From: an uncultured Lamprocystis sp.
GTDB lineage: Bacteria; Pseudomonadota; Gammaproteobacteria; Chromatiales; Chromatiaceae
Direction: 5' to 3'
Assembly (NCBI RefSeq): GCF_903933125.1
Contig: NZ_CAIZIZ010000249.1
Coordinates: 1-61,063, forward strand
DNA: 61,063 nucleotides
In this document: positions 1-61,063 of the stretch, in pieces
How the letters are laid out: each line of letters opens with the position of its first letter
Numbering within the stretch: position 1 is the stretch's first letter
Notes under the pieces: generated by a model
The model's database searches: none
What the model was told of the DNA's origin: nothing
Seen by the model: only the letters and a program-made list of their open reading frames with translations
Made by a program: the position numbers and the translations under genes

Positions 1-229
1 CGGTGACGGCTGGTGTTTTGGTCGACTTCAGACGATACCGCCGGTCTCCCGCTGCCGCCACCTCCGCAGGAGCCGCCGGCCCTGGTCCAGCCCACCCGTG
101 CACAGCGCCCGGCCTCAGGCAAAAATGGCCAAAGTCGAGGGAAAATGACCCTCACTGAAATCATGCATCATCGGCCTTGGACTCCAACAGCGGACCGGCC
201 GGAACACTGAGCCCGCGTCGTCCAATCGA
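1..229. other. left-edge stretch without a recognisable gene
   Basis: No reading frame here looks like a real protein; the short frames have low-complexity, shadow-like composition. The minus-strand protease-like gene ends at position 230, so this is its 3' flank. If the BREX operon continues with pglZ and brxL, these must begin beyond the window edge. Confidence 0.5.
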
Positions 230-613
230 TCAAACTGAAAAGTCGATGGTCAGATTCTTGAGGTCGAGAACGGCGCCCGCCCGAAGCAAAGCATCCAATC
301 CCAATATGCCATTCATCTTGAAGCCATAGTCCAATCCGCCGAATTCGATGTCCAGCCATGAGGCTTCGTGTCCGCCGATGGCAATCGCATCGACTGGTCG
401 GGAAAAGACATACTCCACCCCACCCACTCCTCGTATCCTGCGAAGGCTGTCAGTGGTTTCGGGGTAAATGCCGAGAGAGGCGACCGCATCAATGGACAGC
501 AGCGTGGTGGCCGAGCCGGTATCGACCAACACATCGTCAATCTCCAGCCTGACGCCGCGATAGACCAAGGTCACCGGCGCAAACAGCAAGGAATCGCGGA
601 GTATCAGCTTCAT
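230..613 (-). CDS. retropepsin-like aspartyl protease family protein
   Basis: The 127-residue product has a single D-T-G motif at residues 31-33 within VLVDTGSATTLLS, followed by a hydrophobic flap-like region and a late ILGLDAL motif. This is the pattern of bacterial single-domain retropepsin-like proteases, which would have to dimerise to place two catalytic aspartates. I chose the ATG at 613 because it overlaps the stop codon of the upstream gene (ATGA), which indicates translational coupling. A longer frame starting at 754 only runs through the neighbour in another frame. The natural substrate is unknown. The gene lies downstream of pglX on the same strand, but nothing in it says it belongs to BREX. 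Confidence 0.8.
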   Translation of the reverse strand: MKLILRDSLLFAPVTLVYRGVRLEIDDVLVDTGSATTLLSIDAVASLGIYPETTDSLRRIRGVGGVEYVFSRPVDAIAIGGHEASWLDIEFGGLDYGFKMNGILGLDALLRAGAVLDLKNLTIDFSV

Positions 614-870
614 GCACCGGTCCTGATACCCATCCAGCGCCGCTCCTCGACCCGCAACTCTTGGCGGCTGGTATGCACGAACACAAATTCGCGGGCGGGA
701 TAGACCTGATGAAGACGGCGGTAGGCAGCAAATGCGGCGGCGCCATCGGGACATTTTTCCACGACGGTCATGTCATCGCCGACGAAGACGTCTCCCTCCT
801 CATGGAATTGGATCGCCTCGACGACCAGCCATTCGTTTGGATACTCGGCTCGAACCTCTGCCCACTTCAT
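610..870 (-). CDS. small conserved hypothetical protein paired with the protease-like gene
   Basis: The 86-residue product begins MKWAEVRAEYPNEWLVVEAI and is rich in acidic and aromatic residues, with no signal peptide or membrane segment. A short upstream partner with an EWLVVEA-like N-terminus is, as I recall it, commonly found just before retropepsin-like genes in bacteria (DUF5678-like); this family link is from memory. The stop overlaps the start of the protease-like gene, so the two are almost certainly co-translated. It starts about 45 bases after the pglX stop. It could be an inhibitor, chaperone or adaptor of the protease-like partner, but no function can be read from the sequence. 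Confidence 0.7.
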   Translation of the reverse strand: MKWAEVRAEYPNEWLVVEAIQFHEEGDVFVGDDMTVVEKCPDGAAAFAAYRRLHQVYPAREFVFVHTSRQELRVEERRWMGIRTGA

Positions 871-914
871 TCGTACCTCCTGGCGCTACCGTCAAGTGAT
901 CGATCTCTTTGGCT

Positions 915-3900
915 TCATTCCGCGGATGTCCGCGCCGCCTGTTTGATCGCGTTGCTGTAGTGGCAGCCATTCCAGCGATTGCCGTCCGGCTCTTTGCCGA
1001 CGCCGGTGAAGTCTTGCGTCACCTCGTCCCAGGCCCAGAACCAGGGGAATTCGGCCCTGTCTCGTGTGGGCTCCTTGCCGCGATCCTTTTCCCACTTCAT
1101 GTTAGGCTTAGTGCGCAGGATGCCGGCGCCTTTCTTACCCACATCCGGGGCAAGCATGAAGGGACGGATGTTCATTCGCACACCGTCGTTGAGGTCGGGC
1201 TGCCAGCCGATGGCCTGCTGCGACAGCGGCTTCCAGCGGACGAAGAGGTCGTAGGGCGGCTCGCCTTCCAGGATGAGCTTGAGCGTGGCCTGCAATTGTT
1301 TGGCGGCTTGCAGCTTGGCGTCGCTGCCGGACTCTCCGGCGTCCACGGCGGCTTGCTGGCGGCGCATCCAATCGCCAAGGTAGGAATAGGTCAGCTTTTC
1401 CAGATTGGCCTGGGTGAGCTTGTGATAATTCACCAGCGCGCTGAATCCGCTCTTGTGGCCGTCCCAGAGGTGCCAGATGAAGGGGCGGTGGTGGAAGAGC
1501 CTGCAATGCTGCTCGAAGAAGCCGTTGCGCAGCCAGTCCTCCAGCGAGGCGCCGGCGTAACCCGCCTGGGCGAGCAATTCTTCCAACCGGGCGGCGTTCC
1601 AATCCACACCAAAGGCGCGGGCGAGGAGTTCGCGCAGGCGTTCGGCGGCCGGGCCTTCGCCTTTGGCGGGGCTGATGGGCACGATGCCGTCCTCATCCGC
1701 CAGCGTTTCCAGACCATCCGGGCCGAGTGCCGGGCAATCGGGAAAGCTCGAACCGGTCTGGCGCGGCCACTGGTAGCCGAGCAAACGCGCCACGGCGACA
1801 TGCAACGGCTGGTCGGCACCGGCCGGGTGGCCGTTGAACAGCCATTGCGTCGGGTCGCTGGAGAACGGCTTCGGCAATCCGTCCGGATACTCTTCTGCGG
1901 CCACCCTCTCCCAGTAAGCTAGGTCGAAGGGGACTTTGATTAAGGTCAGGTTTGGAAGTTTGAGAGAACTGTTGTCGAGCCTTTTCACCTGATCCCGATA
2001 CTCCTGCGATTGGCAGTAAGCCCACATCGCCGGCAAATCCTTCTCGTCCTTCGGAATAACCGCAGCGGTATTTTCATCAAAGAGATCACCGAGATACAAC
2101 GCGCATGGCAATGTAGTCATTTGACCAATGGCGACACCTCGATGTTGCCATGCTTGCTCACCTCGCAACCACGCACCGACGGAATCTTCTCCCAAGCGTT
2201 CAGAAACGAATCGCAATAGCTGGCCGCGTCCGCTCTCCCAAAGAACAACTTGCTCGCGACCTCCGTAAGCAGCAGGAACATCCACGCGCCCCTGTAGTGG
2301 CGACCAGACGTTTCCAAACGGGGTGTGCTCCCAAAACGAGTGAATAAATCGGCTCATGTCGCCAGTAGCTATCCCCTTATAAGAGTCTGCAAATGCTCTC
2401 AGTAAGAGAGTCGGTCTATCCCTATCGGTAATGATTCGAGCGTCGGGATTGTCTAGTTGCTTCAGTTGCCCGAGCAGCACCACTTGATCAGTCAGCAACG
2501 CGGTGGATTTTGCTTCAAGCGGTAGCATTGGCGAGACATCAAGACTCGAAAACGTCGAGTCTCTATTTGTGGTAGCTTTCGATATTGTTGTTAAATTTAC
2601 ATTCACAACCTCTCCGCCAATTGTGGCGAAGGCGTGCTTCCCAAGTTGAGCCACAAAACTAAACCTTGTCGTTTTTAACAAGTGTTCCCGCAGTTTCCTA
2701 TATGGCCCTATAAATAACCACGCTTGTGGACTTACTATCGCAGTCGCCCCCGCATTGGCACACAGCTCGATGCATCGTTCCAAGCAGCAGGTGGCCAAGT
2801 CCGTCCGTCCACGAGGGTAAGCGGCTTCCATGAATCCCTTGAGTTCTGGATCAAGGTCGTTACACCCTCGATAAGGCACGTTGGTGGCGAGGAGCGTGAA
2901 CTGCCCAGCAAGAATTTCCGCCGCCTTGGCCAGCCCGCGCGCGGTCACGGCCAATTCATGCGCGCGATCGTCCTGGGTCTCCTGCGCCAGTGCCTGCTCG
3001 AGCAGAGGCTGGAGTTCATGGAACCCAGCCTCCAGCAAATCGCCCTCGCCCGCGCGCGGGTTGATGAGGCTGCCCAGAACGGGCGCATTCCGGAACAGCC
3101 GGTAAAGCCGCTCCATACCGTTCCTGAGCTTCTCGCCGTCACCGGCAATCGCCAACCAGTCGGCTTCGCGGGTGTTCGGCGCGAGGCCGGAGCAGGCCAG
3201 ATTCATCGCCGGAAGCCGGCAGTGGCCCACGCGTCGCCAGGCGGCCAGCGCCAGGTTGAACGCGGCAATCTGGGTGCAGCGCGGGTCGATCTCCAGGCCG
3301 AACAGGTTGTCGCGGATGACCGCCGCTACCGCCGCTGCCTCGTCCAGCCCTTCCTCCTCCAGGCGCAAGGCCACCAGCCGCTCGAACATCGCCACCACGA
3401 AATGCCCGCTTCCCATGCAGGGGTCGAGGCACTTGAGTTCTTTCGCGGTCTTTGGCCAACCGTCGAAGGTGCCGGCGGCGGGGGTCCAAAGAAAGGATGA
3501 AGGATGAGGGATGAAGGATGAAGGGGAGTCAGGGGCTTCGCCGTCGGGGGGGATCTTGACGAAGCGGAGGTATTTCCATGGGCAGCCGGGCAGGGCAACA
3601 AACCGGCGGGCATCTTCCTCGGTGGCAAACTTCATCCTTCCTCCTTCCTCCTTCATCCTTTTCCCCGCGTGCCACGCGCCAAGCGTGTTGTCCAACAGAA
3701 AGTCCACCATGTAATCCTCGGTGAACAGTTGGGTGACGGCCGGCAGTTCGTCCGCGCCGATCTTGTTGCCGGCGGCGTTGACCTGGTCCTTGCGCTCCGC
3801 CTGCCAGAATTGATAGCACCAGCCAAGGCTGTCGCTTGCGGTGAACACGTCCACCGGCAGCCCGGTGACGAGCTGGACGAGTCCCTGGCGGTCTTCCAGC

Positions 3901-4373
3901 GGCAGTTCTACCCCGCCCGCCGGATCATCCGCGCGGAAGATCTCCGGCAACTCGACGGCGGCAAAGCGGGCAGCGACCGCCCAGGCGTCCTTCAAGCCCA
4001 GCGAGGGGCCAAGTTCCTCGCAATCGTCCAGGGACACGGATACGCCGTGCTCGGGCGATATGAGTAGATCGTTTTCCAGCAGAAAGCGGGCGAACAACAG
4101 CCGATGCCACTGGTCGTAGGCGAGCTTCTCGACCAGGTGTTCGATCGCGTAAGCGCCGCGCCTGGTCCGGCTCTCGCCATCGCCGAGTTGCTTGGCCTGC
4201 GCCCGGAGTTGGCGGCGGTGCGTACGCTGGGCCTCGTCCATGTGTCGGTAAGGATCAGGCTCATGCACGGCCAGCGCTTCAAGCGCCTTGCGGGCGCCGG
4301 CCACGGCGAGATTGCGGGCCTCACGCGCCGCACGTTCCAACTGGCGGCGAAGGGGCGTGGACAGAGTGCTCAT
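915..4373 (-). CDS. pglX: PglX, BREX adenine-specific DNA methyltransferase
   Basis: The 1152-residue product is the size expected for BREX PglX, which marks host DNA by N6-adenine methylation and is also needed for phage restriction. Motif I is DPCMGSGHF at residues 317-325. The catalytic motif IV reads NVPY at 498-501 instead of the usual NPPY. I chose the ATG at 4373 because it overlaps the brxC stop (ATGA); the frame extends further upstream only inside brxC. Two arrays of a 7-base repeat lie in the frame just before motif I (residues about 240-249 and 284-295). The part after motif IV, around residues 520-815 (bases about 1930-2800), is much lower in G+C than the rest and probably corresponds to the target-recognition region. 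The reading frame is open and appears intact. Confidence 0.93.
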   Translation of the reverse strand: MSTLSTPLRRQLERAAREARNLAVAGARKALEALAVHEPDPYRHMDEAQRTHRRQLRAQAKQLGDGESRTRRGAYAIEHLVEKLAYDQWHRLLFARFLLENDLLISPEHGVSVSLDDCEELGPSLGLKDAWAVAARFAAVELPEIFRADDPAGGVELPLEDRQGLVQLVTGLPVDVFTASDSLGWCYQFWQAERKDQVNAAGNKIGADELPAVTQLFTEDYMVDFLLDNTLGAWHAGKRMKEEGGRMKFATEEDARRFVALPGCPWKYLRFVKIPPDGEAPDSPSSFIPHPSSFLWTPAAGTFDGWPKTAKELKCLDPCMGSGHFVVAMFERLVALRLEEEGLDEAAAVAAVIRDNLFGLEIDPRCTQIAAFNLALAAWRRVGHCRLPAMNLACSGLAPNTREADWLAIAGDGEKLRNGMERLYRLFRNAPVLGSLINPRAGEGDLLEAGFHELQPLLEQALAQETQDDRAHELAVTARGLAKAAEILAGQFTLLATNVPYRGCNDLDPELKGFMEAAYPRGRTDLATCCLERCIELCANAGATAIVSPQAWLFIGPYRKLREHLLKTTRFSFVAQLGKHAFATIGGEVVNVNLTTISKATTNRDSTFSSLDVSPMLPLEAKSTALLTDQVVLLGQLKQLDNPDARIITDRDRPTLLLRAFADSYKGIATGDMSRFIHSFWEHTPFGNVWSPLQGRVDVPAAYGGREQVVLWESGRGQLLRFVSERLGEDSVGAWLRGEQAWQHRGVAIGQMTTLPCALYLGDLFDENTAAVIPKDEKDLPAMWAYCQSQEYRDQVKRLDNSSLKLPNLTLIKVPFDLAYWERVAAEEYPDGLPKPFSSDPTQWLFNGHPAGADQPLHVAVARLLGYQWPRQTGSSFPDCPALGPDGLETLADEDGIVPISPAKGEGPAAERLRELLARAFGVDWNAARLEELLAQAGYAGASLEDWLRNGFFEQHCRLFHHRPFIWHLWDGHKSGFSALVNYHKLTQANLEKLTYSYLGDWMRRQQAAVDAGESGSDAKLQAAKQLQATLKLILEGEPPYDLFVRWKPLSQQAIGWQPDLNDGVRMNIRPFMLAPDVGKKGAGILRTKPNMKWEKDRGKEPTRDRAEFPWFWAWDEVTQDFTGVGKEPDGNRWNGCHYSNAIKQAARTSAE
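3494..3521. repeat. heptanucleotide tandem array (4 x AGGATGA)
   Basis: Four 7-base units, three AGGATGA and one GGGATGA, lie inside pglX and encode a Pro-Ser-Ser-Phe-Ile-type stretch on the minus strand. Gain or loss of one unit shifts the reading frame, so the array could act as a slippage switch. Confidence 0.85.
3632..3659. repeat. heptanucleotide tandem array (TCATCCT/TCCTCCT), inverted relative to its partner
   Basis: Four 7-base units (TCATCCT, TCCTCCT, TCCTCCT, TCATCCT) are the reverse complement of, or one base from, the AGGATGA unit at 3494-3521. They encode the Met-Lys-Glu-Glu-Gly-Gly stretch of PglX. The two arrays are about 110 bases apart in opposite orientation and could pair as a hairpin. 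Confidence 0.85.
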
Positions 4374-7300
4374 AGGATCACCGGACCCTCTTCGAGTTTG
4401 GCTTCTACTTGTTGGCGCACGTCGGCGAGCCACTGGTCGAGCTCGTCCGTGTTGTTGATGATGGCGCCGGGCAACACAACCCGCACGGCCTTGGGGGTGG
4501 CCAGCTTGGCGGCCTCTTCGAGCGCGCGTGCGAAACGCTGCGGCACGGCGTCGAGCAGGTTGCGCCGGTCGGCGAGGGTGCGGGCTTGCAGGGCGGCGAG
4601 GATGTCGTCGTCGGTGCCGATCGCAGCCTTGGGTGGCGGCGTGAGTTGGCAGGTCTCGGCAATCGCGGCGCGCTGTTCTCCCGTCTGGCTGGCCCAGACC
4701 GGGGAGGCGGCCAGCTTGGCCTCGCCGGCCAGGAAGGCGGCGGCAAGGTCGTCCTGCAATTGGCCAAGGGCGATGCGCAGCGCCGTCGTGAGCTGTTTGG
4801 TCAGCTCGGGCACGGGATCGGGCTCAGCCAGCAGTGTGCGGCCGCTGGTGACGGCGGCGATGGAGAGGGCGCAGGCGTCGGCTTCCGGCAGGCAGGTGGC
4901 GAACTCGTGAAAGTCGAGCAGGCGTTCCCAGGCGGGCCAGCGCTTTGCGATGGCCTCGGATGCCTTTTTCCATGCGGCAAGGTTGGCGGCGAGCCCGTCC
5001 TTCTGCCCGTGGAGCTTGAGCAGTTGCGCATTGCCGCTCTGGAGTTGCAGGTCGCGCAGGTCCTGGGTATCCGGGGTGTCGGGCCGGGGGGCCGCGCCGC
5101 CGGCGGATTCGGCCAGGGCCAGCAGCTTTTTCAGGAACTCGGCGGCGGCCTCGGATTCCTTGCCGTTCTGGGTGCCGATGCCGGTCTTCTGGAACAGGGC
5201 CTTGAGGTCGAGCCGCTGGCCCACATCGAGCGGCGGCACATCGACATAGAAGCTGGCGACGCCCACCTGATTCTGCGGCAACGATGCCTGGACGGGCTGG
5301 CCATTGAGGGTGGCGCGCAGGTTGCCGGCCACCAGCATGACGAGCAGCGCGCCGTCGATGGCGTCCTGCGGCCAGCCATAGGGGGCGGCCTTGAAATGCT
5401 CGCGCAGATCCTTGCCCTTCTTGCCGGCCCCAACGAGATCGAACACCCGGCGGCAGACCGGGTGCTGCGTGGGATTGCCGGGGTAGCCCACTTGAGCGAG
5501 GGCGCCGACATCACCGCCACGGGCACGACTGACGACCTGACCCCAGTTGGCGTGGTCCGCCTCGGCGAATTGCGGGAACAGCCGCACCAAGGCGCTGTCG
5601 GCCGAGTCCTGCACCTTGTCGGCCAGCTCGACGCCGTTGGCCTCCTGCCCGCCGCCGAGAAAGACCTTGGCGCCGCCGATGATGTGACCGAGCCGTTCCG
5701 CAATGCGGTGCTGCGCCACCGCCAGATGGGTCTCGACGGCCTTGCGGGCCTCGATGGCCTCGGGCGTGCCGGCCGGCCCATGCGCGTCCAGCGTCTCCTG
5801 GGCGGCAACCTGCGAGGCAATGGCCTGCTTCAATTCCTCGTGGTGGATGCGCGGCAGGTAGCCGAAGAGCATGGGGCTGTCGACACCGGCGGCACGGGCA
5901 TCGTTCAGCACCGACTTTTCGTCGTCGCTCCAGCCATCGCGCACCCACAGGGTGACCTCGTCGCTGCCGGTGGTGGGCCGGCTGGCGGACAGCTCGAAGG
6001 CGAGTTTGCGTGGCTGGCGCGAGTTGCCCTGCTGCAGGGAGACCGGCTTGAGCGCCTGCTTGGTGCCCTCGCGCAGCAATTCGGCGCGCCGGGAATTGAT
6101 CCGTTGGTCGTCATTGAGCGCGGTCGTGCGGCGACGGTTGAAGTCGTGGGTCCAGAGGGCGCCCTCGCGGGTCTGGAGGCGGTACTCGGTTTCCACCGCC
6201 ATGAGCTGACCGGTATCGACGAGCTGCTTGAGGTGCTCGGGGATGCGTTGCTCCAGCCTCTGACGGTCTGTCTTCAGATCGCTGACGAGTAGATCCACCA
6301 GCGTGTCCGCGTCCGCCCGCACACCGTCGTCGGCACCCGGAGTGCGGGGCAATTTCCCGATCAGGAAGATCAGGGCACACAGACTGGAGCGGAGATCGCC
6401 GTCCGGGGTGCCATCGCGCTGCTTGCGGATGATCTCGTCATACTCGCGCTCCAGCTCTCCGGAGTTGAGTAGATCGGTGGAAATCTGATCGTAGATGAAG
6501 TCCGCCGGCACCACGGTGCCGACGGCCGCCGCCGCAGTCTGGCGCGTCGCCTCGAAGACGATCTGCAACTGGGAGCGCAACTGGGCCTTGGTGCCGGAGT
6601 GGTCGGTGTTGCGCAGTACCTTCTCCCAGAACCGGCGCCGGGTGGGGAGCAAGGGGTAATCGGCGACGAAGAACTTGTCGTCTTCGTGGGTGGCGGCGAG
6701 GCGGGTGTTCTGGAGATGACGGGCCAGCTCGCCTTGATTGGCATCCAGGCACTTCGCGATGCTTGACTCTTGCTCGGGCTTCTTGCGCAGGACGGTCTTA
6801 CGGATGACGCTTTCGACATCGGTGTCGGAGAGCTGCACCTTGACCGCGAAGCGGGCCTGAAGCCGTTGCAGGGCGGGAGTGGCGCTGTGCAACGCGGACT
6901 GGCCTGTGCCCACGAAGAGCAGGCGACTGCCAAGATCGGTGCAGACGTGCTCGGCGATTTCCTGAACGTCGTTCGCCCGTTGAATCTTCTCGCCGATAAA
7001 CTGCTGGATCTCGTCCACCACCAGCAGCGTGCAGGAGAGCTGGCCGACATGCCCGAAGATCTGCTTCACGATCTCCAGCGCATCATCGACGGTCGGGGAG
7101 TTGTTGTCTTTGAACTGGTCCCGAATGGCCGCCTGGGCGTTGGCGGCGGTGGCGTACTTGGGCTCGGCATTGACGAGCGCCTCGGCCAGGGGGACGGAGA
7201 GCTTCAAGCTGAGGACTTCGCGGGCAAGCTGGCGACTCTGCTGCTCGAGTGCCGCCTCGACCTTGGTCTCCAGCCCGGATGAGCGCAGCCAGAGGATGAA

Positions 7301-7807
7301 TCGGGCCTGCGCGAGATTCTCCGGCAAGCCGGCGGCGCGCAGCAGCAGTTGGATGAACGCCAGGCGGACGTTGTCCATGGAGCCCGCGCCGAGGGTTCCC
7401 GCCGCGGCGCGCAAGCCGCCCAGGGGTTTGGTGCGGTTGGTCAATTCCGTCAGCAGATCGGTGATTTCCGTTGGCAGGGTCACCAGCGAGCGGGCGGTGG
7501 CACCATCTGCGAAGTGGTAATCCTCCCAGAGGTAACGCAGCACTTTGACGAGATGGGACTTGCCACTGCCGAAGAAGCCGCTGACCCAGACCGCCTTCTG
7601 CTCTTCGCGCCCCAGTCCATCGAGGAACGCCTTGAGAATTCGCTCCATCCCGTGCGCGTATTCGCCGTCGCAGACAAAATTCTGTAGCTCGAAGCGGAGC
7701 GTCTTGATCTGTCCCGCGTCATGGCCGATTTCGGAGACCTTCGAGACGCCGTTGTTCAGCAGCTCAAGGGTGATGGGATCACGAAAGTAAAGCTCGCGGT
7801 TCGTCAC
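4370..7807 (-). CDS. brxC: BrxC, BREX P-loop ATPase
   Basis: The 1145-residue product belongs to the large BrxC/PglY AAA-type ATPases of BREX systems. The Walker A motif GFFGSGKS is at residues 77-84, and a Walker B-like LLVVDEIQQF follows in the first third. The N-terminus (MTNRELYFRDPITLELLNNG) has the conserved look of this family. BrxC is required for BREX defence and assembles with BrxB, PglX and PglZ. Its start overlaps the brxB stop and its stop overlaps the pglX start, both as 4-base overlaps, so the operon is tightly coupled. No frameshift or missing motif is visible. Confidence 0.95.
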   Translation of the reverse strand: MTNRELYFRDPITLELLNNGVSKVSEIGHDAGQIKTLRFELQNFVCDGEYAHGMERILKAFLDGLGREEQKAVWVSGFFGSGKSHLVKVLRYLWEDYHFADGATARSLVTLPTEITDLLTELTNRTKPLGGLRAAAGTLGAGSMDNVRLAFIQLLLRAAGLPENLAQARFILWLRSSGLETKVEAALEQQSRQLAREVLSLKLSVPLAEALVNAEPKYATAANAQAAIRDQFKDNNSPTVDDALEIVKQIFGHVGQLSCTLLVVDEIQQFIGEKIQRANDVQEIAEHVCTDLGSRLLFVGTGQSALHSATPALQRLQARFAVKVQLSDTDVESVIRKTVLRKKPEQESSIAKCLDANQGELARHLQNTRLAATHEDDKFFVADYPLLPTRRRFWEKVLRNTDHSGTKAQLRSQLQIVFEATRQTAAAAVGTVVPADFIYDQISTDLLNSGELEREYDEIIRKQRDGTPDGDLRSSLCALIFLIGKLPRTPGADDGVRADADTLVDLLVSDLKTDRQRLEQRIPEHLKQLVDTGQLMAVETEYRLQTREGALWTHDFNRRRTTALNDDQRINSRRAELLREGTKQALKPVSLQQGNSRQPRKLAFELSASRPTTGSDEVTLWVRDGWSDDEKSVLNDARAAGVDSPMLFGYLPRIHHEELKQAIASQVAAQETLDAHGPAGTPEAIEARKAVETHLAVAQHRIAERLGHIIGGAKVFLGGGQEANGVELADKVQDSADSALVRLFPQFAEADHANWGQVVSRARGGDVGALAQVGYPGNPTQHPVCRRVFDLVGAGKKGKDLREHFKAAPYGWPQDAIDGALLVMLVAGNLRATLNGQPVQASLPQNQVGVASFYVDVPPLDVGQRLDLKALFQKTGIGTQNGKESEAAAEFLKKLLALAESAGGAAPRPDTPDTQDLRDLQLQSGNAQLLKLHGQKDGLAANLAAWKKASEAIAKRWPAWERLLDFHEFATCLPEADACALSIAAVTSGRTLLAEPDPVPELTKQLTTALRIALGQLQDDLAAAFLAGEAKLAASPVWASQTGEQRAAIAETCQLTPPPKAAIGTDDDILAALQARTLADRRNLLDAVPQRFARALEEAAKLATPKAVRVVLPGAIINNTDELDQWLADVRQQVEAKLEEGPVIL

Positions 7808-8361
7808 GGGTTGATGAAGCTCTCGGCTGAGGTGATGGGAACGGCCATGTAGTTGAAGCCGTCGCGCGCGTCCATGAAGCGATAGACATTGCCGGCGTAT
7901 TCGCCCGGAAAGAGCACCAGCAAGCGACCGCGAACGCAGTCTTCGACCCGCTCGATCAGGCTGGACACCCGCAGGAAGTCGAACAGCGTCGCCAGCCCGG
8001 TGACGGCCACGACGCTGGCGGCATTGACATCAGCGCCAGCCCAGGCCTGACGCACCCGCTCAACGGCCAGGTCTTCGAGCTCGCTGCTGGCGCTGAACTG
8101 CTCCGGCTCGGCGAAGATGGCTTCGCGATACTCGTGGGCCGAGATCCATTGCGGCAGCACGTCGGTGAGGTCAACGGTGGTCCAGCCGTGGTCGGCTTCG
8201 AGCGTGAGTGCTTCGAACTGCGGCAGCCGCGCCCGTACCCGCCGTTCTTCTGCCGGCGGATACACCGCAAACCAGACGCGCTGTTTGCCCGAGGTGTGGG
8301 CTGCCCAGGGCAGGCGCACCTGGCGGGAGTAGTTGGAAAGCAGGCGGTCGATGGCGCTCAT
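7804..8361 (-). CDS. brxB: BrxB, BREX protein (DUF1788)
   Basis: The 185-residue product matches the DUF1788/BrxB type: an N-terminal MSAIDRLLSNYSRQVRLPW segment, an acidic middle, and a C-terminal segment containing RGRLLVLFPGEYAGNVYRFMD. BrxB is a small accessory protein thought to bridge BREX components. It overlaps brxA by 4 bases upstream and brxC by 4 bases downstream, so all these proteins are made from one message. Confidence 0.92.
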   Translation of the reverse strand: MSAIDRLLSNYSRQVRLPWAAHTSGKQRVWFAVYPPAEERRVRARLPQFEALTLEADHGWTTVDLTDVLPQWISAHEYREAIFAEPEQFSASSELEDLAVERVRQAWAGADVNAASVVAVTGLATLFDFLRVSSLIERVEDCVRGRLLVLFPGEYAGNVYRFMDARDGFNYMAVPITSAESFINP

Positions 8362-9161
8362 GATGGCTCGGTTTGGAATTCCGCGAGCAGCGGGAAGTTC
8401 AGGTCAACGACTTCGCCCACCGCACGCAGGTTGAGCAGTCCCGCCCGATGGGCTTCCTGGCCCATGGCCCTGGCACGGTCGGCATTCAGATCAAGGAGCG
8501 CGCACCAAGGGTTGGAAAACACCGCCGCACCGTGGTAGCCGGCGAAATTCCCAAGGAAAAAGGCCATGGTGACGGCCACTGCTGTCGGCTTGATGCGCTG
8601 GCGGGTCTTGTTCGCGTGACCGGTGAGGTGCCCGGACTGGGTCCAGGAGGAGGCGGCATTGCGTGCGACCTTGTTCCGGCTCAGCTCTGAATACTGATCC
8701 GGAAACGCGGTTTCCAATGCGTGCGCCAGGCTGGCCGTTTCAACGCGTTGGCCTTCCGATGCGTCCAGGACCGCTGGCGTGGTGGCCCGGAACAGTGGAT
8801 CGCGCGCCCAGGCCTCCTGGACGGCCAGGAGCGGCAGGCTCGCGGCGTCGATGGCGTGAAGCTTTCGGAGAAGTCCGAAAATCGGTGTGGCTTCTTTGAG
8901 CGCATACAGTTCGCGCAAGTGACGAAGCGATTTCTGCCGGGTGCTGTCTGTAATCTTGCCCAGCACGTTCTTCAGAAGAATGGCCTCGCGGTAATCGGTG
9001 GCATCGGAGCCGACAGGAACCGCGGACAGCACCGCGTCAAGCTCTGCCAGCATCATGGTACGGCTGATATGCGCGCCACCGGAAGAGAACTTGAAGCCGA
9101 AGGTCTCCAAAGCTGGGGCGGTCGCGGGAAAATCAGGTGAAAAAAGGCTACTGGCTCGCAC
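8358..9161 (-). CDS. brxA: BrxA, BREX protein (DUF1819), first gene of the operon
   Basis: The family core FSSGGAHISRTMMLAEL starts about 30 residues in, followed by ADY/NVLGKIT-like motifs and an LRELYAL segment typical of DUF1819/BrxA, a small DNA-binding BREX component. I prefer the GTG start at 9161 (267 aa) because GAGG sits just upstream (GAGGAATAGTG). The frame remains open to about 9310, into the terminal repeat of an adjacent MITE-like element, so a longer 305-aa form starting at 9275 is possible. The stop overlaps the brxB start. Confidence 0.85.
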   Translation of the reverse strand: MRASSLFSPDFPATAPALETFGFKFSSGGAHISRTMMLAELDAVLSAVPVGSDATDYREAILLKNVLGKITDSTRQKSLRHLRELYALKEATPIFGLLRKLHAIDAASLPLLAVQEAWARDPLFRATTPAVLDASEGQRVETASLAHALETAFPDQYSELSRNKVARNAASSWTQSGHLTGHANKTRQRIKPTAVAVTMAFFLGNFAGYHGAAVFSNPWCALLDLNADRARAMGQEAHRAGLLNLRAVGEVVDLNFPLLAEFQTEPS

Positions 9162-9297
9162 TATTCCTCGTCGGCAAGAAAATAGGAAATATACCGAGGG
9201 ATCGCCAGAGAAACAGGACGCTGTCACGCGGCGCACCTGTTGTGCCGCATTCGGCCTTTCGCTGGCCTCAAACACGTCCAGCAGTTTCTTCGCGCTA

Positions 9298-9399
9298 GGG
9301 AAGCGCTGATAAAATTAGCACTTGCGGGGCCATGGGATTCTTATGTCGTTGTTTCTGAAAGGCCACCGACTGCGATCACCGAATAAATCAGCGTTTGCC
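9298..9399. mobile_element. MITE-like element with IS5-type inverted repeats
   Basis: The left end GGGAAGCGCTGATAAAATTA and the reverse complement of the right end, GGCAAACGCTGATTTATTCG, form an imperfect inverted repeat sharing CGCTGAT. Both ends are flanked by CTAG (9295-9298 and 9399-9402), compatible with a 2-base TA target duplication as made by IS5-group transposases of the IS427 type. The 102-base interior has no coding capacity. It sits directly in front of brxA. Confidence 0.6.
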
Positions 9400-9401
9400 T
9401 A

Positions 9402-9981
9402 GGCTAAGGGACAAGAGAACAGCCCCACAACCAGTCGGCGACGAGGATTGCGGAGGGAGTTTACGCCCGATGCCTGTGGTGTCAACGGCTCCACGAAGGC
9501 GGTGGGAGGACCTTCGCGGCTCTACGCGGGAGACACTCGGGAGGGTTCGCCTAGAGCTTTGCCGGCCGACGCCGTGCTTGTGCCGAAGCCGTGCTTGTTG
9601 GGATATGGGCGCATGGGCGCGTCCGGGTACCTAGGCGGCTACCGCGGTGTCTGGACGCAGCCCTGCACTCGGCCATGTAGCCAACCAGTCGACGCGCGGA
9701 TCGCAATGGGGCAGCAGTCTCCCGCCACAACCGGAAACACGTACACCACTGTAAAAAAACACTACTGATTCGCGAACGCTCACGAGGCAACCGTCCGGAA
9801 TCGCGCCAACACTGGCGTTTAGGGCATGAAAATACTAGCTGACCATGATTGGATCTTTGGGTTTTGGTGGTGTAGCCACGGTTCCATACCGCGTTAATTT
9901 TATGAGAATCAAGTCAATGTTTGCCAGTCCAGTCCACGGGTTCTGCTTGTCTGGCAATCCGCCTGCCCGGAAAGCCCGGGG
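9402..9981. other. non-coding stretch upstream of the BREX operon
   Basis: No frame here resembles a known protein on either strand; the open frames are short and proline/arginine-rich, as expected of GC-rich shadow frames. It may hold the BREX promoter or remains of an older insertion. I saw no clear promoter boxes, tRNA or intron signature. Confidence 0.4.
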
Positions 9982-10657
9982 TCAGTCACGTGGCCAGCCC
10001 CGTCCCCTGAACCCATGCTCCTTCAGCCCAGTGCCGCCCATGGTCCACGCTGAAACGATGACCTGACCGCAACATACAGGCACCAACACGCGGCGATCGA
10101 GATGGTACCCGCCAGGCCGGAATCTCTCTAACCGGTCGGTCGGCAGCAGGTCCCGGACCGGTTCGGCGGCGGTCATCAGATCGCCCTCGAGGTGCTTGGC
10201 GGCGCTGAAGCTGGCGGCGACGTGCGGTAACCCGGTGGCGGGCGGGCCGGGGTTGGGCAGTGTGGCGGGCGTGATCGGCGTCGGCGATGACTCGCGCCGC
10301 TCAGCGGGCGCCGGCGGTGACGGCGACCAGTGCGCCGGCACCAGCGCCGCGCGCAGGTTCGCCAGCATCCCCCCGGCCGCGCGCGCGGCCTCGCCGCCCA
10401 CATCGCCCACCAGGACCCGGATGTCGTGCGCGATCACGAGGGCGCGCTGGGCGTGGCTCGACCAACCTGCCGTGATCGATACGGGCAGATAGGAGACCGC
10501 CGAGATCAGCGCCAGCCCGAGCGTCAGGTCGCGCAGGGTGCTGAGGGTGTGGCGGCCGAGGGTCTGGAGGGTGGCGACGGAAACCGAGGCGGGTGAGGAT
10601 CGAGAACGGCGGGGGCGGCTGGGTATCCGGGCACTGGCGAGCGGGCGTGGAAAGCAC
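9982..10657 (-). pseudogene. probable broken gene for a small membrane-associated protein
   Basis: One minus-strand frame ending at 9982 contains a convincing stretch (LRDLTLGLALISAVSYLPVSI, a likely membrane helix, then QRALVIAHDIRVLVGDVGGE), but it has no usable start. The N-terminal part appears to continue in another frame that starts at 10657 and reads through PPPPFSILTRLGF. The two pieces would join by a frameshift near 10585. The C-terminal part is proline-rich and low in complexity. I do not recognise the family. A short intact protein starting at the GTG at 10437 (151 aa) is the alternative. Confidence 0.3.
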
Positions 10658-10841
10658 GGGCCGGTACTGTACCAGAGCGCGGGGCTACATTTTGGTGATG
10701 GCGCGCATCAGGCGCTTGCAGCGACGTGCAAGCTAAACGGGCGACGATGGCAGGACGCCACGCCTAGGCTGGCGATCATCTACCGCGTACCGCTGGCACG
10801 GGCTTGGTGGCTTGCCGTTGGCGCGCCGCTGGAGTGAGGGG

Positions 10842-11252
10842 TCAGGCATCACTGTGACGTGGTGTTCGTAAACGTGCTGCGATCAGCGGTGAGAGGGCGA
10901 GGATCACCATCCCGCCGATCATGAAGCCACCTTGCCAAGGCACGTAGTCGGCGATGATGCGTTCCCACGAGAGTCCGACAGCGCGACCGACGCCAACCTC
11001 GAAGCAGAGCATCAGGATGAGCCAGAGCAGGCCAACCGCTACCAGTGGCTTGGCATCCCGCGCGCCGATCCATCCAATCGCTAGGTAGGCGATCAGGAGA
11101 ATCATGAGCGACCCTGTGAGAACGCCAATCTGCCGTGACGCAAGGTCTCCAACAACGGGTTGGAGGAAAAGCGTCCGCAGTGTCCCGTGAACCGCCTCGG
11201 CCAAGGCAATCAGAAGCCACACCGCGAAGCCGCGAAGCAAATATGTAGTCAT
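10842..11252 (-). CDS. hypothetical multi-pass membrane protein
   Basis: The product has about four hydrophobic segments (near GFAVWLLIALAEAV, GSLMILLIAYLAIGWIG, LVAVGLLWLILMLCFEV and GGFMIGGMVILALSPLI) and a short basic tail. The frame opens further to 11288. I chose the ATG at 11252 because MTTYLLRGF directly precedes the first helix, but no start has a good ribosome-binding site. No family was recognised. It stands alone in a poorly coding region. Confidence 0.5.
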   Translation of the reverse strand: MTTYLLRGFAVWLLIALAEAVHGTLRTLFLQPVVGDLASRQIGVLTGSLMILLIAYLAIGWIGARDAKPLVAVGLLWLILMLCFEVGVGRAVGLSWERIIADYVPWQGGFMIGGMVILALSPLIAARLRTPRHSDA

Positions 11253-11300
11253 GCTTGATCGAACCATAACAAGTTGCTGCGCCGACATATATTTTGCGCG

Positions 11301-11606
11301 TCAGGGCAAAAGAATAGAAGTATCAATCAGTTTTTTTAACTTCATCATCGCGAATCGCGTGCGGGACGCTGGATTCATTCCTACGCCTTGTCTGTTACAC
11401 CAATCTGATAGCTCCTCCGCATCGAAATCAATCTTACATGCCTTAAATCCGCTTTCTTCCATCTCATGATATCTTGCTTCTGTGATTGCTCGCATCTCGT
11501 CATACGACATTGAGAATGTATCTTTATCCATAGCAATCTTACGAAGATAATCATATGGATTACGTCGATAATATGGAATTGCGCAGTATCTATCTTGAGT
11601 TTTCAT
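11301..11606 (-). CDS. small hypothetical protein, low G+C
   Basis: The 101-residue product (MKTQDRYCAIPYYRRNPYDY...) is rich in tyrosine, lysine, aspartate and glutamate and looks like a real soluble protein. A sampled 60-base line in it is about 40% G+C, against 65-72% for most of the window, so it was probably acquired separately. No Shine-Dalgarno sequence is obvious. Function unknown. Confidence 0.6.
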   Translation of the reverse strand: MKTQDRYCAIPYYRRNPYDYLRKIAMDKDTFSMSYDEMRAITEARYHEMEESGFKACKIDFDAEELSDWCNRQGVGMNPASRTRFAMMKLKKLIDTSILLP

Positions 11607-11928
11607 ATTAGGAGCGAGCGATTATTGAATACGCGATTCCTTGAGTGGCTAATTTCTCCCGCATGGGGAAGCCTGGTTCGTCCACTACATCCCCCTCGGC
11701 GTTATGGGCTGTACCGATTTGCTTGCCTTTATTAAACACGGACCGTCAGCGCTGTCGCGCCTGCAGCGAATTATTGGAGTCATAGCTGGAAAGCGCTTCG
11801 GGGCCGGGTGCCAAGGGAGTGAGTCAAGCGGCGATGGCCGAGGCGCCGACCGAGCGAGCCGGAGAGCGGGGGCAGAACCTGGCCCCATCGCTCGCTTTCG
11901 AGTCCGTGCCCCGGAGTAAGGCGTCGTG

Positions 11929-12261
11929 CTACGCGGCCAGCGCCGCTGGCGGGGTTGGCACATGAGCGGTGGGGAGGCTGGCTGGGGGCGAGATTGGTGG
12001 TCTGTGGCGTTTGGGTTCAAGCCTGGTGCTGGTCGGGTGGGCAACGGGTCTGCCCGGACCGCGCCCGCCTCTTGGAGGATCACATCGTTGTATGGCGGTC
12101 CCTTGACCGGACTGTTGCGCCGGCTGATGAGCAATGTGGTTGATTCCGATCCGAAGGGCCTCGGCCAGCGCGTCGCCAACCGGACGGGCCGCCGGGTCCA
12201 GCGAAGACCAGGCGGAGAAGATGGCGCCGAAGGCGATCCAGAGGAGGTGTTTTGGGCGCAT
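11929..12261 (-). CDS. hypothetical secreted or membrane-anchored small protein
   Basis: The start ATG at 12261 is preceded by a strong ribosome-binding site (AGGAGGAAGACC). The first 27 residues (MRPKHLLWIAFGAIFSAWSS...) look like a signal peptide, followed by LDPAARPVGDALAEALRIGI and then a proline/arginine-rich tail. The tail looks frameshifted: an overlapping frame contains VKGPPYNDVILQEAG, which reads more like a normal protein. The gene may therefore be decayed after about residue 55. Confidence 0.45.
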   Translation of the reverse strand: MRPKHLLWIAFGAIFSAWSSLDPAARPVGDALAEALRIGINHIAHQPAQQSGQGTAIQRCDPPRGGRGPGRPVAHPTSTRLEPKRHRPPISPPASLPTAHVPTPPAALAA

Positions 12262-12783
12262 GGTCTTCCTCCTAGGAGGCCAGGTACATCGCGGGTTGCG
12301 AGCGGAAGGGCGGCGGAGCGCCAATGGGCATCGGCAGCAAACAAGAATCATTGGGGGTTATTTGCCACCCGCTCCTGAAGGCGCGTCCCGAGAATGCTCT
12401 CACCTCTGCAACACGATCTGGTAGTCGGTGGTGGAAGTCGTTGGACACCCTTACAACGGCGTCGGTAGGTTATCCGAAGCGGCCAGAACGCTGGAGCGTA
12501 TTCCGCCTGTGTTGGTGTCGGACATTTCCGATGGCGGCTCGCTGGCTTTTCCGCAGCGGAAACCAAGAAGCGTATAGGAACGCCGCAACGGCGGGGCACG
12601 CACCACCGCGACCGAGCGGAGCCGACTCAATCAGGCGTCTTTGACGCCTTGCAGTGCCCCGTTTCCGCACTCATCCTCCCGACCAACGGCATCGGCCGCA
12701 GGACCGCCGTCAGGAACCGTGGCCGTGACCAAGGCAGGAACACGTCGTCGACCCAACACGCGGACAGCCGCCAAACCCGTAAC
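12262..12783. other. intergenic region before the response regulator gene
   Basis: No convincing gene is seen. The response-regulator frame is open back to 12649, but the extra N-terminus (Arg/Asn/Thr-rich) does not look like protein, so I treat it as leader sequence. Confidence 0.4.
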
Positions 12784-13485
12784 ATGCCAACCCATCCAGC
12801 GTTCGACCGGAACGTCGCAACACCGGTCAGACTCCTCATCGCTGAAGATGAGGCCCTGTTGAGGAGCACGCTCCCGGACTTGCTGCGCGCCATTGCCCCC
12901 GATGCCGTGGACGTCGTGGCGGAATGCGGGACCAGGACCGCGGCCTTGCGCCATGCCCGCTCGCTCACACCCGACGTGATCTTGCTCGACCTGCGGATGC
13001 CGGACCACGAGGGTGGACCCTGCACGCTGAGCGGGGCCGAGACTGTCGCTGCCTTGTTTCGCCAAAGTCCGGCGTCGCGGATCCTGTGCCTGACCTCGCA
13101 TGAGGATGCCCAGATCGTCCGCACCTGTCTGGACGCCGGGGCGCTCGGCTTCCTGAGCAAAGGCGTCCTGCCCGGCGAACTCTGGCAGGCCATCCGCACC
13201 GTCCACGCGGGCCAACGGTACGTGGAGGCCCAACTCCTCGCGGACGCTGACCGACGTACGACGCTGTCCGCCGACCAGGTGCGGGCGGACCTGCTGGTCG
13301 GCCGGCGCGGCGATGTCCTGCGCCTGTTACTTGACGGTTACTCGCCGACCGAAATCGCCGCCACGCTGCCGGTCGGCAAGAAGCATGTCGACAAGAAAAT
13401 TGCGGAAATCAAAGCCATCCTGGGGGCGACCACCCATATCCGCATCTACCGTCAGTGTCGGCAGTTGGGCCTCATCGAGGACTGA
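12784..13485 (+). CDS. response regulator, REC plus helix-turn-helix output domain
   Basis: The product of about 233 residues has an N-terminal receiver domain: acidic pocket E21-D22 in LLIAEDEALL, phospho-acceptor D69 in ILLDLRMPD, and a later FLSKG lysine motif. The C-terminal part (DVLRLLLDGYSPTEIAATLPVGKKHVDKKIAEI) resembles a LuxR/NarL-type helix-turn-helix. Its target genes are unknown. It is the first gene of a phosphorelay cassette (HPt protein, periplasmic binding protein and hybrid kinase follow on the same strand). An upstream in-frame start at 12649 exists but adds an implausible N-terminus. Confidence 0.85.
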   Translation: MPTHPAFDRNVATPVRLLIAEDEALLRSTLPDLLRAIAPDAVDVVAECGTRTAALRHARSLTPDVILLDLRMPDHEGGPCTLSGAETVAALFRQSPASRILCLTSHEDAQIVRTCLDAGALGFLSKGVLPGELWQAIRTVHAGQRYVEAQLLADADRRTTLSADQVRADLLVGRRGDVLRLLLDGYSPTEIAATLPVGKKHVDKKIAEIKAILGATTHIRIYRQCRQLGLIED

Positions 13486-13514
13486 TCGATCGCCATGCAC
13501 AGCCGCGAGCCGCT

Positions 13515-13540
13515 CCCGCCCTATGATCCCGCCCTATGAT
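13515..13540. repeat. 13-base tandem duplication at the HPt gene start
   Basis: CCCGCCCTATGAT occurs twice in direct tandem (13515-13527 and 13528-13540). Removing one copy would join the ATG at 13495 in frame with the rest of the HPt gene. With two copies that frame ends after 14 codons, and translation must use the ATG at 13523 inside the repeat. Confidence 0.85.
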
Positions 13541-13879
13541 CCCGCACAGGCACTGGCCCTGGCCTCCGGGAGGACGGCGATCCGGGATCGCATCCTGGCG
13601 GGCGCGCTCGCGTTCCTCGCGCCCGACTCGGAGGTCGCCCCGCTGCTTGATGTCGCGTCGTACCGCGACGCATCAGGAGAACGCGGCGAACTCGCCCACC
13701 GGGCGATCACGCTGATGACACAGGCCGGCATGCCGCAGCTCGCGAAAATCTTCCGGGCCTTGAGCGATGCGCTGCAAGCGGGACGTCTCGGCGAGGCCGA
13801 ACGGATTGCCGGCGGACTTCCCGAGGCGATCCGCCAGGTTCATGCGGCGGTCGCCGTCGCCGCGACCGGCGAAACCTAG
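13523..13879 (+). CDS. HPt (histidine phosphotransfer)-like protein
   Basis: The 118-residue helical product contains the pattern ELAHRAITLMTQAGMPQLAK followed by LSDALQAGRLGEAE, which aligns well with an HPt domain (AHxLKGxxxxxG). The histidine of LAHRAI would be the phosphate carrier; the usual K-G after it is replaced by I-T. It would pass phosphate from the hybrid kinase receiver to the response regulator. The original start was probably the ATG at 13495, which a 13-base duplication has put out of frame, so the current protein most likely starts at 13523. Confidence 0.65.
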   Translation: MIPPYDPAQALALASGRTAIRDRILAGALAFLAPDSEVAPLLDVASYRDASGERGELAHRAITLMTQAGMPQLAKIFRALSDALQAGRLGEAERIAGGLPEAIRQVHAAVAVAATGET

Positions 13880-14161
13880 ACCCTCCGGGCTATTGCCTGG
13901 CCGCGCCGTTGGGCGTTCTAATAGCCCGATGGGCGGCGTTGGTTCCAGGGGGCTCGCCCGTTGGCGCGGTGCACGACCGGCGAGCGCTCGACGACGCGGG
14001 CGCCACGTCGCGGTGCCGGACCTGCCGGCTCCGCCAGACCCGAACGCTTCGCCAACGATTGCACCAAGCGCGGGACCGCGGCATGTTAAGCCGACCCTGC
14101 GTGTGCCAGTGTCGACCAATCCCGCGATTGGACCGCTTCATCTCCATCAACCGGTAGGCGA

Positions 14162-15115
14162 ATGGAGTCAAAACGCCCAAGCGCCACTCCCGAGCGCGGA
14201 ACTAACCGGTTCGCCGCCGGTCTTATATTGCTTGCGATCCACTGGTGGTTGGCGTTCTTGCCGATCGCCCGACCGGTCGCCGCGCCAAGCAGTGTGTGTG
14301 CGGATGCCCCGGTAGTGCTGGTCCACCCACAGGTGAGATCCCGCGACGAACACGTCATCGCACAGATCGTCAGAGGACTACGTGAACGCACCCATGCCGC
14401 AGTCGGGGTCTGTTCGATCGAGGAGCTACCCGGCTCAACGCTGGACAGCGAGGGCAAAGCCGTGGTTGCCGTCGGGGAGAACGCATCCGCCGCGGCGACC
14501 CTGATCTACAACAGGGCACCCGTCGTTCCTATTCTGGTACGGCAACTGCCGAAGGAGACAGGCAGCGGGATTTCACTGTTTCTCGATCCAAACCTCTACA
14601 TCCAGCAGCTTCGCGCGTTATCGCCGGACGTGAACGTCGTCACGCTGATCCACCGTGACGACGTTCCGCAGTCCTTCATCGACACCGTCAGGGCCGCAGC
14701 TGCGGCGCATCGGCTGCGTTTCGAGGCGATCGGGGTGGCCACGCTTCGCGATGCTGCGGTGGTCGTCGAGACCGTGGTGCGTCAAGCCGGCCCCCAAGAC
14801 GGCATTTGGTTGCAAGGTCGTGTGATCGGCATGAACGCCGACATCCTACTCCCGAAGATCGTCGCGTCGAGCTGGGAGAGAAAGGTTCCGGTGTTTACCG
14901 ACGAGGCGGATTATGTCGCCCGCGGCCTGCTGTTCGCCGTCACCCACGACTATTCCGATCTCGGGCGGTCGGTCGCCGACCTGATCGATAGCGCTCGGCA
15001 AGGTATTCGGTACGCGAACGGCGTCAAGACAGTGCTCAATGGCCGCACGGCCACCGCGATCGGTATTTTCCTGCCAACGTCACAGGAAAAGGAGTTCGAT
15101 GATGTCTACAAATGA
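14162..15115 (+). CDS. periplasmic ABC-type substrate-binding-like protein (sensor partner)
   Basis: The 317-residue product starts with a basic stretch and a hydrophobic signal segment (LILLAIHWWLAFLPIA), then a periplasmic binding-protein fold typical of ABC_sub_bind/DUF534-type proteins, with motifs such as VAVGENASAAATLI and VPVFTDEADYVARGLLFAV. No transporter genes are nearby. It overlaps the hybrid kinase gene by 17 bases, which suggests it presents a ligand to the periplasmic part of that kinase rather than to a permease. Ligand unknown. Confidence 0.75.
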   Translation: MESKRPSATPERGTNRFAAGLILLAIHWWLAFLPIARPVAAPSSVCADAPVVLVHPQVRSRDEHVIAQIVRGLRERTHAAVGVCSIEELPGSTLDSEGKAVVAVGENASAAATLIYNRAPVVPILVRQLPKETGSGISLFLDPNLYIQQLRALSPDVNVVTLIHRDDVPQSFIDTVRAAAAAHRLRFEAIGVATLRDAAVVVETVVRQAGPQDGIWLQGRVIGMNADILLPKIVASSWERKVPVFTDEADYVARGLLFAVTHDYSDLGRSVADLIDSARQGIRYANGVKTVLNGRTATAIGIFLPTSQEKEFDDVYK

Positions 15116-17063
15116 CCAGCCCCCGAGCACCACGAGTTTCCTGCGTCAACTGCTGCAGGTCTTCCTTACGCTCAGCCTCGTGATAGGACTCGTCGCCCCG
15201 GTCATCATCTTTTTGACTTCCTGGCACCAGATACGCATCTTTAGCGAACGCACGGCCCAAGAGATCGCTGCGGTATTCGCAGGCGATGTCCGATATGCCC
15301 TGCTCGTTGCATCGGCCGAGGACGCGCAAGTGGTCGTCAGCAATATCCTGAAGTTTCCAGAGGTGTTATCCGCGGAAGTGGTCAACGAGCGAGGTGAACG
15401 CCTGGCCGTAGGGAATGCGCGGGACTTGGCGGCGGCGCGTCGCACGTTCGCCATCGCGCGGGTGGTGACCGCCGAATCGATCGGCGCGCCATCCGCGCTA
15501 GACGAAGGTCAGCGCACGCAAGTGGATCTCGGTCGTATCCGGATCACCGTCTCGCTCGACCGCGCTTATCGCACCTGCTTTGACGCCGCCCTTTATGCTG
15601 CCGTTCAGATCGTCGCGGTGACGCTGTTGTTATCGCTCGCGCTGATCCGCGTCTCAAGGAAGATGCTTGCGCCGTTGGCGACGCTGGTGCAGTCGCTGCG
15701 GAGCGATGCCGGCGACGCCAGCCTCCCGGCAGTCGCGGCGTGCAGTCCGTCGGAGGTGCACTTCATCTACCGGGCGATCGACGCGATGCGACGGCGCATC
15801 GCCGACGACAACCAACGCCTGGTCCGGTACGCCGATGGCCTGGAAACCATGGTCGCGGAACGCACGCGCGCGCTGGAGGAGACCCGCGACCAAGCGGAGA
15901 GCGCCAATCGCGCCAAGACGCTGTTCCTGGCGAACGTCAGTCACGAACTGCGCACGCCGTTGCAGGCGATCATCCTGCATGCCCGCTTGATCGGCGGCGG
16001 GACTGGGTTAGACAGCGCTCGCAACAGCCTCAGCACGATTCTGAGCGCATCGTCCCATCTCCTGGAATTGATCGAGCAACTTTTGGATCTGTCGAAGGCG
16101 GAATCGGACCATGGTCTGGAACTCTCCTATAGCACGTTCGGGATTCGCGACTTGGTCCACGAGGCGGCTTCCACCATTCGGGCCACACTCGCGCCCGGCA
16201 ACACGTTGACGGTGCACTGTTGCGGGGACCCCGCCGCGATCGTGTCCGACCGGACCCGGTTGCTGCAGGTCATGTACAACCTGCTGCGCAATGCGGATAA
16301 GTTCACCACGAACGGCCGTATCACGCTCACGCTGGATGTCACGAACGACCCCGATTGCGTGCGGCTGACGATCACTGACGACGGGATCGGCATCCCGCAG
16401 GAACAAATCGACCGCATCTTCGAGCCATTCTTCCAGGGCAAGTCCGCACAAGGCACCGTGTCCAGGGGGATCGGGATTGGTCTGTGGGTCACCAAGACCA
16501 TTGTCGACGCCCTTGGTGGGCGCATCGACGTTTCCAGCACGCCGGGAGCGGGGGCCGCATTCCGCGTCGAGATCCCGCGAGTCCCCAACCTCCTTGCTGC
16601 GAGGGCCGCCCCCCAAAGCCCGGATGGCGAACAGAAAACCGTTGCGGCCGGTCGGCGGTCATCCCGTGGTATTCGGGTCTTGTTCGGCGAAGACGAGGCG
16701 GTCATCCGCGAGGCGATGAGCCTATTTCTTCGGGACGCGGGATACGTCCTGGACGAATGCGCGGACGGTGTCTCGGTGCTGGCGATGCTTCAGCAGGACC
16801 CGCGCGGATACGATGTGGTGGTGTTGGATCACCGGATGCCTGGCCGCACTGGACTGGAGATCCTCACGGCGATGCGCGACACGCTACACCTGGGAACGCC
16901 GGTCATCCTATTGACCGGCAACGACACCGCCGAACTGCAGGAGGAAGCGGCGCGCTGCGGCGCCGTACTGATCGCCAAACCCGTTCAGCCAGAGCGGCTG
17001 ATCGAAGCCATCGCGCTTGCCGCGGGTGAGGCGGCTGCGACGGTGACCGGCCCAGAGGGTTGA
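15099..17063 (+). CDS. hybrid sensor histidine kinase with C-terminal receiver
   Basis: The product of about 654 residues has two membrane helices (VFLTLSLVIGLVAPVIIFL near residue 21 and AVQIVAVTLLLSLALI before the HAMP-like region) enclosing a periplasmic sensor segment. The H-box FLANVSHELRTP has its histidine at about residue 282. ATP-binding motifs (DDGIGIP, GIGLW) follow, then a C-terminal receiver with phospho-acceptor D577 in VVLDHRMPG. The start ATG at 15099 has a good ribosome-binding site (AAAAGGAG). A kinase-receiver-HPt-regulator phosphorelay can be assembled entirely from this cassette. Confidence 0.92.
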   Translation: MMSTNDQPPSTTSFLRQLLQVFLTLSLVIGLVAPVIIFLTSWHQIRIFSERTAQEIAAVFAGDVRYALLVASAEDAQVVVSNILKFPEVLSAEVVNERGERLAVGNARDLAAARRTFAIARVVTAESIGAPSALDEGQRTQVDLGRIRITVSLDRAYRTCFDAALYAAVQIVAVTLLLSLALIRVSRKMLAPLATLVQSLRSDAGDASLPAVAACSPSEVHFIYRAIDAMRRRIADDNQRLVRYADGLETMVAERTRALEETRDQAESANRAKTLFLANVSHELRTPLQAIILHARLIGGGTGLDSARNSLSTILSASSHLLELIEQLLDLSKAESDHGLELSYSTFGIRDLVHEAASTIRATLAPGNTLTVHCCGDPAAIVSDRTRLLQVMYNLLRNADKFTTNGRITLTLDVTNDPDCVRLTITDDGIGIPQEQIDRIFEPFFQGKSAQGTVSRGIGIGLWVTKTIVDALGGRIDVSSTPGAGAAFRVEIPRVPNLLAARAAPQSPDGEQKTVAAGRRSSRGIRVLFGEDEAVIREAMSLFLRDAGYVLDECADGVSVLAMLQQDPRGYDVVVLDHRMPGRTGLEILTAMRDTLHLGTPVILLTGNDTAELQEEAARCGAVLIAKPVQPERLIEAIALAAGEAAATVTGPEG

Positions 17064-17110
17064 AGACCATGGATCGTAACCTCGTGTCCGTGTCGTTATG
17101 TCTTGGGGAA

Positions 17111-17395
17111 TTACTGCCGCCGTAAGACATCGATCAGCCCGGCGCAAAATCCGAAATACTCGCCACGGAGCGATTGGTAGGCGGCGGTTCGTGGCGACAT
17201 CGGGCGTTCGGCCGTGGTGCGCCCGTCAGCGGCACCCATGCGCCGATGGAGCCGCTCCAAGATGTAGCCCAACTCGTTCGGCGCTATATCTTCCCCGGAG
17301 ACGATCCGGGCGCGCAGGGACAGGACGAAATCGCGTGCGGCCAAGTAACCGCGACGGTAGCCGCGTTGAAAAGGAGAGATATTCGACTTGATCAT
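17111..17395 (-). CDS. small hypothetical protein
   Basis: The 94-residue product starts MIKSNISPFQRGYRRGYLAA and has a GGGAGA ribosome-binding site just upstream. It is basic and helical with no membrane segment, and ends in FGFCAGLIDVLRRQ. A longer frame opens upstream to 17713 but does not look coding. It is convergent with the hybrid kinase gene and on the same strand as the tra block. I do not recognise the family. Confidence 0.65.
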   Translation of the reverse strand: MIKSNISPFQRGYRRGYLAARDFVLSLRARIVSGEDIAPNELGYILERLHRRMGAADGRTTAERPMSPRTAAYQSLRGEYFGFCAGLIDVLRRQ

Positions 17396-17928
17396 TGTTC
17401 GTCTCCCGGCCCTTGAGCGATGCAAGTCCAACAGCAAGGGCTGCTCACGGTCGATTCGGCGGGCTCCGACGATTCGACCTATGGGAAGCCTTCCGTTCCC
17501 GCCCCGGAGCCTAGCGAATGACTGCGAACGCTCAATGGACGTCAAAAGACGCGACTGTTCCACTATTCGGATGACCGTGACGACGCGCCTTGGGATTGCC
17601 CATGGCAACTCACTTGGAACACTGTCCGGTGACCTTCGTTGGAGGAGAGCATGGTTCGCAGTCGAGGTTGCTCCCCAAGATTGCGAACAAATGCGCGGTA
17701 TACCAGGCGTCAAAGGCGCCGATTTTCATGGCGCTCGCAGCGGTCAAAGCGGCTGAACCGGCACGACAGAAAACGAAATGTAGTATCCTTATAGGGGATC
17801 CGGCGTGGATGCCGTTGCGGGATTTGCATGGGGCTCGATAACCCTGCCAGTGATCGGCACAACGAAGATGGAGCTGACAAGAAAGACTTGATTGCTGTTT
17901 CCTCTTCGGGAAGGTGTGCCGCCCACGA
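17396..17928. other. intergenic region, no gene seen
   Basis: Frames here are short and shadow-like on both strands. The region separates the small gene ending the minus-strand block from the membrane-protein gene downstream of traG, and may hold a promoter for the former. Confidence 0.4.
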
Positions 17929-18417
17929 CTATTTGTTATCCTCGGATCTGTCGACATGAGATTCGCCATAAAAGCATCCACCCGAATCCATTCCGGCATA
18001 GCTGTCCACAGAGCATCCGGTCGCTGGATTGATGATATTCCGCTCCCAATCATTCCACGGGTTTGCTTGTGGCCAATCATCAAATAGCGCAGACGGGCTT
18101 GCCGTCGTATTCGGCGCGGGTCTTATGGAGTCGCAGTCGGAGTCGTTTGGTGACCACTCGCACCATGCCCTGCGGTTAGCGTCCTCTGCCACTGACGGGT
18201 TTCCGTCGCTGGAAGCGGGTGCGGCATGGCGCGAGGCAACATTCCGCTGGCTCATCAATCCTCGCAGGCCGGAAGCCGCAAGCTGGACAAAGAGACCAGA
18301 AATTACCATGGTCACGCCGAGATCGCGGTCGAAAACGAACGCGCCCACGATGAGAATCGTAACCGCGAGCGTCCACCAGGAGCGGCCGGGAACGGTACGC
18401 AAAGCAGAGAAGTTCAT
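17929..18417 (-). CDS. hypothetical inner-membrane protein downstream of traG (candidate entry-exclusion protein)
   Basis: The 162-residue product has two hydrophobic segments near the N-terminus (SWWTLAVTILIVGAFVF and LGVTMVISGLFVQLAASGL), then a polar tail ending in a motif of the NPATG...GMDSGGCFYG type. GGAGA lies just before the ATG at 18417. It is the first gene after traG on the same strand. In SXT/R391 elements the entry-exclusion gene eex lies downstream of traG and encodes a small inner-membrane protein, so this is a positional candidate; I see no sequence proof. Confidence 0.65.
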   Translation of the reverse strand: MNFSALRTVPGRSWWTLAVTILIVGAFVFDRDLGVTMVISGLFVQLAASGLRGLMSQRNVASRHAAPASSDGNPSVAEDANRRAWCEWSPNDSDCDSIRPAPNTTASPSALFDDWPQANPWNDWERNIINPATGCSVDSYAGMDSGGCFYGESHVDRSEDNK

Positions 18418-18501
18418 CTTGGTCTCCGTTGTTAAACCTGAAATCCACCCCGGTCGGGTCGCGATGCCGGTCGCCACCGATCGATTCGGGACCAGCACCT
18501 G

Positions 18502-21500
18502 TTATGTGCTCGCATTAACCCGCCGGAGCGCTGCCTCGACCTTCGGCAGGTAGTCCAGCGTCTCCTGTTTCAGTGGTCGCCCGATGCCGGCCAGATAGTT
18601 CTGGATTCGCTGCGGCCCGGCGTTGTAGGCCATCACGGCATGCTCCCAGTTCCCGAAGGTTCGGTAGTCCCGTGCGAGGTGCATGGCCGCCCCTTCGGCC
18701 GCCTCCACGGGGTCAAAGGGATTCGCTACGCCCAGCGCCGCGGCGGTTTTGGGCATGATCTGGAACATTCCCTGCGCACCCGCGGGCGAGACCGCCCCCA
18801 GGTTGAAGGTGCTCTCAACATAGGCAATCGCCGTCAGCAGACCGCTTGGCAAATCGTACTTGCGTTCCACCTCGCGGAAGTGTCCGCTCAGGTGGGCGGG
18901 TGCCACCAGGGGCTGTTCAACGCCCCCACGTTTGCTTAGCCCTTGCTCATGGCTTTTTTTTTCCTCGACCGTGGTTCTGTTGTAGGCTCCGATCAAGCGC
19001 AAATCGCTATCGTCCTTACTCCCCGCGGACCGCTCGATCAGTTCGGCCAAGTGCGCCCCCGTCCGCGGCCCCGACTCGTCGATCACCGCTTGACGGGCGG
19101 TCTGTTGCGCCGCAGTCGGTGCGAAGCTAAACACCGATTCGGTTGCCTGCCGGTACAACTGCGCTTGAGCAGGCGTCAAACCGTAGGACGAGATCTGACG
19201 CATTCGCGCGTCGATCAACGCCTCGCGCGCGGCCGTCCAGCCCTGTTCATCTCCGGCGGCCTCGCGCCCCGCCTGCAATGAAGCTCCCAGGCCCTTGCCA
19301 TCCATCAGCGACTGTGCGAAAGCCTTCGCGCCCGCCGTCACCTGGCCGGCGACGCCCTCGGCTCCGGCGCGGGTCACCGCGCCCGACTCGGCGAGCCTTG
19401 CGAAGACCCCGCCGACCTCGTTATGACCAATCTGCGCCGCGGTACGCGGCAGCAAGGCGCGTTGCTCGATGATCGCGCCGAGCGTCGCCTGCTGCTCCAA
19501 GTGCATGGCATGCTGCCGGTCGGATCGGAACGTCGACACGTCCCGCCCGGCGCCTTGCGCAAAGCGGTCCGGGGCGGTGGGACTCCAGGTGTCCTGGACT
19601 CCGCGTGCATGGGCAGCAACCTGCTCGGGTAGCCCTTGGGCATCCGGGCGAGCATCCCGTAACCCGACTGCATCGACCTGGGAGCGGGTGGCGCCGAAGC
19701 CGGGCACGGTCCCGGAGAGGTCGGCGTTGCGGTCGGGGGCGATCCGGTCTGGGGTGCGGAAGTTGAACAGCCCACTCAGGATCTCCATCCCAGCCTCCTT
19801 GGCCGATGCCCGTTCGCCAGCGGTCATGCTGCGGACGCGTTCACCGTCAGCGTGACCCAGGAGCAAGCCCATACCGGCCATCGCCCGCGCCTGCTCCGGG
19901 TCGGCCGTGACCCCGCCCGCCAGCAAGCGGTGGGTCTCGTACTGGACATCACCGTCGAGATTATACCGGGCAATCTGCTGCTCAAGCCGCTCGATCTGCG
20001 CTTGGTTCTCAGGTCGGACCAGTGCCGCACCGGTGGGTACGCCATTGTACGACCCCAGGGTGCCGAACCGTTCTGCTTGGGACTCGGCGTGATCAAGGCT
20101 GCGTGAGGACGACAGGATATCGTCTGCCGACTTGGTGAGGTTCGATGACTCCTCGCCACGCAAACCGGCACTGAAGACGTTACGGTTGCCTGATGAGGAA
20201 TCGACCTTCAGCGCTTCGGCAATGCGTGTCTCCAGTCCTTCGCTGGAGGTCACCTTACGCGCAATATCGGTTGCCATTTCATCAGCGAGGTTCGTTTGAA
20301 CCTGATACTGGCTCTGGAGCTTTGAGCTGATGTCAGCTCTTGCAGCTTCCTGTCTTTCCTGAGAGGAGCCCCTGAAATTGGCAGCACCACCAAGCCCGCC
20401 GGACAGAATCGCCGCCAACTGGTTCGTGGAGAGACCGCTTTCACGGTACTGCTGCGTCAGCCCTTCCGCGGTCTGCCATACCACCTGGTCGGTGGCGCTC
20501 TTCGCGCCGTCTTTCATCCAGGTCGACGCATGGCCCTCGAAACTCTCGCCGCTGCGCGAAGCGGTCAGCGACGCCGCGCTCGACAGCGCCGACGCGAATC
20601 CCTGGCTCGACCGCTCCATCGCCTGCTGACTCGACCGCAGGTCCCGCTGCACGTCCTGCCCGACATTGGCGGTCCAGGTCACCGACTCCGCCCCCGGTGC
20701 GGCCGTGCCCCGGATCGGGCCATGGTCATGTATCGGTCCGACCGTCAAGGCCGCAGCCGGGTTCACCACATCCGGGCTTGCGATCTTCTCGTTGATCAAG
20801 TCCCCGCCCTGCAGCCGCCCGGCCAAGTGCGTCGCGGTGACTGCGGAGCCGTAGATCAGCATCAAGGAAATCGCCGGGGTGCTGGCCGCCAGCATCCCGC
20901 CCACCCCCAGGTAGTCCGAGATCAAGAAATCCAACTTCCAGATCGCATAGATCGACGGCAGCGGGGTGTTACCGAGCCCGGCATCCTGGAGCGCGTCCAG
21001 CTTGAAGCGGATGGCCATCAGCAGGTACAGGTTGATGATCGCCAGGATCGGCTGCCACAGTTGGATCCACAGACCGAACAACAGGTATTTGCCGACCATC
21101 CGGATGCCGACCGGCCCCAGGCCGACGGCGAACACCATCAGCGGCGAGACGGCGAACAGGAAGGCCTCGAAGAAGGTCATCATCGGGCGCACGATGCGCG
21201 CGAACAGCCGCTCTTCCGACGCCCACTGGGTGTTGCGCTGCTGCGCCGCCTGCTCGATCGCCACCGCGTCCTGGTACTGCAACAGATCGCGCTTGTTCTT
21301 GGCCTCCGCGTAGGGCAGGAAGGCCGCCGCGGTCGCCATCACCATGTAGTTCTGGGCACCGACCCCGCCCCCGGCGATGGCATCGAGCGCCGCGTTCACC
21401 GCTCCCGGCACCTCGTCCGGGTTGCGGATCCCCAGCGTGGCCGCGACCGACCGGCGCAGCGCCGGTTCGTACTGCGTCATCAGATAGGCCGACAGATCGC

Positions 21501-22170
21501 CCCAAGCCTCCGGGCACTCCTTGGTGACCGGGTTGCCGCCGATCCACAACTGGGTGGTCGGGACCACCAGCGAACTGCCAAGGGCGTCGGCCCAGTTGGG
21601 ATTGCGCAGGATGTCGTCGGCGCTGCGGGTGCCGTTGTTGTACCCGTAGAGCGTGCATTCGGAGAGGTAATTGACGAAGGTCTTGGCCATGTCCGCCCCA
21701 GCGGTTGGGGCATTGGCCGCCCCCAGCGCGGACATCGACAGCGTCGTCTTGCGCACCCCTTGCAGGATATGCAGCGGTGCGGCGAACCCGTACTCGGTCA
21801 TGGCCGGGGTGGAGAACGCCTGCTCGAAGAGCCGGGCCACCCCGAAGCCGATCTGGCTCATCGCCGAACCGATCGCCGCCGGGCCGAGCGGGACATTGTC
21901 GACCACGCGCACGGCCCCGGAGTAGACATCCTCCACCGACAGCCGCACGGTCGGGCCGAACATCCCCAGATAAATGACCCAGGCCACCAGCAGGTGTTGG
22001 AGCTGCGGCGGCCGGGCCTGGATGATCCCCTGGAACAGGATCAACAGCAGACCGACCAGGAACCCGATGCCGGCCAGGGTGCGCATATCGCCCGAGCCCG
22101 AGAGCATGGCCACCGCGTTGAGGACCGCGGTCAGATAGGCGGCATCGCCGATCGAGACGATTTCCCACAT
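18502..22170 (-). CDS. traG: TraG-type mating-pair stabilisation protein with C-terminal lytic transglycosylase domain
   Basis: The 1222-residue product has a TraG_N-type N-terminus with several membrane helices (after MWEIVSIGDAAYLTAVLNAV, and again around residues 330-460). A long, low-hydrophobicity, Gln/Ala/Ser-rich middle probably lies in the periplasm. The last about 120 residues form an SLT lytic transglycosylase domain, with catalytic glutamate near residue 1119 in AIAYVESTFN, then GAQGMFQIMP and AYNAGP motifs. TraG stabilises mating pairs and, in F and SXT systems, takes part in entry exclusion. The fused muralytic domain could open the peptidoglycan for the transfer channel. It lies 9 bases after traH. 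Confidence 0.92.
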   Translation of the reverse strand: MWEIVSIGDAAYLTAVLNAVAMLSGSGDMRTLAGIGFLVGLLLILFQGIIQARPPQLQHLLVAWVIYLGMFGPTVRLSVEDVYSGAVRVVDNVPLGPAAIGSAMSQIGFGVARLFEQAFSTPAMTEYGFAAPLHILQGVRKTTLSMSALGAANAPTAGADMAKTFVNYLSECTLYGYNNGTRSADDILRNPNWADALGSSLVVPTTQLWIGGNPVTKECPEAWGDLSAYLMTQYEPALRRSVAATLGIRNPDEVPGAVNAALDAIAGGGVGAQNYMVMATAAAFLPYAEAKNKRDLLQYQDAVAIEQAAQQRNTQWASEERLFARIVRPMMTFFEAFLFAVSPLMVFAVGLGPVGIRMVGKYLLFGLWIQLWQPILAIINLYLLMAIRFKLDALQDAGLGNTPLPSIYAIWKLDFLISDYLGVGGMLAASTPAISLMLIYGSAVTATHLAGRLQGGDLINEKIASPDVVNPAAALTVGPIHDHGPIRGTAAPGAESVTWTANVGQDVQRDLRSSQQAMERSSQGFASALSSAASLTASRSGESFEGHASTWMKDGAKSATDQVVWQTAEGLTQQYRESGLSTNQLAAILSGGLGGAANFRGSSQERQEAARADISSKLQSQYQVQTNLADEMATDIARKVTSSEGLETRIAEALKVDSSSGNRNVFSAGLRGEESSNLTKSADDILSSSRSLDHAESQAERFGTLGSYNGVPTGAALVRPENQAQIERLEQQIARYNLDGDVQYETHRLLAGGVTADPEQARAMAGMGLLLGHADGERVRSMTAGERASAKEAGMEILSGLFNFRTPDRIAPDRNADLSGTVPGFGATRSQVDAVGLRDARPDAQGLPEQVAAHARGVQDTWSPTAPDRFAQGAGRDVSTFRSDRQHAMHLEQQATLGAIIEQRALLPRTAAQIGHNEVGGVFARLAESGAVTRAGAEGVAGQVTAGAKAFAQSLMDGKGLGASLQAGREAAGDEQGWTAAREALIDARMRQISSYGLTPAQAQLYRQATESVFSFAPTAAQQTARQAVIDESGPRTGAHLAELIERSAGSKDDSDLRLIGAYNRTTVEEKKSHEQGLSKRGGVEQPLVAPAHLSGHFREVERKYDLPSGLLTAIAYVESTFNLGAVSPAGAQGMFQIMPKTAAALGVANPFDPVEAAEGAAMHLARDYRTFGNWEHAVMAYNAGPQRIQNYLAGIGRPLKQETLDYLPKVEAALRRVNAST

Positions 22171-22179
22171 GGCGGCGAC

Positions 22180-23640
22180 TCAGTTGGCGCTCTCAGTTCC
22201 GGAATCGGGGACCCCGGACACCATGGAACGCCCTTTCAGCAGCCCGGCCAGGTTGCCGTAATACTGCATCAGCGATTGCAGATTCCCGTGCCGCTGGGCG
22301 AGCTCGGTATACTCCTGCGCCACATCCTCCTTGGCTGCCCGGATCTGTTCGACCGCCTGTTTTGCATAGGGGCTGTCGTGGATCGCCACCGCCCCCTCGA
22401 CCTGGCGGATCAGGTCGTCGATCAACAGCTTAGTCATCTCCAAGGCAATGATCGGCGACGCCTGTTCGGCGAAGGCCCGCGCGGTACCGCTGTCGTGCTG
22501 CCCGAGATTCCGGAGCATCGCCCCGACGCCATGCGGGGCCAGTTCCATGAACGCCTTCTCGGCATCGGTGAACGCCAGGTTGCCCCAGCGGAACTTCTCG
22601 ACCAGGCCGACGTTCGCCGCATTGCGCGGATCGCCCAGCAGCATTCGGCTGGTGTACTGGGCCAGGCCCACCAGGGCGTCCTCGCCGACGATCTGCGGAT
22701 CGAGGCAGGCGTTCACGTCGCGATCCAAACAGTCGTAGCGCTGCACGACCTGGGTGGTGCGCCGAACCGGGTCGCGCTCATGCACCCGCGGTCCCCACAG
22801 CAGATCCCGCACCGACAGCACGTTGCCGCGCAAGGGCGTAATCCGGGCCGATTCGCCGGCACCATCGGGTGCCGACTCGGCGGGACCGACAATCACGCTG
22901 CCGGTCACGCTCATGATCGCTTCGAGCAACCGGTCGTCGCCGCCCGCGAAGCGTGCCGCGACATTGCTGCGCTTGAGCGCCTGCCAGACGATGTTGCCTT
23001 GCAGGTCCGCTTGGGAGCGCTGCGCATCCGAGAGATTGGTCCGGGCCTGAGTCGCCGGACCCTGACCGGTGCTGGCAGTCCAGGTCTCGAAGATGTCGCC
23101 GATGCCCGTCGTGGCCAACGTCTGCGAGGTCTTGGCCGTCAGCGTGCCCTGGAAGGCCGAGACGGTATCGTTGACGAGGCCCTGGGCCAGTTGGCACGAG
23201 TCGGCGAAGCCCTGGTTGAGTTTCTGGAGGGTGTCCTGGAGCTTGCTCATCAGTTCGCCGGCCTCGCGCGACATGGCATTGACCGCCAACTGGAAGGCGT
23301 AGCCGGCGGCATTGGCGGCAATCGCGCGCAGTAGGGCCTGGAACTGCTCGGCGTTGATAAAGCTGAAGCTGCCCGCGTACAGGTCGATGCCGCCGCAGCC
23401 GGCCTCGAACGAGGGCGGTACGATGTGCCAGAGCGATTCGGCCGCGATCCGGTTGCGCGCCTGCAAGGACCCGCCGTCGAAGACTCCGCGCCGCTGCCCC
23501 AGGTGCGCACTGGGGGCGGTTGCGTTGGTCATGGTATTGAACAGCCGCTCGGACTGTTCGGCGATGCCGTCGGCGCGCAGGCCGCCGGCATCAAGCAGGA
23601 TCCCAAGGACGAGCGGGGCGATGCGCAGCAGTCTATTCAT
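22180..23640 (-). CDS. traH: TraH, conjugative pilus assembly protein
   Basis: The 486-residue product begins with a signal peptide (MNRLLRIAPLVLGILLDAGGLRA region) and has the TraH layout: CGGIDLYAGSFSFINAEQFQALLRAIAANAAGYAFQLAV near residue 100, a helical middle, and a C-terminus with repeated polar helices. TraH is a periplasmic F-type assembly factor working with TraF, TraG, TraU and TraW. Its start overlaps the end of traF by 8 bases. Confidence 0.92.
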   Translation of the reverse strand: MNRLLRIAPLVLGILLDAGGLRADGIAEQSERLFNTMTNATAPSAHLGQRRGVFDGGSLQARNRIAAESLWHIVPPSFEAGCGGIDLYAGSFSFINAEQFQALLRAIAANAAGYAFQLAVNAMSREAGELMSKLQDTLQKLNQGFADSCQLAQGLVNDTVSAFQGTLTAKTSQTLATTGIGDIFETWTASTGQGPATQARTNLSDAQRSQADLQGNIVWQALKRSNVAARFAGGDDRLLEAIMSVTGSVIVGPAESAPDGAGESARITPLRGNVLSVRDLLWGPRVHERDPVRRTTQVVQRYDCLDRDVNACLDPQIVGEDALVGLAQYTSRMLLGDPRNAANVGLVEKFRWGNLAFTDAEKAFMELAPHGVGAMLRNLGQHDSGTARAFAEQASPIIALEMTKLLIDDLIRQVEGAVAIHDSPYAKQAVEQIRAAKEDVAQEYTELAQRHGNLQSLMQYYGNLAGLLKGRSMVSGVPDSGTESAN

Positions 23641-24598
23641 GGATCAACTCACGCAGACGGGCGACCAGGGCGGTCGGGTCATCGGGCAATTCATCGGGGG
23701 GCACCAACAGCGCGCCGCGGGTATCAGCAGTGACCGCCCGCGTCGGACTGACCTCCGCTTCGGAGACCCAGCCCGCGGTCACGGCGGCTAGGACGAAGCG
23801 CTCCTGCAACTGGGCGAGCGAAAGGACCCCTTGGGCGACCGGCGCAAAGGCCGGGCCCTCGGGCCGGACCAGGAACAGGGCCGGGGTGGAGCGGACGCCC
23901 AAGGCGCGTGCCTGCCCGCTATCGGGACGAAAGCGGGGAAAGAACCCGCTCGGCAGCGCCTTGCCGTCCAGCGAAACGGCCAGCACCGTGAAACCGTAGC
24001 GGCTCGCCATCAGGTCCAACAGCGGGGCCTGGGCCTCGCAGTAGGGGCAGTCGGAGCGGTAGAAGAACCAGACCGCGGCCAGCTGGCCGATCCGCCTGAG
24101 CAAGGCGTCCCGCGCCTCGCCGGCGGTCTTGTTCGCCAGGTTGGCGCCGAAGGTGGCGGTCGGTCGTTGGGTGATCTCATCAAGGAAGGGGTCGCCCTGG
24201 ACCACCCGCTGGGCGACGCTGGCGAACTTGGACGATTTATCCAGCACGATGCGCTGGAGATAGAAATACGCGGCCACGTTCTCCGGCGTAGGCTCATCGA
24301 TGGCCCGGTCGCGGTAGCGGTCCAGGTGCTCGCGCATCCACGCGGCCGAGAGCGGCGGCGGTGGAGCGGCGACTGAGACCGGGGTGGCCTCGGGGACCGA
24401 AGCAACCGGTGGAGCAGGGGGCTCGGCCGCCGGCGCGGGATCGACCGGCTCGGCGGGCAGTACCGGCTTGGGGTCACGGTACCAGAACCAGCCCTCGCCC
24501 TTGCGCTCATAGAACCGCCCGGGCTCGGCCAAGGCTCCCGCCGCGACCAGCAGCCCCAGCCCAACGGCAATGACCTGACGGGGACTAGGCGCGGACAT
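23633..24598 (-). CDS. traF: TraF, conjugal transfer thioredoxin-fold protein
   Basis: The 321-residue product has a signal peptide, a proline-rich linker, and a C-terminal thioredoxin-like domain with a CPYC active-site motif at about residues 184-187 followed by a cis-proline region (RSTPALFLV). F-plasmid TraF lacks the CXXC pair, so this version may be redox-active and assist disulfide formation in pilus assembly proteins. I used the ATG at 24598; a GTG at 24607 lies just upstream. It overlaps the FlhC-like gene by 14 bases. Confidence 0.88.
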   Translation of the reverse strand: MSAPSPRQVIAVGLGLLVAAGALAEPGRFYERKGEGWFWYRDPKPVLPAEPVDPAPAAEPPAPPVASVPEATPVSVAAPPPPLSAAWMREHLDRYRDRAIDEPTPENVAAYFYLQRIVLDKSSKFASVAQRVVQGDPFLDEITQRPTATFGANLANKTAGEARDALLRRIGQLAAVWFFYRSDCPYCEAQAPLLDLMASRYGFTVLAVSLDGKALPSGFFPRFRPDSGQARALGVRSTPALFLVRPEGPAFAPVAQGVLSLAQLQERFVLAAVTAGWVSEAEVSPTRAVTADTRGALLVPPDELPDDPTALVARLRELIHE

Positions 24599-25079
24599 AG
24601 AGTGCACAGATCGGGCAGCGCAGGCCCAGCGACCCGGTGTGCATCAGGAGATACTGCACGTCGCACCGCGGGCAGCGCGAGAAGCTCGCCTGGCCGCTGC
24701 GCAGGTCGCTGGCCACGGCCCAGGCCAGGTTGATGGGGAGCAAGGGCCGCGATCCTCCCGGCAGCAGCGCCAGGTAGAGATCATAGGCATCCGTCAGGGC
24801 GAGGTAGTCGATGGCCTGGTCGAGGACCGGCCCCTGGCGCGCCAGGTAGAGGCGCGCGAACAGCGACGCATGGGCCTGTTGGCCGCGGGTCTTCGCCACC
24901 GTCCCGACGCTGTTGGCCAGCGGCCCGCCGCGCGGCGGGCGCTCATGGATCTCCCGGTACAGTCGGCGTAGCGTCTCCAAGCGCACCGCGGTGGCGGCAT
25001 GGACGATCGACAGCTTGGTGTGGTGGCCGATCAGCCGGATCGCCAAGGCGAAGCGGTGATGACGCTCAAGCGTGCTCAT
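24585..25079 (-). CDS. FlhC-family transcriptional activator (SetC/AcaC-like)
   Basis: The 164-residue product ends with two CxxC pairs, C136/C139 and C155/C158, spaced like the zinc-binding cysteines of FlhC. The hydrophobic core (LPINLAWAVASDL) also fits FlhC. FlhC acts with FlhD as a hetero-oligomeric activator of flagellar genes; SXT/R391 (SetCD) and IncA/C (AcaCD) elements use homologues as master activators of transfer. Here the gene lies inside the transfer operon between the FlhD-like gene and traF, overlapping both, so the activator would amplify its own operon. Confidence 0.85.
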   Translation of the reverse strand: MSTLERHHRFALAIRLIGHHTKLSIVHAATAVRLETLRRLYREIHERPPRGGPLANSVGTVAKTRGQQAHASLFARLYLARQGPVLDQAIDYLALTDAYDLYLALLPGGSRPLLPINLAWAVASDLRSGQASFSRCPRCDVQYLLMHTGSLGLRCPICALYVRA

Positions 25080-25446
25080 AGCGTTCGCCCTCGACCGCTT
25101 TCAGCACTGTATGCAGCCCGACGACCGCGGCGCAGTCGCCATCCTTGATGCCCGCGCGTCCGGGATGCTGACCGCAGGCACGCTCCAGCGCCCGTGGCGG
25201 GACCCGGACCGCGAAGGCGCACACCGGCAGCTTCGCGAGGGCCATGACCTCATCGACGCTGGCCGTCGCGAGCCACTGCCCAAGGGTCGGCGGGACCCCG
25301 AACGCGGTCACCGCGTACTGGACGTTGTCACGGGCGGCATCGCGCGCCGCCAGGAAAAAGGTGAGGTTGACCCGCTCGATCGCTGCGCTGTGCGGCTGGA
25401 TGGCGACGGCGTGGGGGGTGGCGATCGTCTGTGCAGTCACGTTCAT
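25066..25446 (-). CDS. FlhD-family transcriptional activator subunit (SetD/AcaD-like)
   Basis: The 126-residue product contains NLTFFLAARDAARDN, VTAFGVPPTLGQWLATASVDEVMALA and a following VCAFAVRVP, matching the FlhD order of LNLSYLLLAQ-, LG-, and ALTLPQMVKLA-like segments. It would form the activator with the FlhC-like protein encoded immediately downstream (14-base overlap). The ATG at 25446 overlaps the stop of the upstream lytic transglycosylase gene. A longer frame to 26529 is a shadow of that gene. Confidence 0.8.
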   Translation of the reverse strand: MNVTAQTIATPHAVAIQPHSAAIERVNLTFFLAARDAARDNVQYAVTAFGVPPTLGQWLATASVDEVMALAKLPVCAFAVRVPPRALERACGQHPGRAGIKDGDCAAVVGLHTVLKAVEGERYEHA

Positions 25447-26501
25447 CGATAGCCCTCGCGCGCCGCCAGGACGCGCGGCACATAGCGTTGGGTCTCCGGG
25501 TATGGCGGGACCCGGCCGTAGCGGATCACCGCGCGTTCCCCGGCGTTGTAGCCGGCGGCCACCAGAGCCGGATCGCCGTCGAACAGTTCCGCCAGATCGC
25601 GCAGATAGCGCACCCCGGCCTCGATGTTCTGACCTAGGTCCCGCGGGTTGGCCCCGTAGCGTGCGGCGGTGCCGGGCATCAACTGCATGACGCCGCGCGC
25701 CCCTTTGGGCGACACGGCCGCGTGGCGGAAACCGCTCTCGGCCTGGGCGATGGCGAGCGCGAAGGCCGGGTCGATCCCGTGGCGGACGGCCGCGGCCCGG
25801 ACCATGCCGACGATCGGGTCGGTCTCCGCTGCCGCGGGCCGAACGCCGGTGTAGGTTCGAATTGCCACGGTCCCGCGCGCTGGCCCGGCATCGTCCAGGG
25901 CGGCGGCGATGGCGAGGACCCGTCGGCCAAGGGTCCGTGCCGCGGTCGGATCGTTCGGATGGGCCACACGCCCGACCGCCAGTGCCGGGTCCTGCGGGGC
26001 CGCGCGCAACCGCTCGGCCAGGGCTGCCGCGGCGCGGCGCAGATTCGTCGTCGGGTCCAGCAGACCGGCTGCCGCGGCGCCAGGCCGCATGTGCACGAGG
26101 AGTCCCGTCATGCCGACGCCAAGCTCGGTGTGTTGATCGAAGCGCGCCATCGCGGCCTCGGCCTCGGCGCGGCTGGCGTACTGTCGCGGTGTCTCGCCGA
26201 TGATCAGGGTCCAGGGCCAGGGGGCGGCGGTCCGGTCCTCCCCGATCTTGCCGCTGCGCGTCAGCGCGAGCGCATACAAGAGTCCCGGAGCGATCCCCTC
26301 CCGGTGTGCGGCCTGCTCCCACGGGGTACCGTCGAAGCGAATCGGCGGTGAAGTAGCCGTATCGGTGCGCGCGGTCGCAATGGGCGCTGCTGACAGCCAG
26401 GCAAGCATGACGATGAACATCGCAAGTAATCGGGACAGGCGGTCGATGATACCGCCTTTTTCGGTGAATGACATGATGCGGAACCGTATTCGTGAGTGCA
26501 T
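25443..26501 (-). CDS. lytic transglycosylase (SLT domain), secreted
   Basis: The product of up to 352 residues has an N-terminal signal segment (LLAMFIVMLAWLSAAPIATA). It also has a first SLT-like but degenerate region (GIAPGLLYALALTRSG, lacking the usual catalytic glutamate) and a second complete SLT domain with catalytic glutamate at about residue 255 in AIAQAESGFRH, followed by GARGVMQLMPGTA and AAGYNAGE. It should cut peptidoglycan to make room for the transfer apparatus. In-frame alternative starts are at 26474 and 26420. It is translationally coupled to the FlhD-like gene. Confidence 0.88.
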   Translation of the reverse strand: MHSRIRFRIMSFTEKGGIIDRLSRLLAMFIVMLAWLSAAPIATARTDTATSPPIRFDGTPWEQAAHREGIAPGLLYALALTRSGKIGEDRTAAPWPWTLIIGETPRQYASRAEAEAAMARFDQHTELGVGMTGLLVHMRPGAAAAGLLDPTTNLRRAAAALAERLRAAPQDPALAVGRVAHPNDPTAARTLGRRVLAIAAALDDAGPARGTVAIRTYTGVRPAAAETDPIVGMVRAAAVRHGIDPAFALAIAQAESGFRHAAVSPKGARGVMQLMPGTAARYGANPRDLGQNIEAGVRYLRDLAELFDGDPALVAAGYNAGERAVIRYGRVPPYPETQRYVPRVLAAREGYR

Positions 26502-26562
26502 AAGCGAGCGCTAATAAGGCGCGCAGCACTCTATTGCACCGAGGGCTATATGGCCGAGCGTG

Positions 26563-26853
26563 CTATTCATCGGGAGCCACGCAATTCAATAGCCGCAGAC
26601 GCCGCGACAATTGTGGGTCGGAAGTCGGCGGCGATTCCGGCGGTGGAGCCAGTGCGATTTCCGGTCGATGGGCCGTGCCGACCCCGCCGCGCAGCACGGC
26701 CAGGCCGATCAAGGCGAGCGAGCGCAGCCGCTCGGCGCGGTAGCGCGGCCCGACGGCGCTCAAGTCGTCGATCAGTTCGCGTTGCGCCGGGTGGATGTTG
26801 ACGATCACCCGGCGCACCGGGTCGAGCGGCTCGGCGTGGGCCTCAGCGGGCAT
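26563..26853 (-). CDS. small partition protein, ParR-like
   Basis: The 96-residue product starts at the ATG at 26853, 11 bases inside the end of the ParM-like gene. It contains VRRVIVNIHPAQRELIDDL, YRAERLRSLALIGLAVL, a pattern compatible with a ribbon-helix-helix DNA-binding segment, then a proline-rich tail. In ParMRC systems ParR binds the centromere and caps the ParM filament; position and size fit this role here. The similarity is weak, so the call rests mainly on context. Confidence 0.55.
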   Translation of the reverse strand: MPAEAHAEPLDPVRRVIVNIHPAQRELIDDLSAVGPRYRAERLRSLALIGLAVLRGGVGTAHRPEIALAPPPESPPTSDPQLSRRLRLLNCVAPDE

Positions 26854-27835
26854 GATGGAAGAACCCCCGGACGTTCGCCGCCACCGGGTCGGCGGCCACC
26901 ACCACGGCGGCACCCGGGAAGAGACTACCGACCGACGCGCCGTAGAGTTCCCCTCCGCCGCCCGCGAGCAGCACCAGATCGACGCTCGCCTCTTCCCGGC
27001 GCAGTGACTGGCGCAGGGCCTCCAGGGCGACGCCCGCCACGTCGCGGGCGATCAGCGTCAGCACCGGTGCCAGGTCGACCGCGCGCCCGGCCTGAAAGAA
27101 GAGTGTGCGGCCCGCGCGCACCGCCGCCTCCAGGGCCAGCGGGGCAGGTTTGCCGCCATGGACCGCGGCCAGATGGCGGGCGGCCCGCTCCAAGAGTACC
27201 GACATCGCCTCCAGGCTGGTGCCCGACGCCGAGCGGCGCAGTTCCCCGCGCACCACCAGCGCCCAATCGAAGGAGTAGAAGCCGGCATCCAGGACCAAGA
27301 CGCTCCCGGTCTCGATCCGTTCCAGGAGCCCCGGTTCCTGGGCCGACCACACCAGATCCAAGTAGGCGCCCACCGGTTGGGCGATGACCCGGACCCGCGC
27401 CACCTCGATCGGACCGGCGTCCGTGTGGTGGGTCCCCAGGATCGCCTGCCGCAGCGCCTCGCACCGCCGCGGATCGTTCGCCTGGCCGACCGGCAGGCCG
27501 GTGACCACGGTGTCGAGCTGGCGCTCGCCGGTCAGCACCAGCGCTGTGGCGACCAGCGCACGATAGGCGTCGCTGCTCGCATAGTCCTCGTGCAGCGACC
27601 GCACCCAGCCGTCCAGTCGTGCCGGTTCGATCCCCGCCGCCCAGCGGCGCCCCCGGACATCGACCAGGATCGGCACTGCCTCAGCGTTGGCCCGCTCCTC
27701 GCGGATGCATTCGCCCAGGCGGTCGGCGGGCGCCGCTCCGGCCGGCCGTACGCGCACCCGTGGCTCAGCCCCGCGCTGCCCCACGGCGATCTTCAGGTTC
27801 GAATAGCCGATGTCGATGGCGGCCACAGCAGACAT
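26843..27835 (-). CDS. ParM/StbA-like actin-fold plasmid segregation ATPase
   Basis: The 330-residue product shows the actin/Hsp70 phosphate-1 motif AAIDIGYSNLKIA at the N-terminus, a phosphate-2-like VLDAGFYSFDWALV and a late VLLAGGGGELYG adenosine motif. ParM-type proteins polymerise to push plasmid copies apart; SXT/R391 ICEs encode a related system (srpMRC) that stabilises the excised form. GGGGAG precedes the ATG at 27835. It is followed by a ParR-like gene and faces a repeat-rich intergenic region that could hold the centromere. Confidence 0.85.
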   Translation of the reverse strand: MSAVAAIDIGYSNLKIAVGQRGAEPRVRVRPAGAAPADRLGECIREERANAEAVPILVDVRGRRWAAGIEPARLDGWVRSLHEDYASSDAYRALVATALVLTGERQLDTVVTGLPVGQANDPRRCEALRQAILGTHHTDAGPIEVARVRVIAQPVGAYLDLVWSAQEPGLLERIETGSVLVLDAGFYSFDWALVVRGELRRSASGTSLEAMSVLLERAARHLAAVHGGKPAPLALEAAVRAGRTLFFQAGRAVDLAPVLTLIARDVAGVALEALRQSLRREEASVDLVLLAGGGGELYGASVGSLFPGAAVVVAADPVAANVRGFFHHAR

Positions 27836-28609
27836 GGATGCTCCCCAAGGTGCACGGGTGGTATTGGTGAAGTCGCGTCCCTATTCAATTGCCGGTCAGG
27901 GACGGTTGGTATGGCGATCCTGATGCGCGACAGGTCTGCGCGCGGGCTTTACGCCGATGCAGAGGATGGCTCGCGCGACTGGCCAACGCGAGCGTTCAAC
28001 GTGCGCTTTTTCTGGCGGAATGCGGGAGGATATGGAGCGACTTGAGTCAACGCCGTGGGCTGCGCTAGACTCGGTGGCTCATGGGGCCAACTGTGTGATT
28101 GGCCTACGGTCGGTCGACACAGGTCGTTGATCCAGCTTGGGGGAGGCTAGTTCGGCAGATGCGGGGACCACACGATTCGCCCCATGAGCCGACTCGGTTT
28201 GCGTGGGTAAACGGACCCCGCCGATTTTTGTATAGGAAAACGGGGTCTGCCGCAACCTCCAATAAGCGCTTGCCCGCAATAAGAAAGTGCGCCATGGGCG
28301 AACGGGGGCGGATGAAAACGGTATGGGTAAACGGGGGTGCGGAAAAAGCATCGCGTGCACGCCCATCCCGTGCATGGGTAAACGGACCCAGGCCGTCGCT
28401 GTATGGGTAAACGCACTGTCGGGAAGACCGCGGCAAGCTCCTGTCTAAACAGGTAAAAATTCCTTGGAAAAGGGTTGGTTGATGCGCATCGGGGAAACGG
28501 ACCCCCGCAATATGCCAACGGGTGCGAGATCGTGCGAGCGGCCCCCAATCGAGAAATCGAGGGGTCCGTTTCACCAAAGATAATTTAGTGAAAACGAGGG
28601 GGTCCAAAA
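27836..28609. promoter_or_regulatory. divergent intergenic region, candidate oriT and/or partition centromere
   Basis: This 774-base gap separates the minus-strand partition/tra block from the plus-strand mobI-traI block and contains no convincing gene. It holds scattered copies of GGGTAAACGGACCC-like motifs. In SXT/R391 and IncA/C elements oriT lies next to mobI, and in ParMRC systems the centromere lies beside parM, so both are plausible here. Promoters for both divergent operons must also lie within it. Confidence 0.5.
28202..28606. repeat. family of short repeats, core GGGTAAACGGACCC
   Basis: Near-identical copies of TGGGTAAACGGACCC lie at 28204-28219 and 28375-28389, with shorter-matching copies at 28324-28337 and 28404-28417. 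Related GGGGAAACGGACCCCC is at 28491-28506, an inverted version (GGGGTCCGTTTCACC) at 28561-28575, and degenerate copies are at about 28233 and 28588. Spacing is irregular. Confidence 0.7.
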
Positions 28610-29209
28610 ATGCAGGGCGGGCAGGGCGCGTCAGCGCAAACTGGGAAGCCAGGCCGACACGCGGACGGCGTTGCCGACCGCTGGGACGACCAGGGCGGCG
28701 ATCCGCTGGAGCTGGACGCCGACGACCAGGACGTGGCCGCCGCCGTGGACCGCTGGGTCAGGCAGCGGTTGGACGCCCTGCGCGCGCAGGCCGAGTCGGT
28801 GCGGGCGCAGTTCGAGTCGCGGCTGCGCGCCGAAGCCCAAACGCGGGACCGGAGCGAGCGGGGGCGGATCGGACTGCGGGTGCGCGAACAAGCCAGTCCA
28901 CCGGCCACGCCCGGCGCTTTCACCATCGAGTGGTGTACCTACCGCTTCACCCGCCAGGCCGACGGCAACGCCTGCTTCACGAATTACATCCCGAAGGGCG
29001 ACGGGGACCGGTACCCGAAGAGCGCCTTCCGGGGCAAGCTGCGCAACTGGCAGCGGCCAATTGTCGATTCCGCTGAGACGCGGCTGGCGGCAATCCGGCG
29101 GGCGGCCCGCCATGTCGCCCAGGTGCGCACCCAACTGCGCCTGGCGGTGCGCGTCGAGCAGGCGCTGCCGGAGCTGCTGCGCGAGGATGGGGAGTCGGGG
29201 GCGGACTGA
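28610..29209 (+). CDS. mobI: MobI-like auxiliary mobilisation protein
   Basis: The 199-residue product has a helical, acidic N-terminal half and a C-terminal half with GLRVREQ, FTIEWCTYRFTRQADGN, NYIPKGDGDRYPKSAF and a final helical region. This order recalls MobI of SXT/R391 and IncA/C elements, a protein encoded beside oriT and required for the relaxase to act there. GAGGGGG lies upstream of the ATG. The position just before traI and beside a repeat-rich region supports the call; the family match is from memory. Confidence 0.65.
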   Translation: MQGGQGASAQTGKPGRHADGVADRWDDQGGDPLELDADDQDVAAAVDRWVRQRLDALRAQAESVRAQFESRLRAEAQTRDRSERGRIGLRVREQASPPATPGAFTIEWCTYRFTRQADGNACFTNYIPKGDGDRYPKSAFRGKLRNWQRPIVDSAETRLAAIRRAARHVAQVRTQLRLAVRVEQALPELLREDGESGAD

Positions 29210-29322
29210 CGCGAGCGCACCCTGGGACCTGATCCAGTCCCGGCTGCCGGGCACCGACCTCCCGCAAACCGCCACACAAACGTCACCTTGGGGCCTCACG
29301 CCGGGCCGTCCTCACCGGCATC

Positions 29323-31632
29323 ATGAGCGGCATGTTCGCCTTCCTCCGCCGCCTGACGACTCGCGCCTCGCCCGCACCTGCTGCCCAACCGGCGCCGGGC
29401 GCGCCGGCCGTGCCCGCGCCGGTGCGGCCGGAAATCCCGCGCTACCCGCCGTTCCTCCAGGGCCTCCCGGTCGTCCCATCCGTCGACCTGCTGGCCACCC
29501 AGGACGAACTGATCGGCAGGCTCCGTCACGGCATCGGCTGCACCCCGGAGTTCTTCGCGATCCATGTGCTTCCGGTGGTGGACCGCTACGCTGCCTTCGT
29601 CCACCTGCTGCCGGCCTCCGAGGCGCACCACCACCGCGGTGCCGGCGGGCTGCTGCACCACGGGCTCGAAGTCGCCTTCCTCGCCGGTCAGGCGAGTCAC
29701 GGCAAGGTGTTCGCCTACGACCGCGAGCCCAAGGTGCGGCGCGTCCATGAGCCCCTGTGGCGCCTGGCCGCCGCGTTGGCGGGGCTCTGTCACGATATCG
29801 GCAAGCCGGTCTCCGACCTCTCGGTCACCGACCGCGAGGGGACCCGCACGTGGTCGCCGATGCAGGAGACCATCGCCGCCTGGGCCGCCGGCCACGGTAT
29901 CGACAGCTATTTCCTGCACTGGCGCGACCGCCGCCACAACCGCCACGAATCGGCCGGAATGATGGCGCTGGAGCGGGTCCTGGGTCCGGCCACCATCGCG
30001 ATGCTCTACCAGGCCGACCCCGAGATCATGAACGCCCTGATCGATGCGGTGGCGGGCCAGAACGAAGGCGCGACTCTCAGCCAGTTGGTCACCGACGCCG
30101 ACCGCGCCAGTGTTGAGCGCGACCTCAAGACCAACCGTATCGACCCGCAGGCGACCGCGCTCGGGGTGCCCATCGAGCGCTACCTGCTCGACGCCATGGC
30201 CCGCCTGGTGCGCACCGGCGCCTGGCGCATCAACATCCCCGGCGCCCGCCTGTGGATGTTGCAAGAGGGTCTGCACGTCGTCTGGCCCCAGGGCGGCGAC
30301 GAGATCGTCGGCCTGCTCGCCGCGGATCGCGTCCCCGGCATCCCGCGGCATCCCGATACCCTGGCGGACCTGCTGCTCGAGCGCGGCTATGCCACTGCAC
30401 CGGACGACGGCGATGGGGTGCGCCGCTACTGGCGCCTGGCCCCGGCGCTGCTGGCGCGCGAGGGCAAGCCGGTCGTGCTTAGCTTGTTGCGTCTGGCGTC
30501 GCCGAGCTTGGTGCTCTCCGGGCCGGCGCCGGCCGCGGTGGACCTGCATTCCGAAAGTCCGGTGCGCGTCGCGGTACCGGGGTTCGGTCACGTCGAAATC
30601 CAGGGTCACCCGGGTCTTCGGCCGCGAGCAGTCTCTCAGCCCTTCCTGCTGGACGAGACTCCCCAAGACGACCCAAACACCGCCGGCCTGGACCCGGCGC
30701 GGTCGGAGCACGACGGCGAACTGGTCGCAGCGATTCAGGTTGCCCGGATTCCGTCGACCACGGACAAGGAAACGCCCGCGGCGCAATCCGGTCAGCGCCG
30801 AAACCAACACGGTGACGACGGGGCGGGCTCAGCCCCAATGTCGGCGGCATCCCGCGCCGTCCAGGCCGTGGCGGCGCCGCAAGACGACCCACGGACGCTG
30901 GCTCTGGCCTGGTTCCAATCCCGCCGCCCCGGCGCGGGTGCCCGCCTGCTGCTCGCTCTGGCCGAGGCGATCCGCACCGGGGCGCGCGAACCGGAGTCGG
31001 TGCTGTATGTGGCGGGCAGCCAGGTCTGGGTTCGCGTCCCCGCGGGTCTGGACGGCTTCGGCGCCGCCGTCGAGGTCCAGATCGACGCCCTGTGGGACGA
31101 CGATCTGTTGGCGGTCGATATCCTCAAGCCCTACCTGCGCGTGCGCGAGATCGACGGCATCCGCGGGGTCGCGCTCAAGGCCGAGCCGAGCGGCCACTTC
31201 CTCGCCCTGGTGCCGGCCGCGGCCCTTGAGCATTGCACGCAGGAGGCGTCAATGGCGATCAGCCCGGCCGCCGCAGCGTCCACCGCTGCGCCGGCCACGG
31301 TGGACCAGCCAAAGCCACCGGCGCGCCGTCGCAGGCCGACATCCAACACCGCAGCCGCATCGCCCCGTCCCAGTCCGACCACGACCAGCCCGAGCGCCAA
31401 GCCCAGTCCCAGCGCCGTCGCCGATGCCCTGCTCGCCCAGGTTCGAGAAGAGCACGCCCGTACGACCGCCGGACCGGACGGCGAGCGTACGGTCATCGTC
31501 CTGACGCGCGCCGACATCGCCGCCGCCGCCCAAGCCGCCGGCCTCCAACCCCAATCCATCCGCCGCGCCCTGATGGGCCGACCGGGCTGCACCGTGACTG
31601 CGGATGCGGGGGTCGAGATCGCAATCCCATGA
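29323..31632 (+). CDS. traI: TraI, MobH-family relaxase (TraI_2)
   Basis: The 769-residue product has a proline-rich N-terminus, then the TraI_2 catalytic domain: FLQGLPVVPSVDLL, histidines HHH at 102-104 and HHG at 122-124, and the HD-type motif CHDIGK at 156-161. This is the signature of MobH relaxases, which nick oriT in SXT/R391 and IncA/C elements. The C-terminal about 250 residues match the TraI_2 C-terminal domain layout, with a low-complexity Ala/Pro/Thr linker before the last winged-helix-like segment. Its stop overlaps the traD start (ATGA). Confidence 0.95.
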   Translation: MSGMFAFLRRLTTRASPAPAAQPAPGAPAVPAPVRPEIPRYPPFLQGLPVVPSVDLLATQDELIGRLRHGIGCTPEFFAIHVLPVVDRYAAFVHLLPASEAHHHRGAGGLLHHGLEVAFLAGQASHGKVFAYDREPKVRRVHEPLWRLAAALAGLCHDIGKPVSDLSVTDREGTRTWSPMQETIAAWAAGHGIDSYFLHWRDRRHNRHESAGMMALERVLGPATIAMLYQADPEIMNALIDAVAGQNEGATLSQLVTDADRASVERDLKTNRIDPQATALGVPIERYLLDAMARLVRTGAWRINIPGARLWMLQEGLHVVWPQGGDEIVGLLAADRVPGIPRHPDTLADLLLERGYATAPDDGDGVRRYWRLAPALLAREGKPVVLSLLRLASPSLVLSGPAPAAVDLHSESPVRVAVPGFGHVEIQGHPGLRPRAVSQPFLLDETPQDDPNTAGLDPARSEHDGELVAAIQVARIPSTTDKETPAAQSGQRRNQHGDDGAGSAPMSAASRAVQAVAAPQDDPRTLALAWFQSRRPGAGARLLLALAEAIRTGAREPESVLYVAGSQVWVRVPAGLDGFGAAVEVQIDALWDDDLLAVDILKPYLRVREIDGIRGVALKAEPSGHFLALVPAAALEHCTQEASMAISPAAAASTAAPATVDQPKPPARRRRPTSNTAAASPRPSPTTTSPSAKPSPSAVADALLAQVREEHARTTAGPDGERTVIVLTRADIAAAAQAAGLQPQSIRRALMGRPGCTVTADAGVEIAIP

Positions 31633-33458
31633 GTGAGACCTACGCCAACCCTTGGCGCCCCAACTACGAGGCCCGCGTCTGCCTGCTCTGGCTCGGTGTG
31701 GCCGCGTTCGCCTGGGGCACCGTCGACCTGTGGCGCCTGCACGCGGGCGCCTTCCACTGGCTGGCGATCCTTGCCTTGGTCATGGCCCTGATCTGGCTCC
31801 CCAGCGCCCTGAGTCTCGCTAGCAGGCATGGGTGGTTGCGAGGTCACCCGCTGGGATTCATCGCCCCGGCAGATTTCACCGCACGGATGCCTGGCTGGGT
31901 TGGCGACCTGTGGCTCGGCTGGGGCTTCGACTGGCTTCCCGCCCATACCCAACTGGCCCTGGACCTGATGCGCGCCGGTCCGGAGCGCTTCGCCCGGCGT
32001 CAGCCCAAGAGCATGGGCGCGACCTGGCTGCATGGCCTGGGCGGACGCGACCGCGACGTCCGGGTCCCGCTGGAGCACATCGAGGGGCACCTGCTGGTGG
32101 TCGGGACCACCGGCGCCGGCAAGACGCGGTTGTTCGACCTGCTGGTCACCCAGGCGGTGCTGCGCGGCGAGGCGGTGGTGATCATCGACCCCAAGGGCGA
32201 CCAGGACCTGCGCCACACCGCGCAACGCGCCTGCGCCTTGGCCGGGATCCCTGGGCGCTTCGTCTCCTTCCACCCGGCCTTCCCCGGCGAGTCGGTCCGC
32301 ATCGACCCGCTGCACAGTTTCAACCGGGCCACCGAACTGGCGAGCCGCATCGCCGCCCTGATCCCGAGCGAGACCGGCAACGACCCCTTCAAGGCGTTCG
32401 GCCAGATGGCCCTGTCCAATGTCGTCCAGGGCCTGCTCGCGGTGGACGAGCGTCCGAGCCTGGTCAGCCTGCGTCACTACCTGGAAGGCGGGGCCGAGGC
32501 CTTGGTCGAGCGCGCCCTGCGGCGGTACTTCACCGACTGCCGGCCCGGCTGGGAGGACCAAGCGGACGGGTTGCTGGCACGCGCCCGCACCGGAGATGCA
32601 CGGGTCAAGGCCCTGGTGCGCTTCTACCGCGAGCGCGTGAGCCCCGAGCATCCCTCGACCGTGATGGACGGGCTGATCGGACTCTTCGAGCACGAACAGG
32701 TGCACTTCTCCAAGATGATCGCCAGCCTGATGCCGATCCTGAACATGCTGACCGCCGGGGACCTGCAAGGGCTGCTGTCGCCGGACGCTGCGACGCCCGC
32801 GGACGGGCGCCGACTGGCCTCCATGGCCGGGGTCATCGCGGCCGGCGAGGTGCTCTACGTGGGGCTGGATGCACTCTCCGACACCATGGTCGGCAGCGCC
32901 ATCGGGTCGATCCTGATCGCCGACCTGGCCGCGGTGGCGGGCGACCGCTACAACCACCAGGGGCGTCCCAGTCCGGTCAACGTCTTCATCGACGAGGCGG
33001 CAGAGGTGGTCAACGACCCCTTCATCCAACTGCTCAACAAGGGCCGCGGTGCCGGTCTGCGCCTGACCATCGCCACCCAGACCTTCGCCGACTTCGCCGC
33101 CCGCACCGGCAGCGAGGCCAAAGCGCGCCAGGTCCTGGGGAACATCAACAACCTGATCGCCCTGCGCGTGCTCGATGCCGAGACCCAGGAGTATGTGGCC
33201 GAGAGCCTGCCCAAGGCGCGCGTGGTGACCATCATGCGCGCCCACGGCAGTACCACCGATTCGACCAACCCGGTGCTCTACACCGGCAACACCGGCGAGC
33301 GGCTGGTCGAGGAAGAGGTCGAGCTGTTCGCGCCGGCCCTGCTGGGGCAGTTGCCGAACTTCGAGTATGTCGCGAAGCTTTCCGGCGGACGGATCGTCAA
33401 GGGGCGGCTGCCGATTCTGGGCGCGCCGCGTGCCCCGCGGAGCGCGCCGGCCCAATGA
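31629..33458 (+). CDS. traD: TraD, type IV coupling protein
   Basis: The 609-residue product has two N-terminal membrane helices (CLLWLGVAAFAWGTVDLW and HWLAILALVMALIWLPSAL), Walker A GTTGAGKT at 159-166 and Walker B VFIDEAAE with D455/E456. It is the VirD4/TraD-type ATPase that brings the relaxase-DNA complex to the secretion channel. The true start is the ATG at 31629, overlapping the traI stop; the frame is open upstream only as a shadow of traI. Confidence 0.95.
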   Translation: MSETYANPWRPNYEARVCLLWLGVAAFAWGTVDLWRLHAGAFHWLAILALVMALIWLPSALSLASRHGWLRGHPLGFIAPADFTARMPGWVGDLWLGWGFDWLPAHTQLALDLMRAGPERFARRQPKSMGATWLHGLGGRDRDVRVPLEHIEGHLLVVGTTGAGKTRLFDLLVTQAVLRGEAVVIIDPKGDQDLRHTAQRACALAGIPGRFVSFHPAFPGESVRIDPLHSFNRATELASRIAALIPSETGNDPFKAFGQMALSNVVQGLLAVDERPSLVSLRHYLEGGAEALVERALRRYFTDCRPGWEDQADGLLARARTGDARVKALVRFYRERVSPEHPSTVMDGLIGLFEHEQVHFSKMIASLMPILNMLTAGDLQGLLSPDAATPADGRRLASMAGVIAAGEVLYVGLDALSDTMVGSAIGSILIADLAAVAGDRYNHQGRPSPVNVFIDEAAEVVNDPFIQLLNKGRGAGLRLTIATQTFADFAARTGSEAKARQVLGNINNLIALRVLDAETQEYVAESLPKARVVTIMRAHGSTTDSTNPVLYTGNTGERLVEEEVELFAPALLGQLPNFEYVAKLSGGRIVKGRLPILGAPRAPRSAPAQ

Positions 33459-33862
33459 CACCCCGGACGCGACCCAAGAACCTGCTGCTCGCCGTCCTGA
33501 CCAAACGCACGGACCGCGAGGCCCTGGTGCAGGCGGAGATCGACTGGCCGGACAGCCGCGGCCTGCTGGAGCGACTGGCCACCGCCCTGCGCGCGCGTCA
33601 TGCCGCGGACGACATCCTGTACGCGCGCATCGCAACCATCACCGCCGGCGGGCTCGCCGCCCACCGTGCCGCCCGCAAGGCACAGGTTCCCGACCGCGAG
33701 CGCTTCGCGGCCTTCGTCCAGGGGATCGCGAATGGCCTCGACCCGTCCGAGCAGCCGCTGCTGGTCGAATCGATGACGGCCGCCCAGCGCCGCATCCTGA
33801 GCGCCCGGCTCGGTGCGGCGCCCTCCGAGTCAGCCTTCCCGCCGGAGACCACCGATGCTTGA
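33455..33862 (+). CDS. conserved hypothetical protein between traD and the DUF4400 gene
   Basis: The 135-residue soluble, basic, helical product starts MTPRTRPKNLLLAVLTKRTD. It overlaps traD by 4 bases and the DUF4400 gene by 8, so it is part of the transfer operon. I recognise no domain. A small gene at this place may help the coupling protein or regulate transfer. Confidence 0.8.
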   Translation: MTPRTRPKNLLLAVLTKRTDREALVQAEIDWPDSRGLLERLATALRARHAADDILYARIATITAGGLAAHRAARKAQVPDRERFAAFVQGIANGLDPSEQPLLVESMTAAQRRILSARLGAAPSESAFPPETTDA

Positions 33863-34523
33863 CGACAGCCACGAGGGCAGAGAAGGCAAAGGCGTCTGGC
33901 TGTGGACCATCGCCTCGGGCCTGATCCTGTTCGTGATGGAGTTCATCCTGTTCGCTGCCCTGGTGCCGACCGACTGGGCGCGGCAGGTCAGTGCCCGAGA
34001 ATTGGCGTCCCTGGTGGACACGGTGGGACCCGACACCACCGCTGCCATTGTCGCCCGCGCGGCCGGGTGGTATGAGGCCCTCTTCATCCGCACCGGCCTG
34101 CACACGGCGAGCTACCAGATTCTGCTACCGGGTCCCGATACCGGTGGGGCGGGGCTCGCGAAGCTCGCCGACAGTCCCTTTTGGGCATGGCTCGCCGGGC
34201 GGCTGACCGTCGTCTGGTGGTCCCTCGGCCAGGCGTGTCAGCGGCTCGCGGTGTTGCTCTCGTGGTGGCCGTTGCTCGGTCTCCTGGCGCTTGCTGCATG
34301 GGGCGATGGCTGGCTGCGGCGGCGCATCCGGCAGTGCTCCTTCGCCTATGCCAGTCCGCTGACCCATCATCTGGCGTTGCGGGTCGTGCTGTGGCTGGTC
34401 ATCGGGGCACTGCTGCTGCTCGTGGCGCCGGTGCCGTTGCCGGCCCTGGGTGTGCCTGTGGTCGGCGCGGCCATTGCCTTGCTGCTGGGGCTGGCCCTGG
34501 CCAATACGCAGAAGCGGCTGTAG
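33855..34523 (+). CDS. DUF4400 integrating-conjugative-element membrane protein
   Basis: The 222-residue product has an N-terminal membrane helix (LWTIASGLILFVMEFILFAAL), a segment with WYEALFIRTGLH, and two or three further helices near the C-terminus. This is the DUF4400/TIGR03747-like protein found after traD in ICEs (s043 in SXT). A GGAGA ribosome-binding site precedes the ATG at 33855. In SXT the next transfer gene would be traL; here a 17-kb block intervenes. Confidence 0.82.
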   Translation: MLDDSHEGREGKGVWLWTIASGLILFVMEFILFAALVPTDWARQVSARELASLVDTVGPDTTAAIVARAAGWYEALFIRTGLHTASYQILLPGPDTGGAGLAKLADSPFWAWLAGRLTVVWWSLGQACQRLAVLLSWWPLLGLLALAAWGDGWLRRRIRQCSFAYASPLTHHLALRVVLWLVIGALLLLVAPVPLPALGVPVVGAAIALLLGLALANTQKRL

Positions 34524-34937
34524 GGTCGGTCAGGGGTCGCCTAGCGACTGGACGGCTGAAGACACCAGATTGAGGAGCCTGAGACTTGGCGTCCGCTTGG
34601 GCAGGTCTCGGCCAATTGCGGTCATTGAGCGCGGTCCGGCGACCGTCTGGAGGACCGCGTAAAGCAGCCGACTGAACCGTGCCCAGGGCGTGATCGCCCC
34701 CTGCACTCCGCCTTGCTCACTCCATTGCGGCGGATGCCGCCAGGGCGCGCGTATTGGGTGCCAACCCCCAAGCACCGACCGGGCCCTGGCAGTGACCCGC
34801 CGCCTGCTCTCCCAGCGAACCTGTGACACCCCACGCACCCTATTCCGAACACCTTTGCTCCCACCTTAGACTCCTGATAGTGTTGACCCTCGCCAGAAAT
34901 CTGATCCAGGATGCAAAGGAAATAGGGAGGCAAAGAG
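34524..34937. other. intergenic boundary between transfer genes and cargo
   Basis: No gene is seen in this 414-base stretch. It contains the left junction of the cargo block and must hold the promoter of the 1308-aa kinase-ATPase gene. A TTGACC box occurs at 34883, without a clear matching -10 element. Confidence 0.45.
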
Positions 34938-37900
34938 ATGGTTCGTCATATCCCCTGCGGAACTTTCGTCAACGAAAGCGAACGCATCGCCTGCGAGCGG
35001 TTGCGGGCCAAGCTCCAGGGCGCCGAAGGCGATTGGATCATCCTCTCCAACCTGAGTCACGCCCAACACACCGGTGCCCGCGCGGACGAGATCGACCTCG
35101 TCGTCATCGGCCCGCCCGGCGTCTGCACCGTCGAGGTCAAGCACTGGGACGCGGCCTTCCTGCGCAAGGACTCGCTGACCGTCGACCACGAGGCCGACCG
35201 CATCGACACCAAGGCCAAGCGGATCGCCGGCCGGCTGCGCACCGGCCTGGATGTCGGTTTCGTCGCGGGTAAGTTGCTGCTGACCAAGGGAGATCTCCGC
35301 TTCCCGTCCGACCGGCGACCCAAGCCGCGCGGTATCCCGGTGTTCGGACTGCCGGAGTGGCAGGAACTGCTCAACGTCGGCGGCGGCCAAGGCCTGTCAC
35401 CCGAGCAGATCGCCATGGCGGCCCGCCTGCTGGAGCCGCGGGTCAAGGTCGCCCTCGACGGCGATCTGCGCCGCTTTGCCGGGCTCATCAACCTGGAGCG
35501 GCTGTCAGCACCCGCCGACGCCTTCCATCGCATCTATCGCGGCCAGCACCCCACCCGGCGCGATCGCGTCATCCTGCACCTGTACGACCTGTCGGCGAGC
35601 GACGACAAGGACGCTCTTACGCTCGCGCGGCGCGAATTCGACAGCATCCAGCGCTGGCAGAAGGCCCAGTTCATCCCGAGCCTGCTGGACTCCTTCCAAG
35701 AGGCCGAGGGCTATCCCGGCGAGTTGCACTTCTTCTCGCTGGTGGACCCCGCGGCCCCGAGCCTGCGCGAACGGCAGGCCGATTCCGGCTGGGACCCGCC
35801 GGCCAGGCTCGCCTATGCCCGTGCCGCCGTCGCCGCCCTGCAGGAATTCCATCGCCCACAGGACCCGCAGGTGGGACCGGCTTTGCACCGGCAGTTGACG
35901 CCGCGCAGCCTGCGGGTGCGACACAACAATCAGCCGCTCTTTACCGAGCTCAACCTGACGCGGTTGCAGGATGCCGTCACCGTGGCGCCAACACGGCTCG
36001 ACTGCGGCGAGCTGACGCCCTTTTTCGCCCCGGAGGTGTGCGCGGGTGGTCTCGGCGTTGCCGATACCCGCTCCGACACCTTTGGCCTGTGCGCGTCACT
36101 GCTGCTGCTGTTCGACGGGACCGATCCTCTCTCCCGCGGCATCGCGCCCGTGCTGGAGGTCGGTTGTGCCCCGGCCCCGGCGGATCGCGCGACGCTGGAC
36201 GCGGTCGCGGCCCGGCTTGCGGCTCTCGCCGAGGTCCCGGAGGCCCGCACGGATCTGGCGCCAAGCCTGCCGCCCGCCGAGTATTGGGACGAGGACACCG
36301 TGGTCCCGTTCCAGCAGTCGCGCTACAAGATCCTTGGCCGACTAGGGCAAGGCGGTGTCGGCCAGACCTTCAAGGTCGTCGAACTGGACCAGGGGTCGGA
36401 CGAGCGCTTCGGCACCTATGTGGCCAAGTTGGTCCGTCACGCGGAAGACGGTAAGGCCGCCATTCACGCCTACCGGCTGGCCCGCGCCTACACCACGCAT
36501 CCCCACCTGTCCGCCATCCACGAGTACGCCGCCGAGTGGGAACAGGATCGCTTTGTGGCTCTGCTCAAATGGGTGGAAGGCACACCCTTGCACGACCTCG
36601 CCGGGGTGCTGCCGATCCTCGCCGAGGACCTGGGTGAGGCGTCCGACGAGGCCCTCGCGCGGCGTTGGCTGCGCCAGATCTGCACCGGGCTCGATGCGCT
36701 GCATCGGGTGGGGCTGGTCCATGGCGATGTCAGCCCGCGCAATATCATCGTCGGCGGCGGCAATGCCGTGCTTACCGACTACGACACCGTTGCCCGCACC
36801 GGTCAGATACCGCGGGGCGGTACCTTGCCTTACGCGAGCCCGGCGGTGCAGTCACGCGCCCCCATCACCCCCGCCGACGACCTCTATGCGCTGGCCGCAA
36901 GCCTGTTCCAGGCCCTCACCGAACGCGACCCCTTCACCCATGGCCCCGAACGACGCAAGGACCTGGGCCTCTGCTGGGACAGCATCGACGGCCTGACGCG
37001 CCTGCGTCCGTTCCTCGATCAAGCGACCGACCCCGACCCTGGCCGCCGCTTTCGGGACGCCGCCGAGGCCCTGACCATCCTGGATGCACTGGAGGCGGAG
37101 ACGGCCGACGATCCAAGCAGCGGCATCCCAACCCGGCCGACGGCTGCCGAGCCCCCGCCGCCGCCCTTGTCCGCCAACACCAATCCCTGGCTGGACGAAC
37201 TGCTGCGCACCTACCCCGGCTCCCGTCACGGGGTGCGCGAAACCCGCGGCCTGGACTCGGCGTTTGCGATCTCGACCTATGTGGAGACCCGGCTCGATCA
37301 GGTGTTGTTCGACGACATCGAGGCGGGGCGCGTCAACCTCGTGATCCTGTTCGGCAACGCCGGCGACGGCAAGACCGCCTTCCTGCAACACCTGGCCCGC
37401 CGCCTGGGCCTCGGCGAGATCCATTCCTCCCGCCGGGTCTGGGAGACCGACCTCGCCGACGGCCGCCGCGTCATGGTCAATCTGGACGGCGCCGCCGCCT
37501 GGCAAGGCCGCGATGCCAACGCGCTACTCGACGACCTGTTCGCGCCCTTCCAGGTCCCGGACTTCCCGCGGGATCGCGTCCACATCGTCGCCGTCAACAA
37601 CGGCAAGCTCCTGGAGTGGATCGAGACCCGCCCGGCCGAGACCTGGCTCACCCGTTCACTACGCCAGGTGCTGCTGTGTGACGTACCGGCACCCGAGGCA
37701 CGGTTTCGGCTCATCGACTTGAATCGCCGCTCACTGGTTGGCGGCATCGACGCCGATCGACAAGGGCTCAGCGCCGACTTTCTGGGGGCACTGATCGACC
37801 GGCTCGTCGGTACCCAGCACGCGCCCGACCCCTGGCAGCCCTGTGCGACTTGTACCGCCAGCGGTCGCTGCACCGCCTGGAACTCGGTTCAGACCCTGCG

Positions 37901-38864
37901 CGACGCGGCGAGCGGTCCCCGCCTGCGCAACCGTCTCACCGAACTGTTCCAGGCCTGTCATCAGCGAGGCGAGGTCCACATCACCGCCCGCGAGTTGCGG
38001 GCGGCCCTGTCCTATTGTCTCTTCGGTCTCGACGACTGCGCCGACCTGCACCAGGACCCCGACCGTCGCCCGGTGCCCTTCTGGCACCGCGCCTTTGACG
38101 CCGGCTCCGACCAGCGCCAGGGCGAACTGCTCGCCGAGATGGCCCGCTTCGACCCGGCCCTGGAGGCCGACCCCGCTATCGACCGTGTGTTGCTGCGCCA
38201 GGATGCGGCCGTCGGTGGCCCCGACCGGCTCCGCGAGGCCCGCCGCCGCGCCTGGCTGCGGCGCCCGGACCCAGCCCCCAACCAGGATGAAGACGACGGC
38301 GTGCGGCTCAGTCACGGCCGCCATCTCGCCCGCTTTCGCGATCTGCCGCTGCTTCCGCCCTCGGACCAGGACGCCACGCTACGCGACCTGTGCTTAGGTA
38401 TCGCCCGCCTGGAGGACCTCCCCGCGCTCGCCTTCGTCCCCGACAACCTGGCCCGCGGCGTGCCGCTGCGCATCACCCCACGCACACCCACCGAAAGCGC
38501 CTTCTGGGTGGTCAAGCCCTGGGACCGGTTCAGCCTCGAACCCGCGCTGCCGCTGGCGGCCGATGGACTGGAGCGCCTGCATACCCATTTGCACCTGACT
38601 TACCGGTATGCGCAAGGCGGCACTGAGACCCTGATTATCGGTCTGGAGATCTTCCATCTGCTGCTGGAACTGAAGGACGGCACCCAACTCTCCGGGGTCG
38701 GCGAAGAGGGCGTTTTCGCCAATCTGGAGATCTTCACCCAGCGCCTGGCGAGCGAAGACGCCCGCGAGTTGCACGGCTGGCATCCCAGTGACGAGCAGGG
38801 GCTGTTCCGGGTGCGCGTCGTACCACGCGAGGGGTGGCAGGTGCTGGTGCGGGAGATGCTGTGA
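34938..38864 (+). CDS. NERD nuclease, pseudokinase, Ser/Thr kinase and ATPase fusion (PglW-like plus DptF-like)
   Basis: The 1308-residue product has four parts. Residues 1-120 form a NERD domain with DEID at 50-53 and EVK at 66-68. Residues about 180-440 resemble a protein kinase but lack HRD and DFG residues (HRQLTPRS at 317-324), so this is a likely pseudokinase. Residues about 463-715 are a probable active kinase: GQGGVG loop at 470-475, K497, HGD at 595-597, N602 and D614. From 750 onward is a P-loop ATPase with Walker A GNAGDGKT at 806-813 and a small cysteine cluster (C969, C972, C978). NERD plus kinase recalls PglW of type 2 BREX; the ATPase part recalls DptF. AGGGAGG precedes the ATG. 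It heads a candidate defence operon. Confidence 0.85.
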   Translation: MVRHIPCGTFVNESERIACERLRAKLQGAEGDWIILSNLSHAQHTGARADEIDLVVIGPPGVCTVEVKHWDAAFLRKDSLTVDHEADRIDTKAKRIAGRLRTGLDVGFVAGKLLLTKGDLRFPSDRRPKPRGIPVFGLPEWQELLNVGGGQGLSPEQIAMAARLLEPRVKVALDGDLRRFAGLINLERLSAPADAFHRIYRGQHPTRRDRVILHLYDLSASDDKDALTLARREFDSIQRWQKAQFIPSLLDSFQEAEGYPGELHFFSLVDPAAPSLRERQADSGWDPPARLAYARAAVAALQEFHRPQDPQVGPALHRQLTPRSLRVRHNNQPLFTELNLTRLQDAVTVAPTRLDCGELTPFFAPEVCAGGLGVADTRSDTFGLCASLLLLFDGTDPLSRGIAPVLEVGCAPAPADRATLDAVAARLAALAEVPEARTDLAPSLPPAEYWDEDTVVPFQQSRYKILGRLGQGGVGQTFKVVELDQGSDERFGTYVAKLVRHAEDGKAAIHAYRLARAYTTHPHLSAIHEYAAEWEQDRFVALLKWVEGTPLHDLAGVLPILAEDLGEASDEALARRWLRQICTGLDALHRVGLVHGDVSPRNIIVGGGNAVLTDYDTVARTGQIPRGGTLPYASPAVQSRAPITPADDLYALAASLFQALTERDPFTHGPERRKDLGLCWDSIDGLTRLRPFLDQATDPDPGRRFRDAAEALTILDALEAETADDPSSGIPTRPTAAEPPPPPLSANTNPWLDELLRTYPGSRHGVRETRGLDSAFAISTYVETRLDQVLFDDIEAGRVNLVILFGNAGDGKTAFLQHLARRLGLGEIHSSRRVWETDLADGRRVMVNLDGAAAWQGRDANALLDDLFAPFQVPDFPRDRVHIVAVNNGKLLEWIETRPAETWLTRSLRQVLLCDVPAPEARFRLIDLNRRSLVGGIDADRQGLSADFLGALIDRLVGTQHAPDPWQPCATCTASGRCTAWNSVQTLRDAASGPRLRNRLTELFQACHQRGEVHITARELRAALSYCLFGLDDCADLHQDPDRRPVPFWHRAFDAGSDQRQGELLAEMARFDPALEADPAIDRVLLRQDAAVGGPDRLREARRRAWLRRPDPAPNQDEDDGVRLSHGRHLARFRDLPLLPPSDQDATLRDLCLGIARLEDLPALAFVPDNLARGVPLRITPRTPTESAFWVVKPWDRFSLEPALPLAADGLERLHTHLHLTYRYAQGGTETLIIGLEIFHLLLELKDGTQLSGVGEEGVFANLEIFTQRLASEDARELHGWHPSDEQGLFRVRVVPREGWQVLVREML

Positions 38865-38937
38865 GCGGCGATACTTGTCCATATGCCCGGTCGCGCCAGG
38901 CTGAGCGCTTTACATCCATTCACAGCGAAGACCCGCG

Positions 38938-39342
38938 GTGACCACCATTACGCTGGATTTGTCCGAGTCCCTGGTCCGACAGGCAAGCCAGGCCGCACGA
39001 CTCATGCACCGCCCCTTGGAGCAGGTGCTTGCCGTGCTGCTGGAGGCGGCCCTGCCGCCATTGGACGACTGCCCGCCCAAGCTCCAGACCCAACTGATCG
39101 AGATGACCTGGCTAAGCGATGGCGCCTTAATGGATATCGCCAAGTCCAGCATGTCGGAGCCCGACCGGCTGCGCCTTACAGATTTGGGGCTGCGTGCCGA
39201 CGCGCTGACGGCCGCAGAACAAGAGAACCTGGCACTGTTGCGGGAGTGCTGTGGCGAACTGACCCTGCGCAAGGCCCGCGCCTATGCGCTGCTCAGTTTC
39301 CGCGGCGGCGAACGACTGCTCGCGCACGCGGCTGCGGCTTGA
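38938..39342 (+). CDS. antitoxin-like hypothetical protein
   Basis: The 134-residue product starts at a GTG. Its N-terminus (MTTITLDLSESLVRQASQAA) resembles ribbon-helix-helix-type antitoxin-like proteins, followed by a longer helical region. It opens a run of five small tightly packed genes (to 40255) between two large cargo genes. No known toxin partner directly follows; the next frame is only 45 codons. Function uncertain. Confidence 0.6.
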   Translation: MTTITLDLSESLVRQASQAARLMHRPLEQVLAVLLEAALPPLDDCPPKLQTQLIEMTWLSDGALMDIAKSSMSEPDRLRLTDLGLRADALTAAEQENLALLRECCGELTLRKARAYALLSFRGGERLLAHAAAA

Positions 39343-39479
39343 TGGCCGATGCAGAACGCTTTCATAACGACCTTGCCGTCTACTCCCAAGCTGCGCAAGA
39401 CCATATCCGCGCATTGGGTTTCAAGACCATCGTGGCCCCGCCGCAATACACTTTCAAAAGCCAAACCCCGAGTGATTGA
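39342..39479 (+). CDS. very small hypothetical protein, possibly truncated
   Basis: This 45-residue frame (MADAERFHNDLAVYSQAAQD...) starts in the stop codon of the upstream gene (TGATG) and ends one base before the next ATG at 39481. The tight packing supports translation. Its size suggests either a small partner of the antitoxin-like protein or the remaining N-terminus of a larger gene replaced by the next cassette. Confidence 0.45.
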   Translation: MADAERFHNDLAVYSQAAQDHIRALGFKTIVAPPQYTFKSQTPSD

Positions 39480-39480
39480 C

Positions 39481-39726
39481 ATGAACGCCACCGAAATCAT
39501 TAAGATGAGCGTCGCAGAGCGGATCGAGGCCATGGAGGCCATCTGGGATTCTCTCATGATCGCCGACGCCAAGATAGAATCGCCGGATTGGCACCACGAT
39601 GTCTTGGCCGAGCGGCGCAGACGGCTTCTCGATCCTTCCGCGGAATTCGTTTCGCTGGCGGATCTCAAAATCGGGAATAAACTGTTACGGGGAAAACGAT
39701 GGGCTACATCGACAGAATCGTATTAG
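39481..39726 (+). CDS. addiction-module component (TIGR02574-like antitoxin)
   Basis: The 81-residue product contains IIKMSVAERIEAMEAIWDSL and VLAERRRRLLDPSAEF, the pattern of the short addiction-module antitoxin family that usually precedes a RelE/ParE toxin. No RelE-like gene follows; instead its last 28 bases overlap a DUF433 gene. It may be an orphan left by an earlier cassette or a third component of the downstream pair. Confidence 0.7.
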   Translation: MNATEIIKMSVAERIEAMEAIWDSLMIADAKIESPDWHHDVLAERRRRLLDPSAEFVSLADLKIGNKLLRGKRWATSTESY

Positions 39727-39926
39727 CGCCGGGTAAGCGCGGTGGGCGTCCCGTCATCCGCGGCCTTCGCATTACCGTTTATGATGTCCTTGGATGGCTT
39801 GCGGACGGCATGACCGCCGACGAAATCATCGAAGATTTTCCGGAGTTGGAAAGGGCCGACATCCAAGCGTGCTTGGCCTTCGCCGCTGATCGCGAACGCC
39901 GCGCGGTCGTTGTTCAAACGTCATGA
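39699..39926 (+). CDS. DUF433 antitoxin
   Basis: The 75-residue product carries GRPVIRGLRITVYDVLGWLADGMTADEI and DFPELERADIQACLAFAADRE, the classic DUF433 (VapB-like) sequence. DUF433 proteins typically precede DUF5615 PIN-like toxins, exactly as here with a 4-base overlap. It probably binds DNA and represses the pair. Confidence 0.9.
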   Translation: MGYIDRIVLAPGKRGGRPVIRGLRITVYDVLGWLADGMTADEIIEDFPELERADIQACLAFAADRERRAVVVQTS

Positions 39927-40255
39927 GGCTGCTGCTGGATGAGAACCTGTCGCGCAGGATCGTGCCATTCCTGCAAGCGCATTATCCGGGAAGCAGCCAG
40001 GTTGTACTTGCCGGCTTGGAGCAAAAGACCGATCTTGAAATCTGGAAGTACGCTAAGGAGCACGGGTTCACGATTGTTACCAAAGATTCGGACTTTCAAG
40101 TCCTAAGTTTGCTGAACGGCGCTCCGCCTAAGGTCATCTGGCTGCGGATCGGCAATACCAACAAGGCGAATGTAATTCGCGTCCTAACCGAGCGTTGCGA
40201 TGCGATTGTAGATGCCATCGCGGATGCGCAGATAAACTGCCTGGAAATCGGATGA
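39923..40255 (+). CDS. DUF5615 PIN-like toxin
   Basis: The 110-residue product begins MRLLLDENLSRRIVPFLQAH and contains DLEIWKYAKEHGFTIVTKDSDF, the conserved acidic layout (D6/E7 and TKDSDF) of DUF5615 PIN-like nucleases. It is expected to act as an RNase toxin neutralised by the DUF433 protein encoded upstream. The pair would stabilise the cargo block or the whole element. Confidence 0.9.
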   Translation: MRLLLDENLSRRIVPFLQAHYPGSSQVVLAGLEQKTDLEIWKYAKEHGFTIVTKDSDFQVLSLLNGAPPKVIWLRIGNTNKANVIRVLTERCDAIVDAIADAQINCLEIG

Positions 40256-40269
40256 ACAGCAGCGGGCAT

Positions 40270-40400
40270 TCTTTGGTCTCCAAGATCTGCTTGAGAACCT
40301 ATGCCGGGAAGCTTTGCTTCCTGAATCGAGCAACCAAAGCAGAGCTTTGCCCGCCACATTTCCAGGCAGAGCTTGGGAGCGACAAATTGAAGGGGTCAGC
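40270..40400. repeat. REP-like dispersed repeat remnant
   Basis: The sequence GGGAAGCTTTGCTTCC is a perfect hairpin, and CATTTCCAGGCAGAGCTTGG with its flanks resembles the AGCTTGGGAACGA-type intergenic repeats I know from many bacterial genomes. It lies between the toxin gene and the 595-aa gene and carries no gene of its own. Confidence 0.4.
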
Positions 40401-40403
40401 ATC

Positions 40404-42191
40404 ATGCGAAACATTGTCGAGGACGTACTCACAAAAGAGCGGACCAAACGGCTCTGGACGACGAATTATTTTCCGGCTCTGCCGATCACGCCGCAGGACT
40501 TCGACATCGGAGCCGTGCTCCCGACGATGCTTTACCTTGCTCGATTCGGACACCGCCGCGGTAAAGGGAAGTTCGTCAGCACATTCGGACAAAGCACCAC
40601 AGGGGGGCTCAAGGCGCCGACTGTGTCCGATGTCGCCGAGAGGCTGACCGCGCGTCACACAACCCAGATCCAAGGTTTCGACGATGAGATCGGCAAAGCG
40701 GTCCTAAGTGATTTACTGCTGTCCCGGTGCCTGGAGAACCGCAAGCACGCGCAAGGACACCATGAGCAGGTGCAGCGCATCTTTCCGACGCACTATTTCG
40801 CGAGTTGGATCGACCTGCCGGAGCAGTCTGTCAATTTGCGTAACGTACCTGAACTCTTGACGGCTCTGCTTGCCTCACAACCCGTCGGCGAGTCGCTCGA
40901 CCCTCTCGGGGTAGGGCCGTTTCCAGTGGGCGTTGCCGATCTCGCACAAAACCGCTTGCTCGCGCTGTTCGGGCGGCACTGTGCCATCCGCGGTCCGCAT
41001 GCCGCAAACTTGGCATCCGATGTGTTTTTGGAGGATATTGCAGAGGATATCGGTATTGATGAGTTACTGGCTATCCGGATCGCGAATGCCTGTGGAAACG
41101 CTCCCGACAGTGCTGGGAAGGACAACAATATTCCTAATCGGCACCCATTGGCTAGCCTGGCCGCAGGTGCTCTTCAAGAGGATCTTGCCGTATTCATTTC
41201 CGCCTACGGTCGAGCGATCCCGCGTCATGCATTTCTCCAGATGCTGGAAGCGGGAATCGGACTCGGTTTGCTCAATCTTCTCTTATCGACTGCTCATATT
41301 GTTAACGACTGGGAGCATACTGGCGAGGTCATCGCCGGTGCGCTGCAAACCGGGCTGCCGCTCTTTGTCGACGCATCCCAGGGCCAAAATGGAACGCTCA
41401 GGGAGCTATCTGAGGCATCACTGACGGAGTGTCTACGTCGTTACGACCGGCTCCCTGTCGGGATGATGTTGTTGCGGGTATTGGATGAGGCGGTCGCGTC
41501 CGATCCTGACCTCAAAGACGCATTGCCTCAGGGGCATCCAGCCCCCTCCGATCGTGTCGGGTTTCTTGGTGATATTCTTCACGAGCGACATCCCGACGCA
41601 CGCCTGATACGGCGTGATCTGGATCGGGACTGTCAGCGACTTGCCGATTCGCTGGAGAGAAATGATTTTGCAGAGAATGTCGTTACGATACTGAGATCAA
41701 AGGATCGTAACGCGGCCGTTCGACTTGCGGAAGCTCTCTGCGATCTGATGGGTGACAGGCAGCAAGCGGCGAAATTTCGACTCGCATTGGACAGCGCCCT
41801 ACTGACCGACAAGTCAAATGGCCTTGCTGTGCGGCGTCGGGTGAGTCGGACAGTCGACGGTAGACGACGCAGCCTTGATGTCCGTTCCATTGTGCTCTCT
41901 TCGGCAACCTTGGATTTCCTCGTCCATCGCCACCTGCGCGATGGTGTTGACGGCGAGTCGTCGTGCCCCCTGACGCTGCATCATTTCCTGGATCTGCTGC
42001 GTGATCGCTATGGTCTCTTCGTGGACCAGGAGCCACCCGGCCAATTGATCCCTCGCGAGTTGCTGCTGAAGAACAAGGCGTGGCTGGAACGGCGGCTACG
42101 TGACCTGGGACTGCTGATTGGCGTCAATGATGCGGAGTCGATGAAGCAATTGCGCCCTCGCTATCAAGGAGTCGCGAGCCATGTTGACTGA
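40404..42191 (+). CDS. 595-aa protein of the candidate defence operon (possible DptG-like partner)
   Basis: I do not recognise a domain with confidence. The product starts MRNIVEDVLTKERTKRLWTT, preceded by AGGGG, and is soluble and largely helical. It contains no Walker or nuclease motif that I can see. It overlaps the downstream 1694-aa HerA-like gene by 11 bases, which ties the two functionally. In DptFGH systems a mid-sized protein of unknown biochemistry (DptG) lies between the F and H ATPases; size class and position fit. A sampled line is about 53% G+C, lower than in the flanking cargo genes, so it may have its own history. Confidence 0.7.
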   Translation: MRNIVEDVLTKERTKRLWTTNYFPALPITPQDFDIGAVLPTMLYLARFGHRRGKGKFVSTFGQSTTGGLKAPTVSDVAERLTARHTTQIQGFDDEIGKAVLSDLLLSRCLENRKHAQGHHEQVQRIFPTHYFASWIDLPEQSVNLRNVPELLTALLASQPVGESLDPLGVGPFPVGVADLAQNRLLALFGRHCAIRGPHAANLASDVFLEDIAEDIGIDELLAIRIANACGNAPDSAGKDNNIPNRHPLASLAAGALQEDLAVFISAYGRAIPRHAFLQMLEAGIGLGLLNLLLSTAHIVNDWEHTGEVIAGALQTGLPLFVDASQGQNGTLRELSEASLTECLRRYDRLPVGMMLLRVLDEAVASDPDLKDALPQGHPAPSDRVGFLGDILHERHPDARLIRRDLDRDCQRLADSLERNDFAENVVTILRSKDRNAAVRLAEALCDLMGDRQQAAKFRLALDSALLTDKSNGLAVRRRVSRTVDGRRRSLDVRSIVLSSATLDFLVHRHLRDGVDGESSCPLTLHHFLDLLRDRYGLFVDQEPPGQLIPRELLLKNKAWLERRLRDLGLLIGVNDAESMKQLRPRYQGVASHVD

Positions 42192-45100
42192 AGCCATCCG
42201 CTCCATCTTGAAGGGCGCCTTCGCTCGGATTCTCGGGCAACCAGAGTCTGGAAGTATGGCCTTTGTCCGCTGTCTGCCCGCCGAGTTGGTTGGGACGCTC
42301 GCGGCGGATGCCGCATTCGTGCTGGAGGGTTGGCAGGTCGCCGCGGTCAGGGATACCGCCGACCCGGCGGCACGCTGCATTACGGCGGACCAGGCCGTCG
42401 AATGGCGCGAGGACAAGGCCGACGCTGCCCTTTTGCTGATCGACCCGCAGCGTGCCGGGGCGGGCATGGACGGCATCTACAGTGCCGCGCGCGAGATCGG
42501 CGAGTCAGAATTGTTCGATCTGGCGGTCGAGTTGGCCCGGCAACGACTGCCCCACGGCTGCAAGGGCTTCGCGCTGAAGGCTCTGTTCAAGGCGGGTTGG
42601 AAAAAGCGCCGCCGCCCGTTGGCGCCCTGGTCCGCATTGGCCTACCTGGGCCGTGCGGCCGAGGATGCACAGGTCGTCGGCACGGCCCTGCCGATGATTG
42701 GCTTGTGGCCGATCGCGATCACAGACCGCCCAAGCGAAACGGACCTGGACCACGCCGCCGTGCTGGTCGAGCGTTTACTCCCAGCCCAGGGCGCGCGGAT
42801 TGCCCCGGAGCAACGGGTAGCCGCGTTGAACCTGGACGCGGGGCAGGAGGTAACCGCGGTGCGGCTCGTCGGATTGTTGCGTGAGGTCGATGGGCTGCCG
42901 CGGATGCAAGCCTTGCAGCGCATCGCGCTGGAACAGGACCTGTGGCTGAATCACTTGCGGCCAGGATTATTCGATCAACAGACCCTGCAGGGTATTCGCA
43001 TCCAGTCCTGGCGGCAGCGCAAGGGCGATCCGTATCGCTGGTCGGGACTGGTCCCAAATCCAGACGGGGAGCTTGAGCTGCGCCTGAGCCTGGCGAGCGA
43101 CGACGGACACAACCAAGCCCGGTTGGAAGTGCGATGGACCGCGGAGCCGGAGGGTCTCGCGCCTGGGGCAGCGACCTATCAGGTTGAGGTCCATGCAGGT
43201 CAAAACGTGCTGGCGGAGCGCAGCGTCAGTCACGCGGGCAAGTCGGCGGAAAAGGCCGTGTTCAGCCAGGACGACTTTGATCTGGACGAGAACGCGCGGT
43301 TTCAGGCACAGGTGCGAATCACGCCGCTCGGTGACGCTGCGTGCGAGCCGGCCGAGAGCGAGGGATTCATCCTGTGCTTTGGTGACGCATCACGGGGACC
43401 AGCGACGAGCAGCGCCGGCAAGATCGCGGCGACGCTGTCGCTGGCCGCCATTCAGGTCGTCCCGGATTGGGACACCTTCAGGCAACTGGCCAAGCAGCCC
43501 GGCGACCCGGCCTGCTTCGAGACCGACAAGAAGGGATTCATCCTGTGCAAGTGGCAGGGCAAGGTCGCAAAGGTCTTTTGTCCGCCGCTGTTTCGACAGC
43601 TCAGCGAGGACTGGATCGCGCGCAACGGCGCGCTCGGGCGTTGGCGCCTGCGGGTGCGGGAGGACGGCGCTCCGGTCGGCTCACCCGAGTTTGTGCCGAT
43701 GGGCGACAGTGACGCGACCGAGCCGCTCGCTGCGGCATCGGGAGAGTTGGCGGCTTGGCTCAAGCCGACCCAAGGTCCACTGGGCGTGCTGTATTTGGTC
43801 GATGAGCTGAAGCAGGTTGACCGTTATGTGGACGCCGCGGCCAGGCTGTGGCAGACCGGCGACCCCGAGTTGACGCTGATCCAGACCCTGGAGGTGCAGT
43901 CCCTGGCTGGGCGCTGCCTGGGCCTGATCGTGCTGCCGACCCACCCGCTGCGGATCGCCTGGCAGCAGGGGTTCGACCTCATGGTCGCCTACCATCGCTA
44001 TAACGTCGGGAATGCCGAAAGGCTCACGCCCCAGCGAATCGCGGATATCCTGAAGCCGGTGACCGGCGCCCACTATCCGGCCTTCCTGCCGGGGCTCGAA
44101 CCGGGCCGGACCTTCGTCTTCGGCGATACCCTCGGGTTCCATGCGGCGGCCATGGTCGCGGCCGATGACCCTGAGCCCAAGGCAACCTTGGCGCTGCTCG
44201 GTCGGCTCCTGGGCGGCGAGGCGGCCACGGCGCCCTCGGTCGGCGATGGTGCGGCCGATGCCTTGGCGGGCGAACTGGGGCGCTATCTGCAATTGCATCC
44301 GCTGTATCGGCGCATCCGGGTCCATGCCCTGCGGGCCGGTGATGCGATGCCGGTCGCCCGGGCCCTCGGCAAGGCGCTGCGGGCCGTCGCCGCGGATGAC
44401 GAGACTGCGGATGACGGCGATGATACGCACTGTTTTGAGTTGGAGTTGTTCCCCGGTGCCGGGCAGTCCAGCGCGCAGACCGGGCGCTTCTTGTCGGCCA
44501 CCGCGGAGCGTCGGCGCAGCGGTGCTGGGGCGGTGCCGGAGGAGGATCGTTGGTTGTTGCAGAGCGTGACGCGCCCCGGCGGGGTGAGCCTGCCGCGGCT
44601 GCGCTGGGCACGACGTAACCGGGACCGCCCGCAAACCGCGGCCCATGTCGCCATTGCCTTCGATGTCTTCAACTCCAGGGTTGAGTGCCGCGACCTCGCC
44701 GCCCTGCCGGCGGATGGCGGCGTGCTGGAGGCCCACGGCCTGATGCTGATCCCGTCGCGGGAGTTCCATGCCGGTGCAACCCCCCATTGGCTGTCCTACA
44801 TCCCACCGAAGCCCAAGGGAGATCTCCACCCCTTTCCGCCGAAGTTGACCAAGCGCCAGGTTGATTTGCATAGCAAGGTGCTGCGGGCGACCGCGCGCCA
44901 TCTGGGGGGTGGCGATGCGGCTTGGCCGGTGCTGATTACCGAGGTCAGCCCGGAACAGGCAGACCTGCTCGCGGACCTGCACCATCTGTGCGATTGGGTC
45001 ATGACCGCCGACCGCAATGCCGGGATGGAGTATTTCGACTCTCCGCATGAGCTGCCGACGGTCTACGACGCCTACGTCATCGACTGTGTGCCGGAGCGCG

Positions 45101-47265
45101 ACGACCTGGGCTTTATGCAGTTGATCACCTCCACCAGCAACCTGGATGAAGTGGTCGGGCTGCTCGACACTGCCTTGGGCGAGATGGGCCTGTCCGCGAG
45201 CCCACGTAATTGCCGTTCCCTGCTGGATGCGCTGAAGGCGGTGAGCGGCCGATTGGCGCTGCGCCTGGCAGGAGCGGGCACGACGACACAGCAAATGATC
45301 GCAATTGCGCTGGTGCAGGGGCAGTGCAGCCGCGCCGTTGTCGGCCATCCGGTCTGGCCGGCGTTGACCGAGGGCTTTCTGATCCCGGTAGACGATGTGC
45401 CGGAACTGTTCCGCAAGCCTGCCAAGCCGGGGCAGGAGGGCGATGAGCGCGCCGACTTGCTGTATGTGTCGGTCGGCGCCGACGGCGGGCTCGCGGCGAC
45501 CTTCATCGAGGTCAAGTTCCGCCGTTATCTGAAGACCGCCCGCGCGGCTGATCTGGTCGCGGCGATGGAGCGTCAGCTTGAGGCATCCTGTCAGCGTTGG
45601 CATGGGCTCTTCGGCGCGCGCACCTCGACCCTGGAGCAGACCGTCAACCGGGCATGGCTGGCGCGCATCCTGCGCTTCTATGCGAAGAAGGGGCGCCGAC
45701 ATGGTCTCACCGCGGCGGCCTATACGCGGCTGATGCGCGAGATCGACCGCTTCTTGGTCCGCAAGGAAATCGACCTGCCGGACCTGCTCGATCTGCGCCG
45801 ATTGGGTTTCGTCTTCTGCCCTGAGTATGGCGGGGCGCAGCCGGCGCGGATCGAGCAGCTCGGCCATGCGGACCTGTGGCTGTTCGGGGCCGGAATGCTG
45901 CCGGAGCCGGGTCTGGCGTCGGCGGACGGCGGGCCGGGCGACCCTGGCGACCCCGAGGCGCCGATCAACGACGTGGCGCGTGAAGGCATCGCGGCCGTCG
46001 TCGGATGGCAGGAAAACACCGCCGCCGCCCCAACTGGGACTGCGCTGTCGGCGGACGAGGCCTCGGCACTGAGCGATTCGCAGTTGCATGAGGGCGCGCC
46101 GGGGAGTCATGCCGATACCGAGCCCGATGACCCCACAGAAGAACCGCCAAGTCCCGCTGCGGTCATCCAGCCCGCGGCCGGAGCGCCGCCGGTCGGTGAG
46201 GCCAGCGTGCTGCTCGGCCATCAGCACCCCGGCGATGATCCGCTGTATTGGCACCCGATCATTCAAGCCAATCCGCACCTGATGATCCTGGGCCTGCCGG
46301 GGATGGGCAAGACCACCAGCCTGATCAACACCTGCATCCAACTCGACGCCCAGGGTGTGACGCCGATCGTCTTCTCCTACCACGAAGACATCGACGAGAA
46401 GCTGGCCTTGCACCTGCCGCAGCAGCCACTGGTAGTCCGCTACGCCGGGCTCGGCTTCAATCCGATGGAGGTGGTCGGCGACGGCCCCGTCGCCTATCTG
46501 GACAATGCCGGTATGTTGCGCGACATCTTTGCGGCGATCTTTCCCGACCTGGGGGATGTGCAGTTGGGTCGGCTGCGCGATGCGCTCAAGCAGAGCTATC
46601 TGGACCAAGGCTGGGCACCGGGCCAACGTGGTGAAACCCCCGCGTTTCACACCTTTCTGGAGCGGTTGCGCACCGAGGACAAGCCGGACAAGGGGCTGCT
46701 GACCCGACTGAGTGAATTGGATGATTATGGGCTGTTCGCAACCGTCCCCGGCACCGGCGCGCCGACCTTGCTCGACCAGACGCGCCCGGCACTGATCCAG
46801 ATTCACGGCACGCAGAACGACTACCTGCAGCGCGCCTTCGCCACCTTCGTACTCTACAACCTTTACCAGGGCATGTTCCGACGCGGGGTGCAGCGCCGCA
46901 TCACACACGCGGTGATCTTCGATGAGGCCCACCGCGCCGCGCGCCTGAAGCTGCTCGCGACCATGGTCAAGGAATGCCGCAAGTATGGCATCGCCTTTGT
47001 CGTCGCCTCCCAAGAGGCCAAGGACTTCGACCCATCGCTGTTCACCGCGATAGCGAATTATCTGGCCCTGCGACTGAACGACGCCGACGCCAAATTGATC
47101 GCCAAGACCTTTGCCGCCTCCGACCGGGTGGCGCTGTACGCGGATCGGATAAAGCAGATGAAAAAGTACCATGCGATGTATTACGGGGAGGGCCTGCGGG
47201 CACCGATCCTGGTGGCGCTGGGGCAGTATCAGACCCCGAACCATCCGGAAGACGCCGTTGGCTAA
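42181..47265 (+). CDS. DptH-like HerA/FtsK-family ATPase with probable PD-(D/E)XK domain
   Basis: The 1694-residue product has a long N-terminal region of unknown fold. A segment RADLLYVSVGADG...ATFIEVKFR, with E1110 and K1112, looks like a PD-(D/E)XK nuclease core. An acidic/proline-rich linker follows at about 1260-1330. The C-terminal HerA-type ATPase has Walker A GLPGMGKT at about 1371-1378 and Walker B FDEAHRAARL with D1581/E1582. Length and layout match DptH, the large ATPase of DNA phosphorothioation-dependent restriction, but no dnd modification genes are present. It is the last and largest gene of the candidate defence operon. Confidence 0.8.
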   Translation: MLTEAIRSILKGAFARILGQPESGSMAFVRCLPAELVGTLAADAAFVLEGWQVAAVRDTADPAARCITADQAVEWREDKADAALLLIDPQRAGAGMDGIYSAAREIGESELFDLAVELARQRLPHGCKGFALKALFKAGWKKRRRPLAPWSALAYLGRAAEDAQVVGTALPMIGLWPIAITDRPSETDLDHAAVLVERLLPAQGARIAPEQRVAALNLDAGQEVTAVRLVGLLREVDGLPRMQALQRIALEQDLWLNHLRPGLFDQQTLQGIRIQSWRQRKGDPYRWSGLVPNPDGELELRLSLASDDGHNQARLEVRWTAEPEGLAPGAATYQVEVHAGQNVLAERSVSHAGKSAEKAVFSQDDFDLDENARFQAQVRITPLGDAACEPAESEGFILCFGDASRGPATSSAGKIAATLSLAAIQVVPDWDTFRQLAKQPGDPACFETDKKGFILCKWQGKVAKVFCPPLFRQLSEDWIARNGALGRWRLRVREDGAPVGSPEFVPMGDSDATEPLAAASGELAAWLKPTQGPLGVLYLVDELKQVDRYVDAAARLWQTGDPELTLIQTLEVQSLAGRCLGLIVLPTHPLRIAWQQGFDLMVAYHRYNVGNAERLTPQRIADILKPVTGAHYPAFLPGLEPGRTFVFGDTLGFHAAAMVAADDPEPKATLALLGRLLGGEAATAPSVGDGAADALAGELGRYLQLHPLYRRIRVHALRAGDAMPVARALGKALRAVAADDETADDGDDTHCFELELFPGAGQSSAQTGRFLSATAERRRSGAGAVPEEDRWLLQSVTRPGGVSLPRLRWARRNRDRPQTAAHVAIAFDVFNSRVECRDLAALPADGGVLEAHGLMLIPSREFHAGATPHWLSYIPPKPKGDLHPFPPKLTKRQVDLHSKVLRATARHLGGGDAAWPVLITEVSPEQADLLADLHHLCDWVMTADRNAGMEYFDSPHELPTVYDAYVIDCVPERDDLGFMQLITSTSNLDEVVGLLDTALGEMGLSASPRNCRSLLDALKAVSGRLALRLAGAGTTTQQMIAIALVQGQCSRAVVGHPVWPALTEGFLIPVDDVPELFRKPAKPGQEGDERADLLYVSVGADGGLAATFIEVKFRRYLKTARAADLVAAMERQLEASCQRWHGLFGARTSTLEQTVNRAWLARILRFYAKKGRRHGLTAAAYTRLMREIDRFLVRKEIDLPDLLDLRRLGFVFCPEYGGAQPARIEQLGHADLWLFGAGMLPEPGLASADGGPGDPGDPEAPINDVAREGIAAVVGWQENTAAAPTGTALSADEASALSDSQLHEGAPGSHADTEPDDPTEEPPSPAAVIQPAAGAPPVGEASVLLGHQHPGDDPLYWHPIIQANPHLMILGLPGMGKTTSLINTCIQLDAQGVTPIVFSYHEDIDEKLALHLPQQPLVVRYAGLGFNPMEVVGDGPVAYLDNAGMLRDIFAAIFPDLGDVQLGRLRDALKQSYLDQGWAPGQRGETPAFHTFLERLRTEDKPDKGLLTRLSELDDYGLFATVPGTGAPTLLDQTRPALIQIHGTQNDYLQRAFATFVLYNLYQGMFRRGVQRRITHAVIFDEAHRAARLKLLATMVKECRKYGIAFVVASQEAKDFDPSLFTAIANYLALRLNDADAKLIAKTFAASDRVALYADRIKQMKKYHAMYYGEGLRAPILVALGQYQTPNHPEDAVG

Positions 47266-47571
47266 GCCTGAACCCGAGGATACGGTCGGCATTTGTCGGA
47301 TGATCATGCAGGCGGCATCGCGGACAAGATATGCTGCGTCCCCGCCCCAATTTATCCCCGAGGTTCAATGTATGCTTCGCCGCACTTTGCTGCCCCACGC
47401 AATCAGCCGTCAATTGACCGCTCCGGGTCGTTAGCGCCCCCCTGCGTAAACCCTTCGCTGCGGCCGTTCTCTCCCCCCGCACTCGCGACCAGTCGACTTG
47501 AAAATGGCAGTCAGCGCGCCAACGACAACGCTCGGCGCACCAGCCACCCGGTCGCGCCGGAGGGGAGAAAG
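47266..47571. other. intergenic region, no gene seen
   Basis: The 306 bases between the DptH-like gene and the methyltransferase-like gene carry only shadow-type frames. This is a likely boundary between the defence operon and the next cargo segment. Confidence 0.4.
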
Positions 47572-48249
47572 ATGATCGCGCGACTGTTCGTTCAGCCCGT
47601 CGGTTGGCTCGCCGCCCTGGGGACGACCCTGCTTCTCGCGGCGGGCGACTGGCGCTGGCCGCAAGCCTGGGCCTTCCTGGTCGAGCTTGGGGTCGGCAGC
47701 CTGGTGGTAAGCCTATGGCTCCTGCGCCACGATCTGGCCCTGGTGGCGACGCGCCTGTCCGCGCCGGTGCAGCGCAGCCAACCGCTCTGGGATCGGGTTT
47801 TCATGGTGGCGTTCATCGTTGCCTTCTTCGGCTGGCTGGCGTTGATCGGTCTGGACGCCCGCCGCTACGGCTGGTCGCAGGTGCCGTTGCCAGTGCAGGC
47901 GCTCGGCGCCGCGCTGCTTGCGCTGGGGATGGTCGCCATCTGGGAGACCTTTCGCTACAACAGCTTCGCCGCTCCGCAGGTGCGCGTGCAGGTCGAACGC
48001 GGCCACCGTGTCGTCACCGATGGACCCTATGGCCGCGTGCGCCATCCCCTGTATGCCGGTGCCCTGCTCTGGCTCGTCGGGGCGCCGCTGCTGCTCGGCT
48101 CCTGGTGGGGTGTGGTTGCGGTCCCGCTGATCGGCGCAGCTCTCGCCTGGCGAGCTGTCGGCGAGGAGCGGCTGCTGCACTGCGAGCTTCCGGGCTACGA
48201 CGACTATCTAAAGCAGCTCAGGTTCAGGCTGATTCCGGGCCTCTGGTGA
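47572..48249 (+). CDS. isoprenylcysteine carboxyl methyltransferase (ICMT)-family membrane protein
   Basis: The 225-residue product has about five membrane helices and the C-terminal ICMT/PEMT motifs VVTDGPYGRVRHPLYAGALL and GEERLL...LPGYDDYLKQLRFRLIPGLW. Bacterial members methylate small or lipid substrates that are mostly undefined. GGAGGGGAGAAAG gives a very strong ribosome-binding site for the ATG at 47572; the longer frame from 47293 is not supported. A hairpin follows at the stop. Confidence 0.88.
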   Translation: MIARLFVQPVGWLAALGTTLLLAAGDWRWPQAWAFLVELGVGSLVVSLWLLRHDLALVATRLSAPVQRSQPLWDRVFMVAFIVAFFGWLALIGLDARRYGWSQVPLPVQALGAALLALGMVAIWETFRYNSFAAPQVRVQVERGHRVVTDGPYGRVRHPLYAGALLWLVGAPLLLGSWWGVVAVPLIGAALAWRAVGEERLLHCELPGYDDYLKQLRFRLIPGLW

Positions 48250-48280
48250 GACGGCGACAGGTGTCGCCACCGGCCGTCTC
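48248..48280 (+). terminator. hairpin at the end of the ICMT-like gene
   Basis: GAGACGG at 48248-48254 pairs with CCGTCTC at 48274-48280, and the nested GGCGACA pairs with TGTCGCC. There is no T tract, so intrinsic termination is uncertain. Confidence 0.4.
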
Positions 48281-48491
48281 TGGAGGATCAGGGCGGTCTC
48301 GATCCGCGCCTTGGTTGAATCACCGGTCCGGCGTAGCGTTGAAACGAGTTGGGCGGACCGGAACCATTTGCCAGCCGCCGCGGTAGTGGCCCCGGCGACG
48401 GGGCCGATGCTGGTACGCGGCTGAAGACCGGGCTCGTACACAGGGCCGATCGCAGAAGAACCTGGTAACAACGACAGAGGAGACCGCCAAA

Positions 48492-48839
48492 ATGACCCAC
48501 AAGGGCAGTTGCCATTGCGGCCGTATCGCCTTCGAAGTCGATGGAGAGCCGACATCCGTGATGGACTGCAACTGCTCCATTTGTGCCCGCAAGGGCGCGC
48601 TGTTGTGGTTCGTGCCACGCGATCGCCTGCGTCTGCTGACACCGGAGGCGAACCTGAGCACCTACACCTTTGGCGAGGGGACGATCAAGCACCGGTTCTG
48701 CCAGGTCTGCGGCATCCATCCCTTCGGTGAAGGCAGCAACGCTGATGGCACCGCGATGGCCGCGATCAACGTGCGCTGCCTGGAGGACATCGACCTTTCT
48801 GCACTACCCGTCGAGCGCTTCGATGGGCGATCAGTGTGA
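48492..48839 (+). CDS. GFA-family (glutathione-dependent formaldehyde-activating-like) zinc protein
   Basis: The 115-residue product has the Gfa/CENP-V cysteine pattern: GSCHCGRIAFEV, CNCSICARKGALLWFV and HRFCQVCGIHPFGEG. These cysteines bind zinc. Members may handle S-hydroxymethyl-glutathione, but most have no proven reaction. GAGGAGACC precedes the ATG. It stands alone on the plus strand. Confidence 0.9.
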   Translation: MTHKGSCHCGRIAFEVDGEPTSVMDCNCSICARKGALLWFVPRDRLRLLTPEANLSTYTFGEGTIKHRFCQVCGIHPFGEGSNADGTAMAAINVRCLEDIDLSALPVERFDGRSV

Positions 48840-49037
48840 TCCGCCTTAACGTATCGCTGTCGCCGCCGCATCGACCTGGACGAGGACCCCTGTGATTGCC
48901 TCTCAATGAGGCTGTTCGTCCGCCGGTGGGGCTGCAACCCCGTGGCGTGGAAGCGTCGTCGCCCGCCGCAATCGAGGGGATTCGTGCCCGCCCGCGGTCT
49001 TGCCACCGCCTGCTGAACGCCATCGAGGAGGAACGCC

Positions 49038-49754
49038 GTGCCGGAATCGACCCCGATCGCCGCGAGTCGCGACGAACGCTTCGACGACGCTTGCCAGCTC
49101 TGGGCGGGGCGTTTTCAGGCGGTCATCGCCACCCACTCGCTCGCGGACCCCGGCTACCCCTTCGCCTCCGCCGTTCCCTATTGCTTGGACGCGTGCGGCA
49201 ACCCGCTGCTGCTCTTGAGCCACCTGGCCCAGCACACCAAGAATCTGAGCGCAGACGCCCGGTGCGGTCTGTCCGTGGTGCAGGCGACCGAAGGCGACGT
49301 TCAGCAGAGCCTGCGTCTGGGCTGTACCGCGGATTGCCAGGAGGTAAATCCAGCCGATGCGGCCAGCCACCGCCGCTGGTTTCGCTACTATCCATCGAGT
49401 CGCAGGTATTTTGAGCAACTCAATTTCCGCCTCTATCGACTGATCCCCCGCCGGTTCCACGTCAACGGCGGATTCGGCACCGCGCGCTGGCTCGACAGCA
49501 CGCGCATTTTGCGCGTCTCTCCGTTCGACGAGGCGCAGGAATTGGCCCTGATCCAGACCGCACAGGGCGTGAGCGACGCTGTGTGGCCGGACCCGGCCGA
49601 TCGGCCGACTGCCGATCCGATCCGCATCGTGGGTGTCGATCCCTGGGGCTTGGATCTCGCCCGGGGGGACGCGCTGCGGCGAGTCCCGCTGCCAGAGCCG
49701 ATCACCGACCTGGATCACTTGCGCCTTGCACTCCTGGCTCGGACCGTTGGGTAA
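49038..49754 (+). CDS. HugZ-like pyridoxamine-phosphate-oxidase-fold heme/FMN protein
   Basis: The 238-residue product has an N-terminal split-barrel domain of the PNPOx/HugZ type (SLADPGYPFASAVPYCLDACGNPLLLLSHLAQHTKNL, RCGLSVVQ) and a C-terminal DUF2470-like part. Related HugZ proteins degrade or bind heme; here FMN or heme binding is inferred only. It starts at a GTG with GAGGAGGAA upstream. Confidence 0.82.
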   Translation: MPESTPIAASRDERFDDACQLWAGRFQAVIATHSLADPGYPFASAVPYCLDACGNPLLLLSHLAQHTKNLSADARCGLSVVQATEGDVQQSLRLGCTADCQEVNPADAASHRRWFRYYPSSRRYFEQLNFRLYRLIPRRFHVNGGFGTARWLDSTRILRVSPFDEAQELALIQTAQGVSDAVWPDPADRPTADPIRIVGVDPWGLDLARGDALRRVPLPEPITDLDHLRLALLARTVG

Positions 49755-50001
49755 CCGTCGCCAACCCAGATGTCGCCGCTGTGCCGGCTAATTCTGGCGC
49801 GGATTCCCTAATCGGGGGCGGTCTGGTCGGTGTCCGACCCGCGGGCGCAGCGAGCGGGAACCATCGGCAGCGAAGGCCACTGACTGGTCACACGCGGACA
49901 ACGGCGCCTGGTCGCTTGTGACCCGTCATCGCGCGGGTTGTCGACACCCACTCCACGGCGACGGCCTGAACCGTTACTTGGGGATCAGCCAACGCGGGGC
50001 C

Positions 50002-50469
50002 TCAACCGGGCGACGCTGTGCCCGCCTTGCGCGGACCGCACGCAGGGCTGGCCTGGCGATCATGAAGGTCCTGGAGGGCCGCCAGCGCGTCCGGTGCGAG
50101 AACCCGTTGGGCGGTCTCGAAGAGTTCGCTCTCCTCAAAGCGGATGTGATCGGCGAGCATCTTGGCGAATGCGGCCAAGTCGTCGGGACCGCCCGCATTG
50201 ATCATGACGCGCATTGCGCGGTGTTCGGCCGTGCGTTCGACCAGCGTCCGCTCCCCTGCGTCCTGCATCGCTCGTAACAGTCCGTGCTCCTCGCGTTGGA
50301 AGTGAGGTTCCAACGCGTCGGCGAATCTTCTCCGCAACTCGACCCATGCACCCGCCGGGTCATCTTGCGGCTCCCGCGCCCGGCGGGCGATGACCAAGCC
50401 GCGGTGATGTTCGTTCGAAAGCCGTTTGAGTGCCGCGAACCGCTGCATTAGCCGGGTCGCCGCTGGCAA
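50002..50469 (-). CDS. hemerythrin-like (HHE) domain protein
   Basis: The 155-residue product carries the HHE cation-binding pattern: NEHHRGLVIARRA, PHFQREEHGLLRAM, EHRAMRVM and DHIRFEESELFE. These histidines and glutamates would bind a di-iron centre used in oxygen or nitric-oxide sensing or storage. It is on the opposite strand to its neighbours. An alternative start is seven codons in. Confidence 0.85.
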   Translation of the reverse strand: MPAATRLMQRFAALKRLSNEHHRGLVIARRAREPQDDPAGAWVELRRRFADALEPHFQREEHGLLRAMQDAGERTLVERTAEHRAMRVMINAGGPDDLAAFAKMLADHIRFEESELFETAQRVLAPDALAALQDLHDRQASPACGPRKAGTASPG

Positions 50470-50544
50470 GAGCCGCTAAGGCGCGACCCGTCAATATCGT
50501 CGCGGGTCCTCGTCTGCATGTCTGTCTTTCCGCTCATAGAATGT

Positions 50545-50832
50545 TTACTGCCGCCGATCTTGGGACCGGCGATGTTTCTCGATCACTTGGACCAAGTCGA
50601 GATTTCTGATCGCTTGCACCGCGATCTCCCAGCGCCCCTCGCCGCACAGACCGCTCACACCAGCCTGCTCATAGGCGTCCAACGCGGCCTGCAAGCAGGC
50701 CGATCTGACCGCTTCCGCAAGATCAAGGCCGTCGATCATGATCATCACATTCCGGGCGCTTACCTGAGCATGGGCAACGTCGCCGCGCAGGCGATTCGCG
50801 GTGTGCCTCAGCCAGCCTGGCGGCGGGCTCAT
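50545..50832 (-). CDS. small conserved hypothetical protein
   Basis: The 95-residue product contains NVMIMIDGLDLAEAV, ACLQAALDAYEQAGVSGLCGEGRWEIAVQAI. I recall similar short proteins (often ending RNLDL) in many bacteria, sometimes mislabelled acetyltransferase. The ATG at 50832 lacks a clear ribosome-binding site; ATGs at 50745 and 50739 are alternatives. A longer frame to 51723 is the shadow of the TOPRIM gene. Function unknown. Confidence 0.6.
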   Translation of the reverse strand: MSPPPGWLRHTANRLRGDVAHAQVSARNVMIMIDGLDLAEAVRSACLQAALDAYEQAGVSGLCGEGRWEIAVQAIRNLDLVQVIEKHRRSQDRRQ

Positions 50833-50931
50833 GGGATGAGCCCCGGGTTGGTGCACAATGCTCGACACCTTAAGGTGCGAGGACCCTGCGCCTACACGGT
50901 CTAGCGGGTCAAGCGCAGACACTTGGAGGTT

Positions 50932-51735
50932 ATGGCAAAGCGCGGTTGCACCCGCCCGCCGTCCGTTGGACTGGCGGTGGTTCGGGACCACCACGAACTG
51001 CCTGGCCTCCCCGCCGGATTCGCCCCAGTGACAGGATTCTCCCCCATGTTCCCTCGGCTCCCAATCAAGCTCGACGACTGCACCCACCACGGCCTTGGCT
51101 CCGGTGCAGAATTCTATGTCGTCGAAGGCGATTCGGCTGCGGGCGCGGTGAGCCGGATGCGCAACGCGGATTACCAGGCGGTGCTGCCGATGCAAGGCAA
51201 GCCGCTCAACACGGTCCGCGCGACCGCGCAGAAGGTCGTGGCCAATCCGTGGTTCGCGGCGCTCACGCAGGCGCTTGGTACGGGTCTGGGTGATAGGTTC
51301 GATCTCCAGGCCCTGCGGTATGATCGGGTGATCCTGCTCATGGACCCGGACCCCGACGGCATCCACTGCGGTGCGCTGGTCTCCATGTTCTTTTACCGCT
51401 GGATGCGACCTTTGCTCGATGCTGGGCGGGTAGGTATCGCGCAGGCGCCGCTGGCGACCTTGGTGGTCGGGTCGGTCGGGCATCCCCGGTACGTCGAGCA
51501 CCATGTTCGGTCCGAACAGGAACTGCGGGCGGTTGCCGAACAATTGAAGGCGCAGGGCGATACTGAGGTCGTCATGCGGCGCTACCGCGGGCTCGCCGGG
51601 ACCGATCTGCACGTCCTCGCGGCCACCTGCCTCGATCCCGCGACGCGCACCCTGCGTCGTATCGGCGCGGCGGACGCGGAAGCGGCTATCACGGTGTTCG
51701 GCGGCGGGCGCCCCGCTCGGCATCCTCGCGACTGA
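50932..51735 (+). CDS. stand-alone GyrB/ParE-type TOPRIM domain protein
   Basis: The 267-residue product aligns with the TOPRIM part of type IIA topoisomerase B subunits: RLPIKLDDC, YVVEGDSAAGAVSRMRNADYQ (catalytic-type E65), VLPMQGKPLN, ALGTGLGDRFDLQALRYDRVI, and LMDPDPDGIHCGALV with D138, D140 and D142. There is no GHKL ATPase or transducer domain before it and no GyrB tail after it. GGAGG lies very close to the ATG at 50932; the ATG at 51046 is an alternative. All metal-binding residues are kept, so it may be functional rather than a relic. Confidence 0.8.
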   Translation: MAKRGCTRPPSVGLAVVRDHHELPGLPAGFAPVTGFSPMFPRLPIKLDDCTHHGLGSGAEFYVVEGDSAAGAVSRMRNADYQAVLPMQGKPLNTVRATAQKVVANPWFAALTQALGTGLGDRFDLQALRYDRVILLMDPDPDGIHCGALVSMFFYRWMRPLLDAGRVGIAQAPLATLVVGSVGHPRYVEHHVRSEQELRAVAEQLKAQGDTEVVMRRYRGLAGTDLHVLAATCLDPATRTLRRIGAADAEAAITVFGGGRPARHPRD

Positions 51736-51876
51736 CCAAGCCCGCTCGTTCGGGGCGGGCCACCGACGCCTGGGGCCGATGACGGGGATCAGTTCCGCCA
51801 GTCTCCCGCATTCCGCCAGAAAACTCCCACCTTGGCCACTCGTCCCCGCCGGCCTACCCGCGGCACACTGCCGTCC

Positions 51877-52170
51877 ATGGCCGACGCCCTCGACATCCCC
51901 AAATCCATCGACGACCCACCGCTACTCCTGCTGTGGCGGGTCGACGACCTGGCACCGATCGTCCTGACCCTGGTGGTGGGCATCCTCACCGGCAGTCCGC
52001 GCACCCTGTTCCAACTGCTCCTCTTGGGCGTGCTCCTGGTGCGCCTCTATACAAAGTTTCGAGAGCGGCGGCCGGACGGCTATGCGCTGCATTTCCTCTA
52101 CTGGCATGGTCTGCTGCCGCTGCGCGGACGCACCACCCCGAACCCCTTCGCCCGCCGGTGGCTGCCGTGA
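51877..52170 (+). CDS. traL: TraL, conjugative pilus assembly protein
   Basis: The 97-residue product shows the TraL pattern IPKSIDDPPLLLLWRVDDLAPIV followed by one or two membrane helices and YALHFLYWHGL near the end. I chose the ATG at 51877, since the family begins with this segment. It is the first gene of a traL-E-K-B run and the first transfer gene after the 17-kb cargo. Confidence 0.9.
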   Translation: MADALDIPKSIDDPPLLLLWRVDDLAPIVLTLVVGILTGSPRTLFQLLLLGVLLVRLYTKFRERRPDGYALHFLYWHGLLPLRGRTTPNPFARRWLP

Positions 52171-52754
52171 CCCTGGACCGCTTCCTGGCGACCTGGAACG
52201 GCCTGACGCTGGAGAACCGCGTCAACCGCATCGTCATCCTGCTGCTGATCGGCGCCAACATGGCGCTCGCGATCACGCTCAACCAGACCGAGCGTACCGT
52301 CGTCCTGGTCCCGCCGGTCCTCGAAGGGGAGGTCACGGTCGCCCGCTCGTCGGCCAGTCAGGAGGTCAAGGAGGCCTGGGCGTTGTTCGTGGCGGAACTG
52401 CTCGGCAACGTCAGCCCGACCAATGCCGAGTTCCTCACCAAGGCGCTCGACCCCCTGCTCGCGCCGTCCTTGCGCCAGGACATCCTGCAAGTCCTGGAGA
52501 CCCAAATCGGCGAAATCCGCCGCGAGAAGGTCAGTCTCTCCTTTCAGCCGCGCGCGATCAGCCATGACCCGGCGACCGGCACCCTGTTCGTCACCGGCAC
52601 CCACATCACCAGCGGCCCGGCGGCCAAGCCGGTCAATGCCGAGCGCACCTATGCCCTGCGCATCGAATTCAAGAATTACCGCCCGGTGGTGGTCTACCTG
52701 GATGTCTATCCGGGGGCCCCGCGCACCGGGCCGAACCCTGGGGAGGCCCCATGA
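52167..52754 (+). CDS. traE: TraE, conjugative pilus assembly protein (VirB5/VirB8-like position)
   Basis: The 195-residue product has one N-terminal membrane helix (IVILLLIGANMALAITL) and a periplasmic domain with FLTKALDPLLAPS and TLFVTGTHITSG motifs typical of TraE. The start is the GTG at 52167, overlapping the traL stop (GTGA). Its stop overlaps traK by 4 bases. Confidence 0.9.
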   Translation: MTLDRFLATWNGLTLENRVNRIVILLLIGANMALAITLNQTERTVVLVPPVLEGEVTVARSSASQEVKEAWALFVAELLGNVSPTNAEFLTKALDPLLAPSLRQDILQVLETQIGEIRREKVSLSFQPRAISHDPATGTLFVTGTHITSGPAAKPVNAERTYALRIEFKNYRPVVVYLDVYPGAPRTGPNPGEAP

Positions 52755-53779
52755 CGCTGCGACCGTTGCCGATGGCGCTGATGCTCTTGCTCGCGGCCGC
52801 CGGACCAGGGTCCGCCGCCGACCCCGAACCCGATGCCGCAGGCGCGACCCCGCGGGTCTCCTGTGATCTGCTCGATGTTCGCACCGACGCACCGCGCACC
52901 GCGCCCCCTGCCGCCTGGGCTCCCCCTCAAGGCGGTGGACCGGCCATTCGCCGGATCGGCGGGCCGGGGACCGTCCCGGCCGGCAACGGCGGTTTCCTCA
53001 AGGTCGGTCGGGGACCGGGGCAGGTCATGCCGGCCGCACTGGAACTCGGGCCGCGCAGTGTGAGCGTACCCCCAGGCACCACGGCCTTGGTCGAGATTGC
53101 CATCGATCACTTGAACCGCATCGTCACCCCCTTCCAGAATCCGGTGGTCCATACCGTCTCCCCGGCGAGCACCAGTGTCAACGGCCGCGTGGTCTACGTG
53201 GCCACTGCGACCGAAGAACCCGTGGCCCTCTACATCGGCGATGGCCCGAGCAGCGACCTGGCGCTGTCCCTGACCCTGGCCCCGCGCGCGATCCCGCCGC
53301 GCGAAATCCGCCTCACTGTTCCGGGCTACCGGGGCAGCGGCAACGCGATCGCCGGCACGGCCCCCGAGACCGTCGGCCCGCCAACAGTGTTGCCAGGTCT
53401 GCCGAGCGGGCTCGGCGGCAACCAACCCTATGTCGAAACGATCGCCGATCTGCTGCGGGCGATGGCCCAACGCCGCCTGCCGGCCGGCTACCAGGTGCAG
53501 AAGGGCGGGGGCCTCAAGGCCCGATGCGCCCCCGGACTCAAGATCACCAACACCCAACTGACGCAAGGACTGACCGCCAGCGTCCTCACGGTCGGGGTCC
53601 GCAATGGCGGGGCAGGGACCATCCCGGCCAACGCATCCGCCTGCGCCGTGGACAAGCACAGCGTCGCCGCGGTCGGCGCCTGGCCGCTCAAGACCCTGGC
53701 ACCGGGCCAGGAAACAGAGATCTTTCTGGTGCTCCATGCGGGCGCCGTCGCGGCCGATCCGCTCGGTAAACCCCAGTGA
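52751..53779 (+). CDS. traK: TraK, secretin-like outer-membrane transfer protein
   Basis: The 342-residue product has a signal peptide (MALMLLLAAAGPGSAADPEP region). The N-terminal beta-rich domain has IDHLNRIVTPFQNPVV and the C-terminal domain ends in PLKTLAPGQETEIFLVL, matching the TraK (VirB9-like) family. It forms the outer-membrane core with TraB and TraV. Confidence 0.9.
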   Translation: MTLRPLPMALMLLLAAAGPGSAADPEPDAAGATPRVSCDLLDVRTDAPRTAPPAAWAPPQGGGPAIRRIGGPGTVPAGNGGFLKVGRGPGQVMPAALELGPRSVSVPPGTTALVEIAIDHLNRIVTPFQNPVVHTVSPASTSVNGRVVYVATATEEPVALYIGDGPSSDLALSLTLAPRAIPPREIRLTVPGYRGSGNAIAGTAPETVGPPTVLPGLPSGLGGNQPYVETIADLLRAMAQRRLPAGYQVQKGGGLKARCAPGLKITNTQLTQGLTASVLTVGVRNGGAGTIPANASACAVDKHSVAAVGAWPLKTLAPGQETEIFLVLHAGAVAADPLGKPQ

Positions 53780-55047
53780 TGCACCTGAGTGCCCGCTGGG
53801 CGTCACTGTCCCCCGATGTCCAGCGCGCGGTGACCTGGGGTGCCGGGGTCGCTCTGCTGTTCGGCATCGCCGCCATCGCGGTCCTCACCGCCGCGCCGCG
53901 CCAACCGGTGGCCAGTCCGCAGGAGACACTGGTCCGCAACCTCCTGACCGACACCGATCCCCGGTCGCTGGGCATCGAGGGCCTGGCCGCCCGATTGGAA
54001 CGGATGGAGCGCCACCTGGATGCTGTTGCCCAACAGGCGGCCAAGGCCGCCGCGACACCGCCGGAGGCCGCTGCGCTCACCGACACCGTGGATGAGCCGC
54101 GTCGTCAGGAACTCGACGCACTGAAGGTGCAACTCGATGCGCTCCAGCGTCAGGTGACTGCGGCCAAGCACACCGCGCCACCGACTCCACCGCCCGCGGC
54201 GCGGATCAACGAGCCAACATCGACCCCGCCGCCCCCCGTGGCTCCGATCGCCCCGCCGCGTGCTGAGCGCCCCCTCGACCAGTTGTTCACGCCGCCCAGC
54301 GCGCCCGTCCTCCCGGCGTCCGGTGCCCCACGCCCCCCGGCCCGCCCGCTGGAGATTCGCGTCGTCAGTGCCCCGGCCCCGGAGGACAGGACACCGGCAG
54401 CCACCCCGCCGCAGGACGCCCTCTTCATCCCCGCCGGCGCCATCCTCAGCGGTGTCCTGCTCAATGGCCTGGACGCCCCAACCGGGCAAGGTGCCCGCAA
54501 AGACCCGACCCCGGCGCTGCTGCGCATCAAGCACGACGCCATCCTCCCCAACCGCTTCCGCGCCGACGTGAAAGAGTGCTTCGTCATCGTCGGCGGCTTT
54601 GGCGACCTGGGGTCGGAACGCGCCCTGCTGCGCAGCGAGACCCTGACCTGCGTGCGCACCGACGGCGGCGTGATCGAAGTCCCGCTCGACGCCTACGCGG
54701 TGGGCGAGGACGGCAAGGTGGGCGTGCGCGGCCGACTGGTCAGCAAACAGGGTGCGTTGCTTGCCAAGGCGCTGCAGGCCGGGTTCCTGACGTCGTTTGC
54801 CAAGGTCTTCACCCAGGTCCCGAGCATCCCGATCAGCACCGGGGGCACCCAGATGCAATTCCAGTCGATGTTCACGCCCCAGGCCGCGGCGGCAGGGGCG
54901 GCTGGTGGGGTGGGTGGTGCCATGGATCGGTTGGCGGATTACTACATGGAGATGGCGGAGCAGACCTTTCCGGTGCTGGAGGTCGATGCAGGACGGGCGG
55001 TGGAGTTGATTGTGAACAAGGGGGTTTCTTTGCGGTTGGCGAGGTGA
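53779..55047 (+). CDS. traB: TraB, VirB10-like transfer channel protein
   Basis: The 422-residue product has an N-terminal cytoplasmic stub, one membrane helix (LLFGIAAIAVLTAA), a coiled-coil and proline-rich periplasmic stretch, and a VirB10-type C-terminal domain (FIPAGAILSGVLLNGLDAPTG, CFVIVGGFGDLGSERALLR, TDGGVIEVPLDAYAVGEDGKVGVRG). The ATG at 53779 shares its A with the traK stop; a GTG at 53776 is one codon upstream. traV, expected next, is not found here; the following genes are accessory. Confidence 0.93.
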   Translation: MHLSARWASLSPDVQRAVTWGAGVALLFGIAAIAVLTAAPRQPVASPQETLVRNLLTDTDPRSLGIEGLAARLERMERHLDAVAQQAAKAAATPPEAAALTDTVDEPRRQELDALKVQLDALQRQVTAAKHTAPPTPPPAARINEPTSTPPPPVAPIAPPRAERPLDQLFTPPSAPVLPASGAPRPPARPLEIRVVSAPAPEDRTPAATPPQDALFIPAGAILSGVLLNGLDAPTGQGARKDPTPALLRIKHDAILPNRFRADVKECFVIVGGFGDLGSERALLRSETLTCVRTDGGVIEVPLDAYAVGEDGKVGVRGRLVSKQGALLAKALQAGFLTSFAKVFTQVPSIPISTGGTQMQFQSMFTPQAAAAGAAGGVGGAMDRLADYYMEMAEQTFPVLEVDAGRAVELIVNKGVSLRLAR

Positions 55048-55542
55048 GGGACTGCTGCGAGTCCGAAGGTTCTTTGACCGTGCAGTCTCGTGACTCTTGT
55101 CACGCATGTGGGTATAAGTGCCCGCGGTGCGGGTCGGTGCTAGCGGAGATCGGCTTAGCCACCTTGTTGGCTATGCGCACAGCGACCAGGAGGCTGCGGT
55201 TAAGTACATTTATCATTTCGTGCCAGAACGTCCTGTCGGACATAGCGCTACAACTACCCGATTACCCAAGCCCCTCGGTATAGAGGGGTTGTCCAGGCCC
55301 CATAAGCGCGGATCACTGCGGCGAAGCTATCCACCTGCGCCTAACCGCTCGCGAGTCGGTAAGACCAGTCGTCACGCGGTCTGACCTGGAGGAAACCTGC
55401 ACGACTCGGGTAAGTTGCGGACGGGCGCCGTCCAGGGGACGCCTTTGTTGTGCTCGCGCACGGTCATTGAGTGACCTCCCGGATATCCAAACGCAGCCCG
55501 GCAATGAACTCGATCAAGCAACCTTGCCCGAGGGGAGCATCG
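55048..55542. other. intergenic region after traB, no gene seen
   Basis: The 495 bases contain only short shadow-like frames on both strands. It is the second transfer-cargo junction in the window. Confidence 0.4.
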
Positions 55543-56199
55543 TCAAGACCCAAAAACCGTAAAGTACGCGAAGACGATTGAAACCGGAATAACAACGCCG
55601 ACCAGGACTCCGAACGTAAACTCGCCCCATGGATGCCAGCGCCTATTTGATTCAGGATTCGTTGCTCGATCAGGCTGCTCCCACAATTTGACCAGATAAG
55701 ACAAGTCTTCCGCACAAACGAGCTTGACCCCCCCTTTCGCCAGTCGGTCTAAACCATTGGCATCGTCCGTGCGATTTGCCTGCGGGTAGACAAAAATTGA
55801 GTCTTTGGGAAGAAATGTGATCGCGAGGGCAACCTTGTCCGGGAAACGATCAACCGCCCCTATTTTTCCCTTATTGTTAATGATCCCTGTCGCGCAGAGC
55901 GTGAGTTCTGAGACAGCCTCCATTGAAAATCTTGCACGCTTGTCCGCCAAAGCAAGAGCCAGTCCAAAGGACAGGCCGTCGAAGTCGTCGTCGTCCAGCC
56001 GAATGACTACGTCGGTATCCAAGGACTCGATGCCCTCCCCGTCGCGGCTATAACTCAGGACACGCTTGACTTGCGCCAGCTTCCTGTCGGATGCGCAACT
56101 GCGCATCCCGTTGCGGCGATCGGGATAGGCAACGACCTGGACGCGGTTCATGCGGGGCGTCGGACCACAGGTTGGGAAAAAGACCTCGGACTGCTGCAT
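55543..56199 (-). CDS. Lon/S16-protease-like domain with C-terminal membrane anchor
   Basis: The product of about 218 residues has a middle part (FDGLSFGLALALADKRARFSMEAVSELTLCATGIINNKGKIGAVDRFPDKVALAITFLPKDSIFVYP) laid out like the S16 proteolytic domain of Lon, though the catalytic-serine context is altered. It ends in a membrane helix (FTFGVLVGVVIPVSIVFAYFTVF). I chose the ATG at 56199, 20 bases after the upstream gene; an ATG at 56151 is also possible. It may be an inactive ligand-binding version. Co-directional with two genes upstream. Confidence 0.6.
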   Translation of the reverse strand: MQQSEVFFPTCGPTPRMNRVQVVAYPDRRNGMRSCASDRKLAQVKRVLSYSRDGEGIESLDTDVVIRLDDDDFDGLSFGLALALADKRARFSMEAVSELTLCATGIINNKGKIGAVDRFPDKVALAITFLPKDSIFVYPQANRTDDANGLDRLAKGGVKLVCAEDLSYLVKLWEQPDRATNPESNRRWHPWGEFTFGVLVGVVIPVSIVFAYFTVFGS

Positions 56200-56219
56200 T
56201 GGTGCTGGGCGCAACGGTG

Positions 56220-56780
56220 TCAAGCAGGCTCGATGACGAGGCGGCTTGTTGCCAATCGATCGACCGGGGAGCCACCGAGCAACCAAGGCGCACTCAACTC
56301 TCCATCCGCGTCCGGGGACCCCTGAAGCCAAGTCGCCCCTTGCTCGTCTCGCACCCGCAGCGGCGAACCGGCAAACCCGGCAACCAGCCGGGCAGCGAGC
56401 CTCAGGTGCAGCATCCACTCTTGGCCCGCGGGGTCCAGCGGCAGCAGCGTGAGCGTGAAATCCTGATTGGATAGGGTCACCGGCTCGATGGGGCCGCCGG
56501 CCGCCGCCTGTAGCATCAGGCCGTCATCCGCCGCCGACTCCTTCCACTGCAAGATCTGCTCGGCGCGCCGTACCTCGGCGAGAAACCTCAGTCGGTCGCG
56601 TGCCGCTGGTGATCGCAGCAAGGCGGCGCGCTCTCGATCATCGAATCCCCGACGGCCGGACAATACCTCGGCCGTCCGCTCCACGGTTGGCTCCGGGTTT
56701 GGTTCGGCGAAGGCGACCGGCTCCGCTTGGCCCTTGAGGGTCCAGGCCAAGATCCTGGTGAGTTGTGCGCGTGGTTTCAT
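56220..56780 (-). CDS. hypothetical protein between sigma-like and Lon-like genes
   Basis: The 186-residue soluble product starts MKPRAQLTRILAWTLKGQAE after GGAGTGATTTTTG. Its C-terminal half is beta-rich with several Leu-rich strands, resembling a small accessory domain. I do not recognise the family. It starts six bases after the sigma-like gene stop and is probably part of one operon with it and the Lon-like gene. It could be a regulator or anchor partner of the sigma-like protein, but this is only a guess. Confidence 0.6.
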   Translation of the reverse strand: MKPRAQLTRILAWTLKGQAEPVAFAEPNPEPTVERTAEVLSGRRGFDDRERAALLRSPAARDRLRFLAEVRRAEQILQWKESAADDGLMLQAAAGGPIEPVTLSNQDFTLTLLPLDPAGQEWMLHLRLAARLVAGFAGSPLRVRDEQGATWLQGSPDADGELSAPWLLGGSPVDRLATSRLVIEPA

Positions 56781-56786
56781 CAAAAA

Positions 56787-57653
56787 TCACTCCTTAGCGT
56801 CCGCCTCATCGCCGCAAAGACACGCAAGCAGCCTGTTTCGCGCCTTCGCCGCCCGTTTGCGCATGGCCTCCCGGCCGACGCCATAGTGCCGAAAATAGGC
56901 GTCGTCGTTGAGGAATACCGGCTCGTCCGAGAGGCCAAGGGCAATGGACATCGCCTCATGTAAGTCCTTGGGGAGGAGGGCCAGGCATTGTTCGAGTTGG
57001 ATCCAGGTCTCCGGCGAGCAGATCTCCCCGAGCATCAGTGTCTCATCCCAGGGGTCCTCGGTGACGGCGGTCGCGGCCTGCGATTCGTAGAGGTACTCCA
57101 GGATCTTGGTCGGCGTCGCCGGCAACTGCTTCGTAAGGTTCGATCGGCGGACCTCCAACGCCATATCCGCGGCCAGCTCCGCTAGACTGCCGTAGCGGCT
57201 CGGTGGGCTCGCCGCGGCCTTGCGTTGGGTCAGATCCTTCGCCATCCGCTCCAAGCGCCGACGCGCCTGGAGCACATGGGTCCCATGCCCGCCGGCGTAC
57301 CCGTCCAACTCATCCATCTTGCGTTTGAGAAACTGGCTCAAGGTATTCCAGAGCACCGAATCGACCCGCGACTCCAGATCCAACCGCCAGGCCCGGCATA
57401 ACTCCGCCAAGGATGGCGCCACCGCGGCCCCGCACCCGTCCGCGTCCCGCAACAGGGCCATCGCCATGGCCTCACGGCCATCGCGGTTTCCCGTGGCCCG
57501 GATCGTCCCCTCCAAGCACTGCCGCAGGGCGCCGAACCACCGGTCAAGGGTGCTGACCAAGCCGTCGCCCGCCGGGCACAGCGCCGCCAACAAGTCATCC
57601 TTGTGCGCGAGGCACAACCTGCGGACCAGCCGCAGCATCTCCCACCGCTCCAT
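56787..57653 (-). CDS. ECF sigma factor-like regulator
   Basis: The 288-residue product is helical and ends in CLALLPKDLHEAMSIALGLSDEP...YFRHYGVGREAMRKRAAKARNRLLACL, which looks like a sigma region 4 helix-turn-helix. The first part would hold a region 2-like domain. I prefer the ATG at 57653; the frame also offers an ATG at 57740 that overlaps the start codon of the divergent 466-aa gene. It heads a three-gene minus-strand set. Confidence 0.55.
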   Translation of the reverse strand: MERWEMLRLVRRLCLAHKDDLLAALCPAGDGLVSTLDRWFGALRQCLEGTIRATGNRDGREAMAMALLRDADGCGAAVAPSLAELCRAWRLDLESRVDSVLWNTLSQFLKRKMDELDGYAGGHGTHVLQARRRLERMAKDLTQRKAAASPPSRYGSLAELAADMALEVRRSNLTKQLPATPTKILEYLYESQAATAVTEDPWDETLMLGEICSPETWIQLEQCLALLPKDLHEAMSIALGLSDEPVFLNDDAYFRHYGVGREAMRKRAAKARNRLLACLCGDEADAKE

Positions 57654-57738
57654 CCCCTGATAGACTAACGGACTTTCCAAGTGCCTGGCTCCGCAACGCT
57701 CGGTTGAATCATGGTCGTGAATTCTCGGTGGATCGGAC

Positions 57739-59139
57739 ATGAACCCCAACGATCTTTCGCGCATCCCAAGTCGCGTCCCTGACCCGCGGCCGAGCCCCTG
57801 GTTCAGGCGGGGACTCATCTTCGGGATCGTCCTGGGGTTGGCGCCCGCGTACTGGATGTTGATCCATCCACCCACCGTCCGCGTTTGGGCCAACAAGGTC
57901 ACTGAGCCGATCAAGCCACAAGGCAACACGTCCGCGCAAGCTTGCACGGACCTCGGCGCAAAGGCAACGCAACTACGAGGTCTTGCCGAAGGGCGCCAGC
58001 GTTCGCAGGTATTGCTCGGGACCGTCCGTGGGGTTACGCCGCCCCCCGGGAGCGAGCGGACGTCCGGGGGCGCCGACGGTTGGCGCACTTGGGGTCACGA
58101 GCGCGAGACCCAGTCAGCGTGGTGGGACCTGATTGCCGATGCACGCGACTTCGGACGGGCCTGTAACGGCCTCGCGACCGACAATGGCCGCCGACAGGCA
58201 GCATCGCAAACCGGGACAGCGGGGAATTTCTCGGATAGCGAGCACGAAAACACCGCTTTCATCGAAAGTCTGGTCGCGCAACTGAAGGCCGCGATGGACT
58301 ACGCGGCCACTCTGCCGCTACCGACCGCCACGATCAGCGGTCAGGTATCTCCAGGCGAGACTCGATCCAACTTTGGCCAAGGCGGGCTGGCCGCGTCGCC
58401 GACGTTGCCCCACGTCATTGATTGGTGCGATCAATGGGTCTACGGCGTTGGTCCGGTGGTCACCGCGTCGGCGTCCGCCGACTCCGCAGGAGAGCCCTTT
58501 CGCGCGGCGGCAAACCTGGCGCGATCCAACCTCCTTGAGGGGTTGCTTGGCCTGCACGTTGACCCATCGCACGCGCTACGGGACCTGGCCACCGCGAACC
58601 CCGGATTGCGCCGCGGGATGCTACGGCTGGTGAATGCGGGCGAGATCGCTGCCCGGCGTGCCCCCAACGGCGATCTGCTGTGGGTCGAGGCCCGGCTGCC
58701 GCTCAGTGGCAGCAGCGGGCTGATGCCCCTGATTCTGCCGTTCTCCGGCCTGGCATCGTCCCTGCCGCAGCCTGACTCGGCGCGGCCCGAATCCGTCCCT
58801 CCCGCAGACCCAAGCTACTCCGGAATCTTGATCGACGCCCGGGACCTGGCCATCGAGCCGAGCCTCTTTCCGCGGCTTGTGACGCCAACCGGGCATACGA
58901 TCCAGGTTCCCGCGCTGGCCGATCCCAACCGGGTCGCACAACGCGGCTACACCACCTATACCCCGTTCGCGGGCCAGGCGCGGATCTTGGCAGGCGGCAG
59001 CGCCTTGTGGATTCGCCCGACCGCAGTCGTCCGCGCCCCCGGGGAGATCGTGCTGCGCGAGACTGACGCCGAGCGTGTTACGGGCGCCCGAATCGACAGC
59101 CCCCGGCTCAGTCCTGCCCTGATCATACTGACCGACTGA
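57739..59139 (+). CDS. membrane-anchored protein with LPP20-like C-terminal domain
   Basis: The 466-residue product has one N-terminal membrane helix (LIFGIVLGLAPAYWMLI), a long helical middle with a CxxL...C cysteine pair, and a C-terminal domain starting YSGILIDARDLAIEPSLFPRL. The same C-terminal pattern appears in the truncated gene at the right edge (YTALIVDATGIGAQAAMFPRV). Its N-terminus lies in the cytoplasm and the rest in the periplasm. Divergent from the sigma-like gene; GGTGGA precedes the ATG. Confidence 0.7.
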   Translation: MNPNDLSRIPSRVPDPRPSPWFRRGLIFGIVLGLAPAYWMLIHPPTVRVWANKVTEPIKPQGNTSAQACTDLGAKATQLRGLAEGRQRSQVLLGTVRGVTPPPGSERTSGGADGWRTWGHERETQSAWWDLIADARDFGRACNGLATDNGRRQAASQTGTAGNFSDSEHENTAFIESLVAQLKAAMDYAATLPLPTATISGQVSPGETRSNFGQGGLAASPTLPHVIDWCDQWVYGVGPVVTASASADSAGEPFRAAANLARSNLLEGLLGLHVDPSHALRDLATANPGLRRGMLRLVNAGEIAARRAPNGDLLWVEARLPLSGSSGLMPLILPFSGLASSLPQPDSARPESVPPADPSYSGILIDARDLAIEPSLFPRLVTPTGHTIQVPALADPNRVAQRGYTTYTPFAGQARILAGGSALWIRPTAVVRAPGEIVLRETDAERVTGARIDSPRLSPALIILTD

Positions 59140-59341
59140 TGTCATCGGCACGACCAGATTACTGACGACGGCCCTCCTCGGGCGCGACTTCTTCTGCGTC
59201 GCTGCGTCCCATTTCCAGCGCCTTCCTTGACCATGAATCCGGTAGACGGTGATACCGCCGTCGCTCGCCCGGACCGGTGATCTGCCTCGCCCGTCCGCCG
59301 TCCCCAACCCGGGTCTTTGGACCCCTCGTGAGGAATTCGTC

Positions 59342-59701
59342 ATGCAAAAAGGTCTCGGAATCGCCGCTCTCGTCATCGCCATCCTGGCCATGTTCATCCC
59401 CTTTGCCGGCACTTGGCTCACCCTGTTGGTCGCGCTATTGGCGGTCTTTGCCTACGGGCCAGGGCTTGGGCTCGGCATCGCCAGTCTCGTCGTCAACGTC
59501 GTCCACATTCTGTTTCTTTCGCCGCTGTTGTGGGCGACCCAGGGCCTTGCATCGGTGGGCGCGGAGGCGTCTGGCGAGCAGATCGTATTCCTGCCCTGGG
59601 TCTTGATCGGGGCGCAAGTGGCCGCGTTTGCGGTTCTGCTGATCCTCAATGGCCGTCTGGTGCGGCCCGCAACCGCGACGGGCACATCCCTCGGGCAGTA
59701 A
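59342..59701 (+). CDS. small multi-pass membrane protein
   Basis: The 119-residue product starts MQKGLGIAALVIAILAMFIP after GAGGAATTCGTC and has three to four membrane helices, with an amphipathic loop before the last. It is not recognised as a family with known function. A hairpin follows just after its stop. Confidence 0.75.
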   Translation: MQKGLGIAALVIAILAMFIPFAGTWLTLLVALLAVFAYGPGLGLGIASLVVNVVHILFLSPLLWATQGLASVGAEASGEQIVFLPWVLIGAQVAAFAVLLILNGRLVRPATATGTSLGQ

Positions 59702-59716
59702 TGTCAGGTAGATCAC

Positions 59717-59747
59717 GGCCCCCCGCGGAGCCTATCCGCCGGGGGCC
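59717..59747 (+). terminator. hairpin after the small membrane-protein gene
   Basis: GGCCCCCCGCGG pairs with CCGCCGGGGGCC around a 7-base loop, with one imperfection. No T tract follows, so termination is likely but unproven. Confidence 0.5.
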
Positions 59748-60271
59748 GACGCTAACATTAGTGACGCAGGTCATTCAGCTGTCGAGCGACTTCAAGTATG
59801 CTCGGGCGCAAAGAATAACGGGTCGCTGGCGTGTGCGGCGATCCTCTTGGCATAGGACGCGACCGGCGGGAATCGCAGGCATGTACGGAATCGGCGGCAA
59901 ACGCTCGCCTGTTAGGCACCGTTTTAGTTCCTGCGCCCGTGGGTTACGCCACGGTGGCGCGACCTTTCGCTATCTGCACATCACTCCCGCCCGGCTGGGC
60001 GGCTGCCCCTCTCCGGTCCGTGCTCCCGCTGCCTCCTCACTGACCCAAGCGACCCGCGCGGCGTCACAAACCCGCCACTCCGGCTGCCCCCCCCCCCCCC
60101 GCGGAATCCGGCCTAGCCTCGTCCGTCCACTTCGCCCGGTCCAACCGGCTCCCGCAAGAGAAATCGCACCCGCGTCCCAAGGCCGCGGCCTTTCATGTCC
60201 ATTGCTCAAATGAGCGGGGCGCACCGCCCCGCCATGTCCTCGATATCGCCTACACCACCGGAGGCATCCCC
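59748..60271. other. intergenic region with a poly-C tract
   Basis: No gene is supported in this stretch. It includes a run of 14 C at 60087-60100, about 170 bases before the start of the right-edge gene. Confidence 0.5.
60087..60100. repeat. homopolymeric C14 tract
   Basis: Fourteen consecutive C residues; such tracts slip readily. Located in the upstream region of the truncated gene that starts at 60272. Confidence 0.9.
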
Positions 60272-61063
60272 ATGACCCGCCCAGCCCGAACCCTTTCCGC
60301 CCTGCTGCTGCCCGCCGGCCTCCTGTTCGCCCTCGGCGCTTGGGCCGCAGACCCGCCAACCCCAGTCCCAGTGCCAGTGCCAGCCAAGGCAGGCGAGGCC
60401 GCGCCCGCCGTCGCCAGCCCCGCCCCTGCCGAGGCAGGGCCGGCCCTGGGTGCCGCACCGACCCAGATGGTCAAGCCAGTCTCCAGTCTGCAAGACGAGA
60501 TGCTCGGCGGCATCGACTGGGAGCACAACATGGTCTACGCCGTCGGCGACGGCGTCCCACCCGCCAACGCCGTCAGCCCGGCTCAGGCACGGGTGCGAGC
60601 GAAGCGCGCGGCCACCGACGAGGCCATGGCCGGCCTGCTGGAGGCCATACAGGCGGTGCGTGTCGATGCCGAGTCCACCACCCGCGACTTCATTAACGAG
60701 AGCCGCGCCGTCAACACCGCCGTCTCTGGCCTGATCCGCAATGCGGAGACCGTCGAACTGCGTCAGGCCGAGGATGGCAGCTATCAGATCAAGATGCGCA
60801 TGCCCATCAATGACCAAAACGGCCTGAGCAGCACCCTCCTGCCGTTGGTCCTGAACCAGGTCCAAAAAGTCGCCATCGTTACCCGCGTGGTGCGCACTGA
60901 TGCCGCTCCGCCCGCCCAACACGCCGCACCCAAGGCCGCCGCCGCGCCCGCCCCCCTCCAAGACCAACCGCCGGCCGCCCCGACGGCCTATACCGCCCTG
61001 ATCGTCGATGCCACCGGAATCGGCGCCCAGGCCGCCATGTTCCCCCGCGTCCTGGGCCCGACC
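60272..61063 (+). CDS. secreted protein with LPP20-like domain, truncated by the window edge
   Basis: The frame is open from the ATG at 60272 (GGAGG just upstream) to the edge, 264 codons so far. The product has a signal peptide (LLLPAGLLFALGAWAADPP), a PVPVP repeat, a helical domain with RAKRAATDEAMAGLLEAI, and a C-terminal part starting YTALIVDATGIGAQAAMFPRVLGP that matches the C-terminal domain of the 466-aa protein upstream. Proteins of this type are envelope-associated; the real 3' end is unknown. Confidence 0.8.
   Translation, partial: MTRPARTLSALLLPAGLLFALGAWAADPPTPVPVPVPAKAGEAAPAVASPAPAEAGPALGAAPTQMVKPVSSLQDEMLGGIDWEHNMVYAVGDGVPPANAVSPAQARVRAKRAATDEAMAGLLEAIQAVRVDAESTTRDFINESRAVNTAVSGLIRNAETVELRQAEDGSYQIKMRMPINDQNGLSSTLLPLVLNQVQKVAIVTRVVRTDAAPPAQHAAPKAAAAPAPLQDQPPAAPTAYTALIVDATGIGAQAAMFPRVLGPT

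Follow-up and report, generated by a model that had tools for sequence, protein, structure and literature searches.

The three genes at 34938-47265 of the window, by which we mean the whole analysed stretch of 61,063 nt (uncultured Lamprocystis sp., GCF_903933125.1, contig NZ_CAIZIZ010000249.1, positions 1-61,063, forward strand), probably encode a restriction complex that stands alone, having no DNA-modification module; it would belong to the DndFGH superfamily and, within it, to the kinase-fused MAD6-MAD7-MAD8 type. Homology and neighbouring genes make the trio very probably a defence effector, and it looks like the DNA-cutting half of Dnd and MADS systems but without linked DNA-marking genes. 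Our reading of the open reading frames confirmed the three genes, all on the plus strand and encoding conserved proteins (M6, M7 and M8), with the sizes of 1308, 595 and 1694 aa given by an earlier, sequence-only reading of the window. A 1.5-kb insert with toxin-antitoxin-type genes, absent from that reading, separates the M6 and M7 genes. The features are as follows.

34938..38864, plus strand: M6, a MAD6/DndF homologue of 1308 aa, consisting of NERD, pseudokinase, Ser/Thr kinase and DndF-type P-loop core (profile matches, hhalign)
34974..35159, plus strand: NERD nuclease domain of M6, with D53, E66 and K68 (Pfam NERD, E 4e-8, residues 13-74)
36324..36953, plus strand: active-looking kinase domain of M6, with K497, H595-G-D597, N602 and D614-Y-D616 (Pfam Pkinase, E 1.3e-16, residues 463-672)
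37167..38861, plus strand: DndF-type core of M6, with Walker A GNAGDGKT, Asn in Walker B and a three-Cys Zn-like insert (SspF, E 1e-18)
38938..39342, plus strand: putative 134-aa open reading frame, no Pfam match
39481..39726, plus strand: putative addiction-module antitoxin, Unstab_antitox (PF09720, E 2e-10)
39699..39926, plus strand: DUF433 protein (PF04255, E 1.6e-24)
39923..40255, plus strand: DUF5615 PIN-like protein (PF18480, E 5.6e-34)
40404..42191, plus strand: M7, MAD7/DndG-position protein of 595 aa, predicted DNA-binding subunit (NCBIfam MAD7, E 2.5e-34)
42181..47265, plus strand: M8, DndH/MAD8-like nuclease-translocase of 1694 aa (DndH, E 4e-18; mad8, E 3e-18)
45442..45900, plus strand: REase (PD-(D/E)XK) region of M8, end approximate, with D1092, E1110 and K1112 (R-A-D and E-x-K invariant)
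46204..47244, plus strand: HerA-type motor domain of M8, with Walker A GLPGMGKT, Walker B FDEAH and a sensor Gln (7es4 DptH, E 9e-11)

Profile searches bore out the parse of M6 as a fusion of NERD, pseudokinase, kinase and ATPase. More specifically, the MAD6 profile covers residues 1-554 (E 3e-47), the SspF/DptF-type P-loop lies at residues 783-1033 (E 1e-18), and profile comparison of DptF with the core at residues 744-1308 gave an E value of 2.5e-12. The core carries an N-L-D-G strand 2, an A-x-N Walker B and three conserved Cys, matching the description of DndF in PMC10853773 (Walker A, Asn in Walker B, a polar strand 2 motif and, in some proteins, a Zn-insert lid). Active sites were compared in alignments of 17 M6 and 19 M8 proteins, some of them partial (L013, for example, is without the M6 N-terminus). 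In the M6 rows that cover them, the NERD residues D53, E66 and K68, the kinase residues K497, HGD 595-597, N602 and DYD 614-616, and Walker A (806-813) together with the Asn of Walker B were all invariant. In its first copy, the kinase shows HR but lacks the catalytic Asp in 6/6 of the window-clade rows compared and in 4/6 MADS-type rows, the Asp being kept in the MADS-type rows L031 and L043. A NERD domain followed by pseudokinase and kinase is also the arrangement of PglW of type 2 BREX, as the sequence-only reading had remarked. That likeness holds, but the PglW score of M6 is 32 bits, far below the cut-off of 990, and by profile the nearest relatives of the trio are MAD6-7-8 rather than PglW. 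The BREX genes of the window lie about 26 kb away and no BREX gene is common to most relatives (loci L001-L020); the trio does not qualify as a member of type 2 BREX.

The third protein was likewise found to be the DptH-like HerA protein it had been taken for, with matches to DndH (E 4e-18) and to the solved DptH motor 7es4 (E 9e-11). Its proposed EVK nuclease motif is genuine: E1110 and K1112, together with D1092, are invariant in the covering rows of the 19 M8 proteins, as are the core residues of the HerA Walker A and Walker B, and the REase motif is common to Dnd and MADS. The domains upstream of the REase tie to DndH only via a MADS bridge in profile comparison, and an AlphaFold model of M8 residues 540-1335 (12 sequences) was poor, with a mean pLDDT of 40.

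The start of M7 was set at the conserved position 40404, the longest open reading frame beginning further upstream. M7 gave no match in Pfam, its match to SspG is weak (E 0.0013), and DptG did not match it in profile-profile comparison. The AlphaFold model of M7 (14 sequences) is of low quality, with a pLDDT of 59, and a Foldseek search of the PDB with this model returned 0 matches at E <= 0.001. M7 relates to DndG only by position and a weak match. The earlier placing of the middle gene in the DptG position holds for gene order, but homology to DptG was not recovered by profile.

Our M7 scan of the genome collection, which detects close relatives only, returned 16 loci in 15 genomes (L005 and L007 belong to one genome). 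M6 lay upstream of M7 in 13/13 of these loci with enough contig and M8 lay downstream in 15/15; there is no room for M6 in L005, L019 and L020, the L005 contig starting just past the expected M6 end, and none for M8 in L012. The full trio also occurs, at 40-44% identity, on two conjugative plasmids of Rhizobium. The M6, M7 and M8 queries all found full-length matches in these same two plasmids, which were the only matches of the M7 and M8 queries, the M6 query adding four partial kinase-containing matches. In genome G523, M6, M7 and the start of M8 share one contig. The complete trio is present in 15/18 other genomes or plasmids with an M7 relative of the window clade, the remaining three being cut by contig ends. 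By record title the M7 relatives are mostly gamma- and betaproteobacteria, along with some MAGs labelled Myxococcota or Synechococcaceae, and many of them are fragmentary MAGs. M7 matched in 3/369 genomes of the class, the window's own genome included. A tblastn search of phage records at E 1e-5 and a scan of viral contigs with two peptide patterns yielded no M7 relative. An all-against-all comparison of L001-L020 revealed no fourth gene common to most loci. Downstream of the intact trio of L007, pieces of a second, broken M8 copy are found at 18742-20026. The three genes are co-conserved (13/13 for M6 and 15/15 for M8 beside M7) and keep a DptF/DptG/DptH-like order across relatives, which supports the earlier reading; the search for the same trio elsewhere, which could have shown the genes never to be co-conserved, found it in other genomes.

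Judged by profile comparison, M6 and M8 are homologues of DndF and DndH, and the nearest relatives of all three proteins are MAD6-MAD7-MAD8 by profile score, the motor domain excepted, which is nearer Dnd. L082 is a real MADS, with MAD2, MAD3, MAD5, MAD6, MAD7 and MAD8 above the NCBIfam cut-offs; its MAD6 (1407 aa) has the same NERD-kinase-kinase-DndF core as M6, its MAD8 (1831 aa) ends in a mad8/HerA part and also matches DndH, and MADS shares the gene order of the trio. Profile homology between the window clade and MADS is long for all three proteins, with hhalign E values of 3e-104 over 1228 columns (F), 1.7e-20 over 374 columns (G) and 4e-50 over 1154 columns (H). Against DptFGH, the window clade gave E 2e-11 over 274 columns for F, E 6e-19 over 365 columns for H and nothing for G. 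Similarly, MADS against Dnd gave E 8e-14 for F, E 2e-13 over 959 columns for H and nothing for G in profile-profile comparison. The profile sets comprised seven MADS or MADS-like loci and five annotated or inferred DptFGH sets; M8 relatives shorter than 1250 aa were left out of the H profile and L019 and L020 out of the M7 profile, and the MADS of the window's own genome entered the F profile by its C-terminal half only. Six unrelated pairs and 18 shuffled comparisons served as controls, all with E values of at least 0.014 (noise level).

The trio differs from MADS in several respects. It lies below the cut-offs for MAD6 (161 versus 460 bits) and MAD7 (119 versus 410 bits), the NCBIfam MAD8 model did not match M8, and no MAD2 over the cut-off is linked to it. 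The motor domain alone is nearer Dnd (E 2e-24 over 315 columns) than MADS (E 5e-6 over 140 columns). In the M8-body tree (FastTree, 29 rows, unrooted; L014 and L018 were left out of the M8 trees), the window clade is separate with support 1.0, next to groups of MADS and G406 (0.996), of MADS, G406 and G463 (0.59), and of Dnd, G415 and G614 (0.945). A pairing of the window clade with MADS in this tree was considered and rejected, as the unrooted splits give just three separate groups; because of this, the closeness of the window clade to MADS is read from profile scores alone. The motor domain of M8 has likely been swapped, which the profile comparison favours, the HerA tree giving just separate groups. 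To DndFGH, DptFGH and SspFGH, the trio is linked by a DndF-type core with Asn in Walker B and a Zn-like insert, by the F-G-H order, by the REase and HerA domains of the third protein, and by stand-alone occurrence; it is set apart from DndFGH by an M7 in which profiles do not recognise a DndG, an M8 body tied to DndH only through MADS, and the lack of a linked DndC.

We searched for modification genes in the trio genomes by profile. The sequence-only reading had seen no dnd or ssp modification genes in the window. For DndC, the one dnd gene that our search covers, this extends to the window's whole genome, in which no match exceeded the cut-off (best 20 bits). The search took 18 handles representing 16 distinct genomes (G068/G371 and G199/G376 give identical matches): DndC exceeded the cut-off in 3/16, always on contigs other than that of the trio, with strong partial matches in 2 further trio genomes. 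MAD2 also exceeded its cut-off in 3/16, again always on other contigs, and none of the 16 genomes has MAD2 over the cut-off on the trio's contig, where below-cut-off matches to its profile occur in G372, G378 and G379. A general linkage to DndC or MAD2 was rejected. As far as DndC and the genes common to L001-L020 show, the trio is independent of dnd and type 2 BREX genes, and its relatives are not all linked to dnd/ssp or type 2 BREX. DNA methyltransferases lie less than 6 kb from the trio in 4/18 other loci, and no two are of the same kind: in L016/L046 the gene lies some 20 bp before M6, in L029 some 250 bp past M8, and the other two loci are L028 and L015. In the last of these (G378, Paraburkholderia phenazinium, where neither DndC nor MAD2 is over the cut-off), type I methylase and specificity genes follow the trio on the opposite strand, with about 3 kb between trio and methylase, and the specificity gene has a generic type I protein as its best match. 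By amino-methylase motif, no methyltransferase was found in 14/18 other loci, the flanks being short in many, and a rough C5 pattern found no C5 methyltransferase near the trio. With four neighbours of different kinds and none in most loci, a fixed methyltransferase partner was rejected; the presence of a methyltransferase in 4/18 loci nevertheless means that a recruited modification partner is possible.

These results bear on the strongest alternative, which we regard as unlikely but worth keeping in view: the trio may be an orphan effector that borrows a mark made elsewhere in the cell, either by MADS methylation in trans or by any host methyltransferase, and so amount to a MADS-type restriction-modification system with unlinked M and S genes. 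It stays alive because the window's own genome has MADS and two near relatives, G369 and G370, have MAD2 over the cut-off. The own-genome MADS is split over contigs, with MAD2 on C542, half of MAD6 on C252, and the MAD6 C-terminus, MAD7 and MAD8 on C384; two near full-length PglW matches also occur in this genome, on contigs other than the window's (the MADS and PglW contigs are C542, C252, C384, C147 and C411, or L100, L040, L021, L058 and L059). The methyltransferases near the trio in L016/L046, L029, L015 and L028 agree with such borrowing, but their differing kinds, their absence by amino-methylase motif from the other 14 loci, the outcome of the C5 pattern (with the flanks short in many loci) and the restriction of MAD2 to 3/16 trio genomes speak against it.

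The neighbourhood of the trio was as previously described. A conjugative element surrounds it (MobH relaxase, TraB, TraE, TraG, TraH, TraF and DUF4400), and profile matches identify BREX genes in the window, namely PglX (E 0), BrxC (E 2e-219) and BrxB (E 1.7e-6), about 26 kb from the trio. This setting among conjugation genes, the two relatives on plasmids typed as conjugative, and the resemblance of HerA motors to DNA pumps would fit a device that conjugative elements use against plasmids or competing elements, aimed at rival DNA as it enters by transfer and not at phage, and PMC10853773 proposes interception of conjugating DNA. We hold this to be improbable as a separate explanation; it is compatible with a stand-alone restriction complex, as a choice of target. 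That the trio is a decayed MADS or DndFGH remnant without function, as the lack of modification genes, the in-operon insert after gene 1, and the broken second M8 copy in L007 might suggest, is very improbable and strongly disfavoured by conservation, since distant genomes carry full-length trios of ~41-69% identity whose active sites are invariant.

For the stand-alone restriction complex that we prefer, restriction would most likely proceed without a dedicated self-mark, M6 acting as sensor-regulator and M8 as translocating nuclease. Judging from DndFGH biochemistry and from the conservation of the active sites, M8 most likely couples a nuclease to a motor, with M7 loading it: M7 would bind DNA, M8 would scan or translocate DNA by its HerA motor, and the REase domain would cut or nick it. 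The P-loop core of M6 may sense an infection signal (a nucleotide or a phage protein), upon which the kinase may phosphorylate M7 and M8 or phage proteins and thereby switch the nuclease on or off; NERD may serve as an additional or reserve nuclease. That phosphorylation discriminates self from non-self, as the sequence-only reading suggested, is a conjecture. Self DNA would be spared by a complex that stays off until triggered, not by host DNA marking by a dedicated enzyme; M6, with its nucleotide-binding P-loop core and active-looking kinase, could thus replace the chemical mark.

The sequence-only reading had called the trio a candidate new defence system, and here it did not hold up. PMC10853773 already describes a DndF with an N-terminal NERD and inactive and active kinases, as well as DndFGH as a stand-alone system that senses invaders. 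Since both the fusion and "stand-alone DndFGH" are published, the trio does not represent a novel type of system. The same source gives DndG as a triple winged HTH protein and DndH as a combination of inactive helicase, sandwiches, TRD, inactive methylase, REase and HerA. PMC12839542 restates the NERD-kinase DndF and stand-alone DndFGH beside PglW, with 0 occurrences of the word MADS. According to a 2026 review (PMC12904381), MADS is among the systems that restrict by unknown mechanisms, and the abstract of PMC11662687 presents DndFGH as a nickase and translocase acting against phage. We found neither the equation of MAD6-7-8 with a kinase-fused DndFGH, which the MADS paper (Maestri et al. 2024) may state, nor a mark-less (orphan) clade closest to MADS in the literature searched. 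A concrete, testable mechanism for MADS would follow from MAD6 and MAD8 being homologues of DndF and DndH, and the orphan clade would be a natural experiment in carrying such a nuclease complex without self-marking genes.

A broader proposal, which we consider somewhat more doubtful than probable, is that the restriction half of MADS is itself a kinase-fused DndFGH. One effector superfamily would then be paired with phosphorothioation (Dnd), with type I-like methylation (MADS, and the kinase-less F-G-HsdM-HsdS-H of G406), possibly with C5 methylation (G415), or with no dedicated mark (the window clade), the decision between self and non-self passing in this last case to the kinase and P-loop sensor.

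Other pairings of F-G-H genes were observed in the collection. In G406, contig C140 (L085/L086) has a kinase-less F and then, in a single stretch of genes, G, HsdM, HsdS and H, possibly a methylation-coupled DndFGH. In plasmids of Bacteroides, Phocaeicola, Hymenobacter and Piscinibacter, methylase genes are followed by a MADS-kind kinase-F, G and H, and an S-type subunit is annotated in those of Bacteroides and Hymenobacter. A gene that is C5-methylase-like by eye precedes an F-G-H-like set in L090 (G415, 8242-19475, minus strand), and in G614 a further F-G-H set has its F fused to a kinase. Directly after the kinase-FGH set of the Bacteroides plasmid L031, an annotated PP2C phosphatase (21520-22185) is a possible counterpart of the kinase, and an open reading frame of similar size occupies the same place in L044 (19755-20417).

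Several lineages carry toxin-antitoxin-type genes within the operon, in one of two places; the trios of Paraburkholderia phenazinium and Rhizobium are without the toxin-antitoxin insert. Between genes 1 and 2, the window has Unstab_antitox and DUF433/DUF5615 genes, of which we take the DUF433 protein (39699..39926) to be the antitoxin-like and the DUF5615 PIN-like protein (39923..40255) the toxin-like partner; L007 has DUF3368 at this position, and L005 has insert DNA in common with the window. After gene 2, a nucleotidyltransferase, a partner gene without a Pfam match that we presume to be HEPN-like, or both, are found in L009, L010, L012, L017 and L019.
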